Notes under the pieces: generated by a model
Seen by the model: only the letters and a program-made list of their open reading frames with translations
Databases searched by the model: none
Told to the model about the DNA's origin: nothing
Shown: positions 1 through 64,000 of the stretch, one piece after another
Position numbering within the stretch: position 1 is the stretch's first letter
Layout: each line of letters starts with the position of its first letter
Made by a program: the position numbers and the translations under genes
From: an uncultured Gammaproteobacteria bacterium
GTDB lineage: Bacteria > Pseudomonadota > Gammaproteobacteria > Pseudomonadales > UBA5518
Length of the DNA stretch: 64,000 bases
Direction: 5' to 3'
Assembly: GCA_903928015.1 (NCBI GenBank)
Contig: CAIYPF010000030.1
Location: forward strand, 124,001 to 188,000

Positions 1-288
1 GTGCACATGGACCGCTTCATCATCAACTTCGGGGTGATGATGAAAAAAGACCTCTCGCTGCCAGAGGCGGTGAATCAGGACATGGTCGAGAAATACACCG
101 AGATGAACGTCGCCTCGTTCATCCAGGACGTCGAGATCTGGAACAACAAGGTGCGCGTCGGCAACCCCGTGCTCTGTGACGGTGACGGGCCCATCAACAT
201 GGTGCGCAAGTGGTACAGCCAGTTCTACATGGATGCCGCCGACGTGAGCCCCGAACTGGTCAAGCGCAAGACCCACGTCACGCTCTGA
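1..288 (+). CDS. KshA-like Rieske oxygenase, C-terminal fragment
   Basis: This is the last 95 codons of a gene that begins before the window; the GTG at base 1 is simply an in-frame codon. The tail contains the motif WYSQFYMDAADV and the preceding segment DVEIWNNKVRVGNPVLC, which match my recollection of the C-terminal catalytic domain of 3-ketosteroid 9-alpha-hydroxylase oxygenase (KshA). That enzyme hydroxylates C9 of ring B of androstadienedione, which opens the ring, and it takes electrons from a separate reductase. The Rieske [2Fe-2S] domain would lie upstream, outside the view. The next two genes are of the ring-A cleavage type, which supports a steroid role. Another Rieske oxygenase of this subfamily remains possible because only the tail is visible. 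Confidence 0.72.
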   Translation: MHMDRFIINFGVMMKKDLSLPEAVNQDMVEKYTEMNVASFIQDVEIWNNKVRVGNPVLCDGDGPINMVRKWYSQFYMDAADVSPELVKRKTHVTL

Positions 289-307
289 TCGCGCAGGAAC
301 GGGCCCC

Positions 308-1219
308 ATGATGGATATCCGCGCGCTGGGCTACGTGGTCGTGGAAAGCACGGACCTTGGCCGCTGGGAGCACTTCGCCACCCGTGTCGCGGGCTTGGGT
401 GTCTCGCCCTCCGCGAGCGGGGAAAACGCCCTCTTTCTGAAGATGGATGACTATGCGTGGCGGATACGCGTGGTGCAGGGCGCGGAGGACCGCTACCTCT
501 GCGCGGGTTGGGAGCTCGCGGGGCCACAGGCCTTCGCCGATGCCATCCGCGAACTCGATGCCGCGGGCATCATGTGGCGACGGGCAGACGCCGGGCAATG
601 CGCGGCACGTCGCGTGCAGGAAATGCTCGCTTTCACGGCGCCCGGCGGGCTCGCATGCGAACTCTTCCACGGCATGGTGCTCGATTATCTTCCGCCGGTA
701 TCCGCCGCGGGCAGCACGCAGTTCGTGACCGGCTATCACGGCAACATGGGGCTGGGCCATATCGCCGCCGCCACACCGGATCTCGCCGCTTCGCACCGTT
801 TCTTCACCCAGGTGATGGGCTTCGGCCAGACCGACTACCTGCACCTGCACATGTCGCCCGATCCTGCCGATCCGGGTCAGGGCCTTCACTTCCTGCACTG
901 CAACAACCCGCGGCACCACAGCCTCGCGCTCTTCGAGAGCGCCACACCCATGCCGGGAAATCTGGTGCACCTGATGTTCGAGGTGCCCGACATCGACGCC
1001 GTCGGCGCCTTCATGGACCGCGTCCACGCACACGGCGTGCAGATCGCCACCAACCTCGGGCGCCACACCAACGACCGCATGGTCTCTCTCTACGTCGTCA
1101 CTCCCGCGGGCTTCATGCTGGAGTTCGGCTACGACGGCGTGCAGATCGACTGGTCCACCTATCTTCCCACCCGCAGTTCGACGACCAGCCATTGGGGTCA
1201 TCGCTGGGGACAGGGTTGA
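308..1219 (+). CDS. Type I extradiol ring-cleavage dioxygenase (HsaC/TesB-like)
   Basis: A 303-residue vicinal-oxygen-chelate protein with two repeated halves, the usual size for BphC/HsaC/TesB enzymes. These cleave a catechol ring meta to the hydroxyls with Fe(II) and O2; in steroid degradation the substrate is the 3,4-dihydroxy-9,10-seco steroid. Candidate iron ligands are present in the C-terminal half: His151 (GLGHIAA), His203 or His204 (PRHHSLALF) and Glu272 (MLEFGYDG). The start has ATG at 308 with a second in-frame ATG at 311; AGGAAC lies just upstream. It lies 19 bases after the KshA-like gene and 26 before the HsaA-like gene, so one operon is likely. Substrate identity is inferred from neighbours, not from the sequence alone. 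Confidence 0.85.
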   Translation: MMDIRALGYVVVESTDLGRWEHFATRVAGLGVSPSASGENALFLKMDDYAWRIRVVQGAEDRYLCAGWELAGPQAFADAIRELDAAGIMWRRADAGQCAARRVQEMLAFTAPGGLACELFHGMVLDYLPPVSAAGSTQFVTGYHGNMGLGHIAAATPDLAASHRFFTQVMGFGQTDYLHLHMSPDPADPGQGLHFLHCNNPRHHSLALFESATPMPGNLVHLMFEVPDIDAVGAFMDRVHAHGVQIATNLGRHTNDRMVSLYVVTPAGFMLEFGYDGVQIDWSTYLPTRSSTTSHWGHRWGQG

Positions 1220-1245
1220 TCGCCACTTCACCACGGAGCATCCCC

Positions 1246-2466
1246 ATGAACACCGCCGTTGCACGTCCCTGGAACGCGAAGGAACTCGAGCGCAGCGCAC
1301 TGCAGCAGGCACTGCGCGAGGAGGCTCGGGCCATGGTGCCGCGCCTGCGCGAGCGCGCCACCCGTACCGCGTCGTTGCACCACCTGCCCGAAGAAAGCAT
1401 GCAGGAGATGATCGATGCCGGATTCTTCCGGATCCTGCAGCCCGCTCGTCACGGGGGCTACGAACTCGACCCGAAGGATTTCTTCGACGTGCAGATCACG
1501 CTGGCCGAGGGTTGCATGTCCACCGCCTGGGTGCTGGGCGTGGTGGCGATCCACAACTGGCAACTCGGGCTCTTCGACGAGCGCGCACAGCGCGATGTCT
1601 GGGGCACCAACGAGGACACGCTCATCTCTTCCTCGTACATGCCCGTGGGCAAGGTGACACGGGTGGAGGGTGGATACAGGCTGAGCGGCCACTGGAGTTT
1701 CTCGAGCGGATCCGAGCACTGCGACTGGGCTTTCCTCGGCGCGATGATCCCGCCCGGAGAAGCCGGCGGGGCCGCGGATTACCGCACATTCCTCGTCCCG
1801 CGCGGGGAATACCTCATCGAATCCAATTGGGACGTGAGCGGGCTTGAAGGTACCGGCAGCAACGACATCATCGTTGAGGACGCCTTCGTGCCGGAGTACC
1901 GCACGCACCGCGCGATGGACGGCTTCAACTGCGCCTCCCCCGGCAACGCGGTGAACACCAACCCGCTCTTCCGGCTTCCCTTCGGCCAGATCTTCGTGCG
2001 GGCGGTGTGCTCCTCATCGATCGGCGCCTTGCAGGGTGCGCTCGACAGTTTCATCAGCATCAATCGCGACCGCGTGGGCCTGAACGATGCCAAACGCGCG
2101 GCGCTGGACCCCGGCGCGCAGGAGGCGGCGGCAGAGGCGAGCCGCGTGATAGACGAGTGCAAGACGATCATGTACCGCAACTTCGGGCTGATGCAGACCG
2201 CTGCCGCGGCCGGCGAGGTGCCGGCCATCGAGGAGCGCGTGAAGATGCGCTACGACGCGGCGCTGGTGGCGCCCAAGTGCGCCGAGGCCGTCAACAAGCT
2301 GCTGATCCACTCCGGTGCACAGTCGATTTACCGCAACCATCCCATCAACCGTGCCTGGCTCGACATCAACGCCGGCCGGACCCACGTTGCCAACAACGCG
2401 GGCAAATTCGGACGCAATTGGGGTTCCTGCCTGTTCGGCTTCGAGGGCGAGGACACCTTTCTCTGA
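1246..2466 (+). CDS. HsaA-like FADH2/FMNH2-dependent monooxygenase (acyl-CoA dehydrogenase fold)
   Basis: A 406-residue protein of the group D flavin monooxygenases, which share the acyl-CoA dehydrogenase fold (HsaA, HpaB/C2-type). In steroid catabolism HsaA hydroxylates the phenolic ring of 3-HSA to give the catechol that the extradiol enzyme cleaves, using reduced flavin from a separate reductase (HsaB). Visible family features are the ITLAEGCMSTAWVLGV helix, the GSEHCDWAFLGAM segment and a C-terminal region with the pattern GAQSIYRNHPINRAWLDINA. I chose ATG 1246 because GGAG sits 8 bases upstream; the frame is open further 5' but there it overlaps the previous gene. No HsaB or HsaD is visible, so they would lie elsewhere. 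Confidence 0.82.
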   Translation: MNTAVARPWNAKELERSALQQALREEARAMVPRLRERATRTASLHHLPEESMQEMIDAGFFRILQPARHGGYELDPKDFFDVQITLAEGCMSTAWVLGVVAIHNWQLGLFDERAQRDVWGTNEDTLISSSYMPVGKVTRVEGGYRLSGHWSFSSGSEHCDWAFLGAMIPPGEAGGAADYRTFLVPRGEYLIESNWDVSGLEGTGSNDIIVEDAFVPEYRTHRAMDGFNCASPGNAVNTNPLFRLPFGQIFVRAVCSSSIGALQGALDSFISINRDRVGLNDAKRAALDPGAQEAAAEASRVIDECKTIMYRNFGLMQTAAAAGEVPAIEERVKMRYDAALVAPKCAEAVNKLLIHSGAQSIYRNHPINRAWLDINAGRTHVANNAGKFGRNWGSCLFGFEGEDTFL

Positions 2467-2509
2467 GACCGATGTAGCATGGGGCATTACCCTCTGACGG
2501 GCCTGCCCC

Positions 2510-2887
2510 ATGAGCCTTTTCTCCGATGACATCCGCTATATCAGCCTGGGCACCTGGCGCAGGAACGGCGTGATGGTGCCCACCCCGGTGTGGTTCGCCT
2601 CCTGCGCCGGGGTTCTCTACGCCTTTTCGGCCGGAAACGCCGGCAAGGTCAAACGTCTGCGCAACTCCTCGCGCGCCTGCGTGGCAGCCTGCGACTGGCG
2701 TGGATCGCTGCGCGGCGAGTGGGTGCCGGCCAAGGCCTTCCTGGTGAGCGACGCGGCCGAGTGCAGCGCCGCATACAGCGCGCTGCACCAAAAGTACGGC
2801 TGGCAGATGCGGATTCTTGATGTGGGCTCGCGGCTGGGCGGGAAGATCGGTCAACGCGCTGTGATACGCATCGAAGCCGGCGCATAG
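2510..2887 (+). CDS. PPOX-class flavin/F420-type small oxidoreductase
   Basis: A 125-residue split-barrel protein resembling the pyridoxamine-5-phosphate-oxidase superfamily branch that includes Rv2061-type F420-dependent proteins. Supporting segments are the N-terminal strand pattern RRNGVMVPTPVWFA, the GKVKRLRNSSRACVAACD segment (flavin phosphate-binding area in this family) and the short C-terminal IGQRAVIRIEA strand. The cofactor could be FMN or F420; the sequence does not settle this. It follows the HsaA-like gene by 43 bases on the same strand and may be transcribed with it, but a role in steroid degradation is only a guess. It ends 30 bases before the convergent cysH gene. Confidence 0.6.
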   Translation: MSLFSDDIRYISLGTWRRNGVMVPTPVWFASCAGVLYAFSAGNAGKVKRLRNSSRACVAACDWRGSLRGEWVPAKAFLVSDAAECSAAYSALHQKYGWQMRILDVGSRLGGKIGQRAVIRIEAGA

Positions 2888-2917
2888 CGCAGAAGCAGGA
2901 CGGCGTCGACGCGGGGG

Positions 2918-3580
2918 CTACAAGCCCGTGTGCATGCCGCACTCGCGGTTGTCATCGACCTTGGTCGGATCGAAGTAGTGCCGGCAACTCGGCAGTCCGC
3001 GGCGCTCGACGTAGTCCTTCAGGTCCTGCTCGCTCCAGCGGAAGATCGGCGCAACCCGAAGCATGCCGCGACGGTCGTCCCAGGTGACGGTATCGAGGCT
3101 CTGGCGAAAGCTGGTCTCGGTCTTGCGGATGCCGGTGAACCAGAGCTGCGGGCGCAATTCCGCCAGCGCCCGCTCGAAAGGCTCGATCTTGATGTTGCGC
3201 GTGAACTGCTCGTGGAGCTCGGGCTCGTCCAGCTGCGGGATGCCACCGTAGAGCGCGTTCCAGCGCTCGGCGCTCATGCGCGGCGTGTAGACATGCATGT
3301 TGAGCGGCAGGCGCTGCATGAGCTTCTCCGCGACCTCGTAGGTGTCGCGGAGGTTGTAGCCGGTGTCTATCCACAGAACCGGAACGGCGGGATCGACGCT
3401 GCTCACGATATCGAGCATCACGGCGGCCTGCGGACCGAAGGAGGTGCTCAGGAAAGGCCTGAGCCCCGTGCCGAGCGCCCAGCGCACCACATCCTCCGGA
3501 GAGCGCTCGGCAAGCTCCCGGTTGATGGCGGCCAGTTCGGCCGCGGCGAAGCGCTGTGTGCTGATAGCAGCCATCCCCAT
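2918..3580 (-). CDS. cysH: Phosphoadenylyl-sulfate (PAPS) reductase
   Basis: A 220-residue cytoplasmic enzyme that reduces PAPS to sulfite with thioredoxin or glutaredoxin, a step of assimilatory sulfate reduction. The nucleotide-binding segment STSFGPQAAVMLDIV and the active-site tail NRECGMHTGL near the C-terminus are diagnostic; this Cys attacks the sulfonyl group. The paired Cys-Cys motifs of iron-sulfur APS reductases are absent, so PAPS is the expected substrate. The length is slightly short of the usual 235-245. Two starts are close together (MGMAAIS); the second, at 3574, is also possible. It stands alone: no cysI, cysJ or sulfate transporter is nearby. A plausible -10 element lies at 3612-3617. 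Confidence 0.92.
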   Translation of the reverse strand: MGMAAISTQRFAAAELAAINRELAERSPEDVVRWALGTGLRPFLSTSFGPQAAVMLDIVSSVDPAVPVLWIDTGYNLRDTYEVAEKLMQRLPLNMHVYTPRMSAERWNALYGGIPQLDEPELHEQFTRNIKIEPFERALAELRPQLWFTGIRKTETSFRQSLDTVTWDDRRGMLRVAPIFRWSEQDLKDYVERRGLPSCRHYFDPTKVDDNRECGMHTGL

Positions 3581-3611
3581 GGTGCGGAGGTATCCGGGTC
3601 AAGACACGCCC

Positions 3612-3617
3612 AGTATA
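3612..3617 (-). promoter_or_regulatory. Possible -10 element of cysH
   Basis: On the minus strand the hexamer TATACT directly follows a run of T residues and lies 32 bases ahead of the cysH start codon. This would give a leader of about 25 bases. No convincing TTGACA-like hexamer is visible at 16-18 bases upstream, so the call rests on the -10 alone. Confidence 0.35.
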
Positions 3618-3753
3618 AAAAAAGCGCCCGGCAGCTTTGATAACGTTGCGCCATATCCTTATGCGCCAGCAGCGTAGCGGCCATGCCCGGCAATTGTGCC
3701 GCTTTGATGGGGCTGCGCGGTAGCGGCGGCTACCATCGACCCCTTCCTGCATC

Positions 3754-4965
3754 ATGGATCCCGCCATGCGCCGCTCGCGGCCCCGACTCGCCGACTTCGT
3801 GCCTTATGCGGGTGTGTTCGCGCACGGTATGGGGCAGACCATCGTGATGACCACCCTGCCCTCACTGGGGCGGGAAATTCATCTCGGCGAGTTCGCCATC
3901 GGCGCGATCATCTCTGCATCTTCCCTCGTGTTCTTCATCAGCAGTCGGATCTGGGGGCGCGTGAGTGACCGCTGGGGACGCAAGCCTGTGATCCTGGTCG
4001 GCCTCTGGGGCTACGCCGCGGGCACGATGGTCTTCGCGGGGCTCTTCTCCGCGGGCATGCAGGGTCTGCTCGCAGGAAGCCTGCTCTACGGCCTGATCAT
4101 CGGCACGCGAATGGGGCAATCGATACTCATGTCAGCCACCGCGCCCGGAACGGCGGCCCTGATCGCAGACACCACAACCCCCGTCACACGCGCCGCCGGC
4201 ATGGGGCGGCTGAGCGCTGCCAGCAACATCGGCTCGATCATGGGTCCTGCCATTGCGGGCACGCTCGCTGCCGTAAGCCTGCTCGCACCCCTCATTTTCG
4301 CCGCTGTCGCGAGCGCTGCCTGCGCGCTGTTGATCCACCGTTTTCTCGAGCACCGCGGCCAGGTGCATCCGCACAGCCGGGGCGAGGGCGCGATGCGTCT
4401 CCTCGACCGCCGGTACCTGCCGTATCTCGCGCTCGGCATGGCGGTGTTCACGGGTTTCTCGGTGGTGCAGCAGACCATCTCGTTCCGCATCCAGGACATG
4501 CTGCTGCTCGACACCCGCAGCACCGCACGGACGGTGGGTTACATCATGATCATCTCGGCGGTAGCCTCGCTGTTCGCGCAGACCGTGCTCGTCCAGCGCC
4601 TGAAGATCCAGCCCATGGTGCTGCTGCGAAGCGGGATGCCGCTGCTGTTGACCTCCTTCGTGTTGCTGATCTTTGCCAACTCGCTGCCGCTGTTCGCGCT
4701 GTCGATGGGGTTCATGGGCCTCGGGATGGGGCTCTGCGGGCCAGGCTTCACCGCGGCGGTCTCGCTCGCGGTGAGCGCTCGGGAACAGGGCGCGGCAGCC
4801 GGCATCGCCACGGCGGTGCCGGCGCTCGGGTTCATACTCGGACCGCTCGCGGGCACGTCGCTTTACCAACTGAACCCGCACTATCCCTATGTGCTTACGG
4901 TGCTGATCATGGTGCCGGCGTGCGTGATGGCCTTCCGGATCCGTCAGCACATGCACGTGGAGTGA
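3754..4965 (+). CDS. Major facilitator superfamily transporter
   Basis: A 403-residue membrane protein with about 12 hydrophobic segments. The loop between segments 2 and 3 carries the MFS signature GRVSDRWGRKPVI, and a related half-signature pattern GLGMGLCGPGFTAAVSL appears in the second half. It resembles drug:H+ antiporters of the 12-TM type (Bcr/TetA-like) more than sugar carriers, but the substrate cannot be told. It is divergent from cysH across about 170 bases and ends before a strong hairpin at 4972-4995. A second in-frame ATG at 3766 (MRRSRPR) is an equally good start; neither has a clear ribosome-binding site. Confidence 0.85.
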   Translation: MDPAMRRSRPRLADFVPYAGVFAHGMGQTIVMTTLPSLGREIHLGEFAIGAIISASSLVFFISSRIWGRVSDRWGRKPVILVGLWGYAAGTMVFAGLFSAGMQGLLAGSLLYGLIIGTRMGQSILMSATAPGTAALIADTTTPVTRAAGMGRLSAASNIGSIMGPAIAGTLAAVSLLAPLIFAAVASAACALLIHRFLEHRGQVHPHSRGEGAMRLLDRRYLPYLALGMAVFTGFSVVQQTISFRIQDMLLLDTRSTARTVGYIMIISAVASLFAQTVLVQRLKIQPMVLLRSGMPLLLTSFVLLIFANSLPLFALSMGFMGLGMGLCGPGFTAAVSLAVSAREQGAAAGIATAVPALGFILGPLAGTSLYQLNPHYPYVLTVLIMVPACVMAFRIRQHMHVE

Positions 4966-4971
4966 GGAAAA

Positions 4972-4995
4972 CCCCGCGGCACTGATGCCGCGGGG
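4972..4995. terminator. Bidirectional intrinsic terminator between MFS and phoH-like genes
   Basis: A perfect 10-bp stem (CCCCGCGGCA / TGCCGCGGGG) closes a CTGA loop. Read on the minus strand it is followed at once by TTTT, so it is a textbook Rho-independent terminator for the phoH-like gene, whose stop codon is 8 bases upstream of it. In the plus direction it follows the MFS stop codon but has no U-tract. Confidence 0.85.
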
Positions 4996-5003
4996 CGTAG
5001 GCC

Positions 5004-5819
5004 TCAGGGGAGATCGTCGTCGACGGGCTCGTAACGGTCGATGATGTCGCGCACCAGGCCGCTGCGGACGATGTCATCGCGTTCGAAGGCATGCACCACC
5101 ACGCCGGGCAAGCCCCGGAGCCGGTGGATCGCGTCCTCCAGACCATTGGGGCCCCGGATATCGCTCTGGCGCACGTCTCCGTTCACCACCACCTTCGCTC
5201 CCTCGCCGATCCGTGTCAGGAAGAGCTTCATCTGCGCAGGCGTGGTGTTCTGCGCCTCGTCGAGCACCACGAAACTGCGGTCGTCGAAGGTCTTGCCGCG
5301 CATGTAGGCAAGGGGCGACGCCTGGATGCGCCCGTGACGCAGGCAGTACTCGACGGTACCTGCGCCGAGGCGCGCGTTCAGGATGTCGCGGAAGGCATCG
5401 ATGTAGGGCGAGAACTTCTCGTCCAGATCACCGGGAAGGAAACCCAGTTGTTCGCCAGCCTCGACCGCAGGGCGGGTGAGGATGATGCGATCGATCTGGC
5501 CCGCCTCCAGTGCCTGCGCCGCCAATGCACCCGCGCAATAGCTCTTGCCGGTACCGGCAGGGCCGATGCCGAACGTGAGGTTGTTGCGCCGGATGGCGTC
5601 GATGTAGGTTTTCTGGGCGGGGGTGCGGGCTTCGAGCGGTGCGGGTGTCCGCGGAGCCGCGTAAGCGGTATGCAGATGGGTGCGTGCATTCAGGTCGACG
5701 ACGTTGGCGCTGTCTTGCTCCTGTCGCCTGGCGGTGCGGGCCTTGCGGTCCCTGAAGCCTGGTTCCTCGTAGCTCTGCCTCTGGAAAGTCTTGCGTCGTG
5801 CCTGGGATCTTTTCGCCAT
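5004..5819 (-). CDS. PhoH-like ATPase
   Basis: A 271-residue P-loop ATPase of the PhoH family, related to superfamily I helicases and linked to RNA metabolism or phosphate stress; the exact role in bacteria is unsettled. Walker A is GPAGTGKS (residues 86-93, Lys92) and Walker B is VVLDEAQN (184-191). The first 60 residues are basic and low-complexity, as expected for a nucleic-acid-binding tail. I chose ATG 5819 because GAGGT lies about 10 bases upstream; the frame is open for 31 more codons without a better start. It lacks the C-terminal extension of PhoH2 and any PIN domain, so it is the short PhoH-like type. A terminator with a U-tract follows at 4972-4995. Confidence 0.88.
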   Translation of the reverse strand: MAKRSQARRKTFQRQSYEEPGFRDRKARTARRQEQDSANVVDLNARTHLHTAYAAPRTPAPLEARTPAQKTYIDAIRRNNLTFGIGPAGTGKSYCAGALAAQALEAGQIDRIILTRPAVEAGEQLGFLPGDLDEKFSPYIDAFRDILNARLGAGTVEYCLRHGRIQASPLAYMRGKTFDDRSFVVLDEAQNTTPAQMKLFLTRIGEGAKVVVNGDVRQSDIRGPNGLEDAIHRLRGLPGVVVHAFERDDIVRSGLVRDIIDRYEPVDDDLP

Positions 5820-6059
5820 GTGCGCTATTACCTCGTGGGTAGCTGAAGATCGAATCGCGGCGCTCGGTATGTGGACTTCTGTGGGTGCATCTCCTGTGCT
5901 GGGACGTTGCACGAATGATTATCAGTGCAGACCCGGATTGCAAGGCAGGCCGGAAGATTTTTTCAAGGTCTTCACAGAACCGGGAACGAATGCAGTTGAG
6001 GGGCAGGAGCGGAGACGGGAGAATCCCCCATCCATCACCTGCACAGCCACGGCAACACC
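5820..6059. other. Longest intergenic region; divergent promoter area
   Basis: These 240 bases separate the phoH-like gene (-) from an amidohydrolase gene (+), so both promoters must lie here. The middle part (about 5915-5975) is noticeably less GC-rich, with a short A/T tract near 5955-5965. I could not find a convincing -35/-10 pair, repeat or RNA fold. Confidence 0.4.
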
Positions 6060-7952
6060 ATGAACGCCAGCCCGCAGCAGACACCCTGGGACACCCTCAT
6101 CACCGGAGCGCTGGTCTTCGACGGCAGCGGCGCCGCGCCCGAGCGCGTGGACGTTGCGATAGCCGGCGGACGGATCGTGGCGCGGGGCGAGGCTTTGCCG
6201 CGCGCGAATGCACGCGTCGTGCTGGAGCGTGATGGCCACTGGCTCATGCCGGGCCTGATCGACATCCACACCCACCTCGACCTCGAGGTGGAACTGGCAC
6301 CGGGCCTCTCGGAGGTGGTCCGTCACGGCACCACCACGGTGGTGGTGGGGAACTGCTCGCTGGGCGCGGCCTTCGGTGCACAGCGCGGTCCGGGGCAGGA
6401 CCCGATCGTCGATTGCTTCGCGCGGGTCGAGAACATCCCCAAACACGTGCTCTCACGCTGCGCGGACCAGATGACCTGGAACAACACCGCCGATTACCTG
6501 AGGCATCTCGGCACGATCACACTCGGGCCGAACATGGTTCCCCTGGTGCCGCACTCGATGCTGCGCGTGCAGGTGATGGGCCTTGAAGACTCCATCCGCC
6601 GCGAGCCCACCGCGGCGGAACTCGAGCGCATGGGCGGGCTGCTGAAAGACGCGATGGAGCAGGGCTATGTGGGCTTCTCCACCGACGGCCTTCCCTTCCA
6701 CTACCTTGCCAATGATCCGCACCGGGACCGGCGCATACCGACCCAGTCGGCGAGCTTCGGGGAGCTGCGCGCGCTCACCGGAATCCTGCGCGCCGCCGAC
6801 CGGGTATGGCAGCTCACGCCCATGCCCGATCGCCCGCTGGAGACGCTGCGCCAGTACCTGCTCTCCAGTGCCCGCCTCCATGGCAAGAGCTTGCGCGTCA
6901 CGGCGCTCGCCGCCGTGGAATTCGCCGCCAATCGTCGCGGCAGCCGCGCGTTGCTCGGCATGGCAGCCCTGGTGAACTCCCGTTTCTTCGGTGGAAACAT
7001 GCACCTGCAGGCGCTCTCCTCACCCTTTACGGTGTGGGCCGACGGTGTGACCAACCCGATCATGGAAGAGATGCCCTCGACGCGCGCCCTGATGGCACTC
7101 GATCTCGAGGACCGCGCGGGGCGCGAGCGCCTGATGGCAGACCCCGCGTGGATGGCGCAGTTCCGCGCCGACTGGTACCGCGGCAAGCGGGGCCTGGACG
7201 CGGCACGGCTGCGCGCATTCATCGGCATGCCACTCGACAACTTCTCGCGCGAACTTGGCGACATCGTGGTGGAGCGCTGTCCGGTTGCAGCGTGGCAGGG
7301 AGAGAGCCTCGCTACCGCTTACGCACGGCTGCAGGCCTTCCAGGGGGGCGACAGGAGCATCGCCCGTGACGCGGAGGAGCAGCGGTTTCTCGCCGCCTGT
7401 CCCGATCCCGTCGGTGACGAGGCGGGGTTTTTCATCCACCTCCTGCAGAGCTGGGACAAGTCGCTGCGCTGGCACACAGTGGTCGCGAATCGCGACCCGG
7501 AACGGGTACGCGAACTCCTCTTCCACCCCCATACGCTGCCGGGCTTCAACGACAGCGGCGCGCACCTCTCGAACCTCGCTTTCTACGACGGCAACCTGCT
7601 CACGCTGAAGATCGCCGCCGAGGCCGGGCCGGAGCGCGTCTCCGAGGCCGTGCGCCGCCTGACGCGGGCGCCGGCAGAGTTCTTCGGCATCGACGCAGGC
7701 AGGCTGGAAACCGGCTCGCGCGCCGATATCACGGTGCTCGATCCCGTCGCGCTCGCGGGCTACGACAGCGACGCGGGGCGGCAACTCATCTGGCGCGAAG
7801 AGCTTCAGGCAGAGCAGTTGGTGAACCGTTCTGACGGGGTGGTGACGGATGTCTTCATCGGGGGCAAGCCCGCCTGGCGCGACGGAGCACCCACCCCGGG
7901 ACTCGGGCAGGAAAAAATGGGCATGGCGCTCGGATTCAGCGGGCGCCACTGA
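6060..7952 (+). CDS. N-acyl-D-amino-acid deacylase family amidohydrolase
   Basis: A 630-residue cytoplasmic metal-dependent hydrolase of the amidohydrolase superfamily. The N-terminal beta-sandwich (residues 13-60) leads into the metal site GLIDIHTHLD (His70, His72), and the C-terminal segment NDSGAHLSNLAFYDG carries the Asp expected to act as the catalytic base. A second sandwich half follows (RADITVLDPVAL). The family removes acyl groups from D-amino acids, but many long members of this branch have unknown substrates, and this one exceeds the roughly 480 residues of classic D-aminoacylases. There is no signal peptide. The gene stands alone between a divergent phoH-like gene and the convergent RTX gene. 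Confidence 0.82.
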   Translation: MNASPQQTPWDTLITGALVFDGSGAAPERVDVAIAGGRIVARGEALPRANARVVLERDGHWLMPGLIDIHTHLDLEVELAPGLSEVVRHGTTTVVVGNCSLGAAFGAQRGPGQDPIVDCFARVENIPKHVLSRCADQMTWNNTADYLRHLGTITLGPNMVPLVPHSMLRVQVMGLEDSIRREPTAAELERMGGLLKDAMEQGYVGFSTDGLPFHYLANDPHRDRRIPTQSASFGELRALTGILRAADRVWQLTPMPDRPLETLRQYLLSSARLHGKSLRVTALAAVEFAANRRGSRALLGMAALVNSRFFGGNMHLQALSSPFTVWADGVTNPIMEEMPSTRALMALDLEDRAGRERLMADPAWMAQFRADWYRGKRGLDAARLRAFIGMPLDNFSRELGDIVVERCPVAAWQGESLATAYARLQAFQGGDRSIARDAEEQRFLAACPDPVGDEAGFFIHLLQSWDKSLRWHTVVANRDPERVRELLFHPHTLPGFNDSGAHLSNLAFYDGNLLTLKIAAEAGPERVSEAVRRLTRAPAEFFGIDAGRLETGSRADITVLDPVALAGYDSDAGRQLIWREELQAEQLVNRSDGVVTDVFIGGKPAWRDGAPTPGLGQEKMGMALGFSGRH

Positions 7953-7954
7953 CT

Positions 7955-7978
7955 CCCCGGCGCCGCGCGGCGCCGGGG
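7955..7978. terminator. Perfect 24-bp palindromic hairpin between convergent genes
   Basis: The whole 24-base stretch is its own reverse complement: a 10-bp stem CCCCGGCGCC / GGCGCCGGGG around GCGC. It begins two bases after the amidohydrolase stop and ends nine bases before the stop codon of the convergent RTX gene. Neither side has a U-tract, so it may pause or block polymerase rather than act as a classical intrinsic terminator. Confidence 0.7.
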
Positions 7979-7987
7979 GCTCCAGAC

Positions 7988-10900
7988 TCAGAACACGATG
8001 AAATCCGAGGCGCCGAGCGTGTCCGGGCTACCCTGCAGCAGCGCAAACAACAGCGGTGCCGCAGCGCCGTTGCCGTCACGGTCGTAATAGAGCTCGCCCG
8101 TGGTCGTGTTGTAGATCAGGAAGTCGTTGGCATCGAGTGCCGCCGAGCCCGAGGTCACCTTGAGCAACTGGTTTGCCGCCACTGCCACGCCCGGCGCGAA
8201 AGCACCGAACATCGCCGGCGTGACACCGTCTGCAAGCACGCCACCGTCCAGACGGATCTTGTCGGTGCCGGGCAGGAAGTCGGTGATGGTGTCGACGTTG
8301 GTGGCTGCGTTCAGCGCCGTGCTGAACTGGAAGCTGTCGGCCCCTGTGCCGCCGGTGAGCGTATCGCTTCCGCCCTTGCCGTCCAGCACGTTGATGCCCA
8401 GCGTGCCATCAGGTTTTGCGGCGTTGCCTTGCAGGGTGTTGGCGATGGCATTGCCCGTGGCATTGATGCTGGCATTGCCCGTGAGCACGATCTTCTCGAC
8501 GTTCGCCGGCAGCGTCAGCGTCACGACCGACTGGATCGTGTCCACGCCCTCTCCCACCAGTTCCGTGATAAGACCGAATTCCGCCGCAGACGTCACGAGG
8601 TAGACGTCGTTGCCGGCTCCACCGGTCATCACATCGTCGCCCGTGCCGCCGTTAAGCGTGTCGTTGCCCAATCCGCCGATCAGCGTGTCGTTCAGCGCCA
8701 AGCCCGACAGCACGTTGTTGTTCGCATTGCCCGTGATGAGGTTGGCGGAGGTGTCGTTACCGGTGCCGACGAGAGCGCCCGAACCGGCCTTGAGGATCAG
8801 GTTCTCGATGTTGGCCGAGAGCAGGAACGACACGGTGGACTCCACCGTATCGATGTTGCTGCCCGCATTCGCCGCGGAGCCCGGCCCCACGGGCGTGGGC
8901 TCGTCGACCACGTCCCCGGTGTCATCGACGTAGTAGTAATCGTCGCCGTCGCCGCCCTGCATCGTGTCCTGTCCGGAGGAGCCGTCCAGTGTGTCGTTGC
9001 CCGCAGCACCCGCGAGAGTGTTGTTGGCGCCGTTGCCCTGCAGGTCGTTGTCCAGCGCGTTCCCGGTGCCGGAGATGGGATCCACGCCGACCAGCTTCAG
9101 CTGCTCGACGAAGGAAAGCGCAGCGATGGAGTAGCTCACGAAGGATTCGACGCGATCGACGCCACCAAGCGAGTCCTCGCCCGCGATGATGTCTGCAACA
9201 TTGTCCACCACGTAGAGATCGTCCCCGGCACCCCCGGACATGGAGTCGATGCCCGCGCCGCCGTCCAGGATGTCGCTGCCGCCAGCGCCGATCAGCGTGT
9301 CGTTGCCCGCACCGCCCAGCAGTTCGTTATTGCCGCCGTTTCCGGTGATGAGGTTGTCGAGGAGGTTTCCGTAGCCCTTGAAATTGCCGATGCCCGTGAG
9401 TTCGAGACGATCGACGAAGGAGTCATCGGTGAGCGTGTAGTCGGCAGAGGCGCGGACCGTGTCGATGCCATCGCCTATCGCCGTCTCGATCACGCTGTCG
9501 CCGCTGGTGTCGACGATGTAGATGTCGTCGCCCGCGCCACCGATCATCAGGTCACTGCCCTGCTTGCCGTCGATGGTGTTGGCAGCGCCGTTGCCCTCGA
9601 TGCGGTTGGCGTCGAAGTTGCCGGTTGCGTTGATCGCGGAGGAGCCGTCGAGTTTCAGCCGCTCCACATTCGCCGAGAGCGTGAAGCTCACGGTGGAATA
9701 GACGATGTCCGTGCCGGTGCCGTCGCCCGCTTCATCGACCGTGTCGCCCGCATCGTCCACAAAATAGGTGTCGTTGCCGCCGCCGCCCTGCATGGAGTCT
9801 GCGCCCAGACCACCCATCAGCGTGTCGTCGCCGCTGCCGCCCAGCAGGGTGTCGTTGGCTGCATCACCGTCAATGTCGTTGGGATTGGCGTTGCCCGTGA
9901 TCTGGTTGGCGAGGGTGTTGCCTGTCGCATTCAGGCCCGCACCGACCAGCAAGAGCCGCTCGATGTTAGCCGCCAGCGTGTAGTCGGCTGCGCTGCTGTT
10001 CACCAGGTCTATGCCCTGCCCCACAAGCTCGACGATCTCGTCAGCGAAGGTGTCCACGACATAGACGTCGTCACCACCGCCGCCGATCAGCGTGTCGGTG
10101 CCTGCGCCACCGTCGAGGGTGTTGGCTGCGACGTTGCCGGTCAGGCGATTGGCGAGTGCATTGCCCGTCAGGGTGCCGACGGCAGTGCCCGTGAGAGTGA
10201 GGTTCTCGATGTCAGCCGTGGCCGCGAGAGACCAGCTGATGCTGCTGTAGACCGTATCGGTTCCGGCACCGCCCTGCACCGTGTCTCCGGAGGCGTCGAC
10301 GAAGAGCGCGTCATCGCCGATGCCCCCCTGCAGGAGATCGTTGCCGACACCGCCGTTCAGGGTGTCGTTGCCCGCGCCGCCGGTGACGGTGTCATCGGCG
10401 CCGCCCGACTGCAGCACATTGTCAGACTCGTTTCCGGTGAGGCGGTTGGACAGGTTGTTGCCGGTGCCGTTGATGGCACCTGCACCGGCACGCAGCACCA
10501 GGTTCTCGGTGCCTACGCTGAGCCCCCAATTGACGGCTGCATTCACCGTGTCTGTACCACCGGCAACGGTGGCTGCCTCGACCACTGTGTCCCCGGTGCC
10601 CACGAAATAGGTGTCGTTGCCGTCACCGCCGGTGAGCACGTTGATGCCCGCGTTACCGCGGAGCACATTGGCCTTGGCGTTGCCCGTGGCGTCGATGTCC
10701 CCGGCCCCCGTGAGCTCGAGGTTCTCGATCTCGGCAAGCCCGACAAGGCTGTAGCTCACGCCCGTGCGAACGGCGTCCGCGTCGCCCTCGCCCACCACTT
10801 CGACGATGGTGTCTTCCAGACCCACCACATAGGTGTCGTTGCCCGCGCCGCCCGTGAGGGTGTTGGCGCCCTCATTACCGCTGAGGACGTTGTCGGCCGC

Positions 10901-13900
10901 GTTGCCAGTGGCGTCCGAATTGGCAGAACCGGTAAGCGTGATGTTCTCTACGAAGGGCGTGGACGCGATGCTCCAGTCACCGGTGCTCTGCACGGTGTCG
11001 GTGCCCTGGCCATCCAGTTCCACCACCGTGTCGCCGGCAGTAACGACGTAGACGTCGTCCCCGGATCCGCCGGTGAGCACGTTGTCGCCGCTGTTGCCCG
11101 TCAGCACGTTGGCCACGGCGTTACCCGTGGCGTTGATGGCAGACGAACCCGCGAGCGTGAGGTTCTCGAAATTCGCTCCGAGCGTGAAACTGAAATCCGC
11201 CTGCACCGTGTCGATGCCACCGCCCGCGAGTTCCGGAGCAATCGCGTCCTGTGCATCGATCATGTAGACATCGTCGCCGGCCCCGCCCGACAGGGTGTCG
11301 GTGCCTGCGCCGCCCGTGAGCACATCGGCGCCGCCAGCACCGGTCAGCGCGTCATCACCGCCGCCGCCCGTGAGCGTATCGTCGCCGGCGCCTCCGGTGA
11401 GGGTGTCGGCCGCGGAACCCGAGCCCGTGAACGCCACTGCCTCGAAGCCCGCGACGGAGGTACCGTCAGCAAGCGTGGTCGCACCGGAGAGATTCAGCGC
11501 GAGGTCGAAGAACTGCCCGGCCGCCGCCGAACTGCGATCGACGATGAGGCGGTCCTGGCCAGCCGCACCACCGTCGAGCGTGTCGATGCCCTGACCATCC
11601 TGGCTGTAGACGGTGTCGTCACCGGCGCCACCCGAGACCAGGTCGCTACCCAGGCCGCCATCGAGGATGTCCGCGCCGTCGGCACCGGCGAGCGTATCGT
11701 TGCCACCCAGACCGTAGATCGTATCCCCGAGCGCGCCGCCGGTGAGCGTGTCAGCCGCCGCGTCGGAGCCATAGACAGTGACCCGCTCGATGCCGGTAAT
11801 CGAAAACCCGCCCGCCAGGGTGACAGCTCCCGTCAGGTTGTCAGCCAGATCGAGATTGACGCCGTCGAGCCCTGCCAGGTAGAGCAGCGCCGTATCGGTG
11901 CCCGCGCCGCCGTCGACCGTGTCAGCACCGTAGTAGTAATACAGGCTGAAGTAATCGTTGCCATCGCCACCGGAGAGGCGGTCCAGGCCGTAATCGCCGG
12001 AGAGCTGATCATCACCGGCGCCTCCGTCCAGGGTGTCGTCCCCGCTGCCGCCACTCAGGACGTCGGCGCCGCCCCCGCCAGAGAGGCTGTCACCGGCATT
12101 CCCCCCGTAGAGGCCGTCCTGGAACGCGCCACCTTCGAGCGTGTTGGCCGCCGCATAGGAGCCGTAGATGCTGACCTGTTCGATGCCGGTGATCCGCGTG
12201 CCATCGGCCAGGGTCACCACGGCGCCGAGGTTGGCGGCCACGCTGAACACGAGGCCGAGCGCCGAACCGCCGCGGTTGAGGTCGAGAGAGTCGAGGCCCG
12301 TCCCGCCGTCGATATCGTCGATGTCACTGCTGTCGATGTGATCAGTGCCCGCGCCGCCGCGTACCGTGTCGCTGCCCTCGCCGCCGGACAGGTAATCGGC
12401 TCCCGCGCTGCCGTCGAGGAAATCAGCGCCGCCACCACCCCGGAGGCTGTCGTCCAGATCCCCGCCCGTGACCGAATCGGCGCCCGTGTCGGACCCGTAG
12501 AGACTCAGCTCCTCGAAGCCCGTGACAGTGGTGCCGTCCGCCAGCGTGGCCACGCCACCACCCAGATTCGAGGCGATGGAGAACACGACGCCAGAGGAAG
12601 ATCCCCGGAAAAGGTTCAGCACGTCCACGCCGGCATCGCCCGACAGCACATCTGCTCCCGCGGCATCCGCGCTGTCGATGGTGTCGTTGCCATCGCCACC
12701 GGACACGGTATCGCTGCCCGCACCGCCGTTCAGGACATCGTCGCCGCCCGAACCCGACAGGCTGTCGTTCCCCCCGCCCCCGCGCAGCGAGTCCTGCAGC
12801 GCACCTCCGGTGAGGGTGTCGTCCCCGGTGTCCGAGCCCGAGACGTTGATACGCTCGAAATTGCGGATGACGGTGCCGTCAGAGAGTGTGAGCGGACCCG
12901 CGAGGTTGGCGGACAGGTCGAGGGATATCGCAGCTACCTCGCTGCGGACGAGGTTGAGGATGTCGGTGCCGGCGCCGCCATCAAGACTGTCAACGCCCCC
13001 CAGCGGACCGCTGATGACGATATCGTCACCGGCGCCGGCACTCACGGTGTCGTTGTCCGTGCCACCGTCGAGTTGGTCGTTGCCCGTACCGCCGGTCAAC
13101 TGGTCGTTGCCCGCACCGCCGTCGGCATAGCCGCCACCACCTCCCGTGTTCAGCGTGTCGAGCCCCGCTCCACCGTTGAGGTAGTCGTAATCGGCGCCCC
13201 CCGTCAGCGTGTCATTGCCGTCGCCGCCGTCGGCGCTCCCGCCGCCAGCGCCCGTGAAGAGCTGGTCGTCCCCGAGTCCGCCCGAGAGGTAGTCAAAGGA
13301 TGCGCCACCCTGCAGGGTGTCGTTGCCGGCGTTGCCGTAGAGGTTGTCGTACAGCGCGCCGCCGGTGAGCGAGTCCCCTGCAGAAGACCCCAGCACCTGC
13401 ATCTGCTCGAAGCCCGATATGGAACTGCCATCGGCAAGCACCACCGCCGCAAGCAGGTTGGCATCGATGGACAGGGTCACGGCGGACGCGGACGCGCTGC
13501 GGTCGAGCGCGAGGTAATCCGTACCTGCCCCGCCGGCCAGGGTGTCGGGCCCATCGGCACTGTTCAGGGTGTCATCGCCATCGCCACCCGACAGGCTGTC
13601 CTGCCCGGTGCCGCCGTCGAGGTTGTCCGCACCGGCGCCGCCGGCGAGGGTGTCGTTGCCGACGCCGCCTTGCAGGTAGTCCCGGCCTCCCTCTCCGGAC
13701 AAGGCGTCGTTGCCACCATTGCCCTGCAGATAGTCATCGAGTGCACCGCCGGTAAGGGTGTCTGCGCCGGCATTCGACCCGGTGAAGGACAGGCGCTCGA
13801 TGCCGCTCAGCGTGAGGTCGGACAGTACGACGGTGCCCGCGAGATTTCCGGCCACGGAGAACGCATAGCCCGATGCGCTGCTGCTGCGGTTGATGACAGC

Positions 13901-16894
13901 GTAATCTCCGCCGCCGGCGCCGCCATCGAGGGTGTCGGGACCCTCGCCGTCGTAGCTGTACAAGGTGTCGTCGCCGTCCCCGCCGCGCAGCGTGTCCTGC
14001 CCCACGCCGCCAACAAGCGCGTCGTTGCCGCCGAGGCCGGAGAGCGAGTCGTTGCCTGCGTTGCCGTAAATCGCGTCGTTGAAATCACCGCCGCTGATGG
14101 TGTCTGCCGCCGCATTCGAGCCAAAGATGGACACGCGCTCGACACCGGTGACCGAATATCCTCCCGCCAATGCGACAGCCCCAATCAGGTTTGCCGCAAC
14201 GGAGAAGTTGACGCCGGACGCAGAACTGTAAAGCGACAGCGAGAGGTAGTCGTTGCCCTCGCCGCCATCGATGGTGTCAGCGCCCTGGGCGTCCGAGGCA
14301 TAGATCGCATCGTCGCCCGCGCCGGCCTGAACAAGGTCCTGGCCCAGCCCCCCGAACAGCTGGTCGGAGCCGCCGCCACCACTCAGCGTGTCGTTACCGT
14401 CCTCACCAAAGGCATAACCACCGTCAGCGCCGGTATCCAGGAAATCGAAGCCGCTGCCGCCGTAGAGATAGTCATAGCCCTCTTCGCCGTAGAGAAAGTC
14501 CTGATCGACGCCGCCGTAGATCGAATCTCCACCCGCACCGCCGTAGAAATAGCCACCGCCGTCTCCACCGTTCAGGACATCGAAACCGCTGCCGCCGTAG
14601 AGATAGTCGAAGCCGCCACTGCCCGAGAGCGAGTCATCGCCGGCATAGCCGGCGAGGTAATCGCCGCCGGCACCGCCGGAGAGGGTATCCGCCGCCACGT
14701 TGGACCCGAGGATCGAGGCACGCTCGAAGCCCGTGATGGTGGTCCCGTCGGCAAGCGTGACCGTGCCCACAAGGTTGTCACTCACCGAGAAATTGATACC
14801 CGTCAGGCCGTCGGTTCGGGAGAGGTAGAGGTAATCGGAGCCGGCACCGCCCTCGAGCTGGTCGGCGGATACGCCGAGGCTGTAAACCGAATCATCGCCG
14901 CCCTCACCGCGCAGGGTGTCGTTGCCGGCGTACCCGATCAGCACATCGCCCAGAGCCCCGCCGGAGATCGCGTTGGCCGCCGACTGCGAACCCACCGCGT
15001 GGACGCTTTCGAATCCCGTGATCCGCGTGCCGTCGGCCAGGGAGACCACGCCGGCGAGGTTGTCTGCGACAGCGAGCACGAGGCCAGTGCTGCCGCCCGA
15101 CTTGTCGATCTGGAGCCTGTCCGAACCACTGCCGCCATCGGCGAAGTCGCCAGCCCCGACGTCGGCGACATAGAGGCCCGTAGCAGGGTCGGTCCATCCA
15201 CCACCGACACGCACGTAGTCGTTGCCGTCACCACCTTGCAGGAGATCAGGGCCCGACTGCCCGTCGAGCACATCATCGCCTGCGCCACCCTGAAGGGTGT
15301 CGCGGCCATTTCCGCCGGTCAGTGTGTCGTTGCCGCCATTGCCAACCAGAAGATCGGTGACAGCACCACCCGTCAGGGAGTCGCCGAAGGTGTCCGAGCC
15401 GAAGAACTGCACGCGCTCGACGTTGGTGATGCTGCCGCCGCCTGCGATCGTGACCACGCCAAGCAGATTGGCGTTCACGCTGAAGTTGATGCCGGCGGCC
15501 GTCCCGGAACGGTCGATGACCGCCATGTCGGCGCCATCCCCGCCATCGAGGGTGTCCGCACCCTGGCCGCTGTAGCTGTAGAGCGTATCGGTGCCCACAC
15601 CGCCAGAGAGCAGGTCATCGCCAAGGCCGCCATCGAGGGTGTCACGGCCGTTGCTGCCAAGGAGCGTGTCGTTGCCGGCGTTGCCGATCAGCAGATCCTC
15701 GACGTTACCGCCCGTGACGGAATCGTTGCCCGAGGTGCCTATGAACTGCAGCCGCTCGAAGCCGCCCATCAAGGTACCGTCGGACAGCGTGACAGTGGCG
15801 GCACCGAAGTTGTCGGAGAGCGTCAGCGTGATGCCGGAGGCAATGCCCGAGCGGTCGAGGCGGACCGTGTCCACGCCGTTGCCGCCGAGCAAGGTGTCGG
15901 TGCCCTCTCCGCTCGCGCTGGAGATGGAATCATCCCCGTCACCGCCCAGCACACTGTCCTGTCCGAAGCCGCCGCCCAGCACATCGTTGCCCAGACCGCC
16001 CGAGAGGGTGTCGGCACCACCGCCGCCCTCGATGACATCATCGCCGCCACCGCCGGAGAGCGTGTCATCGCCACCGTTGCCGAAGAGCACATCGTCCAGC
16101 GCTGCACCCGTGACCGCGTCGGCGTGAAGATCGGCACCCTGGAACTCGATCCGCTCGATGGCGCGCAGCACCGTGCCATCGGCAAGCGTCACCGCGGCCA
16201 GCAACGTGGCACCGAGATCAAGCACGACACCCGAACCGGAGCCATTGCGCTCCAGAACCAGCGTGTCGTTGCCTGCGCCTCCGTCGATGGAATCGCCGCT
16301 GCCGGACTCGATGCTGTAGATGACATCGTCCCCGTCGCCGCCCGACAGGGTGTCGAAGCCTGCGCCACCATCGATGACATCTGCTCCTGCGCCGCCAGCG
16401 AGGAAGTCGTCTCCGCCGTAACCGTAAAGCGAGTCCTCCAGCGCGCCGCCCCGCACCGAATCAGCCGCAAGGTTGGACCCGTAGACAGTTGCGCGCTCGA
16501 AACCGGTGATGGAGGTGCCGTCGGTGAGGATCACCACGGAGAGGAGGTTCGAATCCAGGCTGAAATTCAGCCCGGCGGAGTAGCTGAAGTAATTGAGAAA
16601 CAGCTGATCGGTTCCCGCCCCCCCATCGAGAGTGTCGGCCGCGGTGCCGTTGTCGGCGTAGGTGTAGGCGAAGTCATCGCCCTCACCGCCGTAGAGCTGG
16701 TCTGCGCCGCTCTGGCCGTCGAGGGTGTCATTGCCGTCGCCGCCGTCCAGGACATCGTTGCCCTCGGCGCCGTAGAGCGTGTCGTTGCCACGGAGGCCGT
16801 AGAGGATGTCATCGCCCTGGTAGGCGTAGAAATAATCCGACAGGGACGTACCGAAAAGCCGGTCCACACCCGAGGTGCCGTAAAAACTCGCCAT
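7988..16894 (-). CDS. Giant RTX (hemolysin-type Ca2+-binding repeat) protein
   Basis: This 2968-residue acidic, Gly/Asp-rich protein is almost entirely RTX nonapeptides (GGxGxDxLx), which fold as Ca2+-binding beta-rolls after export. Residues 1-88 are plain RTX. Residues about 89-1875 hold 14 modules of about 128 residues, each with RTX repeats plus an insert like [25 protein letters not shown]. Residues about 1876-2855 hold 11 modules of about 90 residues with cores like [26 protein letters not shown] and YVVD. The last 110 residues ([18 protein letters not shown], ending in SDFIVF) match the C-terminal type I secretion region. There is no Sec signal and no enzymatic domain. A strong site GGGGAG precedes the ATG. 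No type I secretion genes are in the window. Likely a surface or matrix protein; function unknown. Confidence 0.93.
8330..11270 (-). repeat. Tandem array of 11 RTX modules, type B (about 90 residues each)
   Basis: The C-terminal third of the RTX protein switches to a second module: DDVYVVD, GDTVVELxGEGxDTVxSSVSYTL, xANVENLxLTGxxxINATGNxxANxLTGN, then one to four RTX nonapeptides. This unit is common in other large bacterial RTX proteins, unlike the type A insert. Boundaries are approximate; the array runs into the C-terminal secretion domain near 8330. Confidence 0.85.
11270..16630 (-). repeat. Tandem array of 14 RTX modules, type A (about 128 residues each)
   Basis: Within the RTX gene, fourteen diverged copies follow one pattern: LDGGAGxDxL, a short polar strand, an xFSVxxNLxGxVTLADGTxIT segment, [21 protein letters not shown], then two to six GGxGNDxL nonapeptides ending in DGDDxxYS. 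Boundaries are approximate. Copies 6 and 9 are longer, with extra aromatic RTX turns such as [11 protein letters not shown]. Similarity is clear at protein level but diverged at DNA level, so the copies are old rather than fresh duplications. Confidence 0.85.
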
Positions 16895-17086
16895 TGCCTG
16901 CTCCCCAAAAACTCCGTGTGCCGGGAAGAGCGCGCCTCTCGCAGCCAGACGCAGTCATGGCCTCGGGACGCTTATCACCCCGAGCGTACAGAAACACACA
17001 AGCCGTGCGCGTGGGAAGGCACCCGGGCACGTTTTGCAGGCCGTCCGACGCGAGCATCACCGGCCAGAACCGGCGCGGGCAGAGCC

Positions 17087-19264
17087 TCAGGGCATGAGCA
17101 CACGCACCGGTATGGCGCTCATCCGCGGGATCCCGCTGTACGGATCAACCTCATGCTCCACGCTGGAGAGCAAGGCCACATTCGACCCGAACTCGCGTAC
17201 GGGGCCGGGGTTCTCGGGGTCGGGCCCGAAGCAGTGGCTCATGGAGATCACGCCGCTGCGGATGCCGTCCTCCGCCTCGACGATGCCGGGGATCTCGCCA
17301 TAGCGCGAGGCGATGCGCACCTCGTCACCGTCCTTGAGTCCGAGCGAGAGGAGATCAGCCGGGTTCATGTACGCGGGGTTGTAGCGCTGCTTGCGCATCT
17401 GGCGCGGGTTGTTGCGGCCGGTGGTGTTCATCACGTGGTGCAGGCGGCGACTGATAAGGCGGAACGGGAAGTCCGCATCCTTGTCCTGCGCTTCCTGCGC
17501 GATCGAGGTCAGCTCGGCGCACATCGTCGCGTCACCGACCTGCAGACGGGCCTCGCGGCCGGCTTCGGCGGCCTCCACGAAGACATCCTCGCCCTCGAAA
17601 ACACGCCCCTGCGGCTCGCTCTTCACCGTGGCGAGGGGCACGCGGCCGCCGTCGCACAGCGCTGCGAAGAGTTCGTCGGTATCGGGCTTGTTCTCCATAT
17701 CGAAGCGGTAACGGCGCGGCTCGCCGCTGGTGGTGGTCCAGGAATAGGCGACCTTGATCTCGAGCGCGATCTGCATGCGCTTGGCGATGCCGTAGAAGAA
17801 CTCCCACTCCTCGACCACATCGGCTCCCTCGGGCAGCACCGCGGCAGGGGGCGCGTACTGCGCGTAGGGCACGGAGAAGCCGAAGCCGGTGCCGAAGTAA
17901 CTCAGCATCTCGTTCGGCAGCGTCATCGCCGGGCTCTCGAGGCTGTGCTTGCAGGCGATGGTGTAGTCCGCGAGATGGCAGCTGTTGTGGACTTTCTGGA
18001 TGTCGAGGCAGACGAAGAGCTCGAGCGCCTTCAGCGCCTTCAGCGTCTTGTTCTGGTCTGGCCAGGCCATCAGCGGGTTGCCGCCGATGGAAATCAGCGC
18101 TTTCACCTGCCCTTCCCCGGGCATGAGGATCTCGTCGGGCAGCGCCGAGGTGGCCAGCCCGCAGGCGGCATCGGTGAAGCCGCGCACGCGGAGTTTCTCG
18201 CCATAGCCCCAGGCGGGCCAGGGTGCGTTGGCCTGTGCACGCGGTGCGAAGCTCGGCCCGAGCACCCCCGGGTTGGGCACGCGCTCGCCCGCCTTCAGCC
18301 AGCGGCCGCAGAGACTCATCAGGCAGAGCAGCAGGTATTCCGTGAGGTTGCCGTGCGGCGCCATGTTGGGACCGGTGCCGGCGGTAGCGCCACCGCGCTT
18401 GGCCTGCGCATAGGTGCGCGCGGCGAGCACCAGATCATCGGCGGGAATCTGCGCGCGTGCGGCGACGTAATCGGGCGTGTAGGGCTCAACCGCCTGTGCG
18501 AGCGCCTCCATGCCCTGCACGTTGGCTTGCGCAAAATCGGCGTCAAAGAGCGATTCCTTGAGGATCACGCGGATCATGCCGGCCAGGATGGCTGCATCCT
18601 CGCCGGGTTTGGGCTGCAGGTGCACGAAGGCGCGATCGGCACATTCGGTGCGGCGCGGGTCGATCACGATGACCTTCATGCCGCGCTCGACGGCATCCTT
18701 CAGACGCTTGGCGGGATTCTGGTTGGGCACACCGCCCGAGTGCGCGACGATGGGGTTCACGCCCACGAGCAGCCAGGTGTCGGCGTCATCGAAGACCTGC
18801 GGGCCCGCCTGCCAGGTACCGTGCAACGCCGGGGCGATGGACTTGCCCGGCTGGTCGATGGTGTTGGAGGTGAACATCATGTTCGAGCCGATCGCGTTCA
18901 TCCACGCCGTCGACACCGGCTGCGTCGCGGGGTAGGTGAAGATGTAGGTGCCGGCATAGGTGGCGACGGCGCGAGGCCCGTGCTCGTCGATGATGCGCTT
19001 GAGTTTCTGCGCGACCTCGTCCATGGCCTGCGCGCTGGAAACGGGCGTGAAACTGCCGTCTTTCTCGCGGCGGATGCTGCTGAAAAGCCGGTCGGGATGC
19101 CGCACCTGGTTCACCATCTCGCGACCCTTGATGCAGGTGTAGCCCCAGTACACGGGGTTGTGCTTGTCGCCGATGATCCGTGTGGGCAGGCCGTCCTCAC
19201 GGTCGACGATGATCGGGCACATTGCGGCACAGGAGCGGCAGATGCCGTGGATTGTGTCTTGCAT
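17087..19264 (-). CDS. Molybdopterin-dependent oxidoreductase (DMSO reductase family), no. 1
   Basis: A 725-residue protein with an N-terminal [4Fe-4S] motif, Cys9-x2-Cys12-x3-Cys16 and Cys44, then the molybdopterin domains (IDPRRTECADRAF segment near the first third) and a C-terminal dinucleotide-binding domain (LSLGLKDGDEVRIASRYGEI). There is no Tat signal, so it should be cytoplasmic. It groups by eye with stand-alone members such as acetylene hydratase and related orphan oxidoreductases, which need no small iron-sulfur or membrane subunits. Substrate and reaction are unknown. GAGAGG lies 8 bases before the ATG. It is divergent from a GNAT gene and a second molybdopterin gene across 180 bases. 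Confidence 0.85.
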   Translation of the reverse strand: MQDTIHGICRSCAAMCPIIVDREDGLPTRIIGDKHNPVYWGYTCIKGREMVNQVRHPDRLFSSIRREKDGSFTPVSSAQAMDEVAQKLKRIIDEHGPRAVATYAGTYIFTYPATQPVSTAWMNAIGSNMMFTSNTIDQPGKSIAPALHGTWQAGPQVFDDADTWLLVGVNPIVAHSGGVPNQNPAKRLKDAVERGMKVIVIDPRRTECADRAFVHLQPKPGEDAAILAGMIRVILKESLFDADFAQANVQGMEALAQAVEPYTPDYVAARAQIPADDLVLAARTYAQAKRGGATAGTGPNMAPHGNLTEYLLLCLMSLCGRWLKAGERVPNPGVLGPSFAPRAQANAPWPAWGYGEKLRVRGFTDAACGLATSALPDEILMPGEGQVKALISIGGNPLMAWPDQNKTLKALKALELFVCLDIQKVHNSCHLADYTIACKHSLESPAMTLPNEMLSYFGTGFGFSVPYAQYAPPAAVLPEGADVVEEWEFFYGIAKRMQIALEIKVAYSWTTTSGEPRRYRFDMENKPDTDELFAALCDGGRVPLATVKSEPQGRVFEGEDVFVEAAEAGREARLQVGDATMCAELTSIAQEAQDKDADFPFRLISRRLHHVMNTTGRNNPRQMRKQRYNPAYMNPADLLSLGLKDGDEVRIASRYGEIPGIVEAEDGIRSGVISMSHCFGPDPENPGPVREFGSNVALLSSVEHEVDPYSGIPRMSAIPVRVLMP

Positions 19265-19444
19265 CGGACGGGCCTCTCGTTGGACTTATGGATAGCGTCG
19301 GAATCCTATGCGGCGCCAGAGGCGGCAGCAACGGTCGCGGCCGGATTATGATGCCCCCTGGCAGCCTGCCGCATACCCCGGACAGATGAGCTGCACGCTC
19401 CCGGGGCGTGATTCCACGCCGTACGCAACCGAAGGTCAGGAACC

Positions 19445-19990
19445 ATGCACATCCGCCCCGCCACACGCGCGGATTTCGACACCATCCTCGCGCTGAACGA
19501 GGCCTCCGTGTCCGTGCTCGCGCCGATGGATCTGGCACGGCTCGAGGCGCTGGACGCCGGCGCGAGTTACCACCGTGTGGTGGAGGAACATGCCCGGGTG
19601 CTCGCCTTCCTGCTGGTGTTCCGAGAAGGCGCCAGCTACGACAGCCCCAACTACCGCTGGTTCGCGGCGCGTTACCCGCGCTTCCTGTACATCGATCGCA
19701 TCGTGGTATCGGCCGATGCGCGTGGCCGCAGCATCGGTCCTGCGCTCTATGAGGACCTGATCGGGGTGGCGGGCGCCACGGGCGTGGATATGCTGTGCTG
19801 CGAGTACGACCTCGAACCGCCCAATCCCGGCTCGGCGCGTTTTCATGCCCGCTTCGGTTTCCGGGAGGCAGGGCAGCAACAGGTCGCAGACGGAAAAAAA
19901 TCGGTATCGCTGCAGATACTTCAACTGCCGCGTGCAACGGGCGGCATCGCTCATGACCATCCGGAAGGATCAACCGGGAGCACTGCATGA
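19445..19990 (+). CDS. GNAT-family N-acetyltransferase
   Basis: A 181-residue protein with the GNAT fold: MHIRPATRADFDTILALNE at the start, the strand YPRFLYIDRIVVS followed by the acetyl-CoA loop ADARGRSIGPALY (residues about 89-105), and a C-terminal ARFHARFGFREAG motif. It transfers acetyl groups to an amine; the acceptor is unknown. Its stop overlaps the start of the next gene (ATGA at 19987-19990), so it is translationally coupled to a molybdopterin enzyme. That pairing is unusual and may mean it modifies the same substrate or just shares the promoter. Confidence 0.85.
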   Translation: MHIRPATRADFDTILALNEASVSVLAPMDLARLEALDAGASYHRVVEEHARVLAFLLVFREGASYDSPNYRWFAARYPRFLYIDRIVVSADARGRSIGPALYEDLIGVAGATGVDMLCCEYDLEPPNPGSARFHARFGFREAGQQQVADGKKSVSLQILQLPRATGGIAHDHPEGSTGSTA

Positions 19991-22041
19991 ACACCATCGC
20001 CAGAACGGATTCACACACCATCCGCGCCGCCTGCCCCCACGACTGCCCCGACACCTGCGCGATGCGCGTGACGGTGGAAGATGGCCGCGTCACGCGCGTG
20101 GAGGGAGACCCGGATCATCCACCCACCGCCGGCGTGCTCTGCACCAAGGTGAGCCGTTACGCGGAACGCACCTATCATCCCGAGCGCGTGCTGCATCCGC
20201 TGAAACGCGTGGGCCCCAAAGGCAGCGGGCAATGGGAGCGGGTCAGCTGGGATGCTGCGCTCACGGACATCGCCGGGCGCCTCGGCAGCATCGCCGCGCG
20301 CGGGGCCGAGCGCATCCTTCCCTACAGCTACGCGGGCACCATGGGAAAACTCCAGGGCGAGAGCATCTCCGCGCGCCTCTTCCACGCGTTGGGCGCCTCG
20401 CAACTCGACGACACGATCTGCGCCTCCGCCGGCTCCGATGCGCTGGCTGCCACCTACGGCGGCAAGCTCGGCATGCACCTCGGTGATTTCGCGCACGCAG
20501 GGCTGATCCTCATCTGGGGCAGCAATTCCGTGGCCTCCAACCTGCACTTCTGGCGCCTCGCGCAGGACGCCAAGCGCAACGGCGCAACGCTGGTCTGCAT
20601 AGATCCGCGCCGCACCGAAACCGCCGAAAAATGCCACCGCCACATCGCGCTTCGTCCGGGCACCGACGGGGCGCTGGCACTGGCGCTGATGCACGAGATC
20701 TTCGCCAACGGCTGGGCGGATACCGCCTATCTCGAGGCACACGTGAACGGCTGGGAGGCGCTGCGCGAGCGTGCGCTCGGGTGGACGCCGGAGCGCGCCG
20801 CAGCGGAGTGCGGACTGGAAGCCGGGCAAATCCGCGAACTCGCGCAGATGTACGCGCACACGCGCCCCGCCGCCATACGCCTGAACTACGGCATGCAGCG
20901 CGTGGCCGGTGGCGGAAACGCCGTCCGACTGATCGCGCTCCTGCCCTGCGTCACCGGCGCATGGCGGGAACGCGGCGGCGGCATGCTGCTGTCGGCCTCG
21001 GGCTGGTTTGCGGGTGTGGTGAACGCGCAGGCGCTCGAGCGGCCGGACCTCATGCCCTCGCCCGCGCCGCGCGTGATCAACATGACCACGGTGGGAGACG
21101 CGCTGCTGCAGTCCGGCAGCGAGGATGCGGGCCCGCCCATCGAGGCCGTCGTGGTCTACAACAGCAACCCGGTGGCAATCGCGCCCGATTCGGGCAAGGT
21201 GGTGGCAGGCTTCCGCCGGGAAGACCTCTTCACGGTGGTGCTGGAGCACTTCCTCACCGACACCGCGGATCTCGCCGATTACGTGCTGCCCGCCACCACG
21301 CAACTCGAGCACCTCGACGTGCACACCTCCTACGGCCACACCTGGGTGCTGCTGAACGAGCCGGCGATCGCGCCACTCGGCGAATCGCGGCCCAACAACG
21401 CGATATTCCGCGACCTCGCCGCGAGGATGGGTTTCACGGACCCGCTCTTTGCGGAATCCGACGAGGAGCTGTTGCGCACGGCCATGGACAGCAGCCCCGT
21501 GAGCCTGGACGAACTTCGCGCCACCGGTTGGGTCCGCGCCCCGGTACCGGAACTGCCCTTCGCGGATGGCGGCTTCCACACGCCGGACGGCAAGGCGATC
21601 GTGGATTCACCGCTCTACGGCGTGCCGGACCACGTCCCCAATCGCGAATGCGCCACCACGGATCCCGCACTGGCCGCACGCTACCCGCTGGCGATGATCT
21701 CGCCGCCCGCGCGGCATTTCCTGAATTCCAGCTTCGTGAACGTGAAGAGCCTGCGCTCCATCGAGGGCGAGCCGCTGGTCGAGATCCACCCGGAAGACGC
21801 CGCCGTGCGCGGCATCAGCGAGGGGATGCGGGTGCGGGTATTCAATGACCGCGGCAGCTACACCTGCCGCGCCGAGGTGGGCGCGCGCGCACGGCCCGGC
21901 GTGGTGAACGCGCTCGGCGTGTGGTGGCGCAAGCTGAACGCCGACGGCAGCGGCGTGAACGACCTCACCAGCCAGGCGCTCACCGACATCGGCCGTGGCG
22001 CCACCTTCTACGACTGCCTGGTCGAGGTCGAGGCGCTCTGA
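19987..22041 (+). CDS. Molybdopterin-dependent oxidoreductase (DMSO reductase family), no. 2
   Basis: A 684-residue protein with an iron-sulfur motif of altered spacing, Cys16-x3-Cys20-x3-Cys24 and Cys52 (CPHDCPDTC), typical of the BisC/formate-dehydrogenase-like branch. Core segments include QGESISARLFHALGAS, IDPRRTETAEKCHRHIAL and a C-terminal MoPterin-binding domain (PPARHFLNSSFVNV, EGMRVRVFNDRGSY). No Tat signal is present, so it is cytoplasmic. It has no partner subunit in the window. It starts inside the stop codon of the GNAT gene. Its reaction cannot be deduced; it ends near a weak hairpin shared with the convergent PQQ dehydrogenase gene. Confidence 0.85.
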   Translation: MNTIARTDSHTIRAACPHDCPDTCAMRVTVEDGRVTRVEGDPDHPPTAGVLCTKVSRYAERTYHPERVLHPLKRVGPKGSGQWERVSWDAALTDIAGRLGSIAARGAERILPYSYAGTMGKLQGESISARLFHALGASQLDDTICASAGSDALAATYGGKLGMHLGDFAHAGLILIWGSNSVASNLHFWRLAQDAKRNGATLVCIDPRRTETAEKCHRHIALRPGTDGALALALMHEIFANGWADTAYLEAHVNGWEALRERALGWTPERAAAECGLEAGQIRELAQMYAHTRPAAIRLNYGMQRVAGGGNAVRLIALLPCVTGAWRERGGGMLLSASGWFAGVVNAQALERPDLMPSPAPRVINMTTVGDALLQSGSEDAGPPIEAVVVYNSNPVAIAPDSGKVVAGFRREDLFTVVLEHFLTDTADLADYVLPATTQLEHLDVHTSYGHTWVLLNEPAIAPLGESRPNNAIFRDLAARMGFTDPLFAESDEELLRTAMDSSPVSLDELRATGWVRAPVPELPFADGGFHTPDGKAIVDSPLYGVPDHVPNRECATTDPALAARYPLAMISPPARHFLNSSFVNVKSLRSIEGEPLVEIHPEDAAVRGISEGMRVRVFNDRGSYTCRAEVGARARPGVVNALGVWWRKLNADGSGVNDLTSQALTDIGRGATFYDCLVEVEAL

Positions 22042-22056
22042 GGCAGCCCCCTCGCG

Positions 22057-22072
22057 CACGCACCGTGGCGTG
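22057..22072. terminator. Weak hairpin between convergent genes
   Basis: CACGC and GCGTG form a 5-bp stem around a 6-base loop, in the 31 bases between the stop codons of molybdopterin enzyme no. 2 and the PQQ dehydrogenase. No U-tract follows on either side, so the call is tentative. Confidence 0.3.
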
Positions 22073-24259
<2,187 letters not shown>

Positions 24260-24327
24260 GCCGGAACTCCGTTGTGTGTCTCGGACTCGGGAACTCTACG
24301 CCATTGGCAGGGCTGCGGGCACGACGA

Positions 24328-26958
24328 TCAGGAGGGCCCCTGCGCTGCGTGAGCCAGCAACCGGTGCAGGGCATGGCGCAGCGGCGTGAGCAGCGCGAAC
24401 GCGGCCGGTACGTCGGCATTGCGGGCGGCCATCTCGAGCGCCAGGCAGCGCGGCGCGAGTTCGCCGCGCGTGAACAGGCGCGCGGCACCCAGCAACTGGT
24501 GCGCAATCTCGAGAGCCTGATCGGCCACGCCGTCCGCCAGTGCCTGCGTGAGTGCCCGCTCCAGGCGCTGGAGTTCGGCGAGCACCTCGCCGGGGCTTAT
24601 GCCCGTCACGCTCATCAGGCTGCAGTCCGGGCATTCCTCGTGCTGCAGCAGCACGGCCTGCAGCCGCCCCTCGTCCACGGGCTTGTAGAGAATCTCGGCC
24701 ACACCGGCATCCCGCAGCGCCCGCTCCTCGCTGCCGATCACGTTGGCAGTGAGGGCATAGAGCGGGAGAACGGGATCACGCTTGCGGATTTCCCGCGCGA
24801 GGCTGACGCCGTCCATCCCGGGCATGTGCACATCGAGCAGTACCAGATCGACGCTGTGCACCTGCAGCAGCGCGAGCGCCTCCTTGCCGCCACTCGCATC
24901 GAGCACCGTGATGCCGGTGTCCGCAAGGCTGGTGGCGAGCATGCGGCGGTTCAGTTCGTTGTCCTCGACCAGCAGGCAGCGCAGGGAGAGTCGCTGCCTT
25001 GGCGCGGCAAGGGGCTCGTCCGGATAGCGGTTGCGCGCCTGCGTGCGGCCCGCCATGCGAACGCAGGCAGCGATCAGTTCCCGCCGTCGCACCGGCAACG
25101 CCAGACACCGGGAAAGTTCGTCTGCGGACAGGGAACCCGTCTGCTCCACCGGCAACAGCCGCAGCACGGCACCCGAGGTCGCCGAGAGCATCAGCAGGGG
25201 CTGGTCTTCGATGCAGATCGTGAGATCGGGAACGGGAAAGCCACTGAGACTTCCCTGGCGCAGATCCAGACGACAGCCCGCGTGTTGCAGGTAATCCTGC
25301 ACCACCTGCAGATGCGGGCTCGCCGCATCGGCAAGTACACGCACACACAGGCCCCGCGCCTCAGTTGCGGGCTGTTCCTCGGCGGCGAGTTCCAGCGGCA
25401 GCTCAACGACCGCCCGGGTACCCTCTCCGAGCTCGCTCTCCAGCCGGATGCTGCCCTGCAAGGCCGAGAGGATGAGCGCCGATATCGAGAGCCCCAGACC
25501 GCTGCCGCCGAAGCGCCGGGTGATGCTCTCGTCGGCCTGCGTGAACGGCTGGAAAAGCTGCGCCACGCCCTCGGGCGCGATGCCGGTGCCGGTGTCACGC
25601 ACCTCGATGCGGACACGGAGTTTCCCGGGGCCGCGTTCGAGCAGATCCGCGAGCAGTTCGACGCCGCCCTGCTCCGTGAACTTGACCGCGTTGCTGAGAA
25701 GGTTGGCCAGCACCTGCGAGAGGCGTATCGCGTCGCCCGAGACGCGCGCGCCGAGTCCGGGCCCGAGGTGACAGACCAGCGCAAGCCCCTTGCGATGCGC
25801 TGCGGGCGCAAACATCAGTGCAGCGTCCTCGATGCAGGCGGCAAGCTCGAAGGGCCTGCGCTCCAGCGACACCGCGCCGCTCTCCAATCGCACGAGCTCG
25901 AGGATGTCGTCCACGGTCCGCTGCAGGATGCCCGAGGCCTGGGCGATGGGACGGTAGAACTCGGCGCGCTGGGCGGGCGTCTCCGATTCGCGCATCAGGC
26001 GCGCATAGCCCACGACCGTGCTGAGCGGCGTGCGCAACTCGTGGCTCATGCGCGCGAGGAACAGATCCTTGGCACGGTTGGCGGCTTCCGAGCCCGCAAG
26101 CGCCGCGTCGAGCTTGCGGTTGCGGCGCTCGAGCTCGAGGTTGGACAGGGCAATCACCGCCGTGGCCTCGTCGATCTTGCGGTTGAGGTCGGCCGATGCC
26201 GATTCCACCTGGTCGGCCATCGCATTGATGCCGTCCTCGAGTTCGCGCAGCTCCCCCGTACCACTGGGCTCGGTACGCGCCGACATATCCCCCCGGCGGA
26301 TCCGCGAGACCACGCGCAGCAACTGCTGCAGTGGCTCGCTCAGCCGGGTCGAGGCAAGCCCCGCGATGAACAGGGCGGCGACCACGGCCACACCGGTGCT
26401 GATTGCGGCATTGATGAAGAGCCCGCGCTGCAGCGAGGCGAGCTCCTCGGGGTCGAAGGACAGCAGCACCTTGCCGAGCAGCATGCCCGCGCCGGGCGCA
26501 GCGCCATCGCCGTTCGCCCCGAAAGGGGGATCTGCCTCGGACTCCGCCTGCGACCGGACCTCGCGTCCGAACAGTCTGCGCTGCTCTTCCCCCGAACACT
26601 GGGCAGTGGCGCGCATGCAATTGAGTGCGAGATCGATCTCCCGGGGGCTACCGGCCGCGGCCAGCACAACCCCGTTGGCATCGAGGAACAGGGCCACGCG
26701 TGCCGCCCCCGAGGCGCGGATATTGCTCTGGGCAAGCCGCGAGAGGGCGGCATCATCGCCCACGAGCAATGCGAGTTCTGCCGCACCGGAGAGGTAGGCC
26801 GCCTCGCGCTCGCCGCGCGCCTGCAGCTCGGCTCTCGCGTCGTTCAGACGACTCGCGGTGAACCAGATGCTGAGCGCGAGCGCCGGCACTAACGTGGGAA
26901 TCAGCACCACCAGAAAGGCCGTGCTGCGGATGCTGCGTTTCATGGCTGTCCTTGCCAC
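24328..26958 (-). CDS. Membrane hybrid sensor kinase with receiver and Hpt-like domain (BarA/GacS layout)
   Basis: An 876-residue kinase: TM1 (about 14-33), a periplasmic sensor (34-180), TM2 (181-203), HAMP (204-258), a coiled coil, HisKA with His306 (FLARMSHELRTPL), HATPase (NLLSNAVKF; DTGTGIAPE; GGSGLGLSIS), a degenerate receiver-like stretch, a receiver (658-770; Asp709, Lys759) and a C-terminal Hpt-like domain. The Hpt motif reads AHQLLGAARLF: His820 is present but the usual Lys three residues later is Leu. The layout is that of BarA/GacS, which phosphorylates a UvrY/GacA regulator; none is in the window. It precedes the PQQ dehydrogenase on the same strand, so it might be cotranscribed. 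A downstream start at 26943 (MKRSIRS) is also possible. Confidence 0.88.
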   Translation of the reverse strand: MARTAMKRSIRSTAFLVVLIPTLVPALALSIWFTASRLNDARAELQARGEREAAYLSGAAELALLVGDDAALSRLAQSNIRASGAARVALFLDANGVVLAAAGSPREIDLALNCMRATAQCSGEEQRRLFGREVRSQAESEADPPFGANGDGAAPGAGMLLGKVLLSFDPEELASLQRGLFINAAISTGVAVVAALFIAGLASTRLSEPLQQLLRVVSRIRRGDMSARTEPSGTGELRELEDGINAMADQVESASADLNRKIDEATAVIALSNLELERRNRKLDAALAGSEAANRAKDLFLARMSHELRTPLSTVVGYARLMRESETPAQRAEFYRPIAQASGILQRTVDDILELVRLESGAVSLERRPFELAACIEDAALMFAPAAHRKGLALVCHLGPGLGARVSGDAIRLSQVLANLLSNAVKFTEQGGVELLADLLERGPGKLRVRIEVRDTGTGIAPEGVAQLFQPFTQADESITRRFGGSGLGLSISALILSALQGSIRLESELGEGTRAVVELPLELAAEEQPATEARGLCVRVLADAASPHLQVVQDYLQHAGCRLDLRQGSLSGFPVPDLTICIEDQPLLMLSATSGAVLRLLPVEQTGSLSADELSRCLALPVRRRELIAACVRMAGRTQARNRYPDEPLAAPRQRLSLRCLLVEDNELNRRMLATSLADTGITVLDASGGKEALALLQVHSVDLVLLDVHMPGMDGVSLAREIRKRDPVLPLYALTANVIGSEERALRDAGVAEILYKPVDEGRLQAVLLQHEECPDCSLMSVTGISPGEVLAELQRLERALTQALADGVADQALEIAHQLLGAARLFTRGELAPRCLALEMAARNADVPAAFALLTPLRHALHRLLAHAAQGPS

Positions 26959-26973
26959 GCGCCGGCTCTTGAC

Positions 26974-27000
26974 CCGCCGAATACCGCTTCATTCCGGCGG
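26974..27000. terminator. Candidate hairpin downstream of the radical SAM gene
   Basis: CCGCCGAAT (26974-26982) pairs with ATTC plus GGCGG (26991-27000, one bulged C) around an 8-base loop. It lies between the radical SAM stop and the sensor kinase start on the minus strand. There is no U-tract, so it may be a weak terminator or a leader hairpin for the kinase. Confidence 0.35.
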
Positions 27001-27036
27001 CGGGGCGCCCGGTCCGGCCGAGCATAACGCAGACGA

Positions 27037-28110
27037 TTACAGGAGCTGAAGCTGTGTTGCGGGGGGCTCGTAGCCGCGGAAAAGACCGGTATCGAGCGCC
27101 GGCCACTGGCTGCCGTCGAGGCCAAGCCGCTTCGCCTGCACACGGAAACGGGTGGCGATCAGATCCGCGAAGGGCCCGGATCCGCGCATCCGCGAACCGA
27201 ATCGCGGGTCGTTGTCGCGCCCGTCCCGGCTCTGCTGCACCAGGCTCATGACGTGCGCCGAGCGCTCGGGGAAATGCACGTCCAGCCACTCCCGGAAGAG
27301 CGGCGCCACCTCGTGCGGAAGCCGGAGCAGTATCCAGCCCGCCTTGCGGGCGCCGGCCGCAACGGCATTGGCGAGAATGCGTTCGATCTCGGCGTCGTTC
27401 AGCGCGGGGATCACCGGAGCCACCAGCACGCCGACCGGGATGCCGTGCCGCGACAGCGCGGCCACGGTACGCAAACGCGCGCGGCCAGAGGCCGTGCGGG
27501 GCTCGAGGCTGCGCTTGAGTGTGTCGTCCAGTGTGGTGATGCTCAGGAACACGTTGCAAAGCCCCAGCGAGGCGAGCTCCGAGAGGATGTCGGCGTCGCG
27601 CTGGATCAGCACGGACTTGGTGATGACGGAAACGGGCTGGCGGCGCTCGAGGCAGATCTCGAGGAGCTTGCGGGTGATGCCGAGCTCTGCCTCCGCGGGC
27701 TGGTAGGGATCGGTGTTGGCGCCGATGGTGATGGGCTCGCAGCGATAGCGTGGATCGAGCAGCTCGCGTGCGAGGAGTTCGGCAGCGTTGGCCTTGAAGC
27801 GTATGCGACGTTCGAAATCGAGCCCCGGCGACATGTCGAGGTAGGCGTGCGAGGGCCGCGCGAAACAGTAGATGCAGCCGTGCTCGCAACCGCGATAAGG
27901 GTTGATCGACTGGGCAAAGGGCACATCAGGGGAGCTGTTGCGGGAAATGATCGAGCGGGCCTGCTCGGGAAGCAGCTCCTGACGGTCGGAGGCTATGGGT
28001 GCATCCGGCTCCGTCAGGTCGTGCTCGCGCAACCGCAGGATGGTTTCAAAACGGCCTGCGGGGTTGGCCGTGGCACCACGGCCCTTCAGGGCAGCGACGG
28101 ATGCGTACAT
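27037..28110 (-). CDS. PA0069-family radical SAM protein (SplB-like)
   Basis: A 357-residue radical SAM enzyme. The cluster-binding motif is CEHGCIYC (Cys-x3-Cys-x2-Cys) followed by FARPSHAYLDMSPG, a pattern shared with spore photoproduct lyase-like proteins. Conserved downstream segments are NTDPYQPAE and LRLPHEVAPLFREWL. The reaction is unknown; relatives are often annotated DNA-repair photolyase-like. I chose ATG 28110, the start of a conserved-looking N-terminus; the frame is open further into the promoter but that would run through an operator. A LexA-type box lies 31 bases upstream (28141-28156), so the gene should be induced by DNA damage. That fits the LexA control I recall being reported for the Pseudomonas homologue. 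Confidence 0.9.
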   Translation of the reverse strand: MYASVAALKGRGATANPAGRFETILRLREHDLTEPDAPIASDRQELLPEQARSIISRNSSPDVPFAQSINPYRGCEHGCIYCFARPSHAYLDMSPGLDFERRIRFKANAAELLARELLDPRYRCEPITIGANTDPYQPAEAELGITRKLLEICLERRQPVSVITKSVLIQRDADILSELASLGLCNVFLSITTLDDTLKRSLEPRTASGRARLRTVAALSRHGIPVGVLVAPVIPALNDAEIERILANAVAAGARKAGWILLRLPHEVAPLFREWLDVHFPERSAHVMSLVQQSRDGRDNDPRFGSRMRGSGPFADLIATRFRVQAKRLGLDGSQWPALDTGLFRGYEPPATQLQLL

Positions 28111-28139
28111 ATGCGGTATCCCGGAGAGAATCCCCGATA

Positions 28140-28168
28140 ACTGTATATGCGTACAGCTATCGTGTCGA
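28140..28168 (-). promoter_or_regulatory. Promoter of the radical SAM gene overlapping the SOS box
   Basis: On the minus strand TCGACA (28163-28168, five of six with TTGACA) is 17 bases from TACAGT (28140-28145, four of six with TATAAT). The -10 hexamer shares its bases with one half-site of the LexA box. The predicted transcript would start near 28132, giving a leader of about 20 bases. Confidence 0.55.
28141..28156. promoter_or_regulatory. LexA operator (SOS box)
   Basis: The 16 bases CTGTATATGCGTACAG match the gammaproteobacterial LexA pattern CTGT-N8-ACAG with both half-sites intact and an A/T-rich core. It sits 31 bases before the radical SAM start codon and between that gene's candidate -35 and -10 elements. 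Occupancy by LexA would block the promoter. The alr start codon is about 138 bases away on the other side, so an effect on alr is less likely. Confidence 0.85.
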
Positions 28169-28294
28169 GCGTTGTTCCCGTGGCACTGCACGGCCCGGGT
28201 TCATGGCAGCGCCAATTGCCATCGATGCGCCACTCACGGGCCACATCCTGCGCTTCGCGTTATCATCCGCGGCCCCGACGCAGCGCAGACCTCC

Positions 28295-29359
28295 ATGGCG
28301 CTCAAGATCGAAGCCATCATCGACCTCGCCGCACTCAGGCATAACCTCGCCTGCGTGCGCGCCGTTGCGCCCGGCAGTCGCGTGCTGGCGGTCGTGAAGG
28401 CCGACGCCTACGGCCATGGCGTGCGCACCGTGGTTGGCGCACTGCAGGACGCCGACGCACTCGCAGTGGCGCATATCGACGAAGCACTGGAGCTGCGCGA
28501 ACTCTCCACCCGGCCGGTGGTCGTGCTCGAAGGCTTCCTTGACGCATCGGAGTGGAGCAGGTGCCTCGCACGGCACGTCACACCGGTACTGCATCAGCCG
28601 GAGCAGTTGCGGATCATCGAGCAGCGCCCGCCGCCGCCGGGCTTCGGGGTCTGGATCAAGATAGACACGGGCATGCACCGTCTGGGTTTCGCACCGGAAG
28701 AACTCGCGCGTGTGCTCGAGAGATTGCGCGCCGCGCAACCCGCGCTGGAGATCGTGCTGATGACGCACTTCTCGCGTGCGGAGGACGACACGCACAGCAG
28801 CACGCGGGAGCAGATAGCGCGCTTCGACGAGGCGAGCGCCGGCCTCGGCCTGCCCGCGAGCATGGCCAACTCCGCGGCCATCGTGGGCTGGCCCGCGAGC
28901 CGGCGCGAGTGGGTGCGTCCGGGGCTGATGCTCTACGGCGTGCAACCCGCTGACTGCAGCCTGCCCCTTCGACCGGTCATGACGCTGCGCTCGCGGGTGA
29001 TCGCGCTGCGCAACGTCGCTGCCGGAGAGAGCGTAGGGTATGGCGGGCGCTGGCAGGCGCCGCAGGACACAGTGATCGCCACCATCAGCGCCGGTTATGC
29101 GGACGGTTATCCGGCGCAGGTACCCGACGGCACCGCGGTGCTGGTGAACGGCATGCCGGCGCGGATCGCAGGACGACCCTCCATGGACATGATCGGCGTG
29201 GATCTGGGCCCCGGAAGTTCCGCACGGATCGGAGACGAGGCCGTGTTGTGGGGACCCGGACTGCCGGTGGAACACGTCGCCGACGCCGCGGGCTTCCTGT
29301 CCTACCAGCTGCTCACGGGCGTGAGCAAACGCGTCACGCGGATCAGCATGGAAGGCTGA
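28295..29359 (+). CDS. alr: Alanine racemase
   Basis: A 354-residue PLP enzyme that interconverts L- and D-alanine for peptidoglycan. The PLP lysine is Lys35 in AVVKADAYGHG; the second catalytic residue, Tyr, lies in ESVGYGGRWQAP; the C-terminal barrel has RPSMDMIGVDLG and YQLLTGVSKRV. Length is standard for the family. I chose ATG 28295 (MALKIEAIIDL), which places the N-terminus as in other Alr proteins; the frame is open further 5' but would overlap the divergent radical SAM gene. No replicative helicase gene (dnaB), a common neighbour in gammaproteobacteria, is present. Confidence 0.93.
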   Translation: MALKIEAIIDLAALRHNLACVRAVAPGSRVLAVVKADAYGHGVRTVVGALQDADALAVAHIDEALELRELSTRPVVVLEGFLDASEWSRCLARHVTPVLHQPEQLRIIEQRPPPPGFGVWIKIDTGMHRLGFAPEELARVLERLRAAQPALEIVLMTHFSRAEDDTHSSTREQIARFDEASAGLGLPASMANSAAIVGWPASRREWVRPGLMLYGVQPADCSLPLRPVMTLRSRVIALRNVAAGESVGYGGRWQAPQDTVIATISAGYADGYPAQVPDGTAVLVNGMPARIAGRPSMDMIGVDLGPGSSARIGDEAVLWGPGLPVEHVADAAGFLSYQLLTGVSKRVTRISMEG

Positions 29360-29421
29360 TCCGCGGCACCTACGCCTTCGTATCCCGGACCGTTCGCCGC
29401 ACGGAGCGCGAGGTCCACTGC

Positions 29422-29664
29422 ATGTTCACGCCGAATCTGGGAAAAACCGAGCGGGCCATACGGCTGCTGCTGGGTCTGCTTGTCTCTGGCTGGATCTACC
29501 GACGCCATCTCCCGGGAATACCGGAGACCGTGGCAGCGGTCATCGCCCTTTGCCTGTTCCTGAACGCGCTGCTCGCGCGCTGTTACCTGTGGCGTGCGCT
29601 GGGCATCAGCAGTTGCCCCATCGACACGAAGAACACAGCCGCACCCCCTCAGGGCCGTGTGTAG
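29422..29664 (+). CDS. Small DUF2892-type (YgaP-like) inner membrane protein
   Basis: An 80-residue protein with two hydrophobic segments (about 14-30 and 36-52). The N-terminus MFTPNLGKTERAIRLLLG and the CYLWRALGISSCP tail match the DUF2892 domain found at the C-terminus of YgaP and as stand-alone small proteins. Two Cys residues lie in the tail. The function is not known. The start at 29422 is set by that conserved N-terminus; the frame is open further into alr. Its last 16 bases overlap the 3' end of the convergent amidohydrolase gene. Confidence 0.7.
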   Translation: MFTPNLGKTERAIRLLLGLLVSGWIYRRHLPGIPETVAAVIALCLFLNALLARCYLWRALGISSCPIDTKNTAAPPQGRV

Positions 29665-31355
29665 ACCACTCGCCCGCCGAGCACCGTCTGCAGCACGCGC
29701 GCCTCGCGCAACTCCTCGTCGGGAACGCTCAGGATGTCCCGGTCGAGCATCACGAAATCCGCGAGCTTTCCCGCGCCCAGCGTCCCCTTCAGTCCTTCCT
29801 CGAAGGTGGCCCAGGCGTTATCGCGGGTGTAGGAGCGCAGCGCCTCCTGCCGGGTCATGACCTGCTCCGGATAGAAGCGCTTGCCATCTGCCATCTCGCG
29901 CGTCACCGAGGACCTGAAGCTCGCGAGCGGATCCACATCCTCGACCGGGGTATCGGTGCCGTTGACGATCATGGCGCCCGCGTTCATCAGCGTGCGCCAG
30001 ACGTAGGTGCGCTCGCGAGCGCGCTGCTCGCCGAGGCGCTTTGCCACCCATGGACCGTCCGCGGTGGCGTGCACGCCCTGCATCGACGCGATCACGCCCA
30101 ATGCGGCGAAGCGGGGTACGTCATCCGGATGCACATGCTGCGCGTGCTCGATGCGCCAGCGCAGGGCCTTGCCGTCCGGCACTGTGGCGAAGGCCCTCTG
30201 GTAGATGTCCAGCACTTCGCGATTGGCACGGTCACCGATGGCGTGAGTGTTCAGCTGGTAGCCGTTGGCAATGGCGAGTTCCGCCGTCCGGGCAATCATC
30301 CCGGGCGCATCGACAACCAGCCCGGTGCTGGAAGGATCATCCGCATAGGGCTCGAGCAACCAGGCGCTGTGCGAACCCAGCGCGCCGTCTGCCATGCGCT
30401 TGATGGCGCGCACGGTGAGGAAGTTGTTCGCGTGACCGACCATGCGGTAGCGGGGCAGTTCACGAGCAAGTGTCTCGTTGCTCTCGCCACCGACCATCAC
30501 GTAGAGGCGCAGCGGCAGCTGCCCGGCATCGGCCAGTCCGCGATACAGGTCGATGGTGGCAAAGGATGCACCCGCGTCGTTGAAGCTGGTGACGCCCTTG
30601 GAGAGGGCCTCTTGCCCTGCAAGTCTGACGCGTTCTAGCTGCTCGGCTCTCTGCTCCGCGGCACTGCGGGCAGAGAGCGATGTCTGCAGCGCGGCGTTCA
30701 CCATGTCGGCGGCCGTGTCGACCATCCAGCCGGTGGCCACCCCCCCACCATCGCGCCCGATCTGCCCGCCCGCAGGATCAGGCGTGGCGGCGTCGATGCC
30801 CGCAAGCGCCAGAGCCGCTGCGTTCACCATCACACCGTGTCCGCTGCCATGCCCGAGGATCACGGGGTTCCCGGGTGCGGCCTCGTTCAGCGCCAGGTTG
30901 CGCGGCACGCCACCCACCGCGTCTTCCGGTACCGATGCCCATTTTTCCTGGTGCCAACCCGCGCCCTGTATCCAGACGCCCGGCGCGGCACTGGCTGCAG
31001 CCGCGCGGACCTTCTGCACGATCTCGTCCCATGAGCGGGTTTCACGCAGGTCGAGCACGCTCAGTTGTTCACCGAGCGCCAGGAAGTGCCCGTGGCCCTC
31101 GATCAGACCCGGCACCACGCGCCGACCCGCCGCGTCGATGACACGCGTCTGCGGGCCGCGCAATGCCGCGAGTTCCCCGGAAGAGCCCACGGCCACGATG
31201 CGATCCCCGCGCACCGCCAACGCCTCGGCCTCGGGCTGCGCGGGATCCATGGTGGCGATGCGCGCATGCAGCAGCAGCAGATCTGCCGGATCAGCCGCCC
31301 ACGCACATGCGCTGGCGAGCAGCCCTGAGAGCCAGAAGATGAAGGTGCGACGCAT
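29649..31355 (-). CDS. Exported amidohydrolase of the YtcJ type
   Basis: A 568-residue metal-dependent hydrolase. An N-terminal signal peptide (FWLSGLLASACAWA, cleavage likely after AWA) sends it to the periplasm. Motifs are GLIEGHGHFLALG (metal site), GHGSGHGVMVN, a Lys-free middle typical of YtcJ proteins, THAIGDRANREVLD and NGTDTPVEDVDPL near the end. The family hydrolyses amide or formyl groups on diverse compounds; the substrate is not known. ATG 31355 is chosen because it begins the signal peptide. It is divergent from maeB and its 3' end overlaps the DUF2892 gene by 16 bases. Confidence 0.85.
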   Translation of the reverse strand: MRRTFIFWLSGLLASACAWAADPADLLLLHARIATMDPAQPEAEALAVRGDRIVAVGSSGELAALRGPQTRVIDAAGRRVVPGLIEGHGHFLALGEQLSVLDLRETRSWDEIVQKVRAAAASAAPGVWIQGAGWHQEKWASVPEDAVGGVPRNLALNEAAPGNPVILGHGSGHGVMVNAAALALAGIDAATPDPAGGQIGRDGGGVATGWMVDTAADMVNAALQTSLSARSAAEQRAEQLERVRLAGQEALSKGVTSFNDAGASFATIDLYRGLADAGQLPLRLYVMVGGESNETLARELPRYRMVGHANNFLTVRAIKRMADGALGSHSAWLLEPYADDPSSTGLVVDAPGMIARTAELAIANGYQLNTHAIGDRANREVLDIYQRAFATVPDGKALRWRIEHAQHVHPDDVPRFAALGVIASMQGVHATADGPWVAKRLGEQRARERTYVWRTLMNAGAMIVNGTDTPVEDVDPLASFRSSVTREMADGKRFYPEQVMTRQEALRSYTRDNAWATFEEGLKGTLGAGKLADFVMLDRDILSVPDEELREARVLQTVLGGRVVYTRP

Positions 31356-31461
31356 GAGCGGATTCCCCGCAGGTACAGGTGGAAGACCGTACGGGCATGG
31401 TAAGCCCGAAAGCCCCATGCTTGCCCGCCCCGCAGCGTGGCCCTTGCACGGCTGCGGTCCG

Positions 31462-31467
31462 TATAAT
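31462..31467 (+). promoter_or_regulatory. -10 element of maeB
   Basis: A perfect TATAAT lies 60 bases ahead of the maeB ATG in the divergent region. The best upstream TTGCAC (31444-31449) is only 12 bases away, too close for a normal sigma-70 spacing, so the -35 is weak or an activator is needed. The leader would be about 54 bases long. Confidence 0.5.
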
Positions 31468-31527
31468 CGACGCATTCCCCGGGGACGCAGTTCCGCACCC
31501 CCGAACCACTACCGGAGCCTGAGCACG

Positions 31528-33794
<2,267 letters not shown>

Positions 33795-33798
<4 letters not shown>

Positions 33799-33812
33799 GG
33801 GACGTCCCTCAG
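33795..33812. terminator. Palindrome containing both convergent stop codons
   Basis: CTGAGGGACGTCCCTCAG is a perfect 18-base palindrome. The maeB TGA (33796-33798) and the TGA of the convergent GNAT gene (33809-33811 on the minus strand) are its mirrored halves, with only ten bases between the two genes. It could fold as a short hairpin in either transcript, though its tight centre and lack of a U-tract weaken the terminator call. Confidence 0.5.
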
Positions 33813-34438
33813 GACAGCGCGCACTCCATGTAGTGGTGATCCGCAACCCGCTCGCCCCAACGCTCGGGGAGAGCGGAGCGGCGGGTCGCCAGCACACGGA
33901 ACCCGGATGCCTCGTACAGCGCCCGTGCCCGTGGGTTGCTGTCAGCCACATCCAGCGCGGCGCGCGTGTAACCGTCTTCGCGCGCACGTGCCAGCAAGTG
34001 CCCGAGGATCGCGCGCCCGATACCACCGCCGCGGACGTCCGGATGCACCGCGAAATGGCCGATGTAGGCAACGCCCGGCACAGCGGGCCGCACGATGCGC
34101 TCCATGCGCAGACCCCGCCACAGGACAGGCACGGCGCGCATTCCGTAGAAACCCGTGATATGGCGCAGCGCGCTCGCGGTGAACGTCCCGTTCAGCCGCG
34201 CATCCCAGACGGCCACCACCGCAAGAGTTCGGCCATCGCGCTCGGCGAGCAGGTGGTTACGGAAACCGAACTGCCCGCTGCCCTCGCGGAAGGATGTGTG
34301 GAGGAACTCCAGCGACTGGCCGTGGTGCTGCTGCGAGAACACCGCGCGGAAGGCTACCGGCCCCGAGTCGTGGATCAGCGGCACCACCGCAACGGCGTCA
34401 TCGGCGGCGCATGGCCGCAATTCCAGTTCCGTGCTCAT
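33809..34438 (-). CDS. GNAT-family N-acetyltransferase
   Basis: A 209-residue GNAT protein. It begins MSTELELRPCAADDAVAVVPLI and carries the acetyl-CoA-binding pattern IGHFAVHPDVRGGGIGRAIL (residues about 130-150), then ADSNPRARALYEASGFRVL. The acceptor is unknown. ATG 34438 overlaps the stop of the upstream GFA-type gene (ATGA, 34435-34438), so the pair is translationally coupled. Its 3' end abuts maeB through the palindrome at 33795-33812. Confidence 0.85.
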   Translation of the reverse strand: MSTELELRPCAADDAVAVVPLIHDSGPVAFRAVFSQQHHGQSLEFLHTSFREGSGQFGFRNHLLAERDGRTLAVVAVWDARLNGTFTASALRHITGFYGMRAVPVLWRGLRMERIVRPAVPGVAYIGHFAVHPDVRGGGIGRAILGHLLARAREDGYTRAALDVADSNPRARALYEASGFRVLATRRSALPERWGERVADHHYMECALS

Positions 34439-34821
34439 TCCTGCGACAGGTGGGCAAGCCTGCCCGCGCCCTGCTCCCAGTTCCGGCCGTCGAAGGCTTC
34501 GATACCGATGGCCTCGATGCTGCCCTCGTCGACGCAACGCAGGTTGATGCTGATGCCGTCGGGATTGGATCGCGGCACGTAAAACGATTTGATGCCGCAA
34601 CGGCTGCAAAAAAGGTGTCGAGCCACACCCGTGCCGAAGCGGTACTCGGTGAGTGCATCCGCGCCCGCAAGCAGGCGGAAGCGGGATGCCGGCACGATCA
34701 GGTGGAGATAGCCGCTGCGACTGCAGATCGAGCAGTTGCACTCATGGGCTTCGACTCTCGCCGGGGCATCGAACTCGAAACGTACTGCCCCGCAATGGCA
34801 GCCCCCCAGATGGGTTTTCAT
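34435..34821 (-). CDS. GFA/CENP-V family zinc protein
   Basis: A 128-residue protein of the glutathione-dependent formaldehyde-activating (GFA) superfamily. Zinc-binding cysteines are at Cys8 and Cys10 (GGCHCGAVRF), Cys28, Cys30 and Cys33 (CNCSICS) and Cys72 and Cys75 (FCSRCGIKSF), the full set for the fold. Most members are of unknown function; true formaldehyde-activating activity has been questioned for the family. ATG 34821 is the first in-frame start before the conserved GGCHCG. It heads a two-gene unit with the GNAT gene and is divergent from a Rieske oxygenase gene. Confidence 0.85.
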   Translation of the reverse strand: MKTHLGGCHCGAVRFEFDAPARVEAHECNCSICSRSGYLHLIVPASRFRLLAGADALTEYRFGTGVARHLFCSRCGIKSFYVPRSNPDGISINLRCVDEGSIEAIGIEAFDGRNWEQGAGRLAHLSQE

Positions 34822-34966
34822 GCTGTATCTCTCAAGACGCCGTGTTCGGGGCAAGCATAACAGCGGCTCCTGAGGGCATGCCGGGCACGGGTCGCCGTGG
34901 CGGGGATTGTGCCCCGATCCGGGCGCATTTAAGGTTCGCGCCTCAAACCGCAGACAGCATCCACCC

Positions 34967-36223
34967 ATGCAGCGCCCCCTGCCCCGCGAGGCATTCCTCC
35001 GCGAAGACACCTACGCCCGGACCCGCAAGCCGGTGGACCTCGCCTGGACGCTGATCCCGGATGCCTACACCTCGCCGGAGTTCCACGCCCTCGAGCAGCA
35101 GAGGATCTTCGCGAAGAACTGGGTGCCCGTGTGCCTCGCCGAGGAAATCGGCAAACCCGGCGATTTCCGTGTCGTCGAGGTGGCCGGACGCTCGCTGATC
35201 CTCACCCGCAACGCAGACGGTGAACTGCGCGCCTTCCACAACGTGTGCAGACACCGCGGCGCCCGGCTCTGCGATGGTTCAGGCCACACCGGGCGGTTCT
35301 TCACCTGCCCCTATCACAACTGGGCCTACGATCTGGATGGGGCCTGCCGGGCAACGCCGCACTTCGCACCCGCAGATCCGCTGCAAGTGCCCTGCGATGC
35401 GGGAGACGAGGCCTTCGATCGCGCCAACATGGGTCTGTATACGGCCCGTGTCGCGCAGTGGGCGTGCCTGATATTCGTGTGCCTGGATCCCTCGAGCCCC
35501 GAACTGACCGAGGAACTGGGCGATCTGCCGGAGCGCTTCCGCGCATACCGCGTGGGCGAATACCGGATCGCGAGGCGCGTCGACTACGAGATCAAGGCCA
35601 ACTGGAAACTGGTGGCCGAGAATTTCATGGAGTACTACCACCTGCCCTCGATACACCCCGCGCTGCTCGATGTCTCGCCGGTGGAAGCGCATTACCGCTG
35701 GCAAGGCGCAGGCAAGTACGTGGGGCTCTGCACCTGGCCGGTGGGTGCGGATACCGATGACGGCGGCTGGAGAGGACTGCCTCCGCTGGCCGGCATCACT
35801 GGCCAGGATGCCGACGCCGCACGTTTTGCCTGGGTTTTCCCGACGATTGGCATCAGCGTGAACGCCAACCACGTGTTCCTGCTGATCGCCCGGCCCACGG
35901 CAGCGGGAATCACGGAGGAAAGCGCCTACTTGCTCACGCACCCCGAGTCGGTCGCGGCAAGCGCGGATCCGGAGAGCGCGACGGACGAGTTGCTGCGCTT
36001 CTGGGACACGATCAACCGCGAGGACATCGCCGTGGTCGAGCGGGTTCAGGACGGTCTGCAGAACACCGAATACCAGGGCGGCCGCATGTGCTCGCGCTTC
36101 GAGGAGTCCTGCCACCGTTTCCAGAACATGGTGATCGACGCCATGCTCGGACTGCAGCGCATACCCTCAGGCGACGACCCCGAAACGGCGCGCCGCTTCG
36201 GACCTCCCCAGAACGACGCCTGA
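34967..36223 (+). CDS. Rieske aromatic-ring-hydroxylating oxygenase, alpha subunit type
   Basis: A 418-residue oxygenase. The Rieske [2Fe-2S] site is Cys94-x-His96 and Cys114-x2-His117 (CRHRGARLC, CPYHNW); the mononuclear iron site has His225 and His230 in NFMEYYHLPSIHP. The layout matches ring-hydroxylating dioxygenases and choline/carnitine monooxygenase-like proteins. No beta subunit, ferredoxin or reductase is next to it, which favours an alpha-only homotrimer fed by a remote reductase. It is unlike the KshA-like fragment at the left edge. ATG 34967 is chosen as the nearest start to the conserved PREAFLREDTY; another ATG lies 60 bases upstream. Confidence 0.88.
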   Translation: MQRPLPREAFLREDTYARTRKPVDLAWTLIPDAYTSPEFHALEQQRIFAKNWVPVCLAEEIGKPGDFRVVEVAGRSLILTRNADGELRAFHNVCRHRGARLCDGSGHTGRFFTCPYHNWAYDLDGACRATPHFAPADPLQVPCDAGDEAFDRANMGLYTARVAQWACLIFVCLDPSSPELTEELGDLPERFRAYRVGEYRIARRVDYEIKANWKLVAENFMEYYHLPSIHPALLDVSPVEAHYRWQGAGKYVGLCTWPVGADTDDGGWRGLPPLAGITGQDADAARFAWVFPTIGISVNANHVFLLIARPTAAGITEESAYLLTHPESVAASADPESATDELLRFWDTINREDIAVVERVQDGLQNTEYQGGRMCSRFEESCHRFQNMVIDAMLGLQRIPSGDDPETARRFGPPQNDA

Positions 36224-36310
36224 GCCCAACCGTGCCATCGAGCGTGGCGACAAGGCTCAGTTGCGCCGCCGATACCAGTGCGTCCGCGCCCGCGGAAACG
36301 AAGAGGTACA

Positions 36311-36333
36311 GCGGGCTGCCGGGGCGAGCCCGC
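36311..36333. terminator. Hairpin between convergent Rieske and kinase genes
   Basis: GCGGGCT (36311-36317) and AGCCCGC (36327-36333) form a perfect 7-bp stem with a 9-base loop. It sits in the 131 bases between the stop codons of two convergent genes, and GTGTTTC follows on the plus strand. It is probably a bidirectional terminator, though the U-tract is poor. Confidence 0.45.
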
Positions 36334-36354
36334 CGTGTTTCGGGGAACAGGGCA

Positions 36355-38289
36355 TCAGCCGCACGCCAGCAACCTGCCCAAGGTTTCTGACAACAGCTTT
36401 ACATCGATGGGCTTGGTCAGACAGTCGACCATGCCGGCCTGCCGGCACCGCTCGAGTTCCTCGGGCAGGGCATAGGCGGTCATCGCGACGATGGGCGGAC
36501 AATCCGCGCCCAGCCGGGAGACGATCTGTCGCGTGGCCTCGAGGCCGTCCATCTCCGGCATATGCACATCCATCAGGATGAGGTCGAAGCCCGCATCCGG
36601 CCGGCAGGCCATCTCGACGGCCACCTCGCCGTTATTGGCGATGCTCACACTCATGCCGTCGCGCTCGAGGAATTTGCGCGCCACCAGCTGGTTCACAGGC
36701 ACGTCCTCGACCAGCAGGACTCGCCGACCGGAGAGCATGCAGCCCGGCTCTGGCTGGGGCCGGCCGAGCGGCTCGGGCACGGGCATGCTGGCGGCGGGCA
36801 AGGGCAGCGTGAACGTGAAACAGGCGCCCGCGCCGGGAACGGAAGTCACCCCCAACTCGCCGCCCATCATGCGCACGAGCTCTGCACTGATCGTGAGTCC
36901 CAGACCCGTGCCGCCAAAGCGGCGCGTGGTGGATTCATCGGCCTGCGTGAAGGGGCTGAACACGCGCTCTATCTGCTGCTGGCTGAGGCCGATGCCGGTA
37001 TCACGCACACTGAACGTGATGCCGGATACATCCCTGTCGACCTGCAGTTCGACCTGCCCTTCCGGCGTGAACTTGATCGCATTCGACAGGAGATTGGAAA
37101 GAACCTGGCGCAGCCGAAGCGGATCTCCCTGCACGATCTGCGGCAGCCCGACCTCGAGCCCGAGCAGCAGCTCGAGGCCACGCCCCGAGGCAAGCACGGC
37201 GAAGGAGCCGTGCAGCGAGTCCAGCAGTTCGCGCAGGTTGAAGGGGATGCGTTCAAGCGATACCGCACCGGCCTCCAGCTTGGAGAAATCGAGCAGGTCG
37301 TTGATGAGTGCGAGCAGATCAGCGCCCGCGTTGCGTATCAAACCGGCGTATTCGCGCAGGCGTGCTTCCTCGGGTTCCGAGGCGGCCAGTTCACCCAAAC
37401 CCAGAATGGCCGTGAGCGGCGTGCGGATTTCGTGCGAGACGGTGGCGAGGAAACGGCTCTTGGCATCGCTCGCGGCGGCGGCCGCACGTGCTGCCTCGGC
37501 CTGTGCCTGCGCGGCCTCGATGCGATCCGTGATGTCCAGGCACGAGCCCACATGACCGGCGAAGACGCCTTCTGGCGTGAAACGCGGTGCCGCGCGGTCG
37601 GACACCCATCGCCAGAGGCCATCGCAGCGCCGCATGCGGTAGTCCTCCTCCAGAAGGCTGCGGGTGTTCACGGCCCGCGAGTAAGCCTCCACGCAACGCT
37701 CCCGGTCCTCCGGATGGATATTGTCGATCCAACCGTCGTCTCTTTCCTCTTCCATCGAGCGACCCGTGAACTCGAGCCAGGCGCGGTTGTAGTAGTCACC
37801 CTCGCCACCGGGGCCCGAGGTCCAGATCATGCCGGGCGAGGCATCGGCCATCAGGCGGAAGCGCTGCTCGCTATCCTGCAGTGCTGCGCTGTTCTGCCGC
37901 AATTCCCGCTCATAACGCAGGGTCTCGGCGATCTCCTGCAAGGAGACCATGTAAGCATCGGTTTCGAGCCGGTAGATGGTCGCGGCGACCATCACCTCGT
38001 GCCCGCCCGGCCCCGCTCCCTGAAGGCGCAGACGACGCTGGTCCCATACAAGCCCGCTCGGGGCGCTGAAGTCCGCGATATGACGCCGGAGATCGGGGGC
38101 ACTGCTGGCAAGCACCTCGTAGAGGTTCATCAACCGGGATGTCACAGGTACCAGGAGCCGCGTGACCTCCGGGTTCAGCATCTCGATGCTGCCGTCGCCG
38201 CGCATCATCAGGAGGCCGGTGGGCACCTGATAGAGGAATCGGAGGAGGCGTTCGTTCTCCTCGGCAAGTTCGCGCGTGCGATCGATCAT
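36355..38289 (-). CDS. Soluble PAS-PAS hybrid histidine kinase, partner of the PYP gene
   Basis: A 644-residue kinase with no membrane segment. It starts with a short coiled coil (RTRELAEENERLLRFLYQ), then a PAS-like domain (about 12-125; GLLMMRGDGSIEMLNPEVTR), a second PAS with a PAC motif (140-256; WRWVSDRAAPRF, DITDRI), a coiled linker rich in Ala, HisKA His286 (FLATVSHEIRTPL), HATPase (NLLSNAIKF; DTGIGLSQQ; GGTGLGLTIS) and a receiver (522-644; Asp574, Lys627). There is no Hpt domain. ATG 38289 is 4 bases after the stop of the photoactive yellow protein gene, so the two should be cotranslated. The kinase is likely the signalling partner of that photoreceptor; its target is not in view. Confidence 0.9.
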   Translation of the reverse strand: MIDRTRELAEENERLLRFLYQVPTGLLMMRGDGSIEMLNPEVTRLLVPVTSRLMNLYEVLASSAPDLRRHIADFSAPSGLVWDQRRLRLQGAGPGGHEVMVAATIYRLETDAYMVSLQEIAETLRYERELRQNSAALQDSEQRFRLMADASPGMIWTSGPGGEGDYYNRAWLEFTGRSMEEERDDGWIDNIHPEDRERCVEAYSRAVNTRSLLEEDYRMRRCDGLWRWVSDRAAPRFTPEGVFAGHVGSCLDITDRIEAAQAQAEAARAAAAASDAKSRFLATVSHEIRTPLTAILGLGELAASEPEEARLREYAGLIRNAGADLLALINDLLDFSKLEAGAVSLERIPFNLRELLDSLHGSFAVLASGRGLELLLGLEVGLPQIVQGDPLRLRQVLSNLLSNAIKFTPEGQVELQVDRDVSGITFSVRDTGIGLSQQQIERVFSPFTQADESTTRRFGGTGLGLTISAELVRMMGGELGVTSVPGAGACFTFTLPLPAASMPVPEPLGRPQPEPGCMLSGRRVLLVEDVPVNQLVARKFLERDGMSVSIANNGEVAVEMACRPDAGFDLILMDVHMPEMDGLEATRQIVSRLGADCPPIVAMTAYALPEELERCRQAGMVDCLTKPIDVKLLSETLGRLLACG

Positions 38290-38293
38290 CCGT

Positions 38294-38650
38294 TTAGCGG
38301 AGCACGGCCACGTAGCGGGTGGTCTGACCGGGCGCCTTGAGCAGGCGCAGGCGCACCGGCGTTGGCCGGACACGGAAGGTGAAGGTGTACTCGATCTGGT
38401 CATCGATGGCGGCTTCCTCGTCGAAGCGGTGGGCGACGAGGTAGTTGTTCATGCAGGGAGCAACATCGGTGAAGAGGTGACGACCCAGCACGCGGTCCCT
38501 CTTGTAGCACACGCTTTCGGACTCGGTCGCGTTGTAACGCGTGACGAGGCCCTCGGGATCGAAGCCTATGACGCCGAAGGGGAGAGAATCGAGAACATCG
38601 TCCGAGGCCGCGTCAAGAGCAGCCGCAAGATCGCTTTGATCGAATTGCAT
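38294..38650 (-). CDS. pyp: Photoactive yellow protein (PYP) family photoreceptor
   Basis: A 118-residue cytoplasmic PAS-fold blue-light sensor that carries p-coumaric acid on a cysteine. It aligns with my recollection of Halorhodospira halophila PYP without gaps from LPFGVIGFD to DVAPC, with an offset of 3: Tyr39 (=Tyr42), Glu43 (=Glu46) and chromophore Cys66 (=Cys69, in DVAPC) are kept. Thr50 is Val47, Arg52 is Tyr49 and Met100 is Val94. The C-terminal part EYTFTFRVRPTPV also fits. ATG 38650 has AGAGG upstream and gives a normal N-terminus; a GTG at 38677 would add 9 residues. It is followed after 4 bases by a hybrid kinase. No p-coumarate ligase or tyrosine ammonia-lyase gene is in the window. 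Confidence 0.9.
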   Translation of the reverse strand: MQFDQSDLAAALDAASDDVLDSLPFGVIGFDPEGLVTRYNATESESVCYKRDRVLGRHLFTDVAPCMNNYLVAHRFDEEAAIDDQIEYTFTFRVRPTPVRLRLLKAPGQTTRYVAVLR

Positions 38651-38716
38651 CGGAAATCGGGCCTCTTGGCGGAACACATCTGGTGACGGGAAGGATAACC
38701 CCGGGCAGCGCCGGGG

Positions 38717-39337
38717 TCACCCCACCCGCCACGTCCACACCCGCATCGGCACGCCCTCGCCGTGCTCTGTCACCAGTGCAGCGGGTTCGCTGCACCGGAG
38801 CAGCGCCCATTGCCCTGCCGCGCTCAGTTCCTCAACCGAGGCGGCGAAACCCAGGTCACGGAACACATCGTCACGGAAGCTGAGGGTGATGGTGCCGCCC
38901 GGGCGCAGCAGCATGCCCAGCGCGGCAAGCGGGCCCGGGCCCACGTGACCGAATGTGAACACACCCACACTCACCACCGCATCGAGGCTGCCCGGCGCAA
39001 GCGGCAGTGCCTCGGTGAGCGAGGCCTGGAGCAATTCGTCATAGGCTCCCGTCAACGCGGCCTTCTCCAGCATGCCGGCAGAAAAATCGATGCCGATCAC
39101 CCGTGCGGCACCACCCGTACGCAGGGCCACACCGACCTGACCCGTTCCGCAACCGGCATCGAGCACCACGCCACCACGCCCGCCCTGATCGAGGCACTGC
39201 GCGGCAGCAGCACCCGGGGCGGCCCAATCGAGGACGTCCATGTCAGCGTCGTAGTGCGCGGACCACTCGTCGTACCGGCGCTGCAGATCCTCCGGATCGG
39301 TGGCGGCATAGATCCAGTCGAGGCGCTCGGAACTCAT
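38717..39337 (-). CDS. Class I SAM-dependent methyltransferase
   Basis: A 206-residue protein with the Rossmann-like SAM-binding motif VLDAGCGTGQVGVAL (residues about 58-72), the acidic ribose loop VIGIDFSAGML and the post-II segment LRPGGTITLSFRDD. The start MSSERLDWIYAATDPEDLQRRYDEWSA resembles the Williams-Beuren region 27 (METTL27)-like group. The substrate is unknown. Its ATG overlaps the stop of the upstream LLM oxidoreductase (ATGA, 39334-39337), so they are coupled. It precedes the PYP gene by 66 bases on the same strand, so all four genes could share a transcript. Confidence 0.85.
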   Translation of the reverse strand: MSSERLDWIYAATDPEDLQRRYDEWSAHYDADMDVLDWAAPGAAAAQCLDQGGRGGVVLDAGCGTGQVGVALRTGGAARVIGIDFSAGMLEKAALTGAYDELLQASLTEALPLAPGSLDAVVSVGVFTFGHVGPGPLAALGMLLRPGGTITLSFRDDVFRDLGFAASVEELSAAGQWALLRCSEPAALVTEHGEGVPMRVWTWRVG

Positions 39338-40230
39338 GCGCCCAGACTCCCCAGCACGTCGCGCGTGCGGCGGATCAGGGTGCGCAGGCCGCTGATGTCG
39401 GCGGTGTCGCCCTCGTGCTGGGCGATCATCAGACGGCCAACAGGAAGATCGAGGTAACGCCGCATGAGCTCCTTATCGAGCGAGCCACGGAACTGCCAGC
39501 TGCCGGGCCACACCGTGAGTTCGACCGCTGCCGGATCACGGCCGGCTGCACGCGCCGCGGCATACAGATCTTGCAGGCGCAACGCCAGATCTTCCGGTGA
39601 AATCACGTAGGGGTAAAAACCGTTGCCCAGACGACCTGCCCGGCGCGCGGCCGCCGCCGTGCTGCCACCGACGATAATCGGCACACCGCCCTCCTGCACC
39701 ACCGGCACATCGCAGAAAACACGGTGGAATTGCAGGAATTCCCCCTCGAAGGACGCCGGAGACCGGGTCCACAGCGCACGCATGGCGAGGATGTTCTCGT
39801 CCATGCGGCGGCCACGCTCAGTGAAGGGGATGTTGAGCGCTGCGTACTCTTCTTCCTGCCAGCCCAGACCTGCACCGAGCATGATGCGGCCGCGGGTCAG
39901 CTGATCGATCGTGGCGAGGCGTTTGGCGAGCTGCACCGGACTGTACTGCGGGAGTATGAGCACGCCGGTGGCGAACTTCAGCCGCCGCGAGTGCGCAGCG
40001 GCGAAGGTGAGCCAGGCCAGCGGATCGGGCATGGAGGTGAGCTCGTCCGTAGGCATGCGGCCATCGGCCGAATAGGGATAGTTGGGCTTGTAGTTTTCGG
40101 CGACCAGCACATGCTCCACGCCCCACAAAGACTCGACCTCTTCCTCGTCGAGCATCGCCACAAGCTCCGCCACCCAGTCCGGATCGCAGACGATGCCGCG
40201 GCGGAACAGTGGAATCACCCCGATCTTCAT
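39334..40230 (-). CDS. LLM-class (luciferase-like) F420/FMN oxidoreductase
   Basis: A 298-residue TIM-barrel protein of the luciferase-like monooxygenase family, subgroup usually called F420-dependent (Rv2161c-like). Key segments are MKIGVIPLFRRG, VLILPQYSPVQLAKRLATID, GRIMLGAGLGWQEEEYAALN and GVPIIVGGSTAAAARRAGR. These enzymes oxidise or reduce alcohols and ketones using F420 or FMN; the sequence does not settle which. I chose ATG 40230 because GGAG sits 7 bases upstream; an ATG two codons earlier would put that site too close. It is divergent from an esterase gene and coupled to the methyltransferase. Confidence 0.85.
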   Translation of the reverse strand: MKIGVIPLFRRGIVCDPDWVAELVAMLDEEEVESLWGVEHVLVAENYKPNYPYSADGRMPTDELTSMPDPLAWLTFAAAHSRRLKFATGVLILPQYSPVQLAKRLATIDQLTRGRIMLGAGLGWQEEEYAALNIPFTERGRRMDENILAMRALWTRSPASFEGEFLQFHRVFCDVPVVQEGGVPIIVGGSTAAAARRAGRLGNGFYPYVISPEDLALRLQDLYAAARAAGRDPAAVELTVWPGSWQFRGSLDKELMRRYLDLPVGRLMIAQHEGDTADISGLRTLIRRTRDVLGSLGA

Positions 40231-40362
40231 CTGCATGCTCCGGCAAACCCTCACAGACCGCCGAGCAGACAGCAAAGACCACCGATGCGTCAATCGCGGC
40301 TCGACGCCCCGCGCCGGGCGCCGCTATGCTCCGGCCGCAACCGCAGACTCCGGAGCCGCCCG

Positions 40363-41322
40363 ATGGCAGAAGACACCACCGGCAAATACGCCATCCTTCC
40401 CGAATTCAGCAAATTCCCGGCATTGCCGGTACGGAACAGCCCGTGGCTGTTGCGGCTGCTCAGCCTCTTCATCGCGGCACAGCGGCTCACGCAGCGCTGG
40501 AAGCCCGGCATACGGGCGCTGCGGCGTCAGGTGCGCAGGGGCACGGACGCACCCGTGCGCGTGATCGAGGTAAGCGCAGCCGGCTCCGCCGATCCATCGC
40601 CCGCGCTGATCTACTGCCACGGCGGGGCGTTCTTCCTCACCTACGCGGCCATCCATCTGGACAACGCGCAGCACATCGCGCGAGCGACGGGCTGCAAGGT
40701 GTTCGTGGTCGATTACCGGCTCTCGACCGAGGCTCCCTTCCCGGCACAATTCGACGACTGCTATTCCTGCCTGCGCTGGGTACACGAACAGGCCGAGGAA
40801 CTCGGCGTCGACCCCTCACGCATCGGCGTGATGGGCGACAGTGCGGGCGGGGCCCTTGCCGCAGGACTCGCCCAGAAAGCACGCGACGAGGGCTTGGCGG
40901 TGCGAGCACAGATCCTGCTCTATCCGGTCACGGATTCCTCCTGCAGCAGCGCATCCGCGCAGGCCTTCACCGACACGCCGCTGTGGACCGCCGGCGCAAA
41001 CCGCATCATGTGGGACATCTACCTCCGCGGCAGCCCCACGAACCCGCCGCCCCGCTATGCATCCCCCTCTCACCGCGAGGATCTCTCGGGGCTGCCGGCA
41101 GCCTATGTGGAAACCGCGGAATTCGACCCGCTGCGCGACGAGGCCATCGACTACGCCAAACGGCTGGCCGCGGCGGGCGTCACGGTGCGTCTCAACAAGA
41201 CGCGCGGCACCATCCACGCCATCGACACCGTGCCAGGCTCGCCCACTACCCAGGCGGCCATGGGCAAGCGCGTCGAAGCGGTGCGTGAATTGCTGGTCGA
41301 TCCGGAGGGCATGGCAGCATGA
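40363..41322 (+). CDS. Hormone-sensitive-lipase family alpha/beta hydrolase
   Basis: A 319-residue esterase. The oxyanion-hole motif is HGGAFF (residues 86-91), the nucleophile is Ser150 in GDSAGG, and the triad is completed by Asp245 (EFDPLRDE) and His275 (GTIHAID). A 50-residue N-terminal cap precedes the core. Members hydrolyse short acyl esters, lactones or steroid and terpene esters. There is no signal peptide. The start at ATG 40363 is the first before the conserved region; the frame stays open into the divergent LLM gene. Its stop overlaps the start of molybdopterin enzyme no. 3 (ATGA, 41319-41322), suggesting linked metabolism. Confidence 0.88.
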   Translation: MAEDTTGKYAILPEFSKFPALPVRNSPWLLRLLSLFIAAQRLTQRWKPGIRALRRQVRRGTDAPVRVIEVSAAGSADPSPALIYCHGGAFFLTYAAIHLDNAQHIARATGCKVFVVDYRLSTEAPFPAQFDDCYSCLRWVHEQAEELGVDPSRIGVMGDSAGGALAAGLAQKARDEGLAVRAQILLYPVTDSSCSSASAQAFTDTPLWTAGANRIMWDIYLRGSPTNPPPRYASPSHREDLSGLPAAYVETAEFDPLRDEAIDYAKRLAAAGVTVRLNKTRGTIHAIDTVPGSPTTQAAMGKRVEAVRELLVDPEGMAA

Positions 41323-43466
41323 GCACGCACTATCGCGCCTGTCATCTCTGCGAGGCCATCTGCGGGCTGGAGATACGCGTCGAGGATGGCCGCATCGCCG
41401 GCATCCGGGGCGACTCCGAAGACCCGTTCAGTCATGGCTACATCTGCCCCAAGGCCACCGCGCTCGCCGACATACAGGAAGATCCTGACCGGCTGCGCCG
41501 TCCGCTGCTGCGCGAAGGAAGCACGTGGCGGGAAATCGGCTGGGACGAGGCCTTCGCCCTGGCCGCCGAGCGCCTGCACGCCGTCCGCGCGCAGCACGGT
41601 GCCGATGCAGTAGCGATCTACCGCGGCAATCCCAATGTCCACAACTGGGGATTGATCACGCACGCGAACCACTTCCTGAAGCGCCTCGGCACGCGCAACA
41701 ACTACTCCGCCACCTCGGCCGACCAGTTGCCGCACCACCTCGTGTGCCTGTGGATGTACGGGCACCAGTTCCTGCAGCCGATTCCCGATATCGACCGCTC
41801 GCAGCATCTGCTGCTGATCGGCTACAACCCGATGGCATCGAACGGCAGCATCATGACGGTGCCCGATTTCCGTGGCCGCCTGAAAGCCTTGCAAGCGCGT
41901 GGCGGCAAAATGGTGGTTATCGACCCCCGCCGCACGGAAACCGCAGCCGTGGCAGACGAGCATCACTTCGTGCGGCCGGGCAGCGATGCCTTCCTGCTGC
42001 TCGCACTCCTGCAGGTGATCCTGAGCGATGGCAGCGCGCGCCCTGGCCCGGACGGCGTGGCACTGCGCGGACTGGAATCGCTCCCCGCGCTGCTGGCGCG
42101 CTTCACACCGGAGCTCGCCGGGGAGCGCACGGGTATCGAAGCCGAGACCATCCGCCGCATCGCACGTGATTTCGCGGCAGCCCCGCGGGCCGCATGCCAC
42201 GGCCGCATGGGCGTCTCGACGCAGCGCTTCGGCGCGCTCTGCCAATGGGCGATACAAGTGCTCAACCTCATCACCGGAAACCTCGACCGCGAGGGCGGCA
42301 CGCTGCTCACGCATCCGGCCGTGATGGGCGCAGGCCCCGACGACCGCCAGCGGGGCAGCTTCGGGCGACGGCGCAGCCGCGTCCGCGGCTATCCGGATTT
42401 CAGCGGCGAGTTCCCCGTGGCAGGGCTTGCAGAGGAAATGCTCACGCCCGGCGAGGGGCAGGTGCGCGCACTTGTGACGGTGGCCGGCAACCCCGTGCTG
42501 TCGACACCGAACGGGCCGCGCCTCGATGCTGCGCTCGCCGGACTCGATTTCATGCTTGCCATCGATTTCTACCTGAACGAAACCACCCGGCACGCCACGC
42601 TCATCCTGCCGCCCACGACCTCGCTGGAGCACGATCACTACGACATCGCCTTCCACCGTTTCGCAGTGCGCAACACCACGCGCTACAACGCTCCGGTACT
42701 GCCGAAACCGGAAGGCTCGATGCACGACTGGGAGATTTTTGCAGGCCTCGCAGACGCCGACGCGCGCATCGATGGCGGCTCCGCCCCGGCGGTCGCTTCA
42801 CCGGCGCAGATGCTCGACCTGATGCTGCAATCCGGTCCCTACGGCGCAGCCGCAGGCGACGCGCGCGCACTCAGCCTCGCTGTGCTGGAAGCCGCACCCC
42901 ACGGCATCGATCTGGGGCCGCTCAGACCCTCGCTGCCGCAGCGCCTGTGCACGGAGGACGGTGGCATCGATTGCCTTCCTCCACTGATCCCGGCGGAACT
43001 CGAGCGCCTGTGGCAGGAGCCTGCCGTGCCCGCAGGGCAGTTGCTGCTGATCGGGCGGCGTCACGTGCGCAGCAACAACTCCTGGATGCACAACAGCCAC
43101 AGGCTCACCAAGGGGCCGCGGCGCGATCATCTGCTCGCACACCCCGGGGATCTTGCCGCGCGCGGGATCGCCGATGGTGCAGAGGTGCTGCTCAGCTCAC
43201 GCGTGGGCGAGTTGCGGGTGGTGGTGGAAGCCAGCACGGACATGATGCCGGGCAGCATCTCGCTGCCGCATGGCTGGGGCCACGACAAGGCAGGAACACG
43301 GCTTGGCGTGGCAGCGGCACAGCCGGGCGTGAGCGCGAACGACCTCACAGACGAGTTGTGGCTCGACGAACTCTGCGGCAACGCGGCGCTGAACGGCGTG
43401 CCGGTAGAGATCAGACCTGTCCCAGCGTCTCCCGCACTGCAGTCGCCCGGTCGCTCAGGCGGCTGA
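41319..43466 (+). CDS. Molybdopterin-dependent oxidoreductase (DMSO reductase family), no. 3
   Basis: A 715-residue cytoplasmic molybdopterin protein with a [4Fe-4S] site Cys8-x2-Cys11-x3-Cys15 and Cys43 (CHLCEAICG, YICPK), then YRGNPNVHNWG, GYNPMASNGS and IDPRRTETAA cofactor segments, NPVLSTPNG, and a C-terminal pterin-binding domain (GRRHVRSNNSWMHN, GSISLPHGWGHDKAG). The last of these is found in many stand-alone family members. It is the third such gene in about 26 kb; like the others it lacks partner subunits and a Tat signal. It is translationally coupled to an esterase, so its substrate may be an ester hydrolysis product. The final 56 bases overlap the convergent HDOD gene. Confidence 0.87.
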   Translation: MSTHYRACHLCEAICGLEIRVEDGRIAGIRGDSEDPFSHGYICPKATALADIQEDPDRLRRPLLREGSTWREIGWDEAFALAAERLHAVRAQHGADAVAIYRGNPNVHNWGLITHANHFLKRLGTRNNYSATSADQLPHHLVCLWMYGHQFLQPIPDIDRSQHLLLIGYNPMASNGSIMTVPDFRGRLKALQARGGKMVVIDPRRTETAAVADEHHFVRPGSDAFLLLALLQVILSDGSARPGPDGVALRGLESLPALLARFTPELAGERTGIEAETIRRIARDFAAAPRAACHGRMGVSTQRFGALCQWAIQVLNLITGNLDREGGTLLTHPAVMGAGPDDRQRGSFGRRRSRVRGYPDFSGEFPVAGLAEEMLTPGEGQVRALVTVAGNPVLSTPNGPRLDAALAGLDFMLAIDFYLNETTRHATLILPPTTSLEHDHYDIAFHRFAVRNTTRYNAPVLPKPEGSMHDWEIFAGLADADARIDGGSAPAVASPAQMLDLMLQSGPYGAAAGDARALSLAVLEAAPHGIDLGPLRPSLPQRLCTEDGGIDCLPPLIPAELERLWQEPAVPAGQLLLIGRRHVRSNNSWMHNSHRLTKGPRRDHLLAHPGDLAARGIADGAEVLLSSRVGELRVVVEASTDMMPGSISLPHGWGHDKAGTRLGVAAAQPGVSANDLTDELWLDELCGNAALNGVPVEIRPVPASPALQSPGRSGG

Positions 43467-44244
43467 GGGCCGTCTGGTCCAGGCCCGCATCGCGCATCGA
43501 CTGCATCTGCGCCAGGGCATCGGGCCGCAAGCCGACGGCATCGAGCGTGAGCGCGGCAAGGTCCCGGGCAGCGGCAACCCCGGCCACCAGAGCCGGATTC
43601 CCGGGCGCGCTGGCCGGGTTCTCGAGGCAAGCGATGACCTCGACCACCGGCGCAGGCAAGCGCCAACGGGTGGCGACATCGAGGCCTGCGCGCTGACCGA
43701 ATGTCTGCAGCAGCGAATCGATGTCCGCAAGTGAGGGCGCGGGCTGCGGTGCCGGCCCGAGGATGTCCTGCACGGCCTGCAGCACCACGGGAAGGCCGAT
43801 CTGGTGCAGCAAGCCGCAGAGAAAAGCCCCCTCGAAGGGTTTGCCAAGTGCGTGGTTGATCTCGTGGGACCAGAGCGCCGTGGCCAGGGACTCCTGCCAG
43901 ATCCGCTGGATACGCGCCGCGTACAAGGGCACATGGAAAAGGCGCGGGCCGATGCAGGCCGCGAAGACGACATCGGCCACCGTGCGCATGCCGAGACGGC
44001 CTATCGCCTGCCCCACCGTGAGCACCGGTGCGCCCGCGCGCAGCAGCGGCGCATTGGCGTACTTGACCACATGGCCGGCCAATGACTGGTCACGCCGGAT
44101 GGCATCGGCGAGCGAGTTGATGTCTGCGTCCGGATCGTTGATGACGGCGAGCACCATCGCGGCCACGGAGGGCAGTACGGGCACCGTGAGGCGACGGCCC
44201 ATCAACCGCTCCTCGATCTGTCTGGCGACGTCGTTCAGGTCCAT
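43411..44244 (-). CDS. HDOD-domain signalling protein
   Basis: A 277-residue protein with one HDOD domain, a catalytically inactive relative of HD phosphohydrolases. Visible features are PVLPSVAAMVLAVINDPDADINSLADAIRRDQSLAGHVVKY split over the first 60 residues, VGQAIGRLGMRTVADVVF and FLCGLLHQIGLPVV. Such proteins act in signal transduction and are often found with histidine kinases or cyclic-di-GMP proteins. ATG 44244 is chosen as the first start before the domain. It is convergent with molybdopterin gene no. 3 (56-base overlap) and divergent from a GNAT gene. Confidence 0.88.
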   Translation of the reverse strand: MDLNDVARQIEERLMGRRLTVPVLPSVAAMVLAVINDPDADINSLADAIRRDQSLAGHVVKYANAPLLRAGAPVLTVGQAIGRLGMRTVADVVFAACIGPRLFHVPLYAARIQRIWQESLATALWSHEINHALGKPFEGAFLCGLLHQIGLPVVLQAVQDILGPAPQPAPSLADIDSLLQTFGQRAGLDVATRWRLPAPVVEVIACLENPASAPGNPALVAGVAAARDLAALTLDAVGLRPDALAQMQSMRDAGLDQTALSRLSDRATAVRETLGQV

Positions 44245-44352
44245 CGTTCTCCCTGGCGGCAAGCTCCGGGCGATCAACCCGGACCTGCAATTGCGCTGGT
44301 GCGCGGATTGGGCTATCTCAGGGTCTTCCAAGACCGGTTCACGGAGCCGCGC

Positions 44353-44919
44353 GTGCCCTCGTCAGACAACAATGTTCCCGACCTGAGACTTCGCTCACCG
44401 ACTCCGCAAGACGCCAAGGCGTTCCTGTCGGCCGTGACACGGAGCCGCAGATTGCACGCGGGTCGTGTTTCTCCGCCGGACACACGCGAACTCTACCGGA
44501 CATGGATGGAGCGCATTACCGACGGCAGTTATATAGGCCATCTGCTGGTCGACCGCGACGATACACTGCTCGGCGTGGTCAACCTGAGCGAGGTCATTCG
44601 CGGAGGCTACCAGAGTGCCTACCTCGGCTACTACGTGTTCGCGGGCAACGAATGCCGGGGCGTGATGAGCCGGGGACTGCGGATGGTACTGCCGAGGGTC
44701 TTCGGCCAGCACCGGCTGCACCGCATCGAAGCGTCCATACAGCCGGGGAACATCGCTTCGCGGCGGCTGGTCGAGAACCTGGGATTCCGGCTGGAGGGCG
44801 TCGCGGTGCGCAGCGTCAAGATCGGCGGGCGCTGGCGGGATCACGAGCGCTGGGCCCTCACCGTCGAGGAATGGCGCGACATGGCGCCACAACGCCGCAC
44901 AACGGCCTGGAGATACTGA
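44353..44919 (+). CDS. RimJ/RimL-type GNAT acetyltransferase
   Basis: A 188-residue acetyltransferase of the ribosomal-protein-alanine type: LRLRSPTPQDAKAFLSAV, LLGVVNLSEVIRGGYQSAYLG, the acetyl-CoA turn GNECRGVMSRGLRMVL, and HRIEASIQPGNIASRRLVENLGFRLEG. It may acetylate protein N-termini or small molecules. I chose GTG 44353 because GGAG lies 6 bases upstream; an alternative GTG at 44299 adds 18 residues with no clear ribosome-binding site. Its stop shares one base with the next start (TGATG, 44917-44921), coupling it to yaeQ. Confidence 0.83.
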   Translation: MPSSDNNVPDLRLRSPTPQDAKAFLSAVTRSRRLHAGRVSPPDTRELYRTWMERITDGSYIGHLLVDRDDTLLGVVNLSEVIRGGYQSAYLGYYVFAGNECRGVMSRGLRMVLPRVFGQHRLHRIEASIQPGNIASRRLVENLGFRLEGVAVRSVKIGGRWRDHERWALTVEEWRDMAPQRRTTAWRY

Positions 44920-45461
44920 TGGCACTGGGCGCGACCATTCACCGGGCCGAACTCGAACTCGCTGACATCGACCGCGGCGTCTACGGCAGCCACACGCTCA
45001 CGCTGGCACGGCACCCCTCCGAAACGGAAGAGCGGCTCATGCTGCGCCTGCTCGCATGGGCAATGTTCTCGGACCAGGACCTCGAATTCGGGCGCGGCAT
45101 CTCCACCGAGGAAGACCCCGACCTCTGGCTGCGCCGTCCCGACGGCACCATCGAACTCTGGATCGAGATGGGCCTGCCCGAGGAAAAACGCCTGCGCCGT
45201 GCGGCAGGACGAGCGCGACAGGTCATCGTGTTTGCCTCCGGCGGCCGCTCCGTGCCGCCCTGGTGGGCACGTCAGGGCGAGGGCCTGCGGCGCATCGAAC
45301 GGCTGCGGGTGCTGGAAATCCCGCAGGAGCAGTCGAAGGCGCTGGCAGCGCTGTGCTCCCGCAACATGCGGCTTCACTGCACGATTCAGGAGGGGCAGGT
45401 GCTGGTGGGAGACGCCACGCAGTCGGTGCTGATCGTGCCGGAGTGCCTGCATCCCCATTGA
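44919..45461 (+). CDS. yaeQ: YaeQ family protein
   Basis: A 180-residue protein matching YaeQ: MALGATIHRAELELADIDRGVYGSHTLTLARHPSETEERLMLRLLA at the N-terminus (long stretch split here by its motifs), FGRGISTEEDPDLW and WIEMGLPEEKRLRRAAGRA. YaeQ has a restriction-endonuclease-like fold and was once proposed as an RfaH suppressor; its role is unclear. It is translationally coupled to the preceding GNAT gene and lies 53 bases ahead of an acyl-CoA dehydrogenase gene, so it may head or share the long operon to 52975. Confidence 0.9.
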   Translation: MALGATIHRAELELADIDRGVYGSHTLTLARHPSETEERLMLRLLAWAMFSDQDLEFGRGISTEEDPDLWLRRPDGTIELWIEMGLPEEKRLRRAAGRARQVIVFASGGRSVPPWWARQGEGLRRIERLRVLEIPQEQSKALAALCSRNMRLHCTIQEGQVLVGDATQSVLIVPECLHPH

Positions 45462-45514
45462 TCGGCATCCGCCGGACGGGGGAAGATGCCGCGCCGCAGC
45501 CCGGAGAAACGCGC

Positions 45515-46717
45515 GTGGACATACGATTCAGCCCGCAGGAAACCGCATTCCAGGAGGAAGTCCGTCGCTTCCTCGCCGATGAATACCCCGCCGACATCCG
45601 CAGAAAGATGCAGGGAGGCCTGCAACTCGAGCGGGAAGATCACGTGCGCTGGCAGCAACTGCTCGCACGCCGCGGCTGGGCCGGTGTGAACTGGCCGGTC
45701 GAGCACGGCGGCACCGGCTGGACGCCCGTCCAGAAATACATCTTCTCCACCGAGTGCGCGCTGGCGCACACGCCACGCATCGTGCCCTTCGGCCTCGGCA
45801 TGGTGGGTCCGGTGATCTACACCTTCGGCACCGAGGAGCAGAAAGCGCGCTTCCTGCCCGACATCCTCGCGAGCCGCGTGTGGTGGTGCCAGGGATACTC
45901 CGAGCCGAACTCGGGCTCGGACCTCGCATCGCTGCAGACGCGCGCGGTGCGCGACGGCGAGCACTACGTGGTGAACGGCACCAAGACCTGGACGACCATG
46001 GCCCAGTGGGCGGAGTGGATCTTCTGCCTGGTGCGCACCGGCGGGCCGGAACTGAAACCGCAGGCGGGCATCAGCTTCCTGCTGATCGACATGAAGACGC
46101 CCGGCGTGCGGGTCTCTCCGATCCGTCTTCTGGACGGCACGCCGGAGGTGAACGAGGTGCACTTCGAGGACGTGCGCGTGCCGGTGGAAAACCTGATCGG
46201 CGAGGAAAACCGCGGCTGGACCTGCGCCAAGTACCTGCTCACGCACGAGCGCACCGGCATCGCGCAGGTGGCACGTTCACGGGTGCGGATCGCGGAACTG
46301 CGCAAGCTCGCGGCACAGACGCCGGCAGGCAGCGGAGGCTCGCTGCTCGAGGACGCGTTCTTCCTGCGCCGCCTCGCGGAACTTGAAACCGAGCTCATCG
46401 CCCTCGAGTACACCGAGCTGCGCACCCTCGCCAACCTGAGCGCGGGCAAATCACCCGGGCCCGCTTCGTCGATCCTGAAGATCAAGGGCACAGAGGTGGC
46501 GCAGGCGCTGGACGAGTTCTTCGTCGAAGTGGCCGGTCTGCACGCCCTGCCCTGCGTGCCGGAACAGTTCCGGGAGGGCTTCACGGGAGATCACGTGGGT
46601 CCCGGCACGCTCGCGGCAGCGGCGGGCGTCTACCTGAACAACCGCAAGGCCTCGATCTACGGCGGCTCGAACGAGATCCAGCGCAACATCATCGCCAAGG
46701 AAGTACTGGGGCTCTAG
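45515..46717 (+). CDS. Acyl-CoA dehydrogenase, large-type subunit of a likely heteromeric pair
   Basis: A 400-residue flavoprotein of the acyl-CoA dehydrogenase family. FAD/substrate segments are QGYSEPNSGSDLASL, NGTKTWTTMAQWAEW, HERTGIAQVARSR and the C-terminal YGGSNEIQRNIIAKEVLGL. The GTG start at 45515 is chosen for the GGAG about 9 bases upstream and the normal N-terminus DIRFSPQETAFQEEV; the frame is open upstream through yaeQ. A second, shorter family member follows after 45 bases. In steroid degraders such adjacent pairs (ChsE4-ChsE5, ChsE1-ChsE2, IpdE1-IpdE2) form alpha2beta2 enzymes that desaturate steroid side-chain or ring-derived CoA esters. The exact substrate is not deducible. 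Confidence 0.88.
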   Translation: MDIRFSPQETAFQEEVRRFLADEYPADIRRKMQGGLQLEREDHVRWQQLLARRGWAGVNWPVEHGGTGWTPVQKYIFSTECALAHTPRIVPFGLGMVGPVIYTFGTEEQKARFLPDILASRVWWCQGYSEPNSGSDLASLQTRAVRDGEHYVVNGTKTWTTMAQWAEWIFCLVRTGGPELKPQAGISFLLIDMKTPGVRVSPIRLLDGTPEVNEVHFEDVRVPVENLIGEENRGWTCAKYLLTHERTGIAQVARSRVRIAELRKLAAQTPAGSGGSLLEDAFFLRRLAELETELIALEYTELRTLANLSAGKSPGPASSILKIKGTEVAQALDEFFVEVAGLHALPCVPEQFREGFTGDHVGPGTLAAAAGVYLNNRKASIYGGSNEIQRNIIAKEVLGL

Positions 46718-46762
46718 GCGCCCGGCACCTCGGCATCGCACAGCAGGACAGGCAGCACACAC

Positions 46763-47884
46763 ATGGACTTCGATTACAGCGACGAGCAGCAACTCCTGCG
46801 CGACAGCGTCGCGCGCTTCGTGCGTGAGGAGTACGCCTTCGATGCGCGCAAGCGTCTGATCGCCTCGGGCCAGGCCTTCTCGGCGTCGCACTGGTCGCTC
46901 TTCGCCGAGCTGGGCTGGCTGGCGGTACCGCTGCCGGAATCCTGCGGCGGACTGGACGGCAGCGCCGTCGACAACGCGATCATCCTCGAGGAGTTCGGAC
47001 GGGGCCTGGTGCTTGAGCCCTGGATTCCCACGCTGACCCTCGGCGCTGGCGCCATCGCGGCACTCGGCTCGCCCGCGCAGCAGCAGGCACTGCTTGCGCG
47101 CGTGGTGGCCGGCGAACTGCAGCTCGCACTGGCCCACTTCGAGTCAGCGGCCCGCTACGACGCCACCGCCATCGCAACCCGGGCGCTGCGCCACGCCGAC
47201 CACTGGCAACTCGACGGCGGCAAATGCGTGGTGCTGAACGCGCCTGCTGCGGACCTGCTGCTGGTCAGCGCCCGCGAGGCATCCGGCGGCGTGGCTGTTT
47301 TCCTCGTGGAACCCGGCACGCCCGGGCTGCGGATGCAGCCTTACCGCAACATCGACGGCACCATGGCAGCAGAACTGCTGCTCGAGGGCCTGCGTCTGCC
47401 CGTCGACGCCCGCCTCGGCGATCAGCCCGACGCCCTGCCAGCGCTCGGCATCCTGCACGACCGTGCCGCGCTCCTCGCCTGCGCGGAGGCCGTGGGCGCG
47501 ATGGCCGTGCTGCTGCAGAAAACCGTGGAATACACCCGGACGCGGCGACAGTTCGGCGTGGCCATCGGCAGCTTCCAGGCGCTGCAGCATCGCATGGCGG
47601 ACATGTTCATCGAGGTGGAGCAGTCGCGTTCGATCCTGATGATGGCGCTGCTCACCGCCGACAGCAGCGGTGATATCCCGCGAGCGGTTTCTGCCGCCAA
47701 GAGCCGCATCGGCCGCGCCGCCCGCAAGGTCGGGCAGGAAGCCATACAGCTGCATGGCGGCATCGGCGTCACCGAGGATCTCGACGTGGGCCACTACGTG
47801 AAGCGTCTCATCGCCATCGAAGCGCTGTTCGGCAACAGTGACTGGCATCTGCGGCGCTTCGGATCGGCCGGACATGCTGCCTGA
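46763..47884 (+). CDS. Acyl-CoA dehydrogenase, small-type subunit of a likely heteromeric pair
   Basis: A 373-residue acyl-CoA dehydrogenase family protein, shorter and more diverged than its neighbour. The N-terminal helix domain starts DFDYSDEQQLLRDSVARF; the flavin region is weak (LALAHFESAARYDA replaces the usual T-E-x-x-GSD pattern), while the C-terminal domain is intact (YTRTRRQFGVAIGSFQALQHRMADM, AIQLHGGIGVTEDLDVGHYVKR). This asymmetry, with one subunit lacking a full FAD/substrate site, is what is known for alpha2beta2 steroid acyl-CoA dehydrogenases. Its stop overlaps the amidase start by 11 bases. Confidence 0.86.
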   Translation: MDFDYSDEQQLLRDSVARFVREEYAFDARKRLIASGQAFSASHWSLFAELGWLAVPLPESCGGLDGSAVDNAIILEEFGRGLVLEPWIPTLTLGAGAIAALGSPAQQQALLARVVAGELQLALAHFESAARYDATAIATRALRHADHWQLDGGKCVVLNAPAADLLLVSAREASGGVAVFLVEPGTPGLRMQPYRNIDGTMAAELLLEGLRLPVDARLGDQPDALPALGILHDRAALLACAEAVGAMAVLLQKTVEYTRTRRQFGVAIGSFQALQHRMADMFIEVEQSRSILMMALLTADSSGDIPRAVSAAKSRIGRAARKVGQEAIQLHGGIGVTEDLDVGHYVKRLIAIEALFGNSDWHLRRFGSAGHAA

Positions 47885-49445
47885 TCCTGCCGCAAGGCCA
47901 GCGGAGCCCACTCTCGCGCGCCGGGATGTGCTGCGTGCGGCGCTGGTGCTTGCGGGCGGCGCACTGCTCTACCCGCCTGCCGCGGCGGCAGCGGGTGTCT
48001 CGCGCCGGGCCGTCAGGGACTATCTGCGCGAGGACGCGACCGGACTCGCCGCACTGGTGCGCAGCCGCAAGGTGAGCGCGGCCGAGCTTCTGGAGATCGC
48101 CATCGCGCGCACCGAGGCCGTGGATCCGCACATCAACGCGGTCGTGCAGCGGCACTTCGAACTCGCCCGCAAGGCCGTCGCCAACGCCCCCCTCGATGCC
48201 CCGCTCGCCGGGGTGCCCTGGCTTCTGAAGGACCTCAACGTGCAGATGGCCGGCACGCAGACCAGCAACGGCTCGCGCTTCTTCGCCGGCCGCGTGTCCA
48301 GCGCAGACTCCACGGTGGTGGAGCGTTACCGAGCGGCGGGGCTGGTGTGCTTCGGCAAGAGCGCCGCGCCCGAAATGGGCCGCACCGTGACCACCGAGTC
48401 CAGCCTGCACGGCGCGACGCGCAACCCCTGGAACAGGGAGTACTCCAGCGGCGGGAGTTCCGGAGGGGCCTCCGCCGCCGTCGCGGCGGGCATTCTCCCG
48501 GCCGCGCATGCCACCGACGGCGGCGGCTCGATCCGCATCCCGGCAGCGCTCTGTGGGCTCTTCGGCCTCAAGCCCACGCGCCTTCGCACCCCCAACGGGC
48601 CGGGGCGCACGGAGGGCTGGGGCGGGCTCTCGGTGGGTCATGCCGTGACGCGCAGCGTGCGCGACAGCGCGCTCATCCTCGATATCAGCCAGGGGCCGGA
48701 GCCGGGCGCCGCGTACTGGCCGCCGCCACCGGCAGGCAACTACGTTGACGAGCTCGGGCGCCCGCCAGGGCAGCTGAGGATCGGGCTGCTCCGGGCATCG
48801 CCGCTGGGCTCACCCGTGGACCCGGACTGCCTTGCCGCGGTGGATGCCGCAGCAGCGCTGTGCCAGTCGCTGGGCCACCACATCACGGACTTCAGCCTGC
48901 CTGGCGGTGGGCTCGAACTGATGATGGCCTTCGGGGCACTGGTGGGAGCGGGCTTTGCCACGGCGGTCCGCGAGCGCGCCCTCGAACTGGGCCGTGAGCC
49001 CGGCGCCGATGATCTGGAGGCCGTGAACCTGGCTGGCTACCGTCGGGCCTCGGCCATGTCGGCCATCGACCTTGAACTCGCCCGGCAGGCGGTGCACCGC
49101 TTCGGCTTCACGATGCACCATGCCATGCAGGACGTCGACATCATCCTCAGCCCGGTCACGGCCCGCGCCACCTGGACGTTGGGGACCATGAGCCTCTCGC
49201 AGCCACCTGCAGAGTTCTATCAACACCTCGCGGGCACCAGCGACTTCACCGCCCTGTACAACATGAGCGGGCAGCCGGCGATGTCGGTGCCGCTTCATAC
49301 CGGCAGCAAGGGATTGCCGGTTGGCGCCATGTTCGGCGCCCGCTATGGCGATGAAAAAACCCTGTTCAGGCTGGCAGCGCAGCTGGAACAAGCCGCTCCA
49401 TGGGCGGGGCGACTGAGCCCACCAATGCGGGATGCCCTCTCATGA
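47874..49445 (+). CDS. Tat-exported amidase-signature hydrolase
   Basis: A 523-residue amidase. The N-terminus has a twin-arginine motif and hydrophobic stretch (LARRDVLRAALVLAGGALLY, cleavage likely near AAAAAG), so export of the folded enzyme is expected. The Ser-cisSer-Lys triad is Lys119 (PWLLKD), Ser195 (SSGGSSGG) and Ser219 (DGGGSIRIPA). The family cleaves amide bonds of carboxamides, and also some esters and nylon oligomers; the substrate is unknown. ATG 47874 overlaps the upstream stop by 11 bases, and its stop overlaps the next start by 4 (ATGA), placing it inside the operon. Confidence 0.9.
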   Translation: MLPDPAARPAEPTLARRDVLRAALVLAGGALLYPPAAAAAGVSRRAVRDYLREDATGLAALVRSRKVSAAELLEIAIARTEAVDPHINAVVQRHFELARKAVANAPLDAPLAGVPWLLKDLNVQMAGTQTSNGSRFFAGRVSSADSTVVERYRAAGLVCFGKSAAPEMGRTVTTESSLHGATRNPWNREYSSGGSSGGASAAVAAGILPAAHATDGGGSIRIPAALCGLFGLKPTRLRTPNGPGRTEGWGGLSVGHAVTRSVRDSALILDISQGPEPGAAYWPPPPAGNYVDELGRPPGQLRIGLLRASPLGSPVDPDCLAAVDAAAALCQSLGHHITDFSLPGGGLELMMAFGALVGAGFATAVRERALELGREPGADDLEAVNLAGYRRASAMSAIDLELARQAVHRFGFTMHHAMQDVDIILSPVTARATWTLGTMSLSQPPAEFYQHLAGTSDFTALYNMSGQPAMSVPLHTGSKGLPVGAMFGARYGDEKTLFRLAAQLEQAAPWAGRLSPPMRDALS

Positions 49446-50086
49446 AACAGTCTGTGACAGCTGTCTTATATCTTTTATTTTCAGTGCTTTACACGGCATT
49501 GTTCAGCCATGAAACGAGCTTTTTGGGGGCCGCCATCAAGGTCGCCCCGATACTCCTGCTGGCCGCTTCAGCCTGGCGCTGGGCCGATGCGGGTTGGCGC
49601 CGCGCCCTGACGGCAGCCTTGCTGTTCTCGGCGCTCGGGGATCTGCTTCTGGCATTGAACGGGCTGATGGGCGATCTGTTCATCGCCGGGCTGGGCAGCT
49701 TCCTGCTGGGCCAGATCCTGTACGCCAGCGTGTTCTGGCGGCACCCCTCCCCCGACCGGTGGCGCCGCTGGCTGGTGCTTGCTTACCTGCCCTGCGGCGC
49801 AGTGCTCTCCTGGCAGATGATCCCCGCCAGCGGCAACCTCGCCCTGCCGGTCGGACTGTACCTGCTCGGCATAAGCGCCATGATCACCGGAGCCGCCCTC
49901 ACGGACCGCCCGCTGCTGCTCTTTGCCGGGGCACTCTGCTTTGCGGTTTCAGACGGCCTGCTCGCCACCGACAGATTCCTGCAGCCGGTGCCTGCCGCCG
50001 GCATCCTCATCATGGGCACCTACTATCTGGCGCAGGGCCTGATCTGCGTCGGCGCCCTGCAAGCACCCCGGAGACACGCCGCATGA
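49442..50086 (+). CDS. YhhN/TMEM86-family membrane protein (lysoplasmalogenase-like)
   Basis: A 214-residue protein with about eight hydrophobic segments. Two short motifs each with a conserved acidic residue mark the family: FSALGDLLLAL and CFAVSDGLLATDRFL, with NxxMGD-like spacing between. Human TMEM86B of this family hydrolyses lysoplasmalogens; the bacterial role is less clear. The first codons are A/T-rich compared with the rest of the window. It overlaps the amidase stop (ATGA, 49442-49445) and the next gene start (ATGA, 50083-50086). Confidence 0.82.
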   Translation: MKQSVTAVLYLLFSVLYTALFSHETSFLGAAIKVAPILLLAASAWRWADAGWRRALTAALLFSALGDLLLALNGLMGDLFIAGLGSFLLGQILYASVFWRHPSPDRWRRWLVLAYLPCGAVLSWQMIPASGNLALPVGLYLLGISAMITGAALTDRPLLLFAGALCFAVSDGLLATDRFLQPVPAAGILIMGTYYLAQGLICVGALQAPRRHAA

Positions 50087-50877
50087 ACCCGCTGGCCCTG
50101 GAGGCACTGGAGTTCGCCGCGACACTGCTCCCCGAAGCGGGACGGATCGCGCTCGGTTACTTCCGCCAGCCCTTGCAGGTGGATGACAAACGCAGCCACG
50201 GCCGCTTCGACCCTGTCACGGAGGCAGACCGCGCCATCGAAACCGCGCTGCGCTCCGCGATCCTTTCCCGCTATCCGGATCACGGCATCGTGGGCGAAGA
50301 GCTCGGCAGCCGGGACGGCAACTCCGAATGGAGCTGGATCATCGACCCCATCGACGGCACCCGCGCCTTCATCAGCGGCGTCCCCGCCTGGGGCACCCTG
50401 ATCGGCTTGCGCTGCAATGGCCGTCCGGTGGCAGGCCTCGTACACCAGCCCTATCTGGAGGAAACCTTCGCCGGCACCGGCAGCACGGGCTGGTTCGAGC
50501 GCCGGGGCGAGCATCGTGCGTTGCGATCGCGGCAGGACGCGCGGCTCGCCAACGCCATCCTCTACTGCACTCACCCCTCCATGGTCCGCGCACCCGGCGA
50601 AGCGGCCGCATTCGAGCGCGTGGCCGCCGCCGTGCGCATGTCCCGCTTCGGCGGCGACTGCTATTCGTACTGCCTGCTGGCGCTCGGACTGGTCGACCTC
50701 GTGATCGAGTCCGACCTGCAGTCCTACGACATCCAACCCCTGATCCCCATCATCCGTGCCGCGGGTGGTGTGGTGAGCGGGCCGCGCGGCGAGGATGCCG
50801 ATGCAGGCGGATTCGTGGTGGCTGCCGCCAATCCCGTGCTGCACGCCGAGGCACTGGCGCTGATCGCGGGAGCATGA
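50083..50877 (+). CDS. hisN: Inositol-monophosphatase-family histidinol-phosphatase (HisN type)
   Basis: A 264-residue Mg2+-dependent phosphatase. Metal ligands are in GEELG (Glu72, Glu73), WIIDPIDGTRAF (Asp88, Asp91) and SYDIQPL (Asp216). The segment PIDGTRAFISGVPAWGTLIGL and GGDCYSYCLLALGLVDLV match the HisN-type histidinol-phosphate phosphatases, which complete histidine synthesis where the HAD-type HisB domain is absent. A general sugar- or inositol-phosphate phosphatase is the alternative. No other his gene is in the window. It is coupled on both sides by ATGA overlaps. Confidence 0.82.
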   Translation: MNPLALEALEFAATLLPEAGRIALGYFRQPLQVDDKRSHGRFDPVTEADRAIETALRSAILSRYPDHGIVGEELGSRDGNSEWSWIIDPIDGTRAFISGVPAWGTLIGLRCNGRPVAGLVHQPYLEETFAGTGSTGWFERRGEHRALRSRQDARLANAILYCTHPSMVRAPGEAAAFERVAAAVRMSRFGGDCYSYCLLALGLVDLVIESDLQSYDIQPLIPIIRAAGGVVSGPRGEDADAGGFVVAAANPVLHAEALALIAGA

Positions 50878-52262
50878 GAGCGCAGCGCTGGACATCGATG
50901 CGCGCGGAGGGTGCAAGGCTCGCGCGCATGGCGGGCCCTCTGGTGATAGGCCAGTTCGCGGTGATGGGCATGGGTGTCACCGACGTGATCATCGCGGGGC
51001 ACGCGGGCACGGACGATCTCGCCGCCGTGACCATCGGCTACTACGTCTGGGATCTGGGGATGCTGCTCGTCTTCGGCATCCTGCTCGCCAACAGCGCGCT
51101 GATCGGACACCGCTTCGGGGCGGGTGACAGCGAGGGCATCCGCCGGCAGTTCCAGCAGTGCCTGTGGCTCTCCTTGCCGCTGTCGCTCTTCTCGGGGCTG
51201 GCGATATGGGTCGCCATACAGTGCCTGCCGTATCTGGACCTTGCGCCCGCGGTAACGCGGATCGCCGCGGGTTACCTGTATCCCACCATCGGCACCGCCA
51301 TGCTGATCCCGGTGGCGCTCACGTTCCGCACCACGGCCGAAGGCCTGGGCCTGACGCGCCCGGTGATGTGGCTGATGCTGGGCGCTTTCCTCGTGAACAT
51401 ACCGATGAACTACGTGCTGGTGCACGGTCTGTTCGGCCTCCCGAGGCTGGGCGGAGCGGGCTGTGGCTGGGCCACGCTGTTCGCCTTCATGCTGCTGATG
51501 GCGGCCTGGACGCTGTACTCGCTGCGCTCTCCCGCGCTCGCGCCGCACGCGCTGTGGCGTGACTTTGCGCCGCCGCGTCCGCGCGAGATGGGCGCCACGC
51601 TCTCGCTCGGCCTTCCCATCGGCCTCTCCCTGCTCGCAGTGGGCGGCTTCTTCGCGGTGGTACCGCTCGTGATGTCCAGGCTCGGTACCGAGGCGATCGC
51701 AGGCCACGCGGTAGCGATGACATTCGACAGCCTGATGCTGACCATTCCGCTTGGTGTGGGGCAGGCGATGTCGGTGCGGGTGGCCCACGAGATGGGCGGA
51801 CGCTACCCGCAGGCCGCGCGCGCGGTCTGCATCACCGGCATGCAGATGCTGGTGGGTATCGCATTGCTGCAGGCCGTACTCATCGTCGCCTTCCGCGAGC
51901 AGATCGCCAGCCTGTTCACAGCCGATCCGGCCGTGAGGGAACTCGGCACGCTGCTGCTGGTGTACGCCGCGGCCTATCGTGTCTTCGATTCCGTGCAGAT
52001 CGGGGCCGGGATGGCCCTGCGCGGCTACCGCGACACACGCGTGAGTTCGGCGATCGATGTCTTCGCCTACTGGCTGTTCGGACTGCCGCTCTGCTACACA
52101 CTGGGTTTTGGTTCGCGCTGGAAGGACGCAATGGGCGTGGAAGGTTTCTGGCTGGGCATGGTGATAGCGATCGGCGCGGCCGCGCTGACGATATCCCTGC
52201 GCCTCGCCTGGAGGAGTTCGCGCGAAGTGCACTCTGCGGCCTTGGCAGGCGACTGCGCATGA
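50874..52262 (+). CDS. MATE-family multidrug efflux pump
   Basis: A 462-residue membrane protein with 12 hydrophobic segments in two related halves (GPLVIGQFAVMGMGVTDVIIAG; LGLPIGLSLLAVGGFFAVVPLVMSRLG). It fits the NorM-like MATE group, which exports cationic drugs by Na+ or H+ exchange. The typical GxGDSEGIRRQ loop after TM2 and GALRGYRDTR-like GMALRGYRDTRVS in the last third are present. It overlaps both neighbours by ATGA (50874-50877 and 52259-52262), so it is made with the phosphatases. The substrate is not known. Confidence 0.9.
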   Translation: MRAQRWTSMRAEGARLARMAGPLVIGQFAVMGMGVTDVIIAGHAGTDDLAAVTIGYYVWDLGMLLVFGILLANSALIGHRFGAGDSEGIRRQFQQCLWLSLPLSLFSGLAIWVAIQCLPYLDLAPAVTRIAAGYLYPTIGTAMLIPVALTFRTTAEGLGLTRPVMWLMLGAFLVNIPMNYVLVHGLFGLPRLGGAGCGWATLFAFMLLMAAWTLYSLRSPALAPHALWRDFAPPRPREMGATLSLGLPIGLSLLAVGGFFAVVPLVMSRLGTEAIAGHAVAMTFDSLMLTIPLGVGQAMSVRVAHEMGGRYPQAARAVCITGMQMLVGIALLQAVLIVAFREQIASLFTADPAVRELGTLLLVYAAAYRVFDSVQIGAGMALRGYRDTRVSSAIDVFAYWLFGLPLCYTLGFGSRWKDAMGVEGFWLGMVIAIGAAALTISLRLAWRSSREVHSAALAGDCA

Positions 52263-52975
52263 GCAACTTCCACCGCGTGATACCGCCCAACCGCTTCGGC
52301 CGTGACTTCGTGATCGGCGACCTGCACGGCCACCTCCCGGCGCTGAAACGTGCACTCGCCGCGAGGCGCTTCATCCCCGGCCGAGACCGGCTCTTCAGCG
52401 TGGGCGATCTGGTGGATCGCGGCCCGGACTCACCGGGTGCCGCCGCACTGGTGCGGGAGAACTGGTTCCACGCCGTACGTGGCAACCACGAGGACATGCT
52501 GCTGCGCACCGTGAACGGTGAAGGCACGCGCATCACCGAGATGTGGCGTCAGAACGGCGGCGACTGGGCGCTGGACGGATGGTTGCCCAATGCCGAAGCA
52601 CGCGCGGCGGCCGCGCTGCTGCAAAACCTGCCCTTCGCCATCACCTTGCACCACAAGAGCGGGCTGCGCGTGGGCATCTGCCATGCGGAGTATCCGCTCT
52701 CTGACTGGTCGCTGGTGGCGCAACTGGAGAGCAGTCCGGAGCACTGCCGCACGATGCTCTGGGGGCGGGAGCGGATCGGCAGGACACACCATCCCCGGGT
52801 GAGCGGCATCGATCTCACGATCCACGGCCATACCGTGGTCCGCAATCCGCTGCTGCTCGCCAATGCGTTGTTCCTGGAGACCGGCGCTTTCCTCGAGGAG
52901 CGCGGCAGACTCACGCTGCTCTGCCTGGACGAACTGGAGCAGGGCCCCGCCGGGATCAGACTCCCAGCCGCCTGA
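52259..52975 (+). CDS. PphA/ApaH-like metallophosphatase
   Basis: A 238-residue calcineurin-type phosphoesterase. All family motifs are visible: GDLHGH (Asp21, His23), GDLVDRGPDS (Asp50, Asp53, Arg54), RGNHED (Asn76, His77), a middle His (GICHAEYP) and IHGHTVV near the end. This arrangement is that of bacterial Ser/Thr protein phosphatases PrpA/PphA and of diadenosine tetraphosphatase; the size favours the former. It is the last gene of the operon, and its 3' end overlaps the convergent membrane-protein gene by 20 bases. Confidence 0.88.
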   Translation: MSNFHRVIPPNRFGRDFVIGDLHGHLPALKRALAARRFIPGRDRLFSVGDLVDRGPDSPGAAALVRENWFHAVRGNHEDMLLRTVNGEGTRITEMWRQNGGDWALDGWLPNAEARAAAALLQNLPFAITLHHKSGLRVGICHAEYPLSDWSLVAQLESSPEHCRTMLWGRERIGRTHHPRVSGIDLTIHGHTVVRNPLLLANALFLETGAFLEERGRLTLLCLDELEQGPAGIRLPAA

Positions 52976-54293
52976 CGGCCCACCACGCGAGCAGCATCTC
53001 GGCCACGAAACCGGCAATCATCCCCAGCACTGCGGTGTCGGCATTCAGGTGACCGGTGTGCAGCAGGAGCCAGCAGGTGGCGGCAATCGCCACCACCCGC
53101 GCCGCGCTGCCGGTAGCCATCGAGGACGTGAGGCGCCGCGCGAGCAGGATCCCGTGGTAGTAGTTGCGGATCATCAGTACGCCAGGCACCACCAGCAGCA
53201 TGAGGCACATGTGGTGCGCCGCGGCGTACAGCCCCTCATCCAGCCCCAGGGCATCCTCGAAGAAGGCATCGCTCAGCGGAGTGATGAGCAGGACCAGCGC
53301 CATCGCGCCGATCATGCCGCCGGCCACCATGGCCATGAACCAGCGTTTCTCACCCAGATCCTCGACACTGAAGGTGGCAAAGAAATGGCGGAACTGGTTG
53401 ACCACGCTCTGGTAGAGCAGCATGAAATCCATGGCCACGCGCATGGCGGCGATGATCAGCACGGAATCGGGCACGCGCGCCACGAAAGCGAACACCAGCG
53501 GCCGGCTGATGCCGAAGGTCATGCCGGAGATGCACACGGGCCAGAAGAATCCGAGCAACTCGCTCCAGCGCGGCGGGGGCGGCGCCTCGTCTTGCGCCGG
53601 GAGCGTCGATCGAAGGCCCCGCGACACCAGATACTGGGCAACGAGCTTGAAGCCGCCGCCCACCCACTCGGCAGCCGCCACCAGGCGCACCGCCGGCCAG
53701 CCCTGCGCAAAACCGTGCAGGCCCACCGCCACGCTGATGCCCACGGCCAGCACGCCGATCACCGACACCATGGTGGTGCGTTGCTCGAGGATCAGCAGCC
53801 CGTTGTGGTAGTGCTGGAATGTGTGCAGCAGGATTAGGCCCGAGAGCAGCATCAGGTAGGCCTGCACATCGGCAAGCATCGCGGAATCCAGCGAATAGAG
53901 CGCGCGGAGCAGCACCGCACCCGTCTGCGTGGCGCCGATCGCCAGCACGGGCAGGCTGAATATCGCGCCCACGCTCACGCAGAAACGGAAGACCCGCTCG
54001 CGCGCCGCAGCCGACCGCGCATAGACGGTCACCATGTTCGGCATGAACGCGGTACCGATGTCGAAGAAGAAGAAAATGCCTGCCGCGCAGGCATAGATGG
54101 CGAGCTCGCGCCCTGCCCCCCCGGCGCGGGCGAGCACCCCGTTATAGGCCTGCTGCCCCGCGAGCAGGAACACGGCGCCAAGCGCAAGCGGCCAGAAGAA
54201 CTGCCAGTAGCGACCCAGATTGCCGCTCGCCGGCAACGAGAGCGCGCCCATCAGGCGCACGCGCTGTAGCGGTGGCCGCACTGGCGTCGGCAT
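52956..54293 (-). CDS. MOP-superfamily membrane protein, ANK-like
   Basis: A 445-residue protein with about 12 hydrophobic segments in the polysaccharide/multidrug (MOP) exporter style. Segments such as TFQHYHNGLLILEQRTTMVS and MIRNYYHGILLARRLTSSMATGSAARV recall the animal ANK (progressive ankylosis) transporter and its bacterial relatives, rather than NorM or MurJ. The substrate is not known. It stands on the minus strand between a convergent phosphatase gene and a divergent ABC-type gene. A second start at 54251 (MGALSLPASG) is equally possible. Confidence 0.7.
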   Translation of the reverse strand: MPTPVRPPLQRVRLMGALSLPASGNLGRYWQFFWPLALGAVFLLAGQQAYNGVLARAGGAGRELAIYACAAGIFFFFDIGTAFMPNMVTVYARSAAARERVFRFCVSVGAIFSLPVLAIGATQTGAVLLRALYSLDSAMLADVQAYLMLLSGLILLHTFQHYHNGLLILEQRTTMVSVIGVLAVGISVAVGLHGFAQGWPAVRLVAAAEWVGGGFKLVAQYLVSRGLRSTLPAQDEAPPPPRWSELLGFFWPVCISGMTFGISRPLVFAFVARVPDSVLIIAAMRVAMDFMLLYQSVVNQFRHFFATFSVEDLGEKRWFMAMVAGGMIGAMALVLLITPLSDAFFEDALGLDEGLYAAAHHMCLMLLVVPGVLMIRNYYHGILLARRLTSSMATGSAARVVAIAATCWLLLHTGHLNADTAVLGMIAGFVAEMLLAWWAVRRLGV

Positions 54294-54385
54294 GGCTGGC
54301 GAAGAGCGACAGGCATCGGAGGATTCATCAGGTGGAGTCCGGCATGATGCGGCGCGCCGCCGCCCGATGAAAGCCCGGGTGGCGT

Positions 54386-54414
54386 TTGCCCGGCCCGACC
54401 GCGCTGCCTACACT
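54386..54414 (+). promoter_or_regulatory. Candidate promoter of the SbmA/YddA-type gene
   Basis: TTGCCC (54386-54391) and TACACT (54409-54414) are separated by 17 bases, each matching four of six consensus positions. The start codon lies 25 bases past the -10. The call is modest because both hexamers are imperfect. Confidence 0.4.
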
Positions 54415-54439
54415 GCGGCCGACAGCCACCGGCAGCACG

Positions 54440-56224
54440 ATGCATACACCCGAGAAGGATCCCCGCCCCCCGCTATCACCCGGCAACAGGTATTTCCTGC
54501 GCCGCGTGATACGGCTGGCAGGCCCGTACTGGAACGCGACACATCGCTGGAAGGTGCGCGGCGCAGTGTTGCTGCTGGTGATGCTCACCGTCGCGCAGGT
54601 GGGACTCGCGGTGTGGACCAACTACTGGAACCGCGCTCTCTTCGACGCACTGGAGCAGCGCGCGATCGCAGAAGTGCTGCTGCAGGTGGCGATGTTCGCG
54701 CTGATCTTCGCGCTCACCGTGGGCGTTACCGGCGCACACCTCATGGTGAAACGCTGGCTGCAACTCGACTGGCGCGACTGGCTCACGCAGGAGCTGATCG
54801 GCCGCTGGATGGAAGACGGCAGGCACCACCGCCTGCTCTTCCGTGCCGGCGAGCATGACAACCCGGACGGCCGCATCGCCGACGACATCCGCATCGCCAC
54901 CGAAACCGCCATCGCGCTCGCTCACACGCTGCTCTACTCGCTGATGATGTTCGGGCTTTTCGTCGAGATCCTGTGGACGATCTCGGGCCGCATCTCGATT
55001 CCCGGGACCTCGATCGAGGTGCAGGGCTATCTGGTACCCCTCGCCTTCCTGTATGCCGGCGTGGGAACCCTGCTCGGCTGGCGCTTCGGCAGGCCGCTGG
55101 TGCGCTCGACCAACGCGCTGCAGACGGCGGAGGCGGATTTCCGCTTCGGTCTTGCACGCGTGCGCGAGCACTCGGAAGCCATCGCGCTCATGCAGGGCGA
55201 ATCGATGGAGCGCGCCGGCTCCCGCGAGCGCTTCGGCAGGATCCTGCGCGAATGGAAGCGGCAGTCGGTTGCCTACGTCGGGATCGTGGGCTTTTCCACC
55301 GGCTACAGCGCCCTGTTGCCGGTGTTTCCCTTGCTGATCGCAGCACCGCAGTACATCGCCGGAGTGATGAGTCTGGGCGTGCTGATGCAGGCGGCACAGG
55401 CATTCCAGAAACTCACGACCGCGCTTTCATGGCCCATCGACAACCTCGGCGACATCGCACGCACACGCGCATCGGCTGACCGCGTGATCTCGCTATGGGA
55501 GGACATGCGGAAACTCGACCGCGACGCACGCCAGCACGACGGTCACCGCATTCTCCTGCAGAAAGGTCCGTCATCGCTGCTGCTGATCGAGGATCTGTGC
55601 ATCGCCGAGCCGAACGGGCGGGTGCTGGTCGAGGGCATAGGCTGCCGCGTTAACCGGGGCGAGCGTGTGCTGGTGACCGGGGACCCCGCAGTGACCAGCA
55701 GCCTCTTCAAGGTGATAGGCGGGCTCTGGCCCTGGGGCAGCGGGCGCGTGATGGTGCCGGACGACGGCGGCGCGATCTTCATGCCGCAGCGGCCCTTCCT
55801 GCCCGATGGCCGCCTGCGTGCCGCGCTCTGCTACCCGCGACCGGAAAACGCCTGGTCCACCGCGCTGATCGAGCACGCGCTGGAGTGCGCCGGCATCGCC
55901 TGGCTGGCGCCGCGCCTGGACGAACCCGACAACTGGGAAGGCGTCTTGCCGCTGCGTGCGCAGCAGCGCCTCGGCTTTGCGCGGGTGCTGTTGCAGCAGC
56001 CGGCATGGGTGTTCATGGAGGAGGCAACCGATGCTTTCGATCCGCGCAGCGAGCAGCTGATACTCGAGATGCTGCACCGGGAACTGCCGAGCAGCGGCAT
56101 GCTCACCATCAGTTTCCACGCAGGGCTGGATGCACTGCATCACCGGAAAATCGTCCTGAACCGCCTGCCGGGCGAGAAATACCTCTTCGAGCGACGCGGT
56201 CGCCCGCGCACCGCAGCTCACTGA
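54440..56224 (+). CDS. SbmA/YddA-type ABC transporter with degenerate ATPase domain
   Basis: A 594-residue fusion of an SbmA/BacA-like membrane domain (about 20-360, six helices; WNRALFDALEQR and PDGRIADDIRIATE motifs) and an ABC domain (about 375-590). The ATPase is damaged: the Walker A site reads TGDPAVTSSLF (413-423), one residue short and without the essential Lys; the signature reads LPLRAQQRLGFAR (503-515) instead of LSxGEQQR; Walker B is WVFMEEATDAFD with Asp changed to Glu527. The Q-loop FMPQRPFLP is kept. SbmA itself lacks the domain and is proton-driven, so this protein may transport peptides without ATP hydrolysis. ATG 54440 begins the conserved part; the final 7 bases overlap the GH5 gene. 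Confidence 0.88.
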   Translation: MHTPEKDPRPPLSPGNRYFLRRVIRLAGPYWNATHRWKVRGAVLLLVMLTVAQVGLAVWTNYWNRALFDALEQRAIAEVLLQVAMFALIFALTVGVTGAHLMVKRWLQLDWRDWLTQELIGRWMEDGRHHRLLFRAGEHDNPDGRIADDIRIATETAIALAHTLLYSLMMFGLFVEILWTISGRISIPGTSIEVQGYLVPLAFLYAGVGTLLGWRFGRPLVRSTNALQTAEADFRFGLARVREHSEAIALMQGESMERAGSRERFGRILREWKRQSVAYVGIVGFSTGYSALLPVFPLLIAAPQYIAGVMSLGVLMQAAQAFQKLTTALSWPIDNLGDIARTRASADRVISLWEDMRKLDRDARQHDGHRILLQKGPSSLLLIEDLCIAEPNGRVLVEGIGCRVNRGERVLVTGDPAVTSSLFKVIGGLWPWGSGRVMVPDDGGAIFMPQRPFLPDGRLRAALCYPRPENAWSTALIEHALECAGIAWLAPRLDEPDNWEGVLPLRAQQRLGFARVLLQQPAWVFMEEATDAFDPRSEQLILEMLHRELPSSGMLTISFHAGLDALHHRKIVLNRLPGEKYLFERRGRPRTAAH

Positions 56225-57330
56225 AAGCGGGAAGGCAGCCAGCCTCGCTCCACGCAATCCCGGAAGCACCAGGCCGGCGTGGTCTCGGTGCGGTAACTCC
56301 AGAAGAACCAGCCCGTGTAGCGCTCGAAGGCAAGCAACTGCGCGGCAGCGTAGGCCCTGCTCGAGACGTCCTGCTGGAAGGCGTCCATGTGTTCGAGCGC
56401 ATGGTTGTAGGGGCCGGGCGCCCAGAGCGAGACCACCTTCAGGTCCAGACCCAGGCTCCACTCGCCTGCAATCGCGGGCACGCCGAGATCCTGCTGCAGA
56501 CGCAGCGCCTCGTCTTTCCACGTGTCCCCCGCCTTGTGCAGATGCCCGTGTATGTCCATGTCGATGTCGGCACGGTCGAAGCACTGGTAGCGGTGCACAT
56601 CGAAGAGCACGTTGTCGAATCCGGGCTCACGCAGCAGCGGCTGGAACTCGAGGTGCGAGCGGAATCCGTCGTGGAAGACGACGGCAAGGCGCTCCGGCGG
56701 GCAGTGTGCGCGGATGGCTGCGTAGGCGCGACGGTAGAAGTCCTCGAGTAGCGCGGTGGGCACGTCCCAGCGCGGCTCGTTCAGCACCTCGATGCCGTGG
56801 AGCACGGATTCTGCGCGGTAGCGCTGCGCAAGCCTGCCGAGGAGATCGACCGAGAAGTCGACGAACTCGGAGCGGGTGTGCCACTCGCAGACGTCCTTGA
56901 TGCCACCGTTGTCGAAGCCGTTCTGACAGCCCGGCGCGGCATGCAGGTCGATCATCACCTGAAGGCCTGCCTCGGCAGCCCAACCGAGCGCCCGATCCAG
57001 AACCTCGATGCCGCCCTCCACGAAAGGGTGCGACAGGGACCCGTAGCTCGCATGCCACGGATAAGGGGGCCCGAGAATCCAGTGGCCTACCGGAATGCGC
57101 ACTGCGTTCACGCCACGGTCGGCGAGCCAGAGAAAGTCGTCACGGCCGATCCAGCTGTTCCAGTGCGGACGCAGCTTGCTGGCGGCGCGGGCGCCGAGTT
57201 CGGCGCAGAAAGTGGTTTCGTCCGTCGCGGCCATGCCCGCAAAGAGCGAAGGCGACATCCACTTCTCGAGCACAAGCCAGGCGCCCAGATTCACACCGCG
57301 CAAACGGGCGAAGGGGCGCTGGTTGTTCAC
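56218..57330 (-). CDS. GH5-family cytoplasmic glucanase (exo-beta-1,3-glucanase-like)
   Basis: A 370-residue retaining glycoside hydrolase. The acid/base is Glu185 (IEVLNEPRW) and the nucleophile Glu290 (AIAGEWSLG), with RGVNLGAWLVLEKWM at the start and HRYQCFD in the middle. The sequence around the active site resembles fungal exo-beta-1,3-glucanases rather than endocellulases. There is no signal peptide, so it would act in the cytoplasm on short imported or endogenous glucans, or on glycosylated small molecules. The start is a GTG at 57330 only 7 bases after the RND pump stop, so it belongs to the pump operon. Confidence 0.88.
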   Translation of the reverse strand: MNNQRPFARLRGVNLGAWLVLEKWMSPSLFAGMAATDETTFCAELGARAASKLRPHWNSWIGRDDFLWLADRGVNAVRIPVGHWILGPPYPWHASYGSLSHPFVEGGIEVLDRALGWAAEAGLQVMIDLHAAPGCQNGFDNGGIKDVCEWHTRSEFVDFSVDLLGRLAQRYRAESVLHGIEVLNEPRWDVPTALLEDFYRRAYAAIRAHCPPERLAVVFHDGFRSHLEFQPLLREPGFDNVLFDVHRYQCFDRADIDMDIHGHLHKAGDTWKDEALRLQQDLGVPAIAGEWSLGLDLKVVSLWAPGPYNHALEHMDAFQQDVSSRAYAAAQLLAFERYTGWFFWSYRTETTPAWCFRDCVERGWLPSRFQ

Positions 57331-57337
57331 CGGGCAC

Positions 57338-60300
57338 TCACTCCGTCACCGGCGAGCGAGGGGGCTCCGGGGCCACAGGAGCACCCGCGGCGAACCAGCG
57401 GCGGCTGCGCAACGAGAACGCGTGGAGATAGGTGTACAGCACGGGCACCACCACCAGCGTGAGCAGCGTGGAGGTGATGACACCACCGATCACGGCCCGC
57501 GCCATGGGCGCATTGATGCTGCCCCCGCTGCCGCCGCCGATTGCCATCGGCAGCATGCCGAAGATCATGGCCAGCGTGGTCATCAGGATGGGCCGCAGCC
57601 GGATCTGGCCCGCCTCCATCAGCGCCTTGCGCAGTCCCATTCCCTCACGCATGCCCTGGTTGGCGAAGTCCACCAGCAGGATGGCGTTCTTGGTGACGAG
57701 GCCCATCAGCAGGATCATCCCGATCATCGAGAGCATGTTCAGCGTGGTGCCGGTGACCAGCAGCGCGAGGAAGGCTCCCACGAAGGACAGCGGCAGGGAG
57801 GCCATGATCGCCACCGGCTGCACGAAGCTCGCGAACTGCGAGGCAAGGATGAGGTAGATGAAGATGATCGCCAGCCCCATGGCGGCAAGCGTCTCCATGA
57901 AGGTTTCGTTCAGCTGCTCCTGCGAGCCGCCCATGCTGAAGCGGTAGCCGCGCGGAAGCTGCGTCTCGGCGACGAGTTTCTGCACATCCTTGCCCACGTC
58001 ACCCGAGGCGCGACCGTCGGCACGCATGTAGAGCGTGACCCGTCGTTGCAGGTCGAGGCGCTTCAGTTGCGGCGGCGAGGTGGTCTGTACCAACTCGGCC
58101 ACCTGTCGCAGCGGCACCAGCACCGGCAGGCCCTCGGGGTCGAGCCTGCCGCTCGCCAGATAGAGCCCGCCGAGGTCGGAGGTCTCGCGACGCGATTCCG
58201 GAGGCAACCTCACCACCACGTCGTAATTCTGTCCATCCGGCGCGAGCCAGTGGCTGATCTTGTCGCCACCCACAAGCACGCGCAGCGCGCGTCCGATGCG
58301 CTCGACGTCGAGGCCGAGGTCGTTGGCAAGCTCGCGGTCGACGCGCACCGCCACGGTGGGGTTGGTGCCCTGCTCGCTGCTGTTCAGGTCGGCCACGCCC
58401 GGAATGCGGGCGACTTTCTTCATGAGCTCGCTGGCGATGGCGGTGAGACGCTCCTGATCCGGGCCCAGGATCGACACCGCGATGGCGTCATTCCAGCCCA
58501 CCTGCAACTTCACGCCGGCGATACGCTGGATGCGGGCGCGCACCACGCGCTCTATCTCGAGCTGCGAGCGGCTGCGTGCCTCCGGCGGCACCAGACGCAC
58601 GTTGAGGCGCGCGTGGTTGCGACCCTCGAAGGTGCCGATCTCGGCAGCCACGAGTTCCACCTCCGGGATCTCGTCCAGCGCCTTCTCCACCTGGGAGGTC
58701 TTGGAGTCGGTGTACTGGAGGCTGGAGCCTATGGGCATCTCGAGCCGCAGAGAGAGAAAGCTCTGATCACCCTCGGGGAAGAACTCGGTGCCGATGAACG
58801 GCAGGATCATCAGGCTGGAGACGAAAATCCCCGCGGCGCTCCAGAGCACCATGCCACGGTTGGAGATGGTGCCCAGCTCGCGCCAGTCGCGGCGCGCGAC
58901 GGCGCGCACGATGCCGAAGATCGGCAGGTAGACACGACGGCGCTGCTCGCGCAGCGACCACTCGAGCGCCCGGCCGTAGACATGGTGCAGGGAATCGACG
59001 CCGGACTCGACGCCATCCATCAGCCGACGCAGACGCGGCATCCGCGCAAAGCGCTTTTCGACCGGGTCGTGCCAGACCGAGGAGAGCATCGGGTCCAGGG
59101 TGAAACTCACGAAGAGCGAGACCAGCACCGCCACCGTGATCGTGATGCCGAACTGGAAGAAATAGCGCCCGATCATGCCGTCCATGAAGGCTACCGGCAC
59201 GAAGACCGCCACGATGGCAAAGGTCGTGGCCGTCACCGCGAGCCCGATCTCCTCGGTGCCATCACGCGCGGAATCCGCGTGGTTCTTGCCCATGCCGAGG
59301 TGACGAACGATGTTCTCGCGCACCACGATGGCGTCATCGATAAGCAGTCCGATGCAGAGGCTCAACGCCATAAGGGTGATCATGTTCAGCGTGAAGCCGA
59401 AGGCGTGCACCGCGATGAACGTGGCGATCACGGAGATGGGCAGCGTGAGGCCCGTGATCACGGTGGAGCGCCAGGAATGCAGGAACAGGAACACGATCAG
59501 CACCGTGAGCACCGCGCCCTCGAGGATGGTCTCCTTCACCCCGTTGAGCGATGCCTTCACGAAATCCGCGTTGGACTGCACCGTGACGATATGGATATCC
59601 GCGGGAAGCCGGGCCTGCAGCTCGGTCACGGCCTTCTGCACGCCGTCGCCGATCTCCACCACATTGGAACCCTGCACCTTGAACACCGAGAGCCCGACCG
59701 CGGGCTTGCCGTCGATGCGCGAGAGCGATTCGGGTTCGGCCTCGCCGTCGATGATCTCGGCGATCTGGTCGAGGTGAACGGGCAGACCGCCCTGCTGCAG
59801 GTAAACGGCGCTGCCACGGGTGGTGACGATGATGCGGCCGAAGTCACGCGGATTGTGGATGCGGCCTTCGACCCGGACCATCTGTTCGGCATCGCCGACC
59901 TTGATGTTGCCGGCAGGAAGATCACGGTTGGCGCTCTGGATGGCCGCCACCACTTCGTCCACACCAACGCCGTAGCTGCGCATCTGCTCGGGCTTCAGCA
60001 TTACCTGTATCTGGCGCGGAACACCGCCGCTCAGGGCGACGTTACCGACACCGGGCGCCGTCTGAAGGCGCTTCACGATCACCTGCTCGGCGATGTTGGA
60101 GATCTCGCGCAGCGGCCGCTCGGAGGAATAGATCGCAAGATCCACGATGGGCTGCTGGTTGTCGTCTTCCATCGAGCGGGTGACCCGCGGCGCCCTGACC
60201 TCGCGGGGGAAGGTGGGCATGATGTCGGCGATCTTGTCGCGGATCTCCTGTGTGGCCACCACCGGGTCTGCGGACATGCGGAATTCGACCCACATGTAGC

Positions 60301-60565
60301 CGCCGCCCTCGCGGGCCGTGGCGTAGATGTGGTCCACACCGCTCACGGTGTTGATCACGTTCTCGATGGGGCGCACCACGTCGTTTTCCACCGCATCGGG
60401 GGACGCGCCGGGGTACTCGAGCATCACCGAGACCATGGGCGGCGTGATGTCGGGCATCTGCTCCACGGGCAGGCGCACGTAGGCGAAGATGCCGAGCACC
60501 AGGATGGCCACCATGACCATGGTGGCGAAGACGGGCTGGCGGATGCTGGTGCGGGTGATCCACAT
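57338..60565 (-). CDS. RND multidrug efflux pump, inner membrane subunit (HAE1/AcrB-like)
   Basis: A 1075-residue proton-driven exporter. The N-terminus (RTSIRQPVFATMVMVAILVLG) is the first helix; two large periplasmic domains follow TM1 and TM7; the proton-relay pair Asp410-Asp411 is in GLLIDDAIVVREN on TM4; the C-terminal helices end at YLHAFSLRSRR. Segments PVEQMPDITPPMVSV and YPGASPDAVEN are classic for the family. It exports hydrophobic compounds together with the adaptor encoded just upstream (21 bases apart). No outer membrane channel gene (TolC/OprM) is present. The GH5 gene follows after 7 bases. Confidence 0.95.
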   Translation of the reverse strand: MWITRTSIRQPVFATMVMVAILVLGIFAYVRLPVEQMPDITPPMVSVMLEYPGASPDAVENDVVRPIENVINTVSGVDHIYATAREGGGYMWVEFRMSADPVVATQEIRDKIADIMPTFPREVRAPRVTRSMEDDNQQPIVDLAIYSSERPLREISNIAEQVIVKRLQTAPGVGNVALSGGVPRQIQVMLKPEQMRSYGVGVDEVVAAIQSANRDLPAGNIKVGDAEQMVRVEGRIHNPRDFGRIIVTTRGSAVYLQQGGLPVHLDQIAEIIDGEAEPESLSRIDGKPAVGLSVFKVQGSNVVEIGDGVQKAVTELQARLPADIHIVTVQSNADFVKASLNGVKETILEGAVLTVLIVFLFLHSWRSTVITGLTLPISVIATFIAVHAFGFTLNMITLMALSLCIGLLIDDAIVVRENIVRHLGMGKNHADSARDGTEEIGLAVTATTFAIVAVFVPVAFMDGMIGRYFFQFGITITVAVLVSLFVSFTLDPMLSSVWHDPVEKRFARMPRLRRLMDGVESGVDSLHHVYGRALEWSLREQRRRVYLPIFGIVRAVARRDWRELGTISNRGMVLWSAAGIFVSSLMILPFIGTEFFPEGDQSFLSLRLEMPIGSSLQYTDSKTSQVEKALDEIPEVELVAAEIGTFEGRNHARLNVRLVPPEARSRSQLEIERVVRARIQRIAGVKLQVGWNDAIAVSILGPDQERLTAIASELMKKVARIPGVADLNSSEQGTNPTVAVRVDRELANDLGLDVERIGRALRVLVGGDKISHWLAPDGQNYDVVVRLPPESRRETSDLGGLYLASGRLDPEGLPVLVPLRQVAELVQTTSPPQLKRLDLQRRVTLYMRADGRASGDVGKDVQKLVAETQLPRGYRFSMGGSQEQLNETFMETLAAMGLAIIFIYLILASQFASFVQPVAIMASLPLSFVGAFLALLVTGTTLNMLSMIGMILLMGLVTKNAILLVDFANQGMREGMGLRKALMEAGQIRLRPILMTTLAMIFGMLPMAIGGGSGGSINAPMARAVIGGVITSTLLTLVVVPVLYTYLHAFSLRSRRWFAAGAPVAPEPPRSPVTE

Positions 60566-60586
60566 GGGGGCGCTGCTCCGCAGGTC

Positions 60587-61747
60587 TCAGTTCACGGGGC
60601 CGGCAGGGCCGGAGTCCGGCAGTTGCACCGGCGTCCCCGGATCGAGGGAGCCGATGCGCACCGCAAGCAGTGTCTCACCCTCGGAAAGCCCCGAGCGGAT
60701 TTCCACCAGCCGATCCTGCGTGGCCACCAGGCCGAGCGTGACCGGACGGCGCTGAACGCGACCATCCTCGATCACCATCACATAATCCAGGCCCGCCTCG
60801 TTCAATACCGCCGTGGCAGGTACGGCCAGCACCGGCTCGCTCTGCTCGATCAACAAGGCGCCCTGGGCGAACATGCCGTCGCGCAGGCGGGCGTCGACGT
60901 TGTCCATGGAGAGGTAAAGCAGCACGAGGCGCGAGCCCTGTTCCGCGCTGGGGTTGATGCGATCAAGCGTGGCGCCGAAGTCCTCGGAGCCGTAGCCGTC
61001 AACACGCAGGCTGGCGCGCTGGCCGGCGCGCACGGAGGGGATCTCGGCTGCGGGCGCGGCGGCCTGCAACTCCATGTGCGAGAGATCCACCAGCTCGAAG
61101 AGCGGGGTGTCGGTAGAGACCTTGCCACCGGGGTGCTGGAATCGCCGCGCCACCACCGCATCGAAGGGCGCGCGGACAAGCGCGTCCTCGAGGCCGATCT
61201 CGGTGAGCCTCAGTTGCGCCACCGAGAGCTTCTGCGCCGCGATCGCGGCATCGAACAGGCTCTTGCGGGTATCGAGTTCGTTCTGGGCGAGGACCTTTTT
61301 GGCGAAGAGCCGCTGGCTGTTCTCGAAGTTGAGACGTGCGATCTCGAGATCCGCGGAGGACTTGTCGCGCGCGGCCCTTGCGCTGGCCACCTGTGCCTCG
61401 AGGCTGCGCGTATCGATGCGCGCCAGGATGTCACCGGTCCGCACGCGTTCGCCCTCGCGCACGCGGACTTCCAGGACCTCCCCCGGCACGCGCGAGCGGA
61501 CGGTGGTCTTCAGCATGGACGTGACGGTGCCTGACACCGGAAGACGACGGACCAGCACACGCCGAATGGCGGTGGTCACCTCTGCTGGCGCGAGTTCCAT
61601 GGGGGCCTGCGCAGCGGCCGCATCCGGGGCAACGGGAGCGGTCGTCGATCGGGTGTGATACCACCAGGCCGCAACACCTATCGCCAGGGCAGCCGTGAGG
61701 ATCACGGCGACGCGACGGGATGCTGCCGGCCGATTGCCGGAACTCAT
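60587..61747 (-). CDS. RND efflux periplasmic adaptor (membrane fusion protein)
   Basis: A 386-residue adaptor with an N-terminal membrane anchor (VAVILTAALAIGVAAWWY, residues about 13-30), a lipoyl half-domain (TTVRSRVPGEVLEVRVREG), an alpha-hairpin (about 110-170, heptad-like; DKSSADLEIARLNFENSQRLF), the second lipoyl half and a beta-barrel (PASAEQGSRLVLLYLSMDN-like region). It links the RND pump to an outer membrane channel. It is the first gene of the pump-GH5 unit, 176 bases after the end of the SDR gene on the same strand. Confidence 0.92.
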   Translation of the reverse strand: MSSGNRPAASRRVAVILTAALAIGVAAWWYHTRSTTAPVAPDAAAAQAPMELAPAEVTTAIRRVLVRRLPVSGTVTSMLKTTVRSRVPGEVLEVRVREGERVRTGDILARIDTRSLEAQVASARAARDKSSADLEIARLNFENSQRLFAKKVLAQNELDTRKSLFDAAIAAQKLSVAQLRLTEIGLEDALVRAPFDAVVARRFQHPGGKVSTDTPLFELVDLSHMELQAAAPAAEIPSVRAGQRASLRVDGYGSEDFGATLDRINPSAEQGSRLVLLYLSMDNVDARLRDGMFAQGALLIEQSEPVLAVPATAVLNEAGLDYVMVIEDGRVQRRPVTLGLVATQDRLVEIRSGLSEGETLLAVRIGSLDPGTPVQLPDSGPAGPVN

Positions 61748-61923
61748 GGGTGTCTTCCTTGCTGCAACTGAGGCGGCGAAGCCCCTTCTAAGGGACTTTG
61801 ACGCGGCACGGCGGCTTACGGATTCAAACCGCCGCGCGGATCAACGCCTCGATGGGCCCCATTGTGCCCCAAGGCTGCACAGGCACCGAGCACGATGCCT
61901 GTGCACTCTGGCGCAAAGCAGGC

Positions 61924-62829
61924 TCAAGCGCCCGGGATGATGGCGAAGCCGTCGACGATGGGCCGCAGGCCCTCGAAGTGCGGCCCGAGGGCCGCGTCGA
62001 GCTGATCCACGCTCCAGCGTCCTTCGGTCTCGAAGACCTGACCGAGACGCGGCCCGTCGACCACCGTGACCTGGTTGCCCCAGACCACGAAGACATAGCC
62101 GGAGATACGGGCCGAGCGCGGACTTGCGAGATACCCGACGAAGGGACCGACGTGTCCGGGGTCGAACTGGTCGAAGCCGCTCTCGGGCTTCTGGAACAGC
62201 ACCGCGGTGCCACCCTGCATGGTCATGTCGGTGCGGGCACGCGGCATGATGACGTTGGCAGTGACGCCGTACTTGATGAGCGCCTGCGCCGCGCCCATGG
62301 TCATGGCAACGATACCGGCCTTGGCAGCCGCGTAATTGGGTTGGCCCACGGAGCCGTAGAGAAAGGCCTCCGACGAGGTGCTGACGAGACGGCCGTAGAC
62401 CTGACCGCCCGTTGTCTTGGCCCGCTCGCGCCAGTACGCCGCGGCATGGCGCATGTTCACGAAATGTCCCTTCAGGTGTACCCGCACCACCGTGTCGAAC
62501 TCGTCCTCGGTCATGGTGAAGATCATCTTGTCGCGGCAGAAGCCCGCGTTGTTCACCACGATGTTGACGTCGCCCCAGGTGTCTATGGCCGTCTTGAAGA
62601 GCGCCTCGGAATCGTTCCAGTCGGCGCAGTCACCGTAAACGGTGATCGCTTCGCCGCCGAAGGCACGGATCTCCTCTGCCGCACTCTCTGCGGCCTCGCG
62701 GGCTTCCGGGCGACCGATCTCGTTGATGACGACGCGTGCGCCCATGCGCGCGAGTTCGATGGCCTCGATACGGCCGAGACCGCGGCCCGCACCCGTGACG
62801 ATCGCTACCTTGCCTTCCAGTTCGGCCAT
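61924..62829 (-). CDS. Short-chain dehydrogenase/reductase, steroid/beta-oxidation type
   Basis: A 301-residue NAD(P)-dependent SDR. The nucleotide site is TGAGRGLGR (12-20), followed by NNAG (93-96), catalytic Ser152/Ser153 (STSSEAF), and Tyr166-x3-Lys170 (YAAAK). The long form with a C-terminal extension of about 50 residues (SGYVFVVWGNQVTVVDGPRLGQ) resembles the hydroxyacyl-CoA dehydrogenases of peroxisomal MFE type and actinobacterial ChsB1-like proteins, which act in side-chain beta-oxidation. ATG 62829 lies 2 bases after the thiolase stop, which couples the pair. The substrate is inferred from the context only. Confidence 0.85.
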   Translation of the reverse strand: MAELEGKVAIVTGAGRGLGRIEAIELARMGARVVINEIGRPEAREAAESAAEEIRAFGGEAITVYGDCADWNDSEALFKTAIDTWGDVNIVVNNAGFCRDKMIFTMTEDEFDTVVRVHLKGHFVNMRHAAAYWRERAKTTGGQVYGRLVSTSSEAFLYGSVGQPNYAAAKAGIVAMTMGAAQALIKYGVTANVIMPRARTDMTMQGGTAVLFQKPESGFDQFDPGHVGPFVGYLASPRSARISGYVFVVWGNQVTVVDGPRLGQVFETEGRWSVDQLDAALGPHFEGLRPIVDGFAIIPGA

Positions 62830-62831
62830 GC

Positions 62832-64000
<1,169 letters not shown>

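Follow-up and report, generated by a model that had tools for sequence, protein, structure and literature searches.

Which protein receives the signal of a stand-alone photoactive yellow protein (PYP)? PYP is among the best-studied photoreceptors, and the partner of its stand-alone forms was called unknown by Xing 2022 (PMC9664959); as late as 2026, the H. halophila PYP was still described as having an unidentified partner (PMC13250908). The question is raised by a locus in the window, by which we mean the whole analysed stretch of 64,000 nucleotides from an uncultured gammaproteobacterium (genome 4.27 Mb, 220 contigs, 97% complete). Here, a PYP-family gene, pyp (38294..38650, minus strand, 118 aa), is followed on the same strand by the gene for a soluble hybrid histidine kinase (36355..38289, minus strand, 644 aa, ATG at 38289). 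The pyp stop codon TAA, the spacer ACGG (38290..38293, minus strand), and the kinase ATG directly succeed one another, and thus exactly 4 bases lie between the two genes, in agreement with the gap given in the initial annotation.

The 118-aa product had been assigned to the PYP family from its residues Tyr39, Glu43, and Cys66, the last within DVAPC, and this assignment held. These pocket residues correspond to Tyr42, Glu46, and Cys69 of the Hhal protein, as confirmed by alignment to the PYPs in the PDB, which the window PYP matched with an E-value of 2e-15, and to 23 other family members. TIGR02373 was the sole family match, scoring 72.9 bits (E 2e-20) against a model cut-off of 143 bits. According to PMC9664959, this model recovers only about 20% of the PYP homologues, and many homologues match PAS_4 instead; the window PYP also matches PAS_4 in Pfam. 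Several other positions are substituted in the window PYP: Tyr113 stands at the Trp119 position, Ile at the Phe92 position, and Tyr49 at the Arg52 position, where the rest of the clade usually has Leu, while Phe96 is retained as Phe90. Furthermore, the Met100 position is occupied by Val94. Since Met100 has been proposed as the catalyst of chromophore re-isomerisation (PMC9664959), this replacement suggests that the window PYP may recover slowly, and hence give a long-lived signal.

The kinase starts with a domain of 130 residues (residues 1–130; 37900..38289, minus strand), to which AlphaFold2 gave a PAS fold. Behind it, Pfam placed, all on the minus strand, a generic second PAS domain of the PAS_3/PAS_4 type (residues ~142–256; 37522..37866), HisKA (residues 276–341; 37267..37464), HATPase_c (residues 388–498; 36796..37128), and a C-terminal receiver, REC (residues 524–635; 36385..36720). 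The HisKA, HATPase_c, and REC matches exceed the Pfam cut-offs, and a motif search located the phospho-acceptor His286 in SHEIRTP and Asp574 in ILMDVHMP. Mean hydropathy over 19 residues reaches 1.3 at most, and the kinase therefore has no membrane segment. The cytoplasmic PAS-PAS-HisKA-HATPase-REC architecture described in the initial annotation was thus borne out by Pfam and hydropathy, with the first PAS coming from AlphaFold2 only. The HisKA-HATPase-REC core strongly matches the hybrid kinases of the TorS/ArcB/BarA type, but the equivalog scores are far below their cut-offs, and the window kinase differs in lacking a membrane part and an Hpt domain and in having its own N-terminal domain. 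One earlier statement, that no Hpt lies in the window, proved incorrect, as a second hybrid kinase (24328-26958, minus strand, 876 aa, HisKA-HATPase-REC) ends in a C-terminal Hpt domain with 27.8 bits (cut-off 24.6); it shows no link to the PYP-adjoining kinase.

The neighbourhood of the two genes was compared with those of genus relatives. Upstream of pyp and on the same strand lie the genes for a SAM methyltransferase (38717..39337, minus strand, 66 bp upstream) and a luciferase-like (LLM) monooxygenase (39334..40293, minus strand). Besides the window's species, two others in the genus retain the PYP–kinase pair; they are represented by uncultured gammaproteobacterial MAGs (G141 and G114, with identical matches L075 and L098), and the proteins are 70% (PYP) and 71% (kinase) identical to those of the window in G141, and 63% and 57% identical in G114. 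The LLM monooxygenase gene is upstream of pyp on the same strand in all three pair-bearing species, and the methyltransferase gene is present in G141 (L035) and absent in G114 (L034). PYP was absent from three further genus members searched, and the best kinase matches in these genomes begin at residue ~200 or later with at most 47% identity, indicating that they have no kinase orthologue. As a result, the proposed coupling of PYP to the kinase is well supported: the pair is present in three species, and both genes are missing in three other members of the genus. On the other side of the kinase, a convergent gene encodes the alpha subunit of a Rieske ring-hydroxylating dioxygenase (34907-36223, plus strand), and a homologue is also found on the PYP–kinase contigs of both relatives (L034 and L035).

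PYP–kinase adjacency as such has been published before and was therefore set aside as the central finding. Kinases near PYPs were noted by Xing 2022 (PMC9664959), and Dohmen 2025 (PMC12826048) counted 8 pyp operons with HisKA and 9 with HATPase, likewise placing PYP and a histidine kinase in one predicted operon; the kinase is usually upstream of pyp in that survey, but downstream in the window. PYP light input is also coupled to a histidine kinase in Ppr of Rhodospirillum centenum (PMC2993699, PMC9664959), which is, however, a single PYP–phytochrome–histidine kinase fusion with a PYP of another clade, whereas the window has separate ORFs and no phytochrome, Pfam detecting neither a PHY nor a GAF domain in the PYP-adjoining kinase. 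For the stand-alone PYP of Idiomarina loihiensis, binding to the GGDEF protein encoded next to it was proposed (cited in PMC9664959), but that PYP belongs to clade A. Xing 2022 further reported neighbouring GGDEF proteins without describing a common domain in them, and a domain common to the PYP neighbours is not mentioned in the searched passages of that paper and of PMC12826048. The new element is such a domain, together with its almost exclusive association with one PYP clade; the adjacency of PYPs to kinases and GGDEF proteins was already known.

The domain was first recognized when residues 1 to ~125 of the kinase were found conserved beside two distant PYPs from the window's order: in one genome (G221), the gene directly after pyp encodes the domain in front of GGDEF-EAL, and in the other (G225), the gene directly before pyp encodes it at the front of a 243-residue PAS-PAS protein. 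With five PYPs as queries, we scanned 84,980 species genomes and took the best 80 loci, which span Pseudomonadota, Myxococcota, Actinomycetota, and Thermodesulfobacteriota, are mostly from Burkholderiales, and are not mutually independent. In 78 of these 80 loci, pyp is directly followed by a same-strand gene that starts with the partner domain. One exception (L142) ends its contig just past pyp, and in the other (L132) an insertion element separates pyp from the rest of the partner gene. The outputs encoded by the 78 first genes are, by Pfam, GGDEF (67), EAL (8), HisKA (6), REC (4), and HD (1), and in 37 of the best 80 loci a second partner-domain gene follows, mostly for a GGDEF-EAL protein.

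To control for profile drift, 78 loci of other genera were searched with the window domain as the sole query, which matched 115 ORFs in 77 of them. All of the 120 domain matches were no more than 4.2 kb downstream of a PYP, with none elsewhere in the loci, and the control query, the second PAS of the same kinase, matched only 3 ORFs. Several loci carry further features. The insertion in L132 (8543-10443) consists of two transposition genes resembling IstA/IstB, situated inside the partner-domain GGDEF gene beside pyp. Two Thermodesulfobacteriota genes (L149, 8338-9468; L138, 8338-8961) overlap the pyp stop and encode the partner domain with an HD-type phosphohydrolase region behind it; this region was recognized by Pfam HD_5 in L149 and by a matching motif in L138.

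The association was also evident in whole genomes. Among 300 Burkholderiales genomes, 7 contain the partner domain, and all 7 encode a PYP (hypergeometric P 2e-13); the only other of the 8 PYP-encoding genomes (G862) has divergent PYPs outside the window's clade. In these genomes, 14 of the 15 domain copies are ~2 kb or less downstream of a PYP. In the window's order, 392 genomes were searched, and the domain scored above 100 bits only in the five with PYPs of the window's clade, two of which (G221 and G225) had been used to build the domain model, and the next-best score was 31 bits; no partner domain was found in the 6 genomes of this set with a PYP above the TIGR02373 cut-off. Furthermore, in 49 of the genomes that supplied the named loci, 78 of the 85 domain copies follow a PYP by no more than 4 kb, and 56 of the 57 PYPs of the window's clade have the domain immediately downstream, with a median gap of 36 bp between the matched regions. 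The single exception (G1043:C471) sits at the end of its contig, and another contig of that genome (C482) starts with the partner domain. In contrast, none of the 11 other PYPs in these 49 genomes has the domain downstream (Fisher P 8e-12). In the Methylobacterium genomes, PYPs lie on open frames of ~900 aa that resemble Ppr-type fusions, and a partner domain was not found beside them. Six domain copies are unlinked to any PYP on their contig (for example, G899:C41). These results establish that the partner domain co-occurs near-exclusively, and in adjacency, with one PYP clade, while the outputs behind it vary.

Two loci, L086 and L097, carry both kinds of PYP side by side, and the partner domain accompanies only the PYP of the window's clade. 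The second, H. halophila-like PYP genes (L086, 11012-11389; L097, 12800-13261) lie without the domain a few kb from the clade PYP, and the one in L097 adjoins genes for an aromatic ammonia lyase and a CoA-ligase-like protein.

In the phylogeny, the PYPs with the partner domain formed one clade (support 100/99) apart from the H. halophila PYP and its kin. Val72 is nearly fixed in this clade and differs in the H. halophila-like PYPs, and the clade-fixed residues that differ from those PYPs include Asn69, Asp83, Leu101, and Arg102. Judged by its features, and outside the published tree, the clade is probably clade C of Xing 2022 (PMC9664959), which also consists of stand-alone PYPs with the Tyr/Glu/Cys pocket, lacks Trp119 and Phe92, and has mostly Burkholderiales members with GGDEF-protein neighbours; however, Met100 is conserved there, whereas the window PYP has Val. 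On the tree of the partner domain, parsimony gave 13 output-type changes for five groups, or 9 without the group 'other', a rough count because the tree is poorly resolved, with only 5 of the 35 inner branches well supported. A search of viral contigs found no PYP relatives.

We also investigated the fold of the partner domain. Residues 1–130 of the kinase gave no match to Pfam or NCBIfam. When 38 members of the domain family were searched, a single one matched PAS_8 of Pfam weakly (E 3e-4), and none matched NCBIfam. Nevertheless, AlphaFold2 folded residues 1–130 as a PAS domain (pLDDT 94, pTM 0.82), and the nearest solved structures in Foldseek were generic PAS domains (E ~1e-4, probability 1.00). 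An origin as a degenerate PYP was considered, and it is not claimed here because profile comparison found only a weak shared PAS similarity (probability 31%).

The initial annotation had named the first PAS as a candidate docking site for PYP, and this proposal gained strong new support, as the domain is the only one common to the proteins beside the PYPs of the clade. It is a strong candidate for the part of the protein that is contacted by PYP. We thus consider it quite probable that the blue-light input is split here over two proteins, with the stand-alone PYP signalling to a dedicated PAS-fold receiver, which in the window drives a hybrid kinase. In this PYP–receiver model, we infer that the two proteins bind, that light has an effect, in which direction the kinase is regulated, and that the chromophore is loaded. 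Cys66 of the PYP would carry the p-coumarate chromophore, and the protein would dock, by direct PAS–PAS contact, on the N-terminal receiver PAS of the protein encoded next; pairing between PAS domains is common. The partial unfolding of PYP in its signalling state may then alter the helix leading into the output. In the kinase, the signal would pass from the receiver through the second PAS to HisKA, where light would change the autophosphorylation of His286, and the phosphoryl group would be relayed to Asp574 in the kinase's own REC and on to some Hpt and regulator. Elsewhere among bacteria, this PYP–receiver pair would drive diguanylate cyclases, GGDEF-EAL proteins, other kinases, and HD-type proteins. 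It also appears likely that the whole stand-alone PYP clade signals via this one dedicated PAS-fold receiver, which would make the pair a portable two-piece light switch and the receiver the first defined partner of a soluble PYP. AlphaFold2 was further applied to the PYP and partner of one locus (L118) joined by stop-codon read-through, with an alignment of 112 rows, 11 of them paired. Both domains were well folded, but the pTM of 0.61 and the disordered linker mean that no confident PYP–partner interface was obtained.

Other explanations would account for parts of these data. Adjacency and co-transfer alone can yield co-occurrence, and the two genes might thus form a co-transferred cassette without direct contact, serving a joint light or redox response in which the domain senses a ligand of its own and PYP acts via another protein. 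The modelled PAS fold could accommodate a ligand, and the six domain copies unlinked to a PYP would fit this explanation. It is nevertheless unlikely, since only the N-terminal domain is constant in front of at least four kinds of output, the control PAS of the same kinase lacks the association, and the association is limited to one PYP clade, being absent for the 11 other PYPs in the same genomes. That PYP and kinase are merely co-transcribed neighbours without a functional relation is very improbable. The operon does include the metabolic-looking monooxygenase and methyltransferase genes, and the window genome alone has ~77 kinase matches, but the joint presence and joint absence of the two genes within the genus, and a near-exclusive domain association across hundreds of genomes, argue against a chance neighbourhood.

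The supply of the chromophore bears on a further alternative, in which PYP would sense the availability of p-coumarate or p-coumaroyl-CoA rather than light, becoming loaded from environmental plant phenolics and signalling its holo or apo state to the kinase. Indeed, no aromatic ammonia lyase (PF00221, TAL/HAL family) was detected in the window genome, although five of the control genomes did match, and when 19 PYP-bearing genomes were searched, the enzyme was missing in 12. PMC12826048 also suggested that p-coumarate is taken up from the surroundings. However, the same source finds TAL in only ~5% of pyp operons, and since its lack is so common, it provides no specific argument for p-coumarate sensing. 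In addition, the photocycle residues Cys, Tyr, and Glu are conserved nearly throughout the window's PYP clade. We therefore regard p-coumarate sensing as rather improbable, and the absence of the lyase is not a refutation of light sensing by PYP.

Returning to the PYP–receiver model, a specific 130-residue domain accompanies essentially all PYPs of one clade, so that a simple binding experiment can address the partner question, and, if the model is true, the pair would constitute a modular optogenetic switch with interchangeable outputs. The locus of G225 (L036, 6424-12522) comprises pyp, the gene for the output-less, domain-bearing PAS-PAS protein, two chemoreceptor-like genes, and an aromatic ammonia lyase gene, and suggests a phototaxis version in which the partner may act as an adaptor.

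The window contains further genes of interest. A giant protein of 2968 aa with RTX calcium-binding nonapeptide repeats (HemolysinCabind) is encoded at 7988-16894 on the minus strand, and three separate molybdopterin oxidoreductase genes lie within 27 kb (17087-19264, minus strand; 19987-22041, plus strand; 41319-43466, plus strand).
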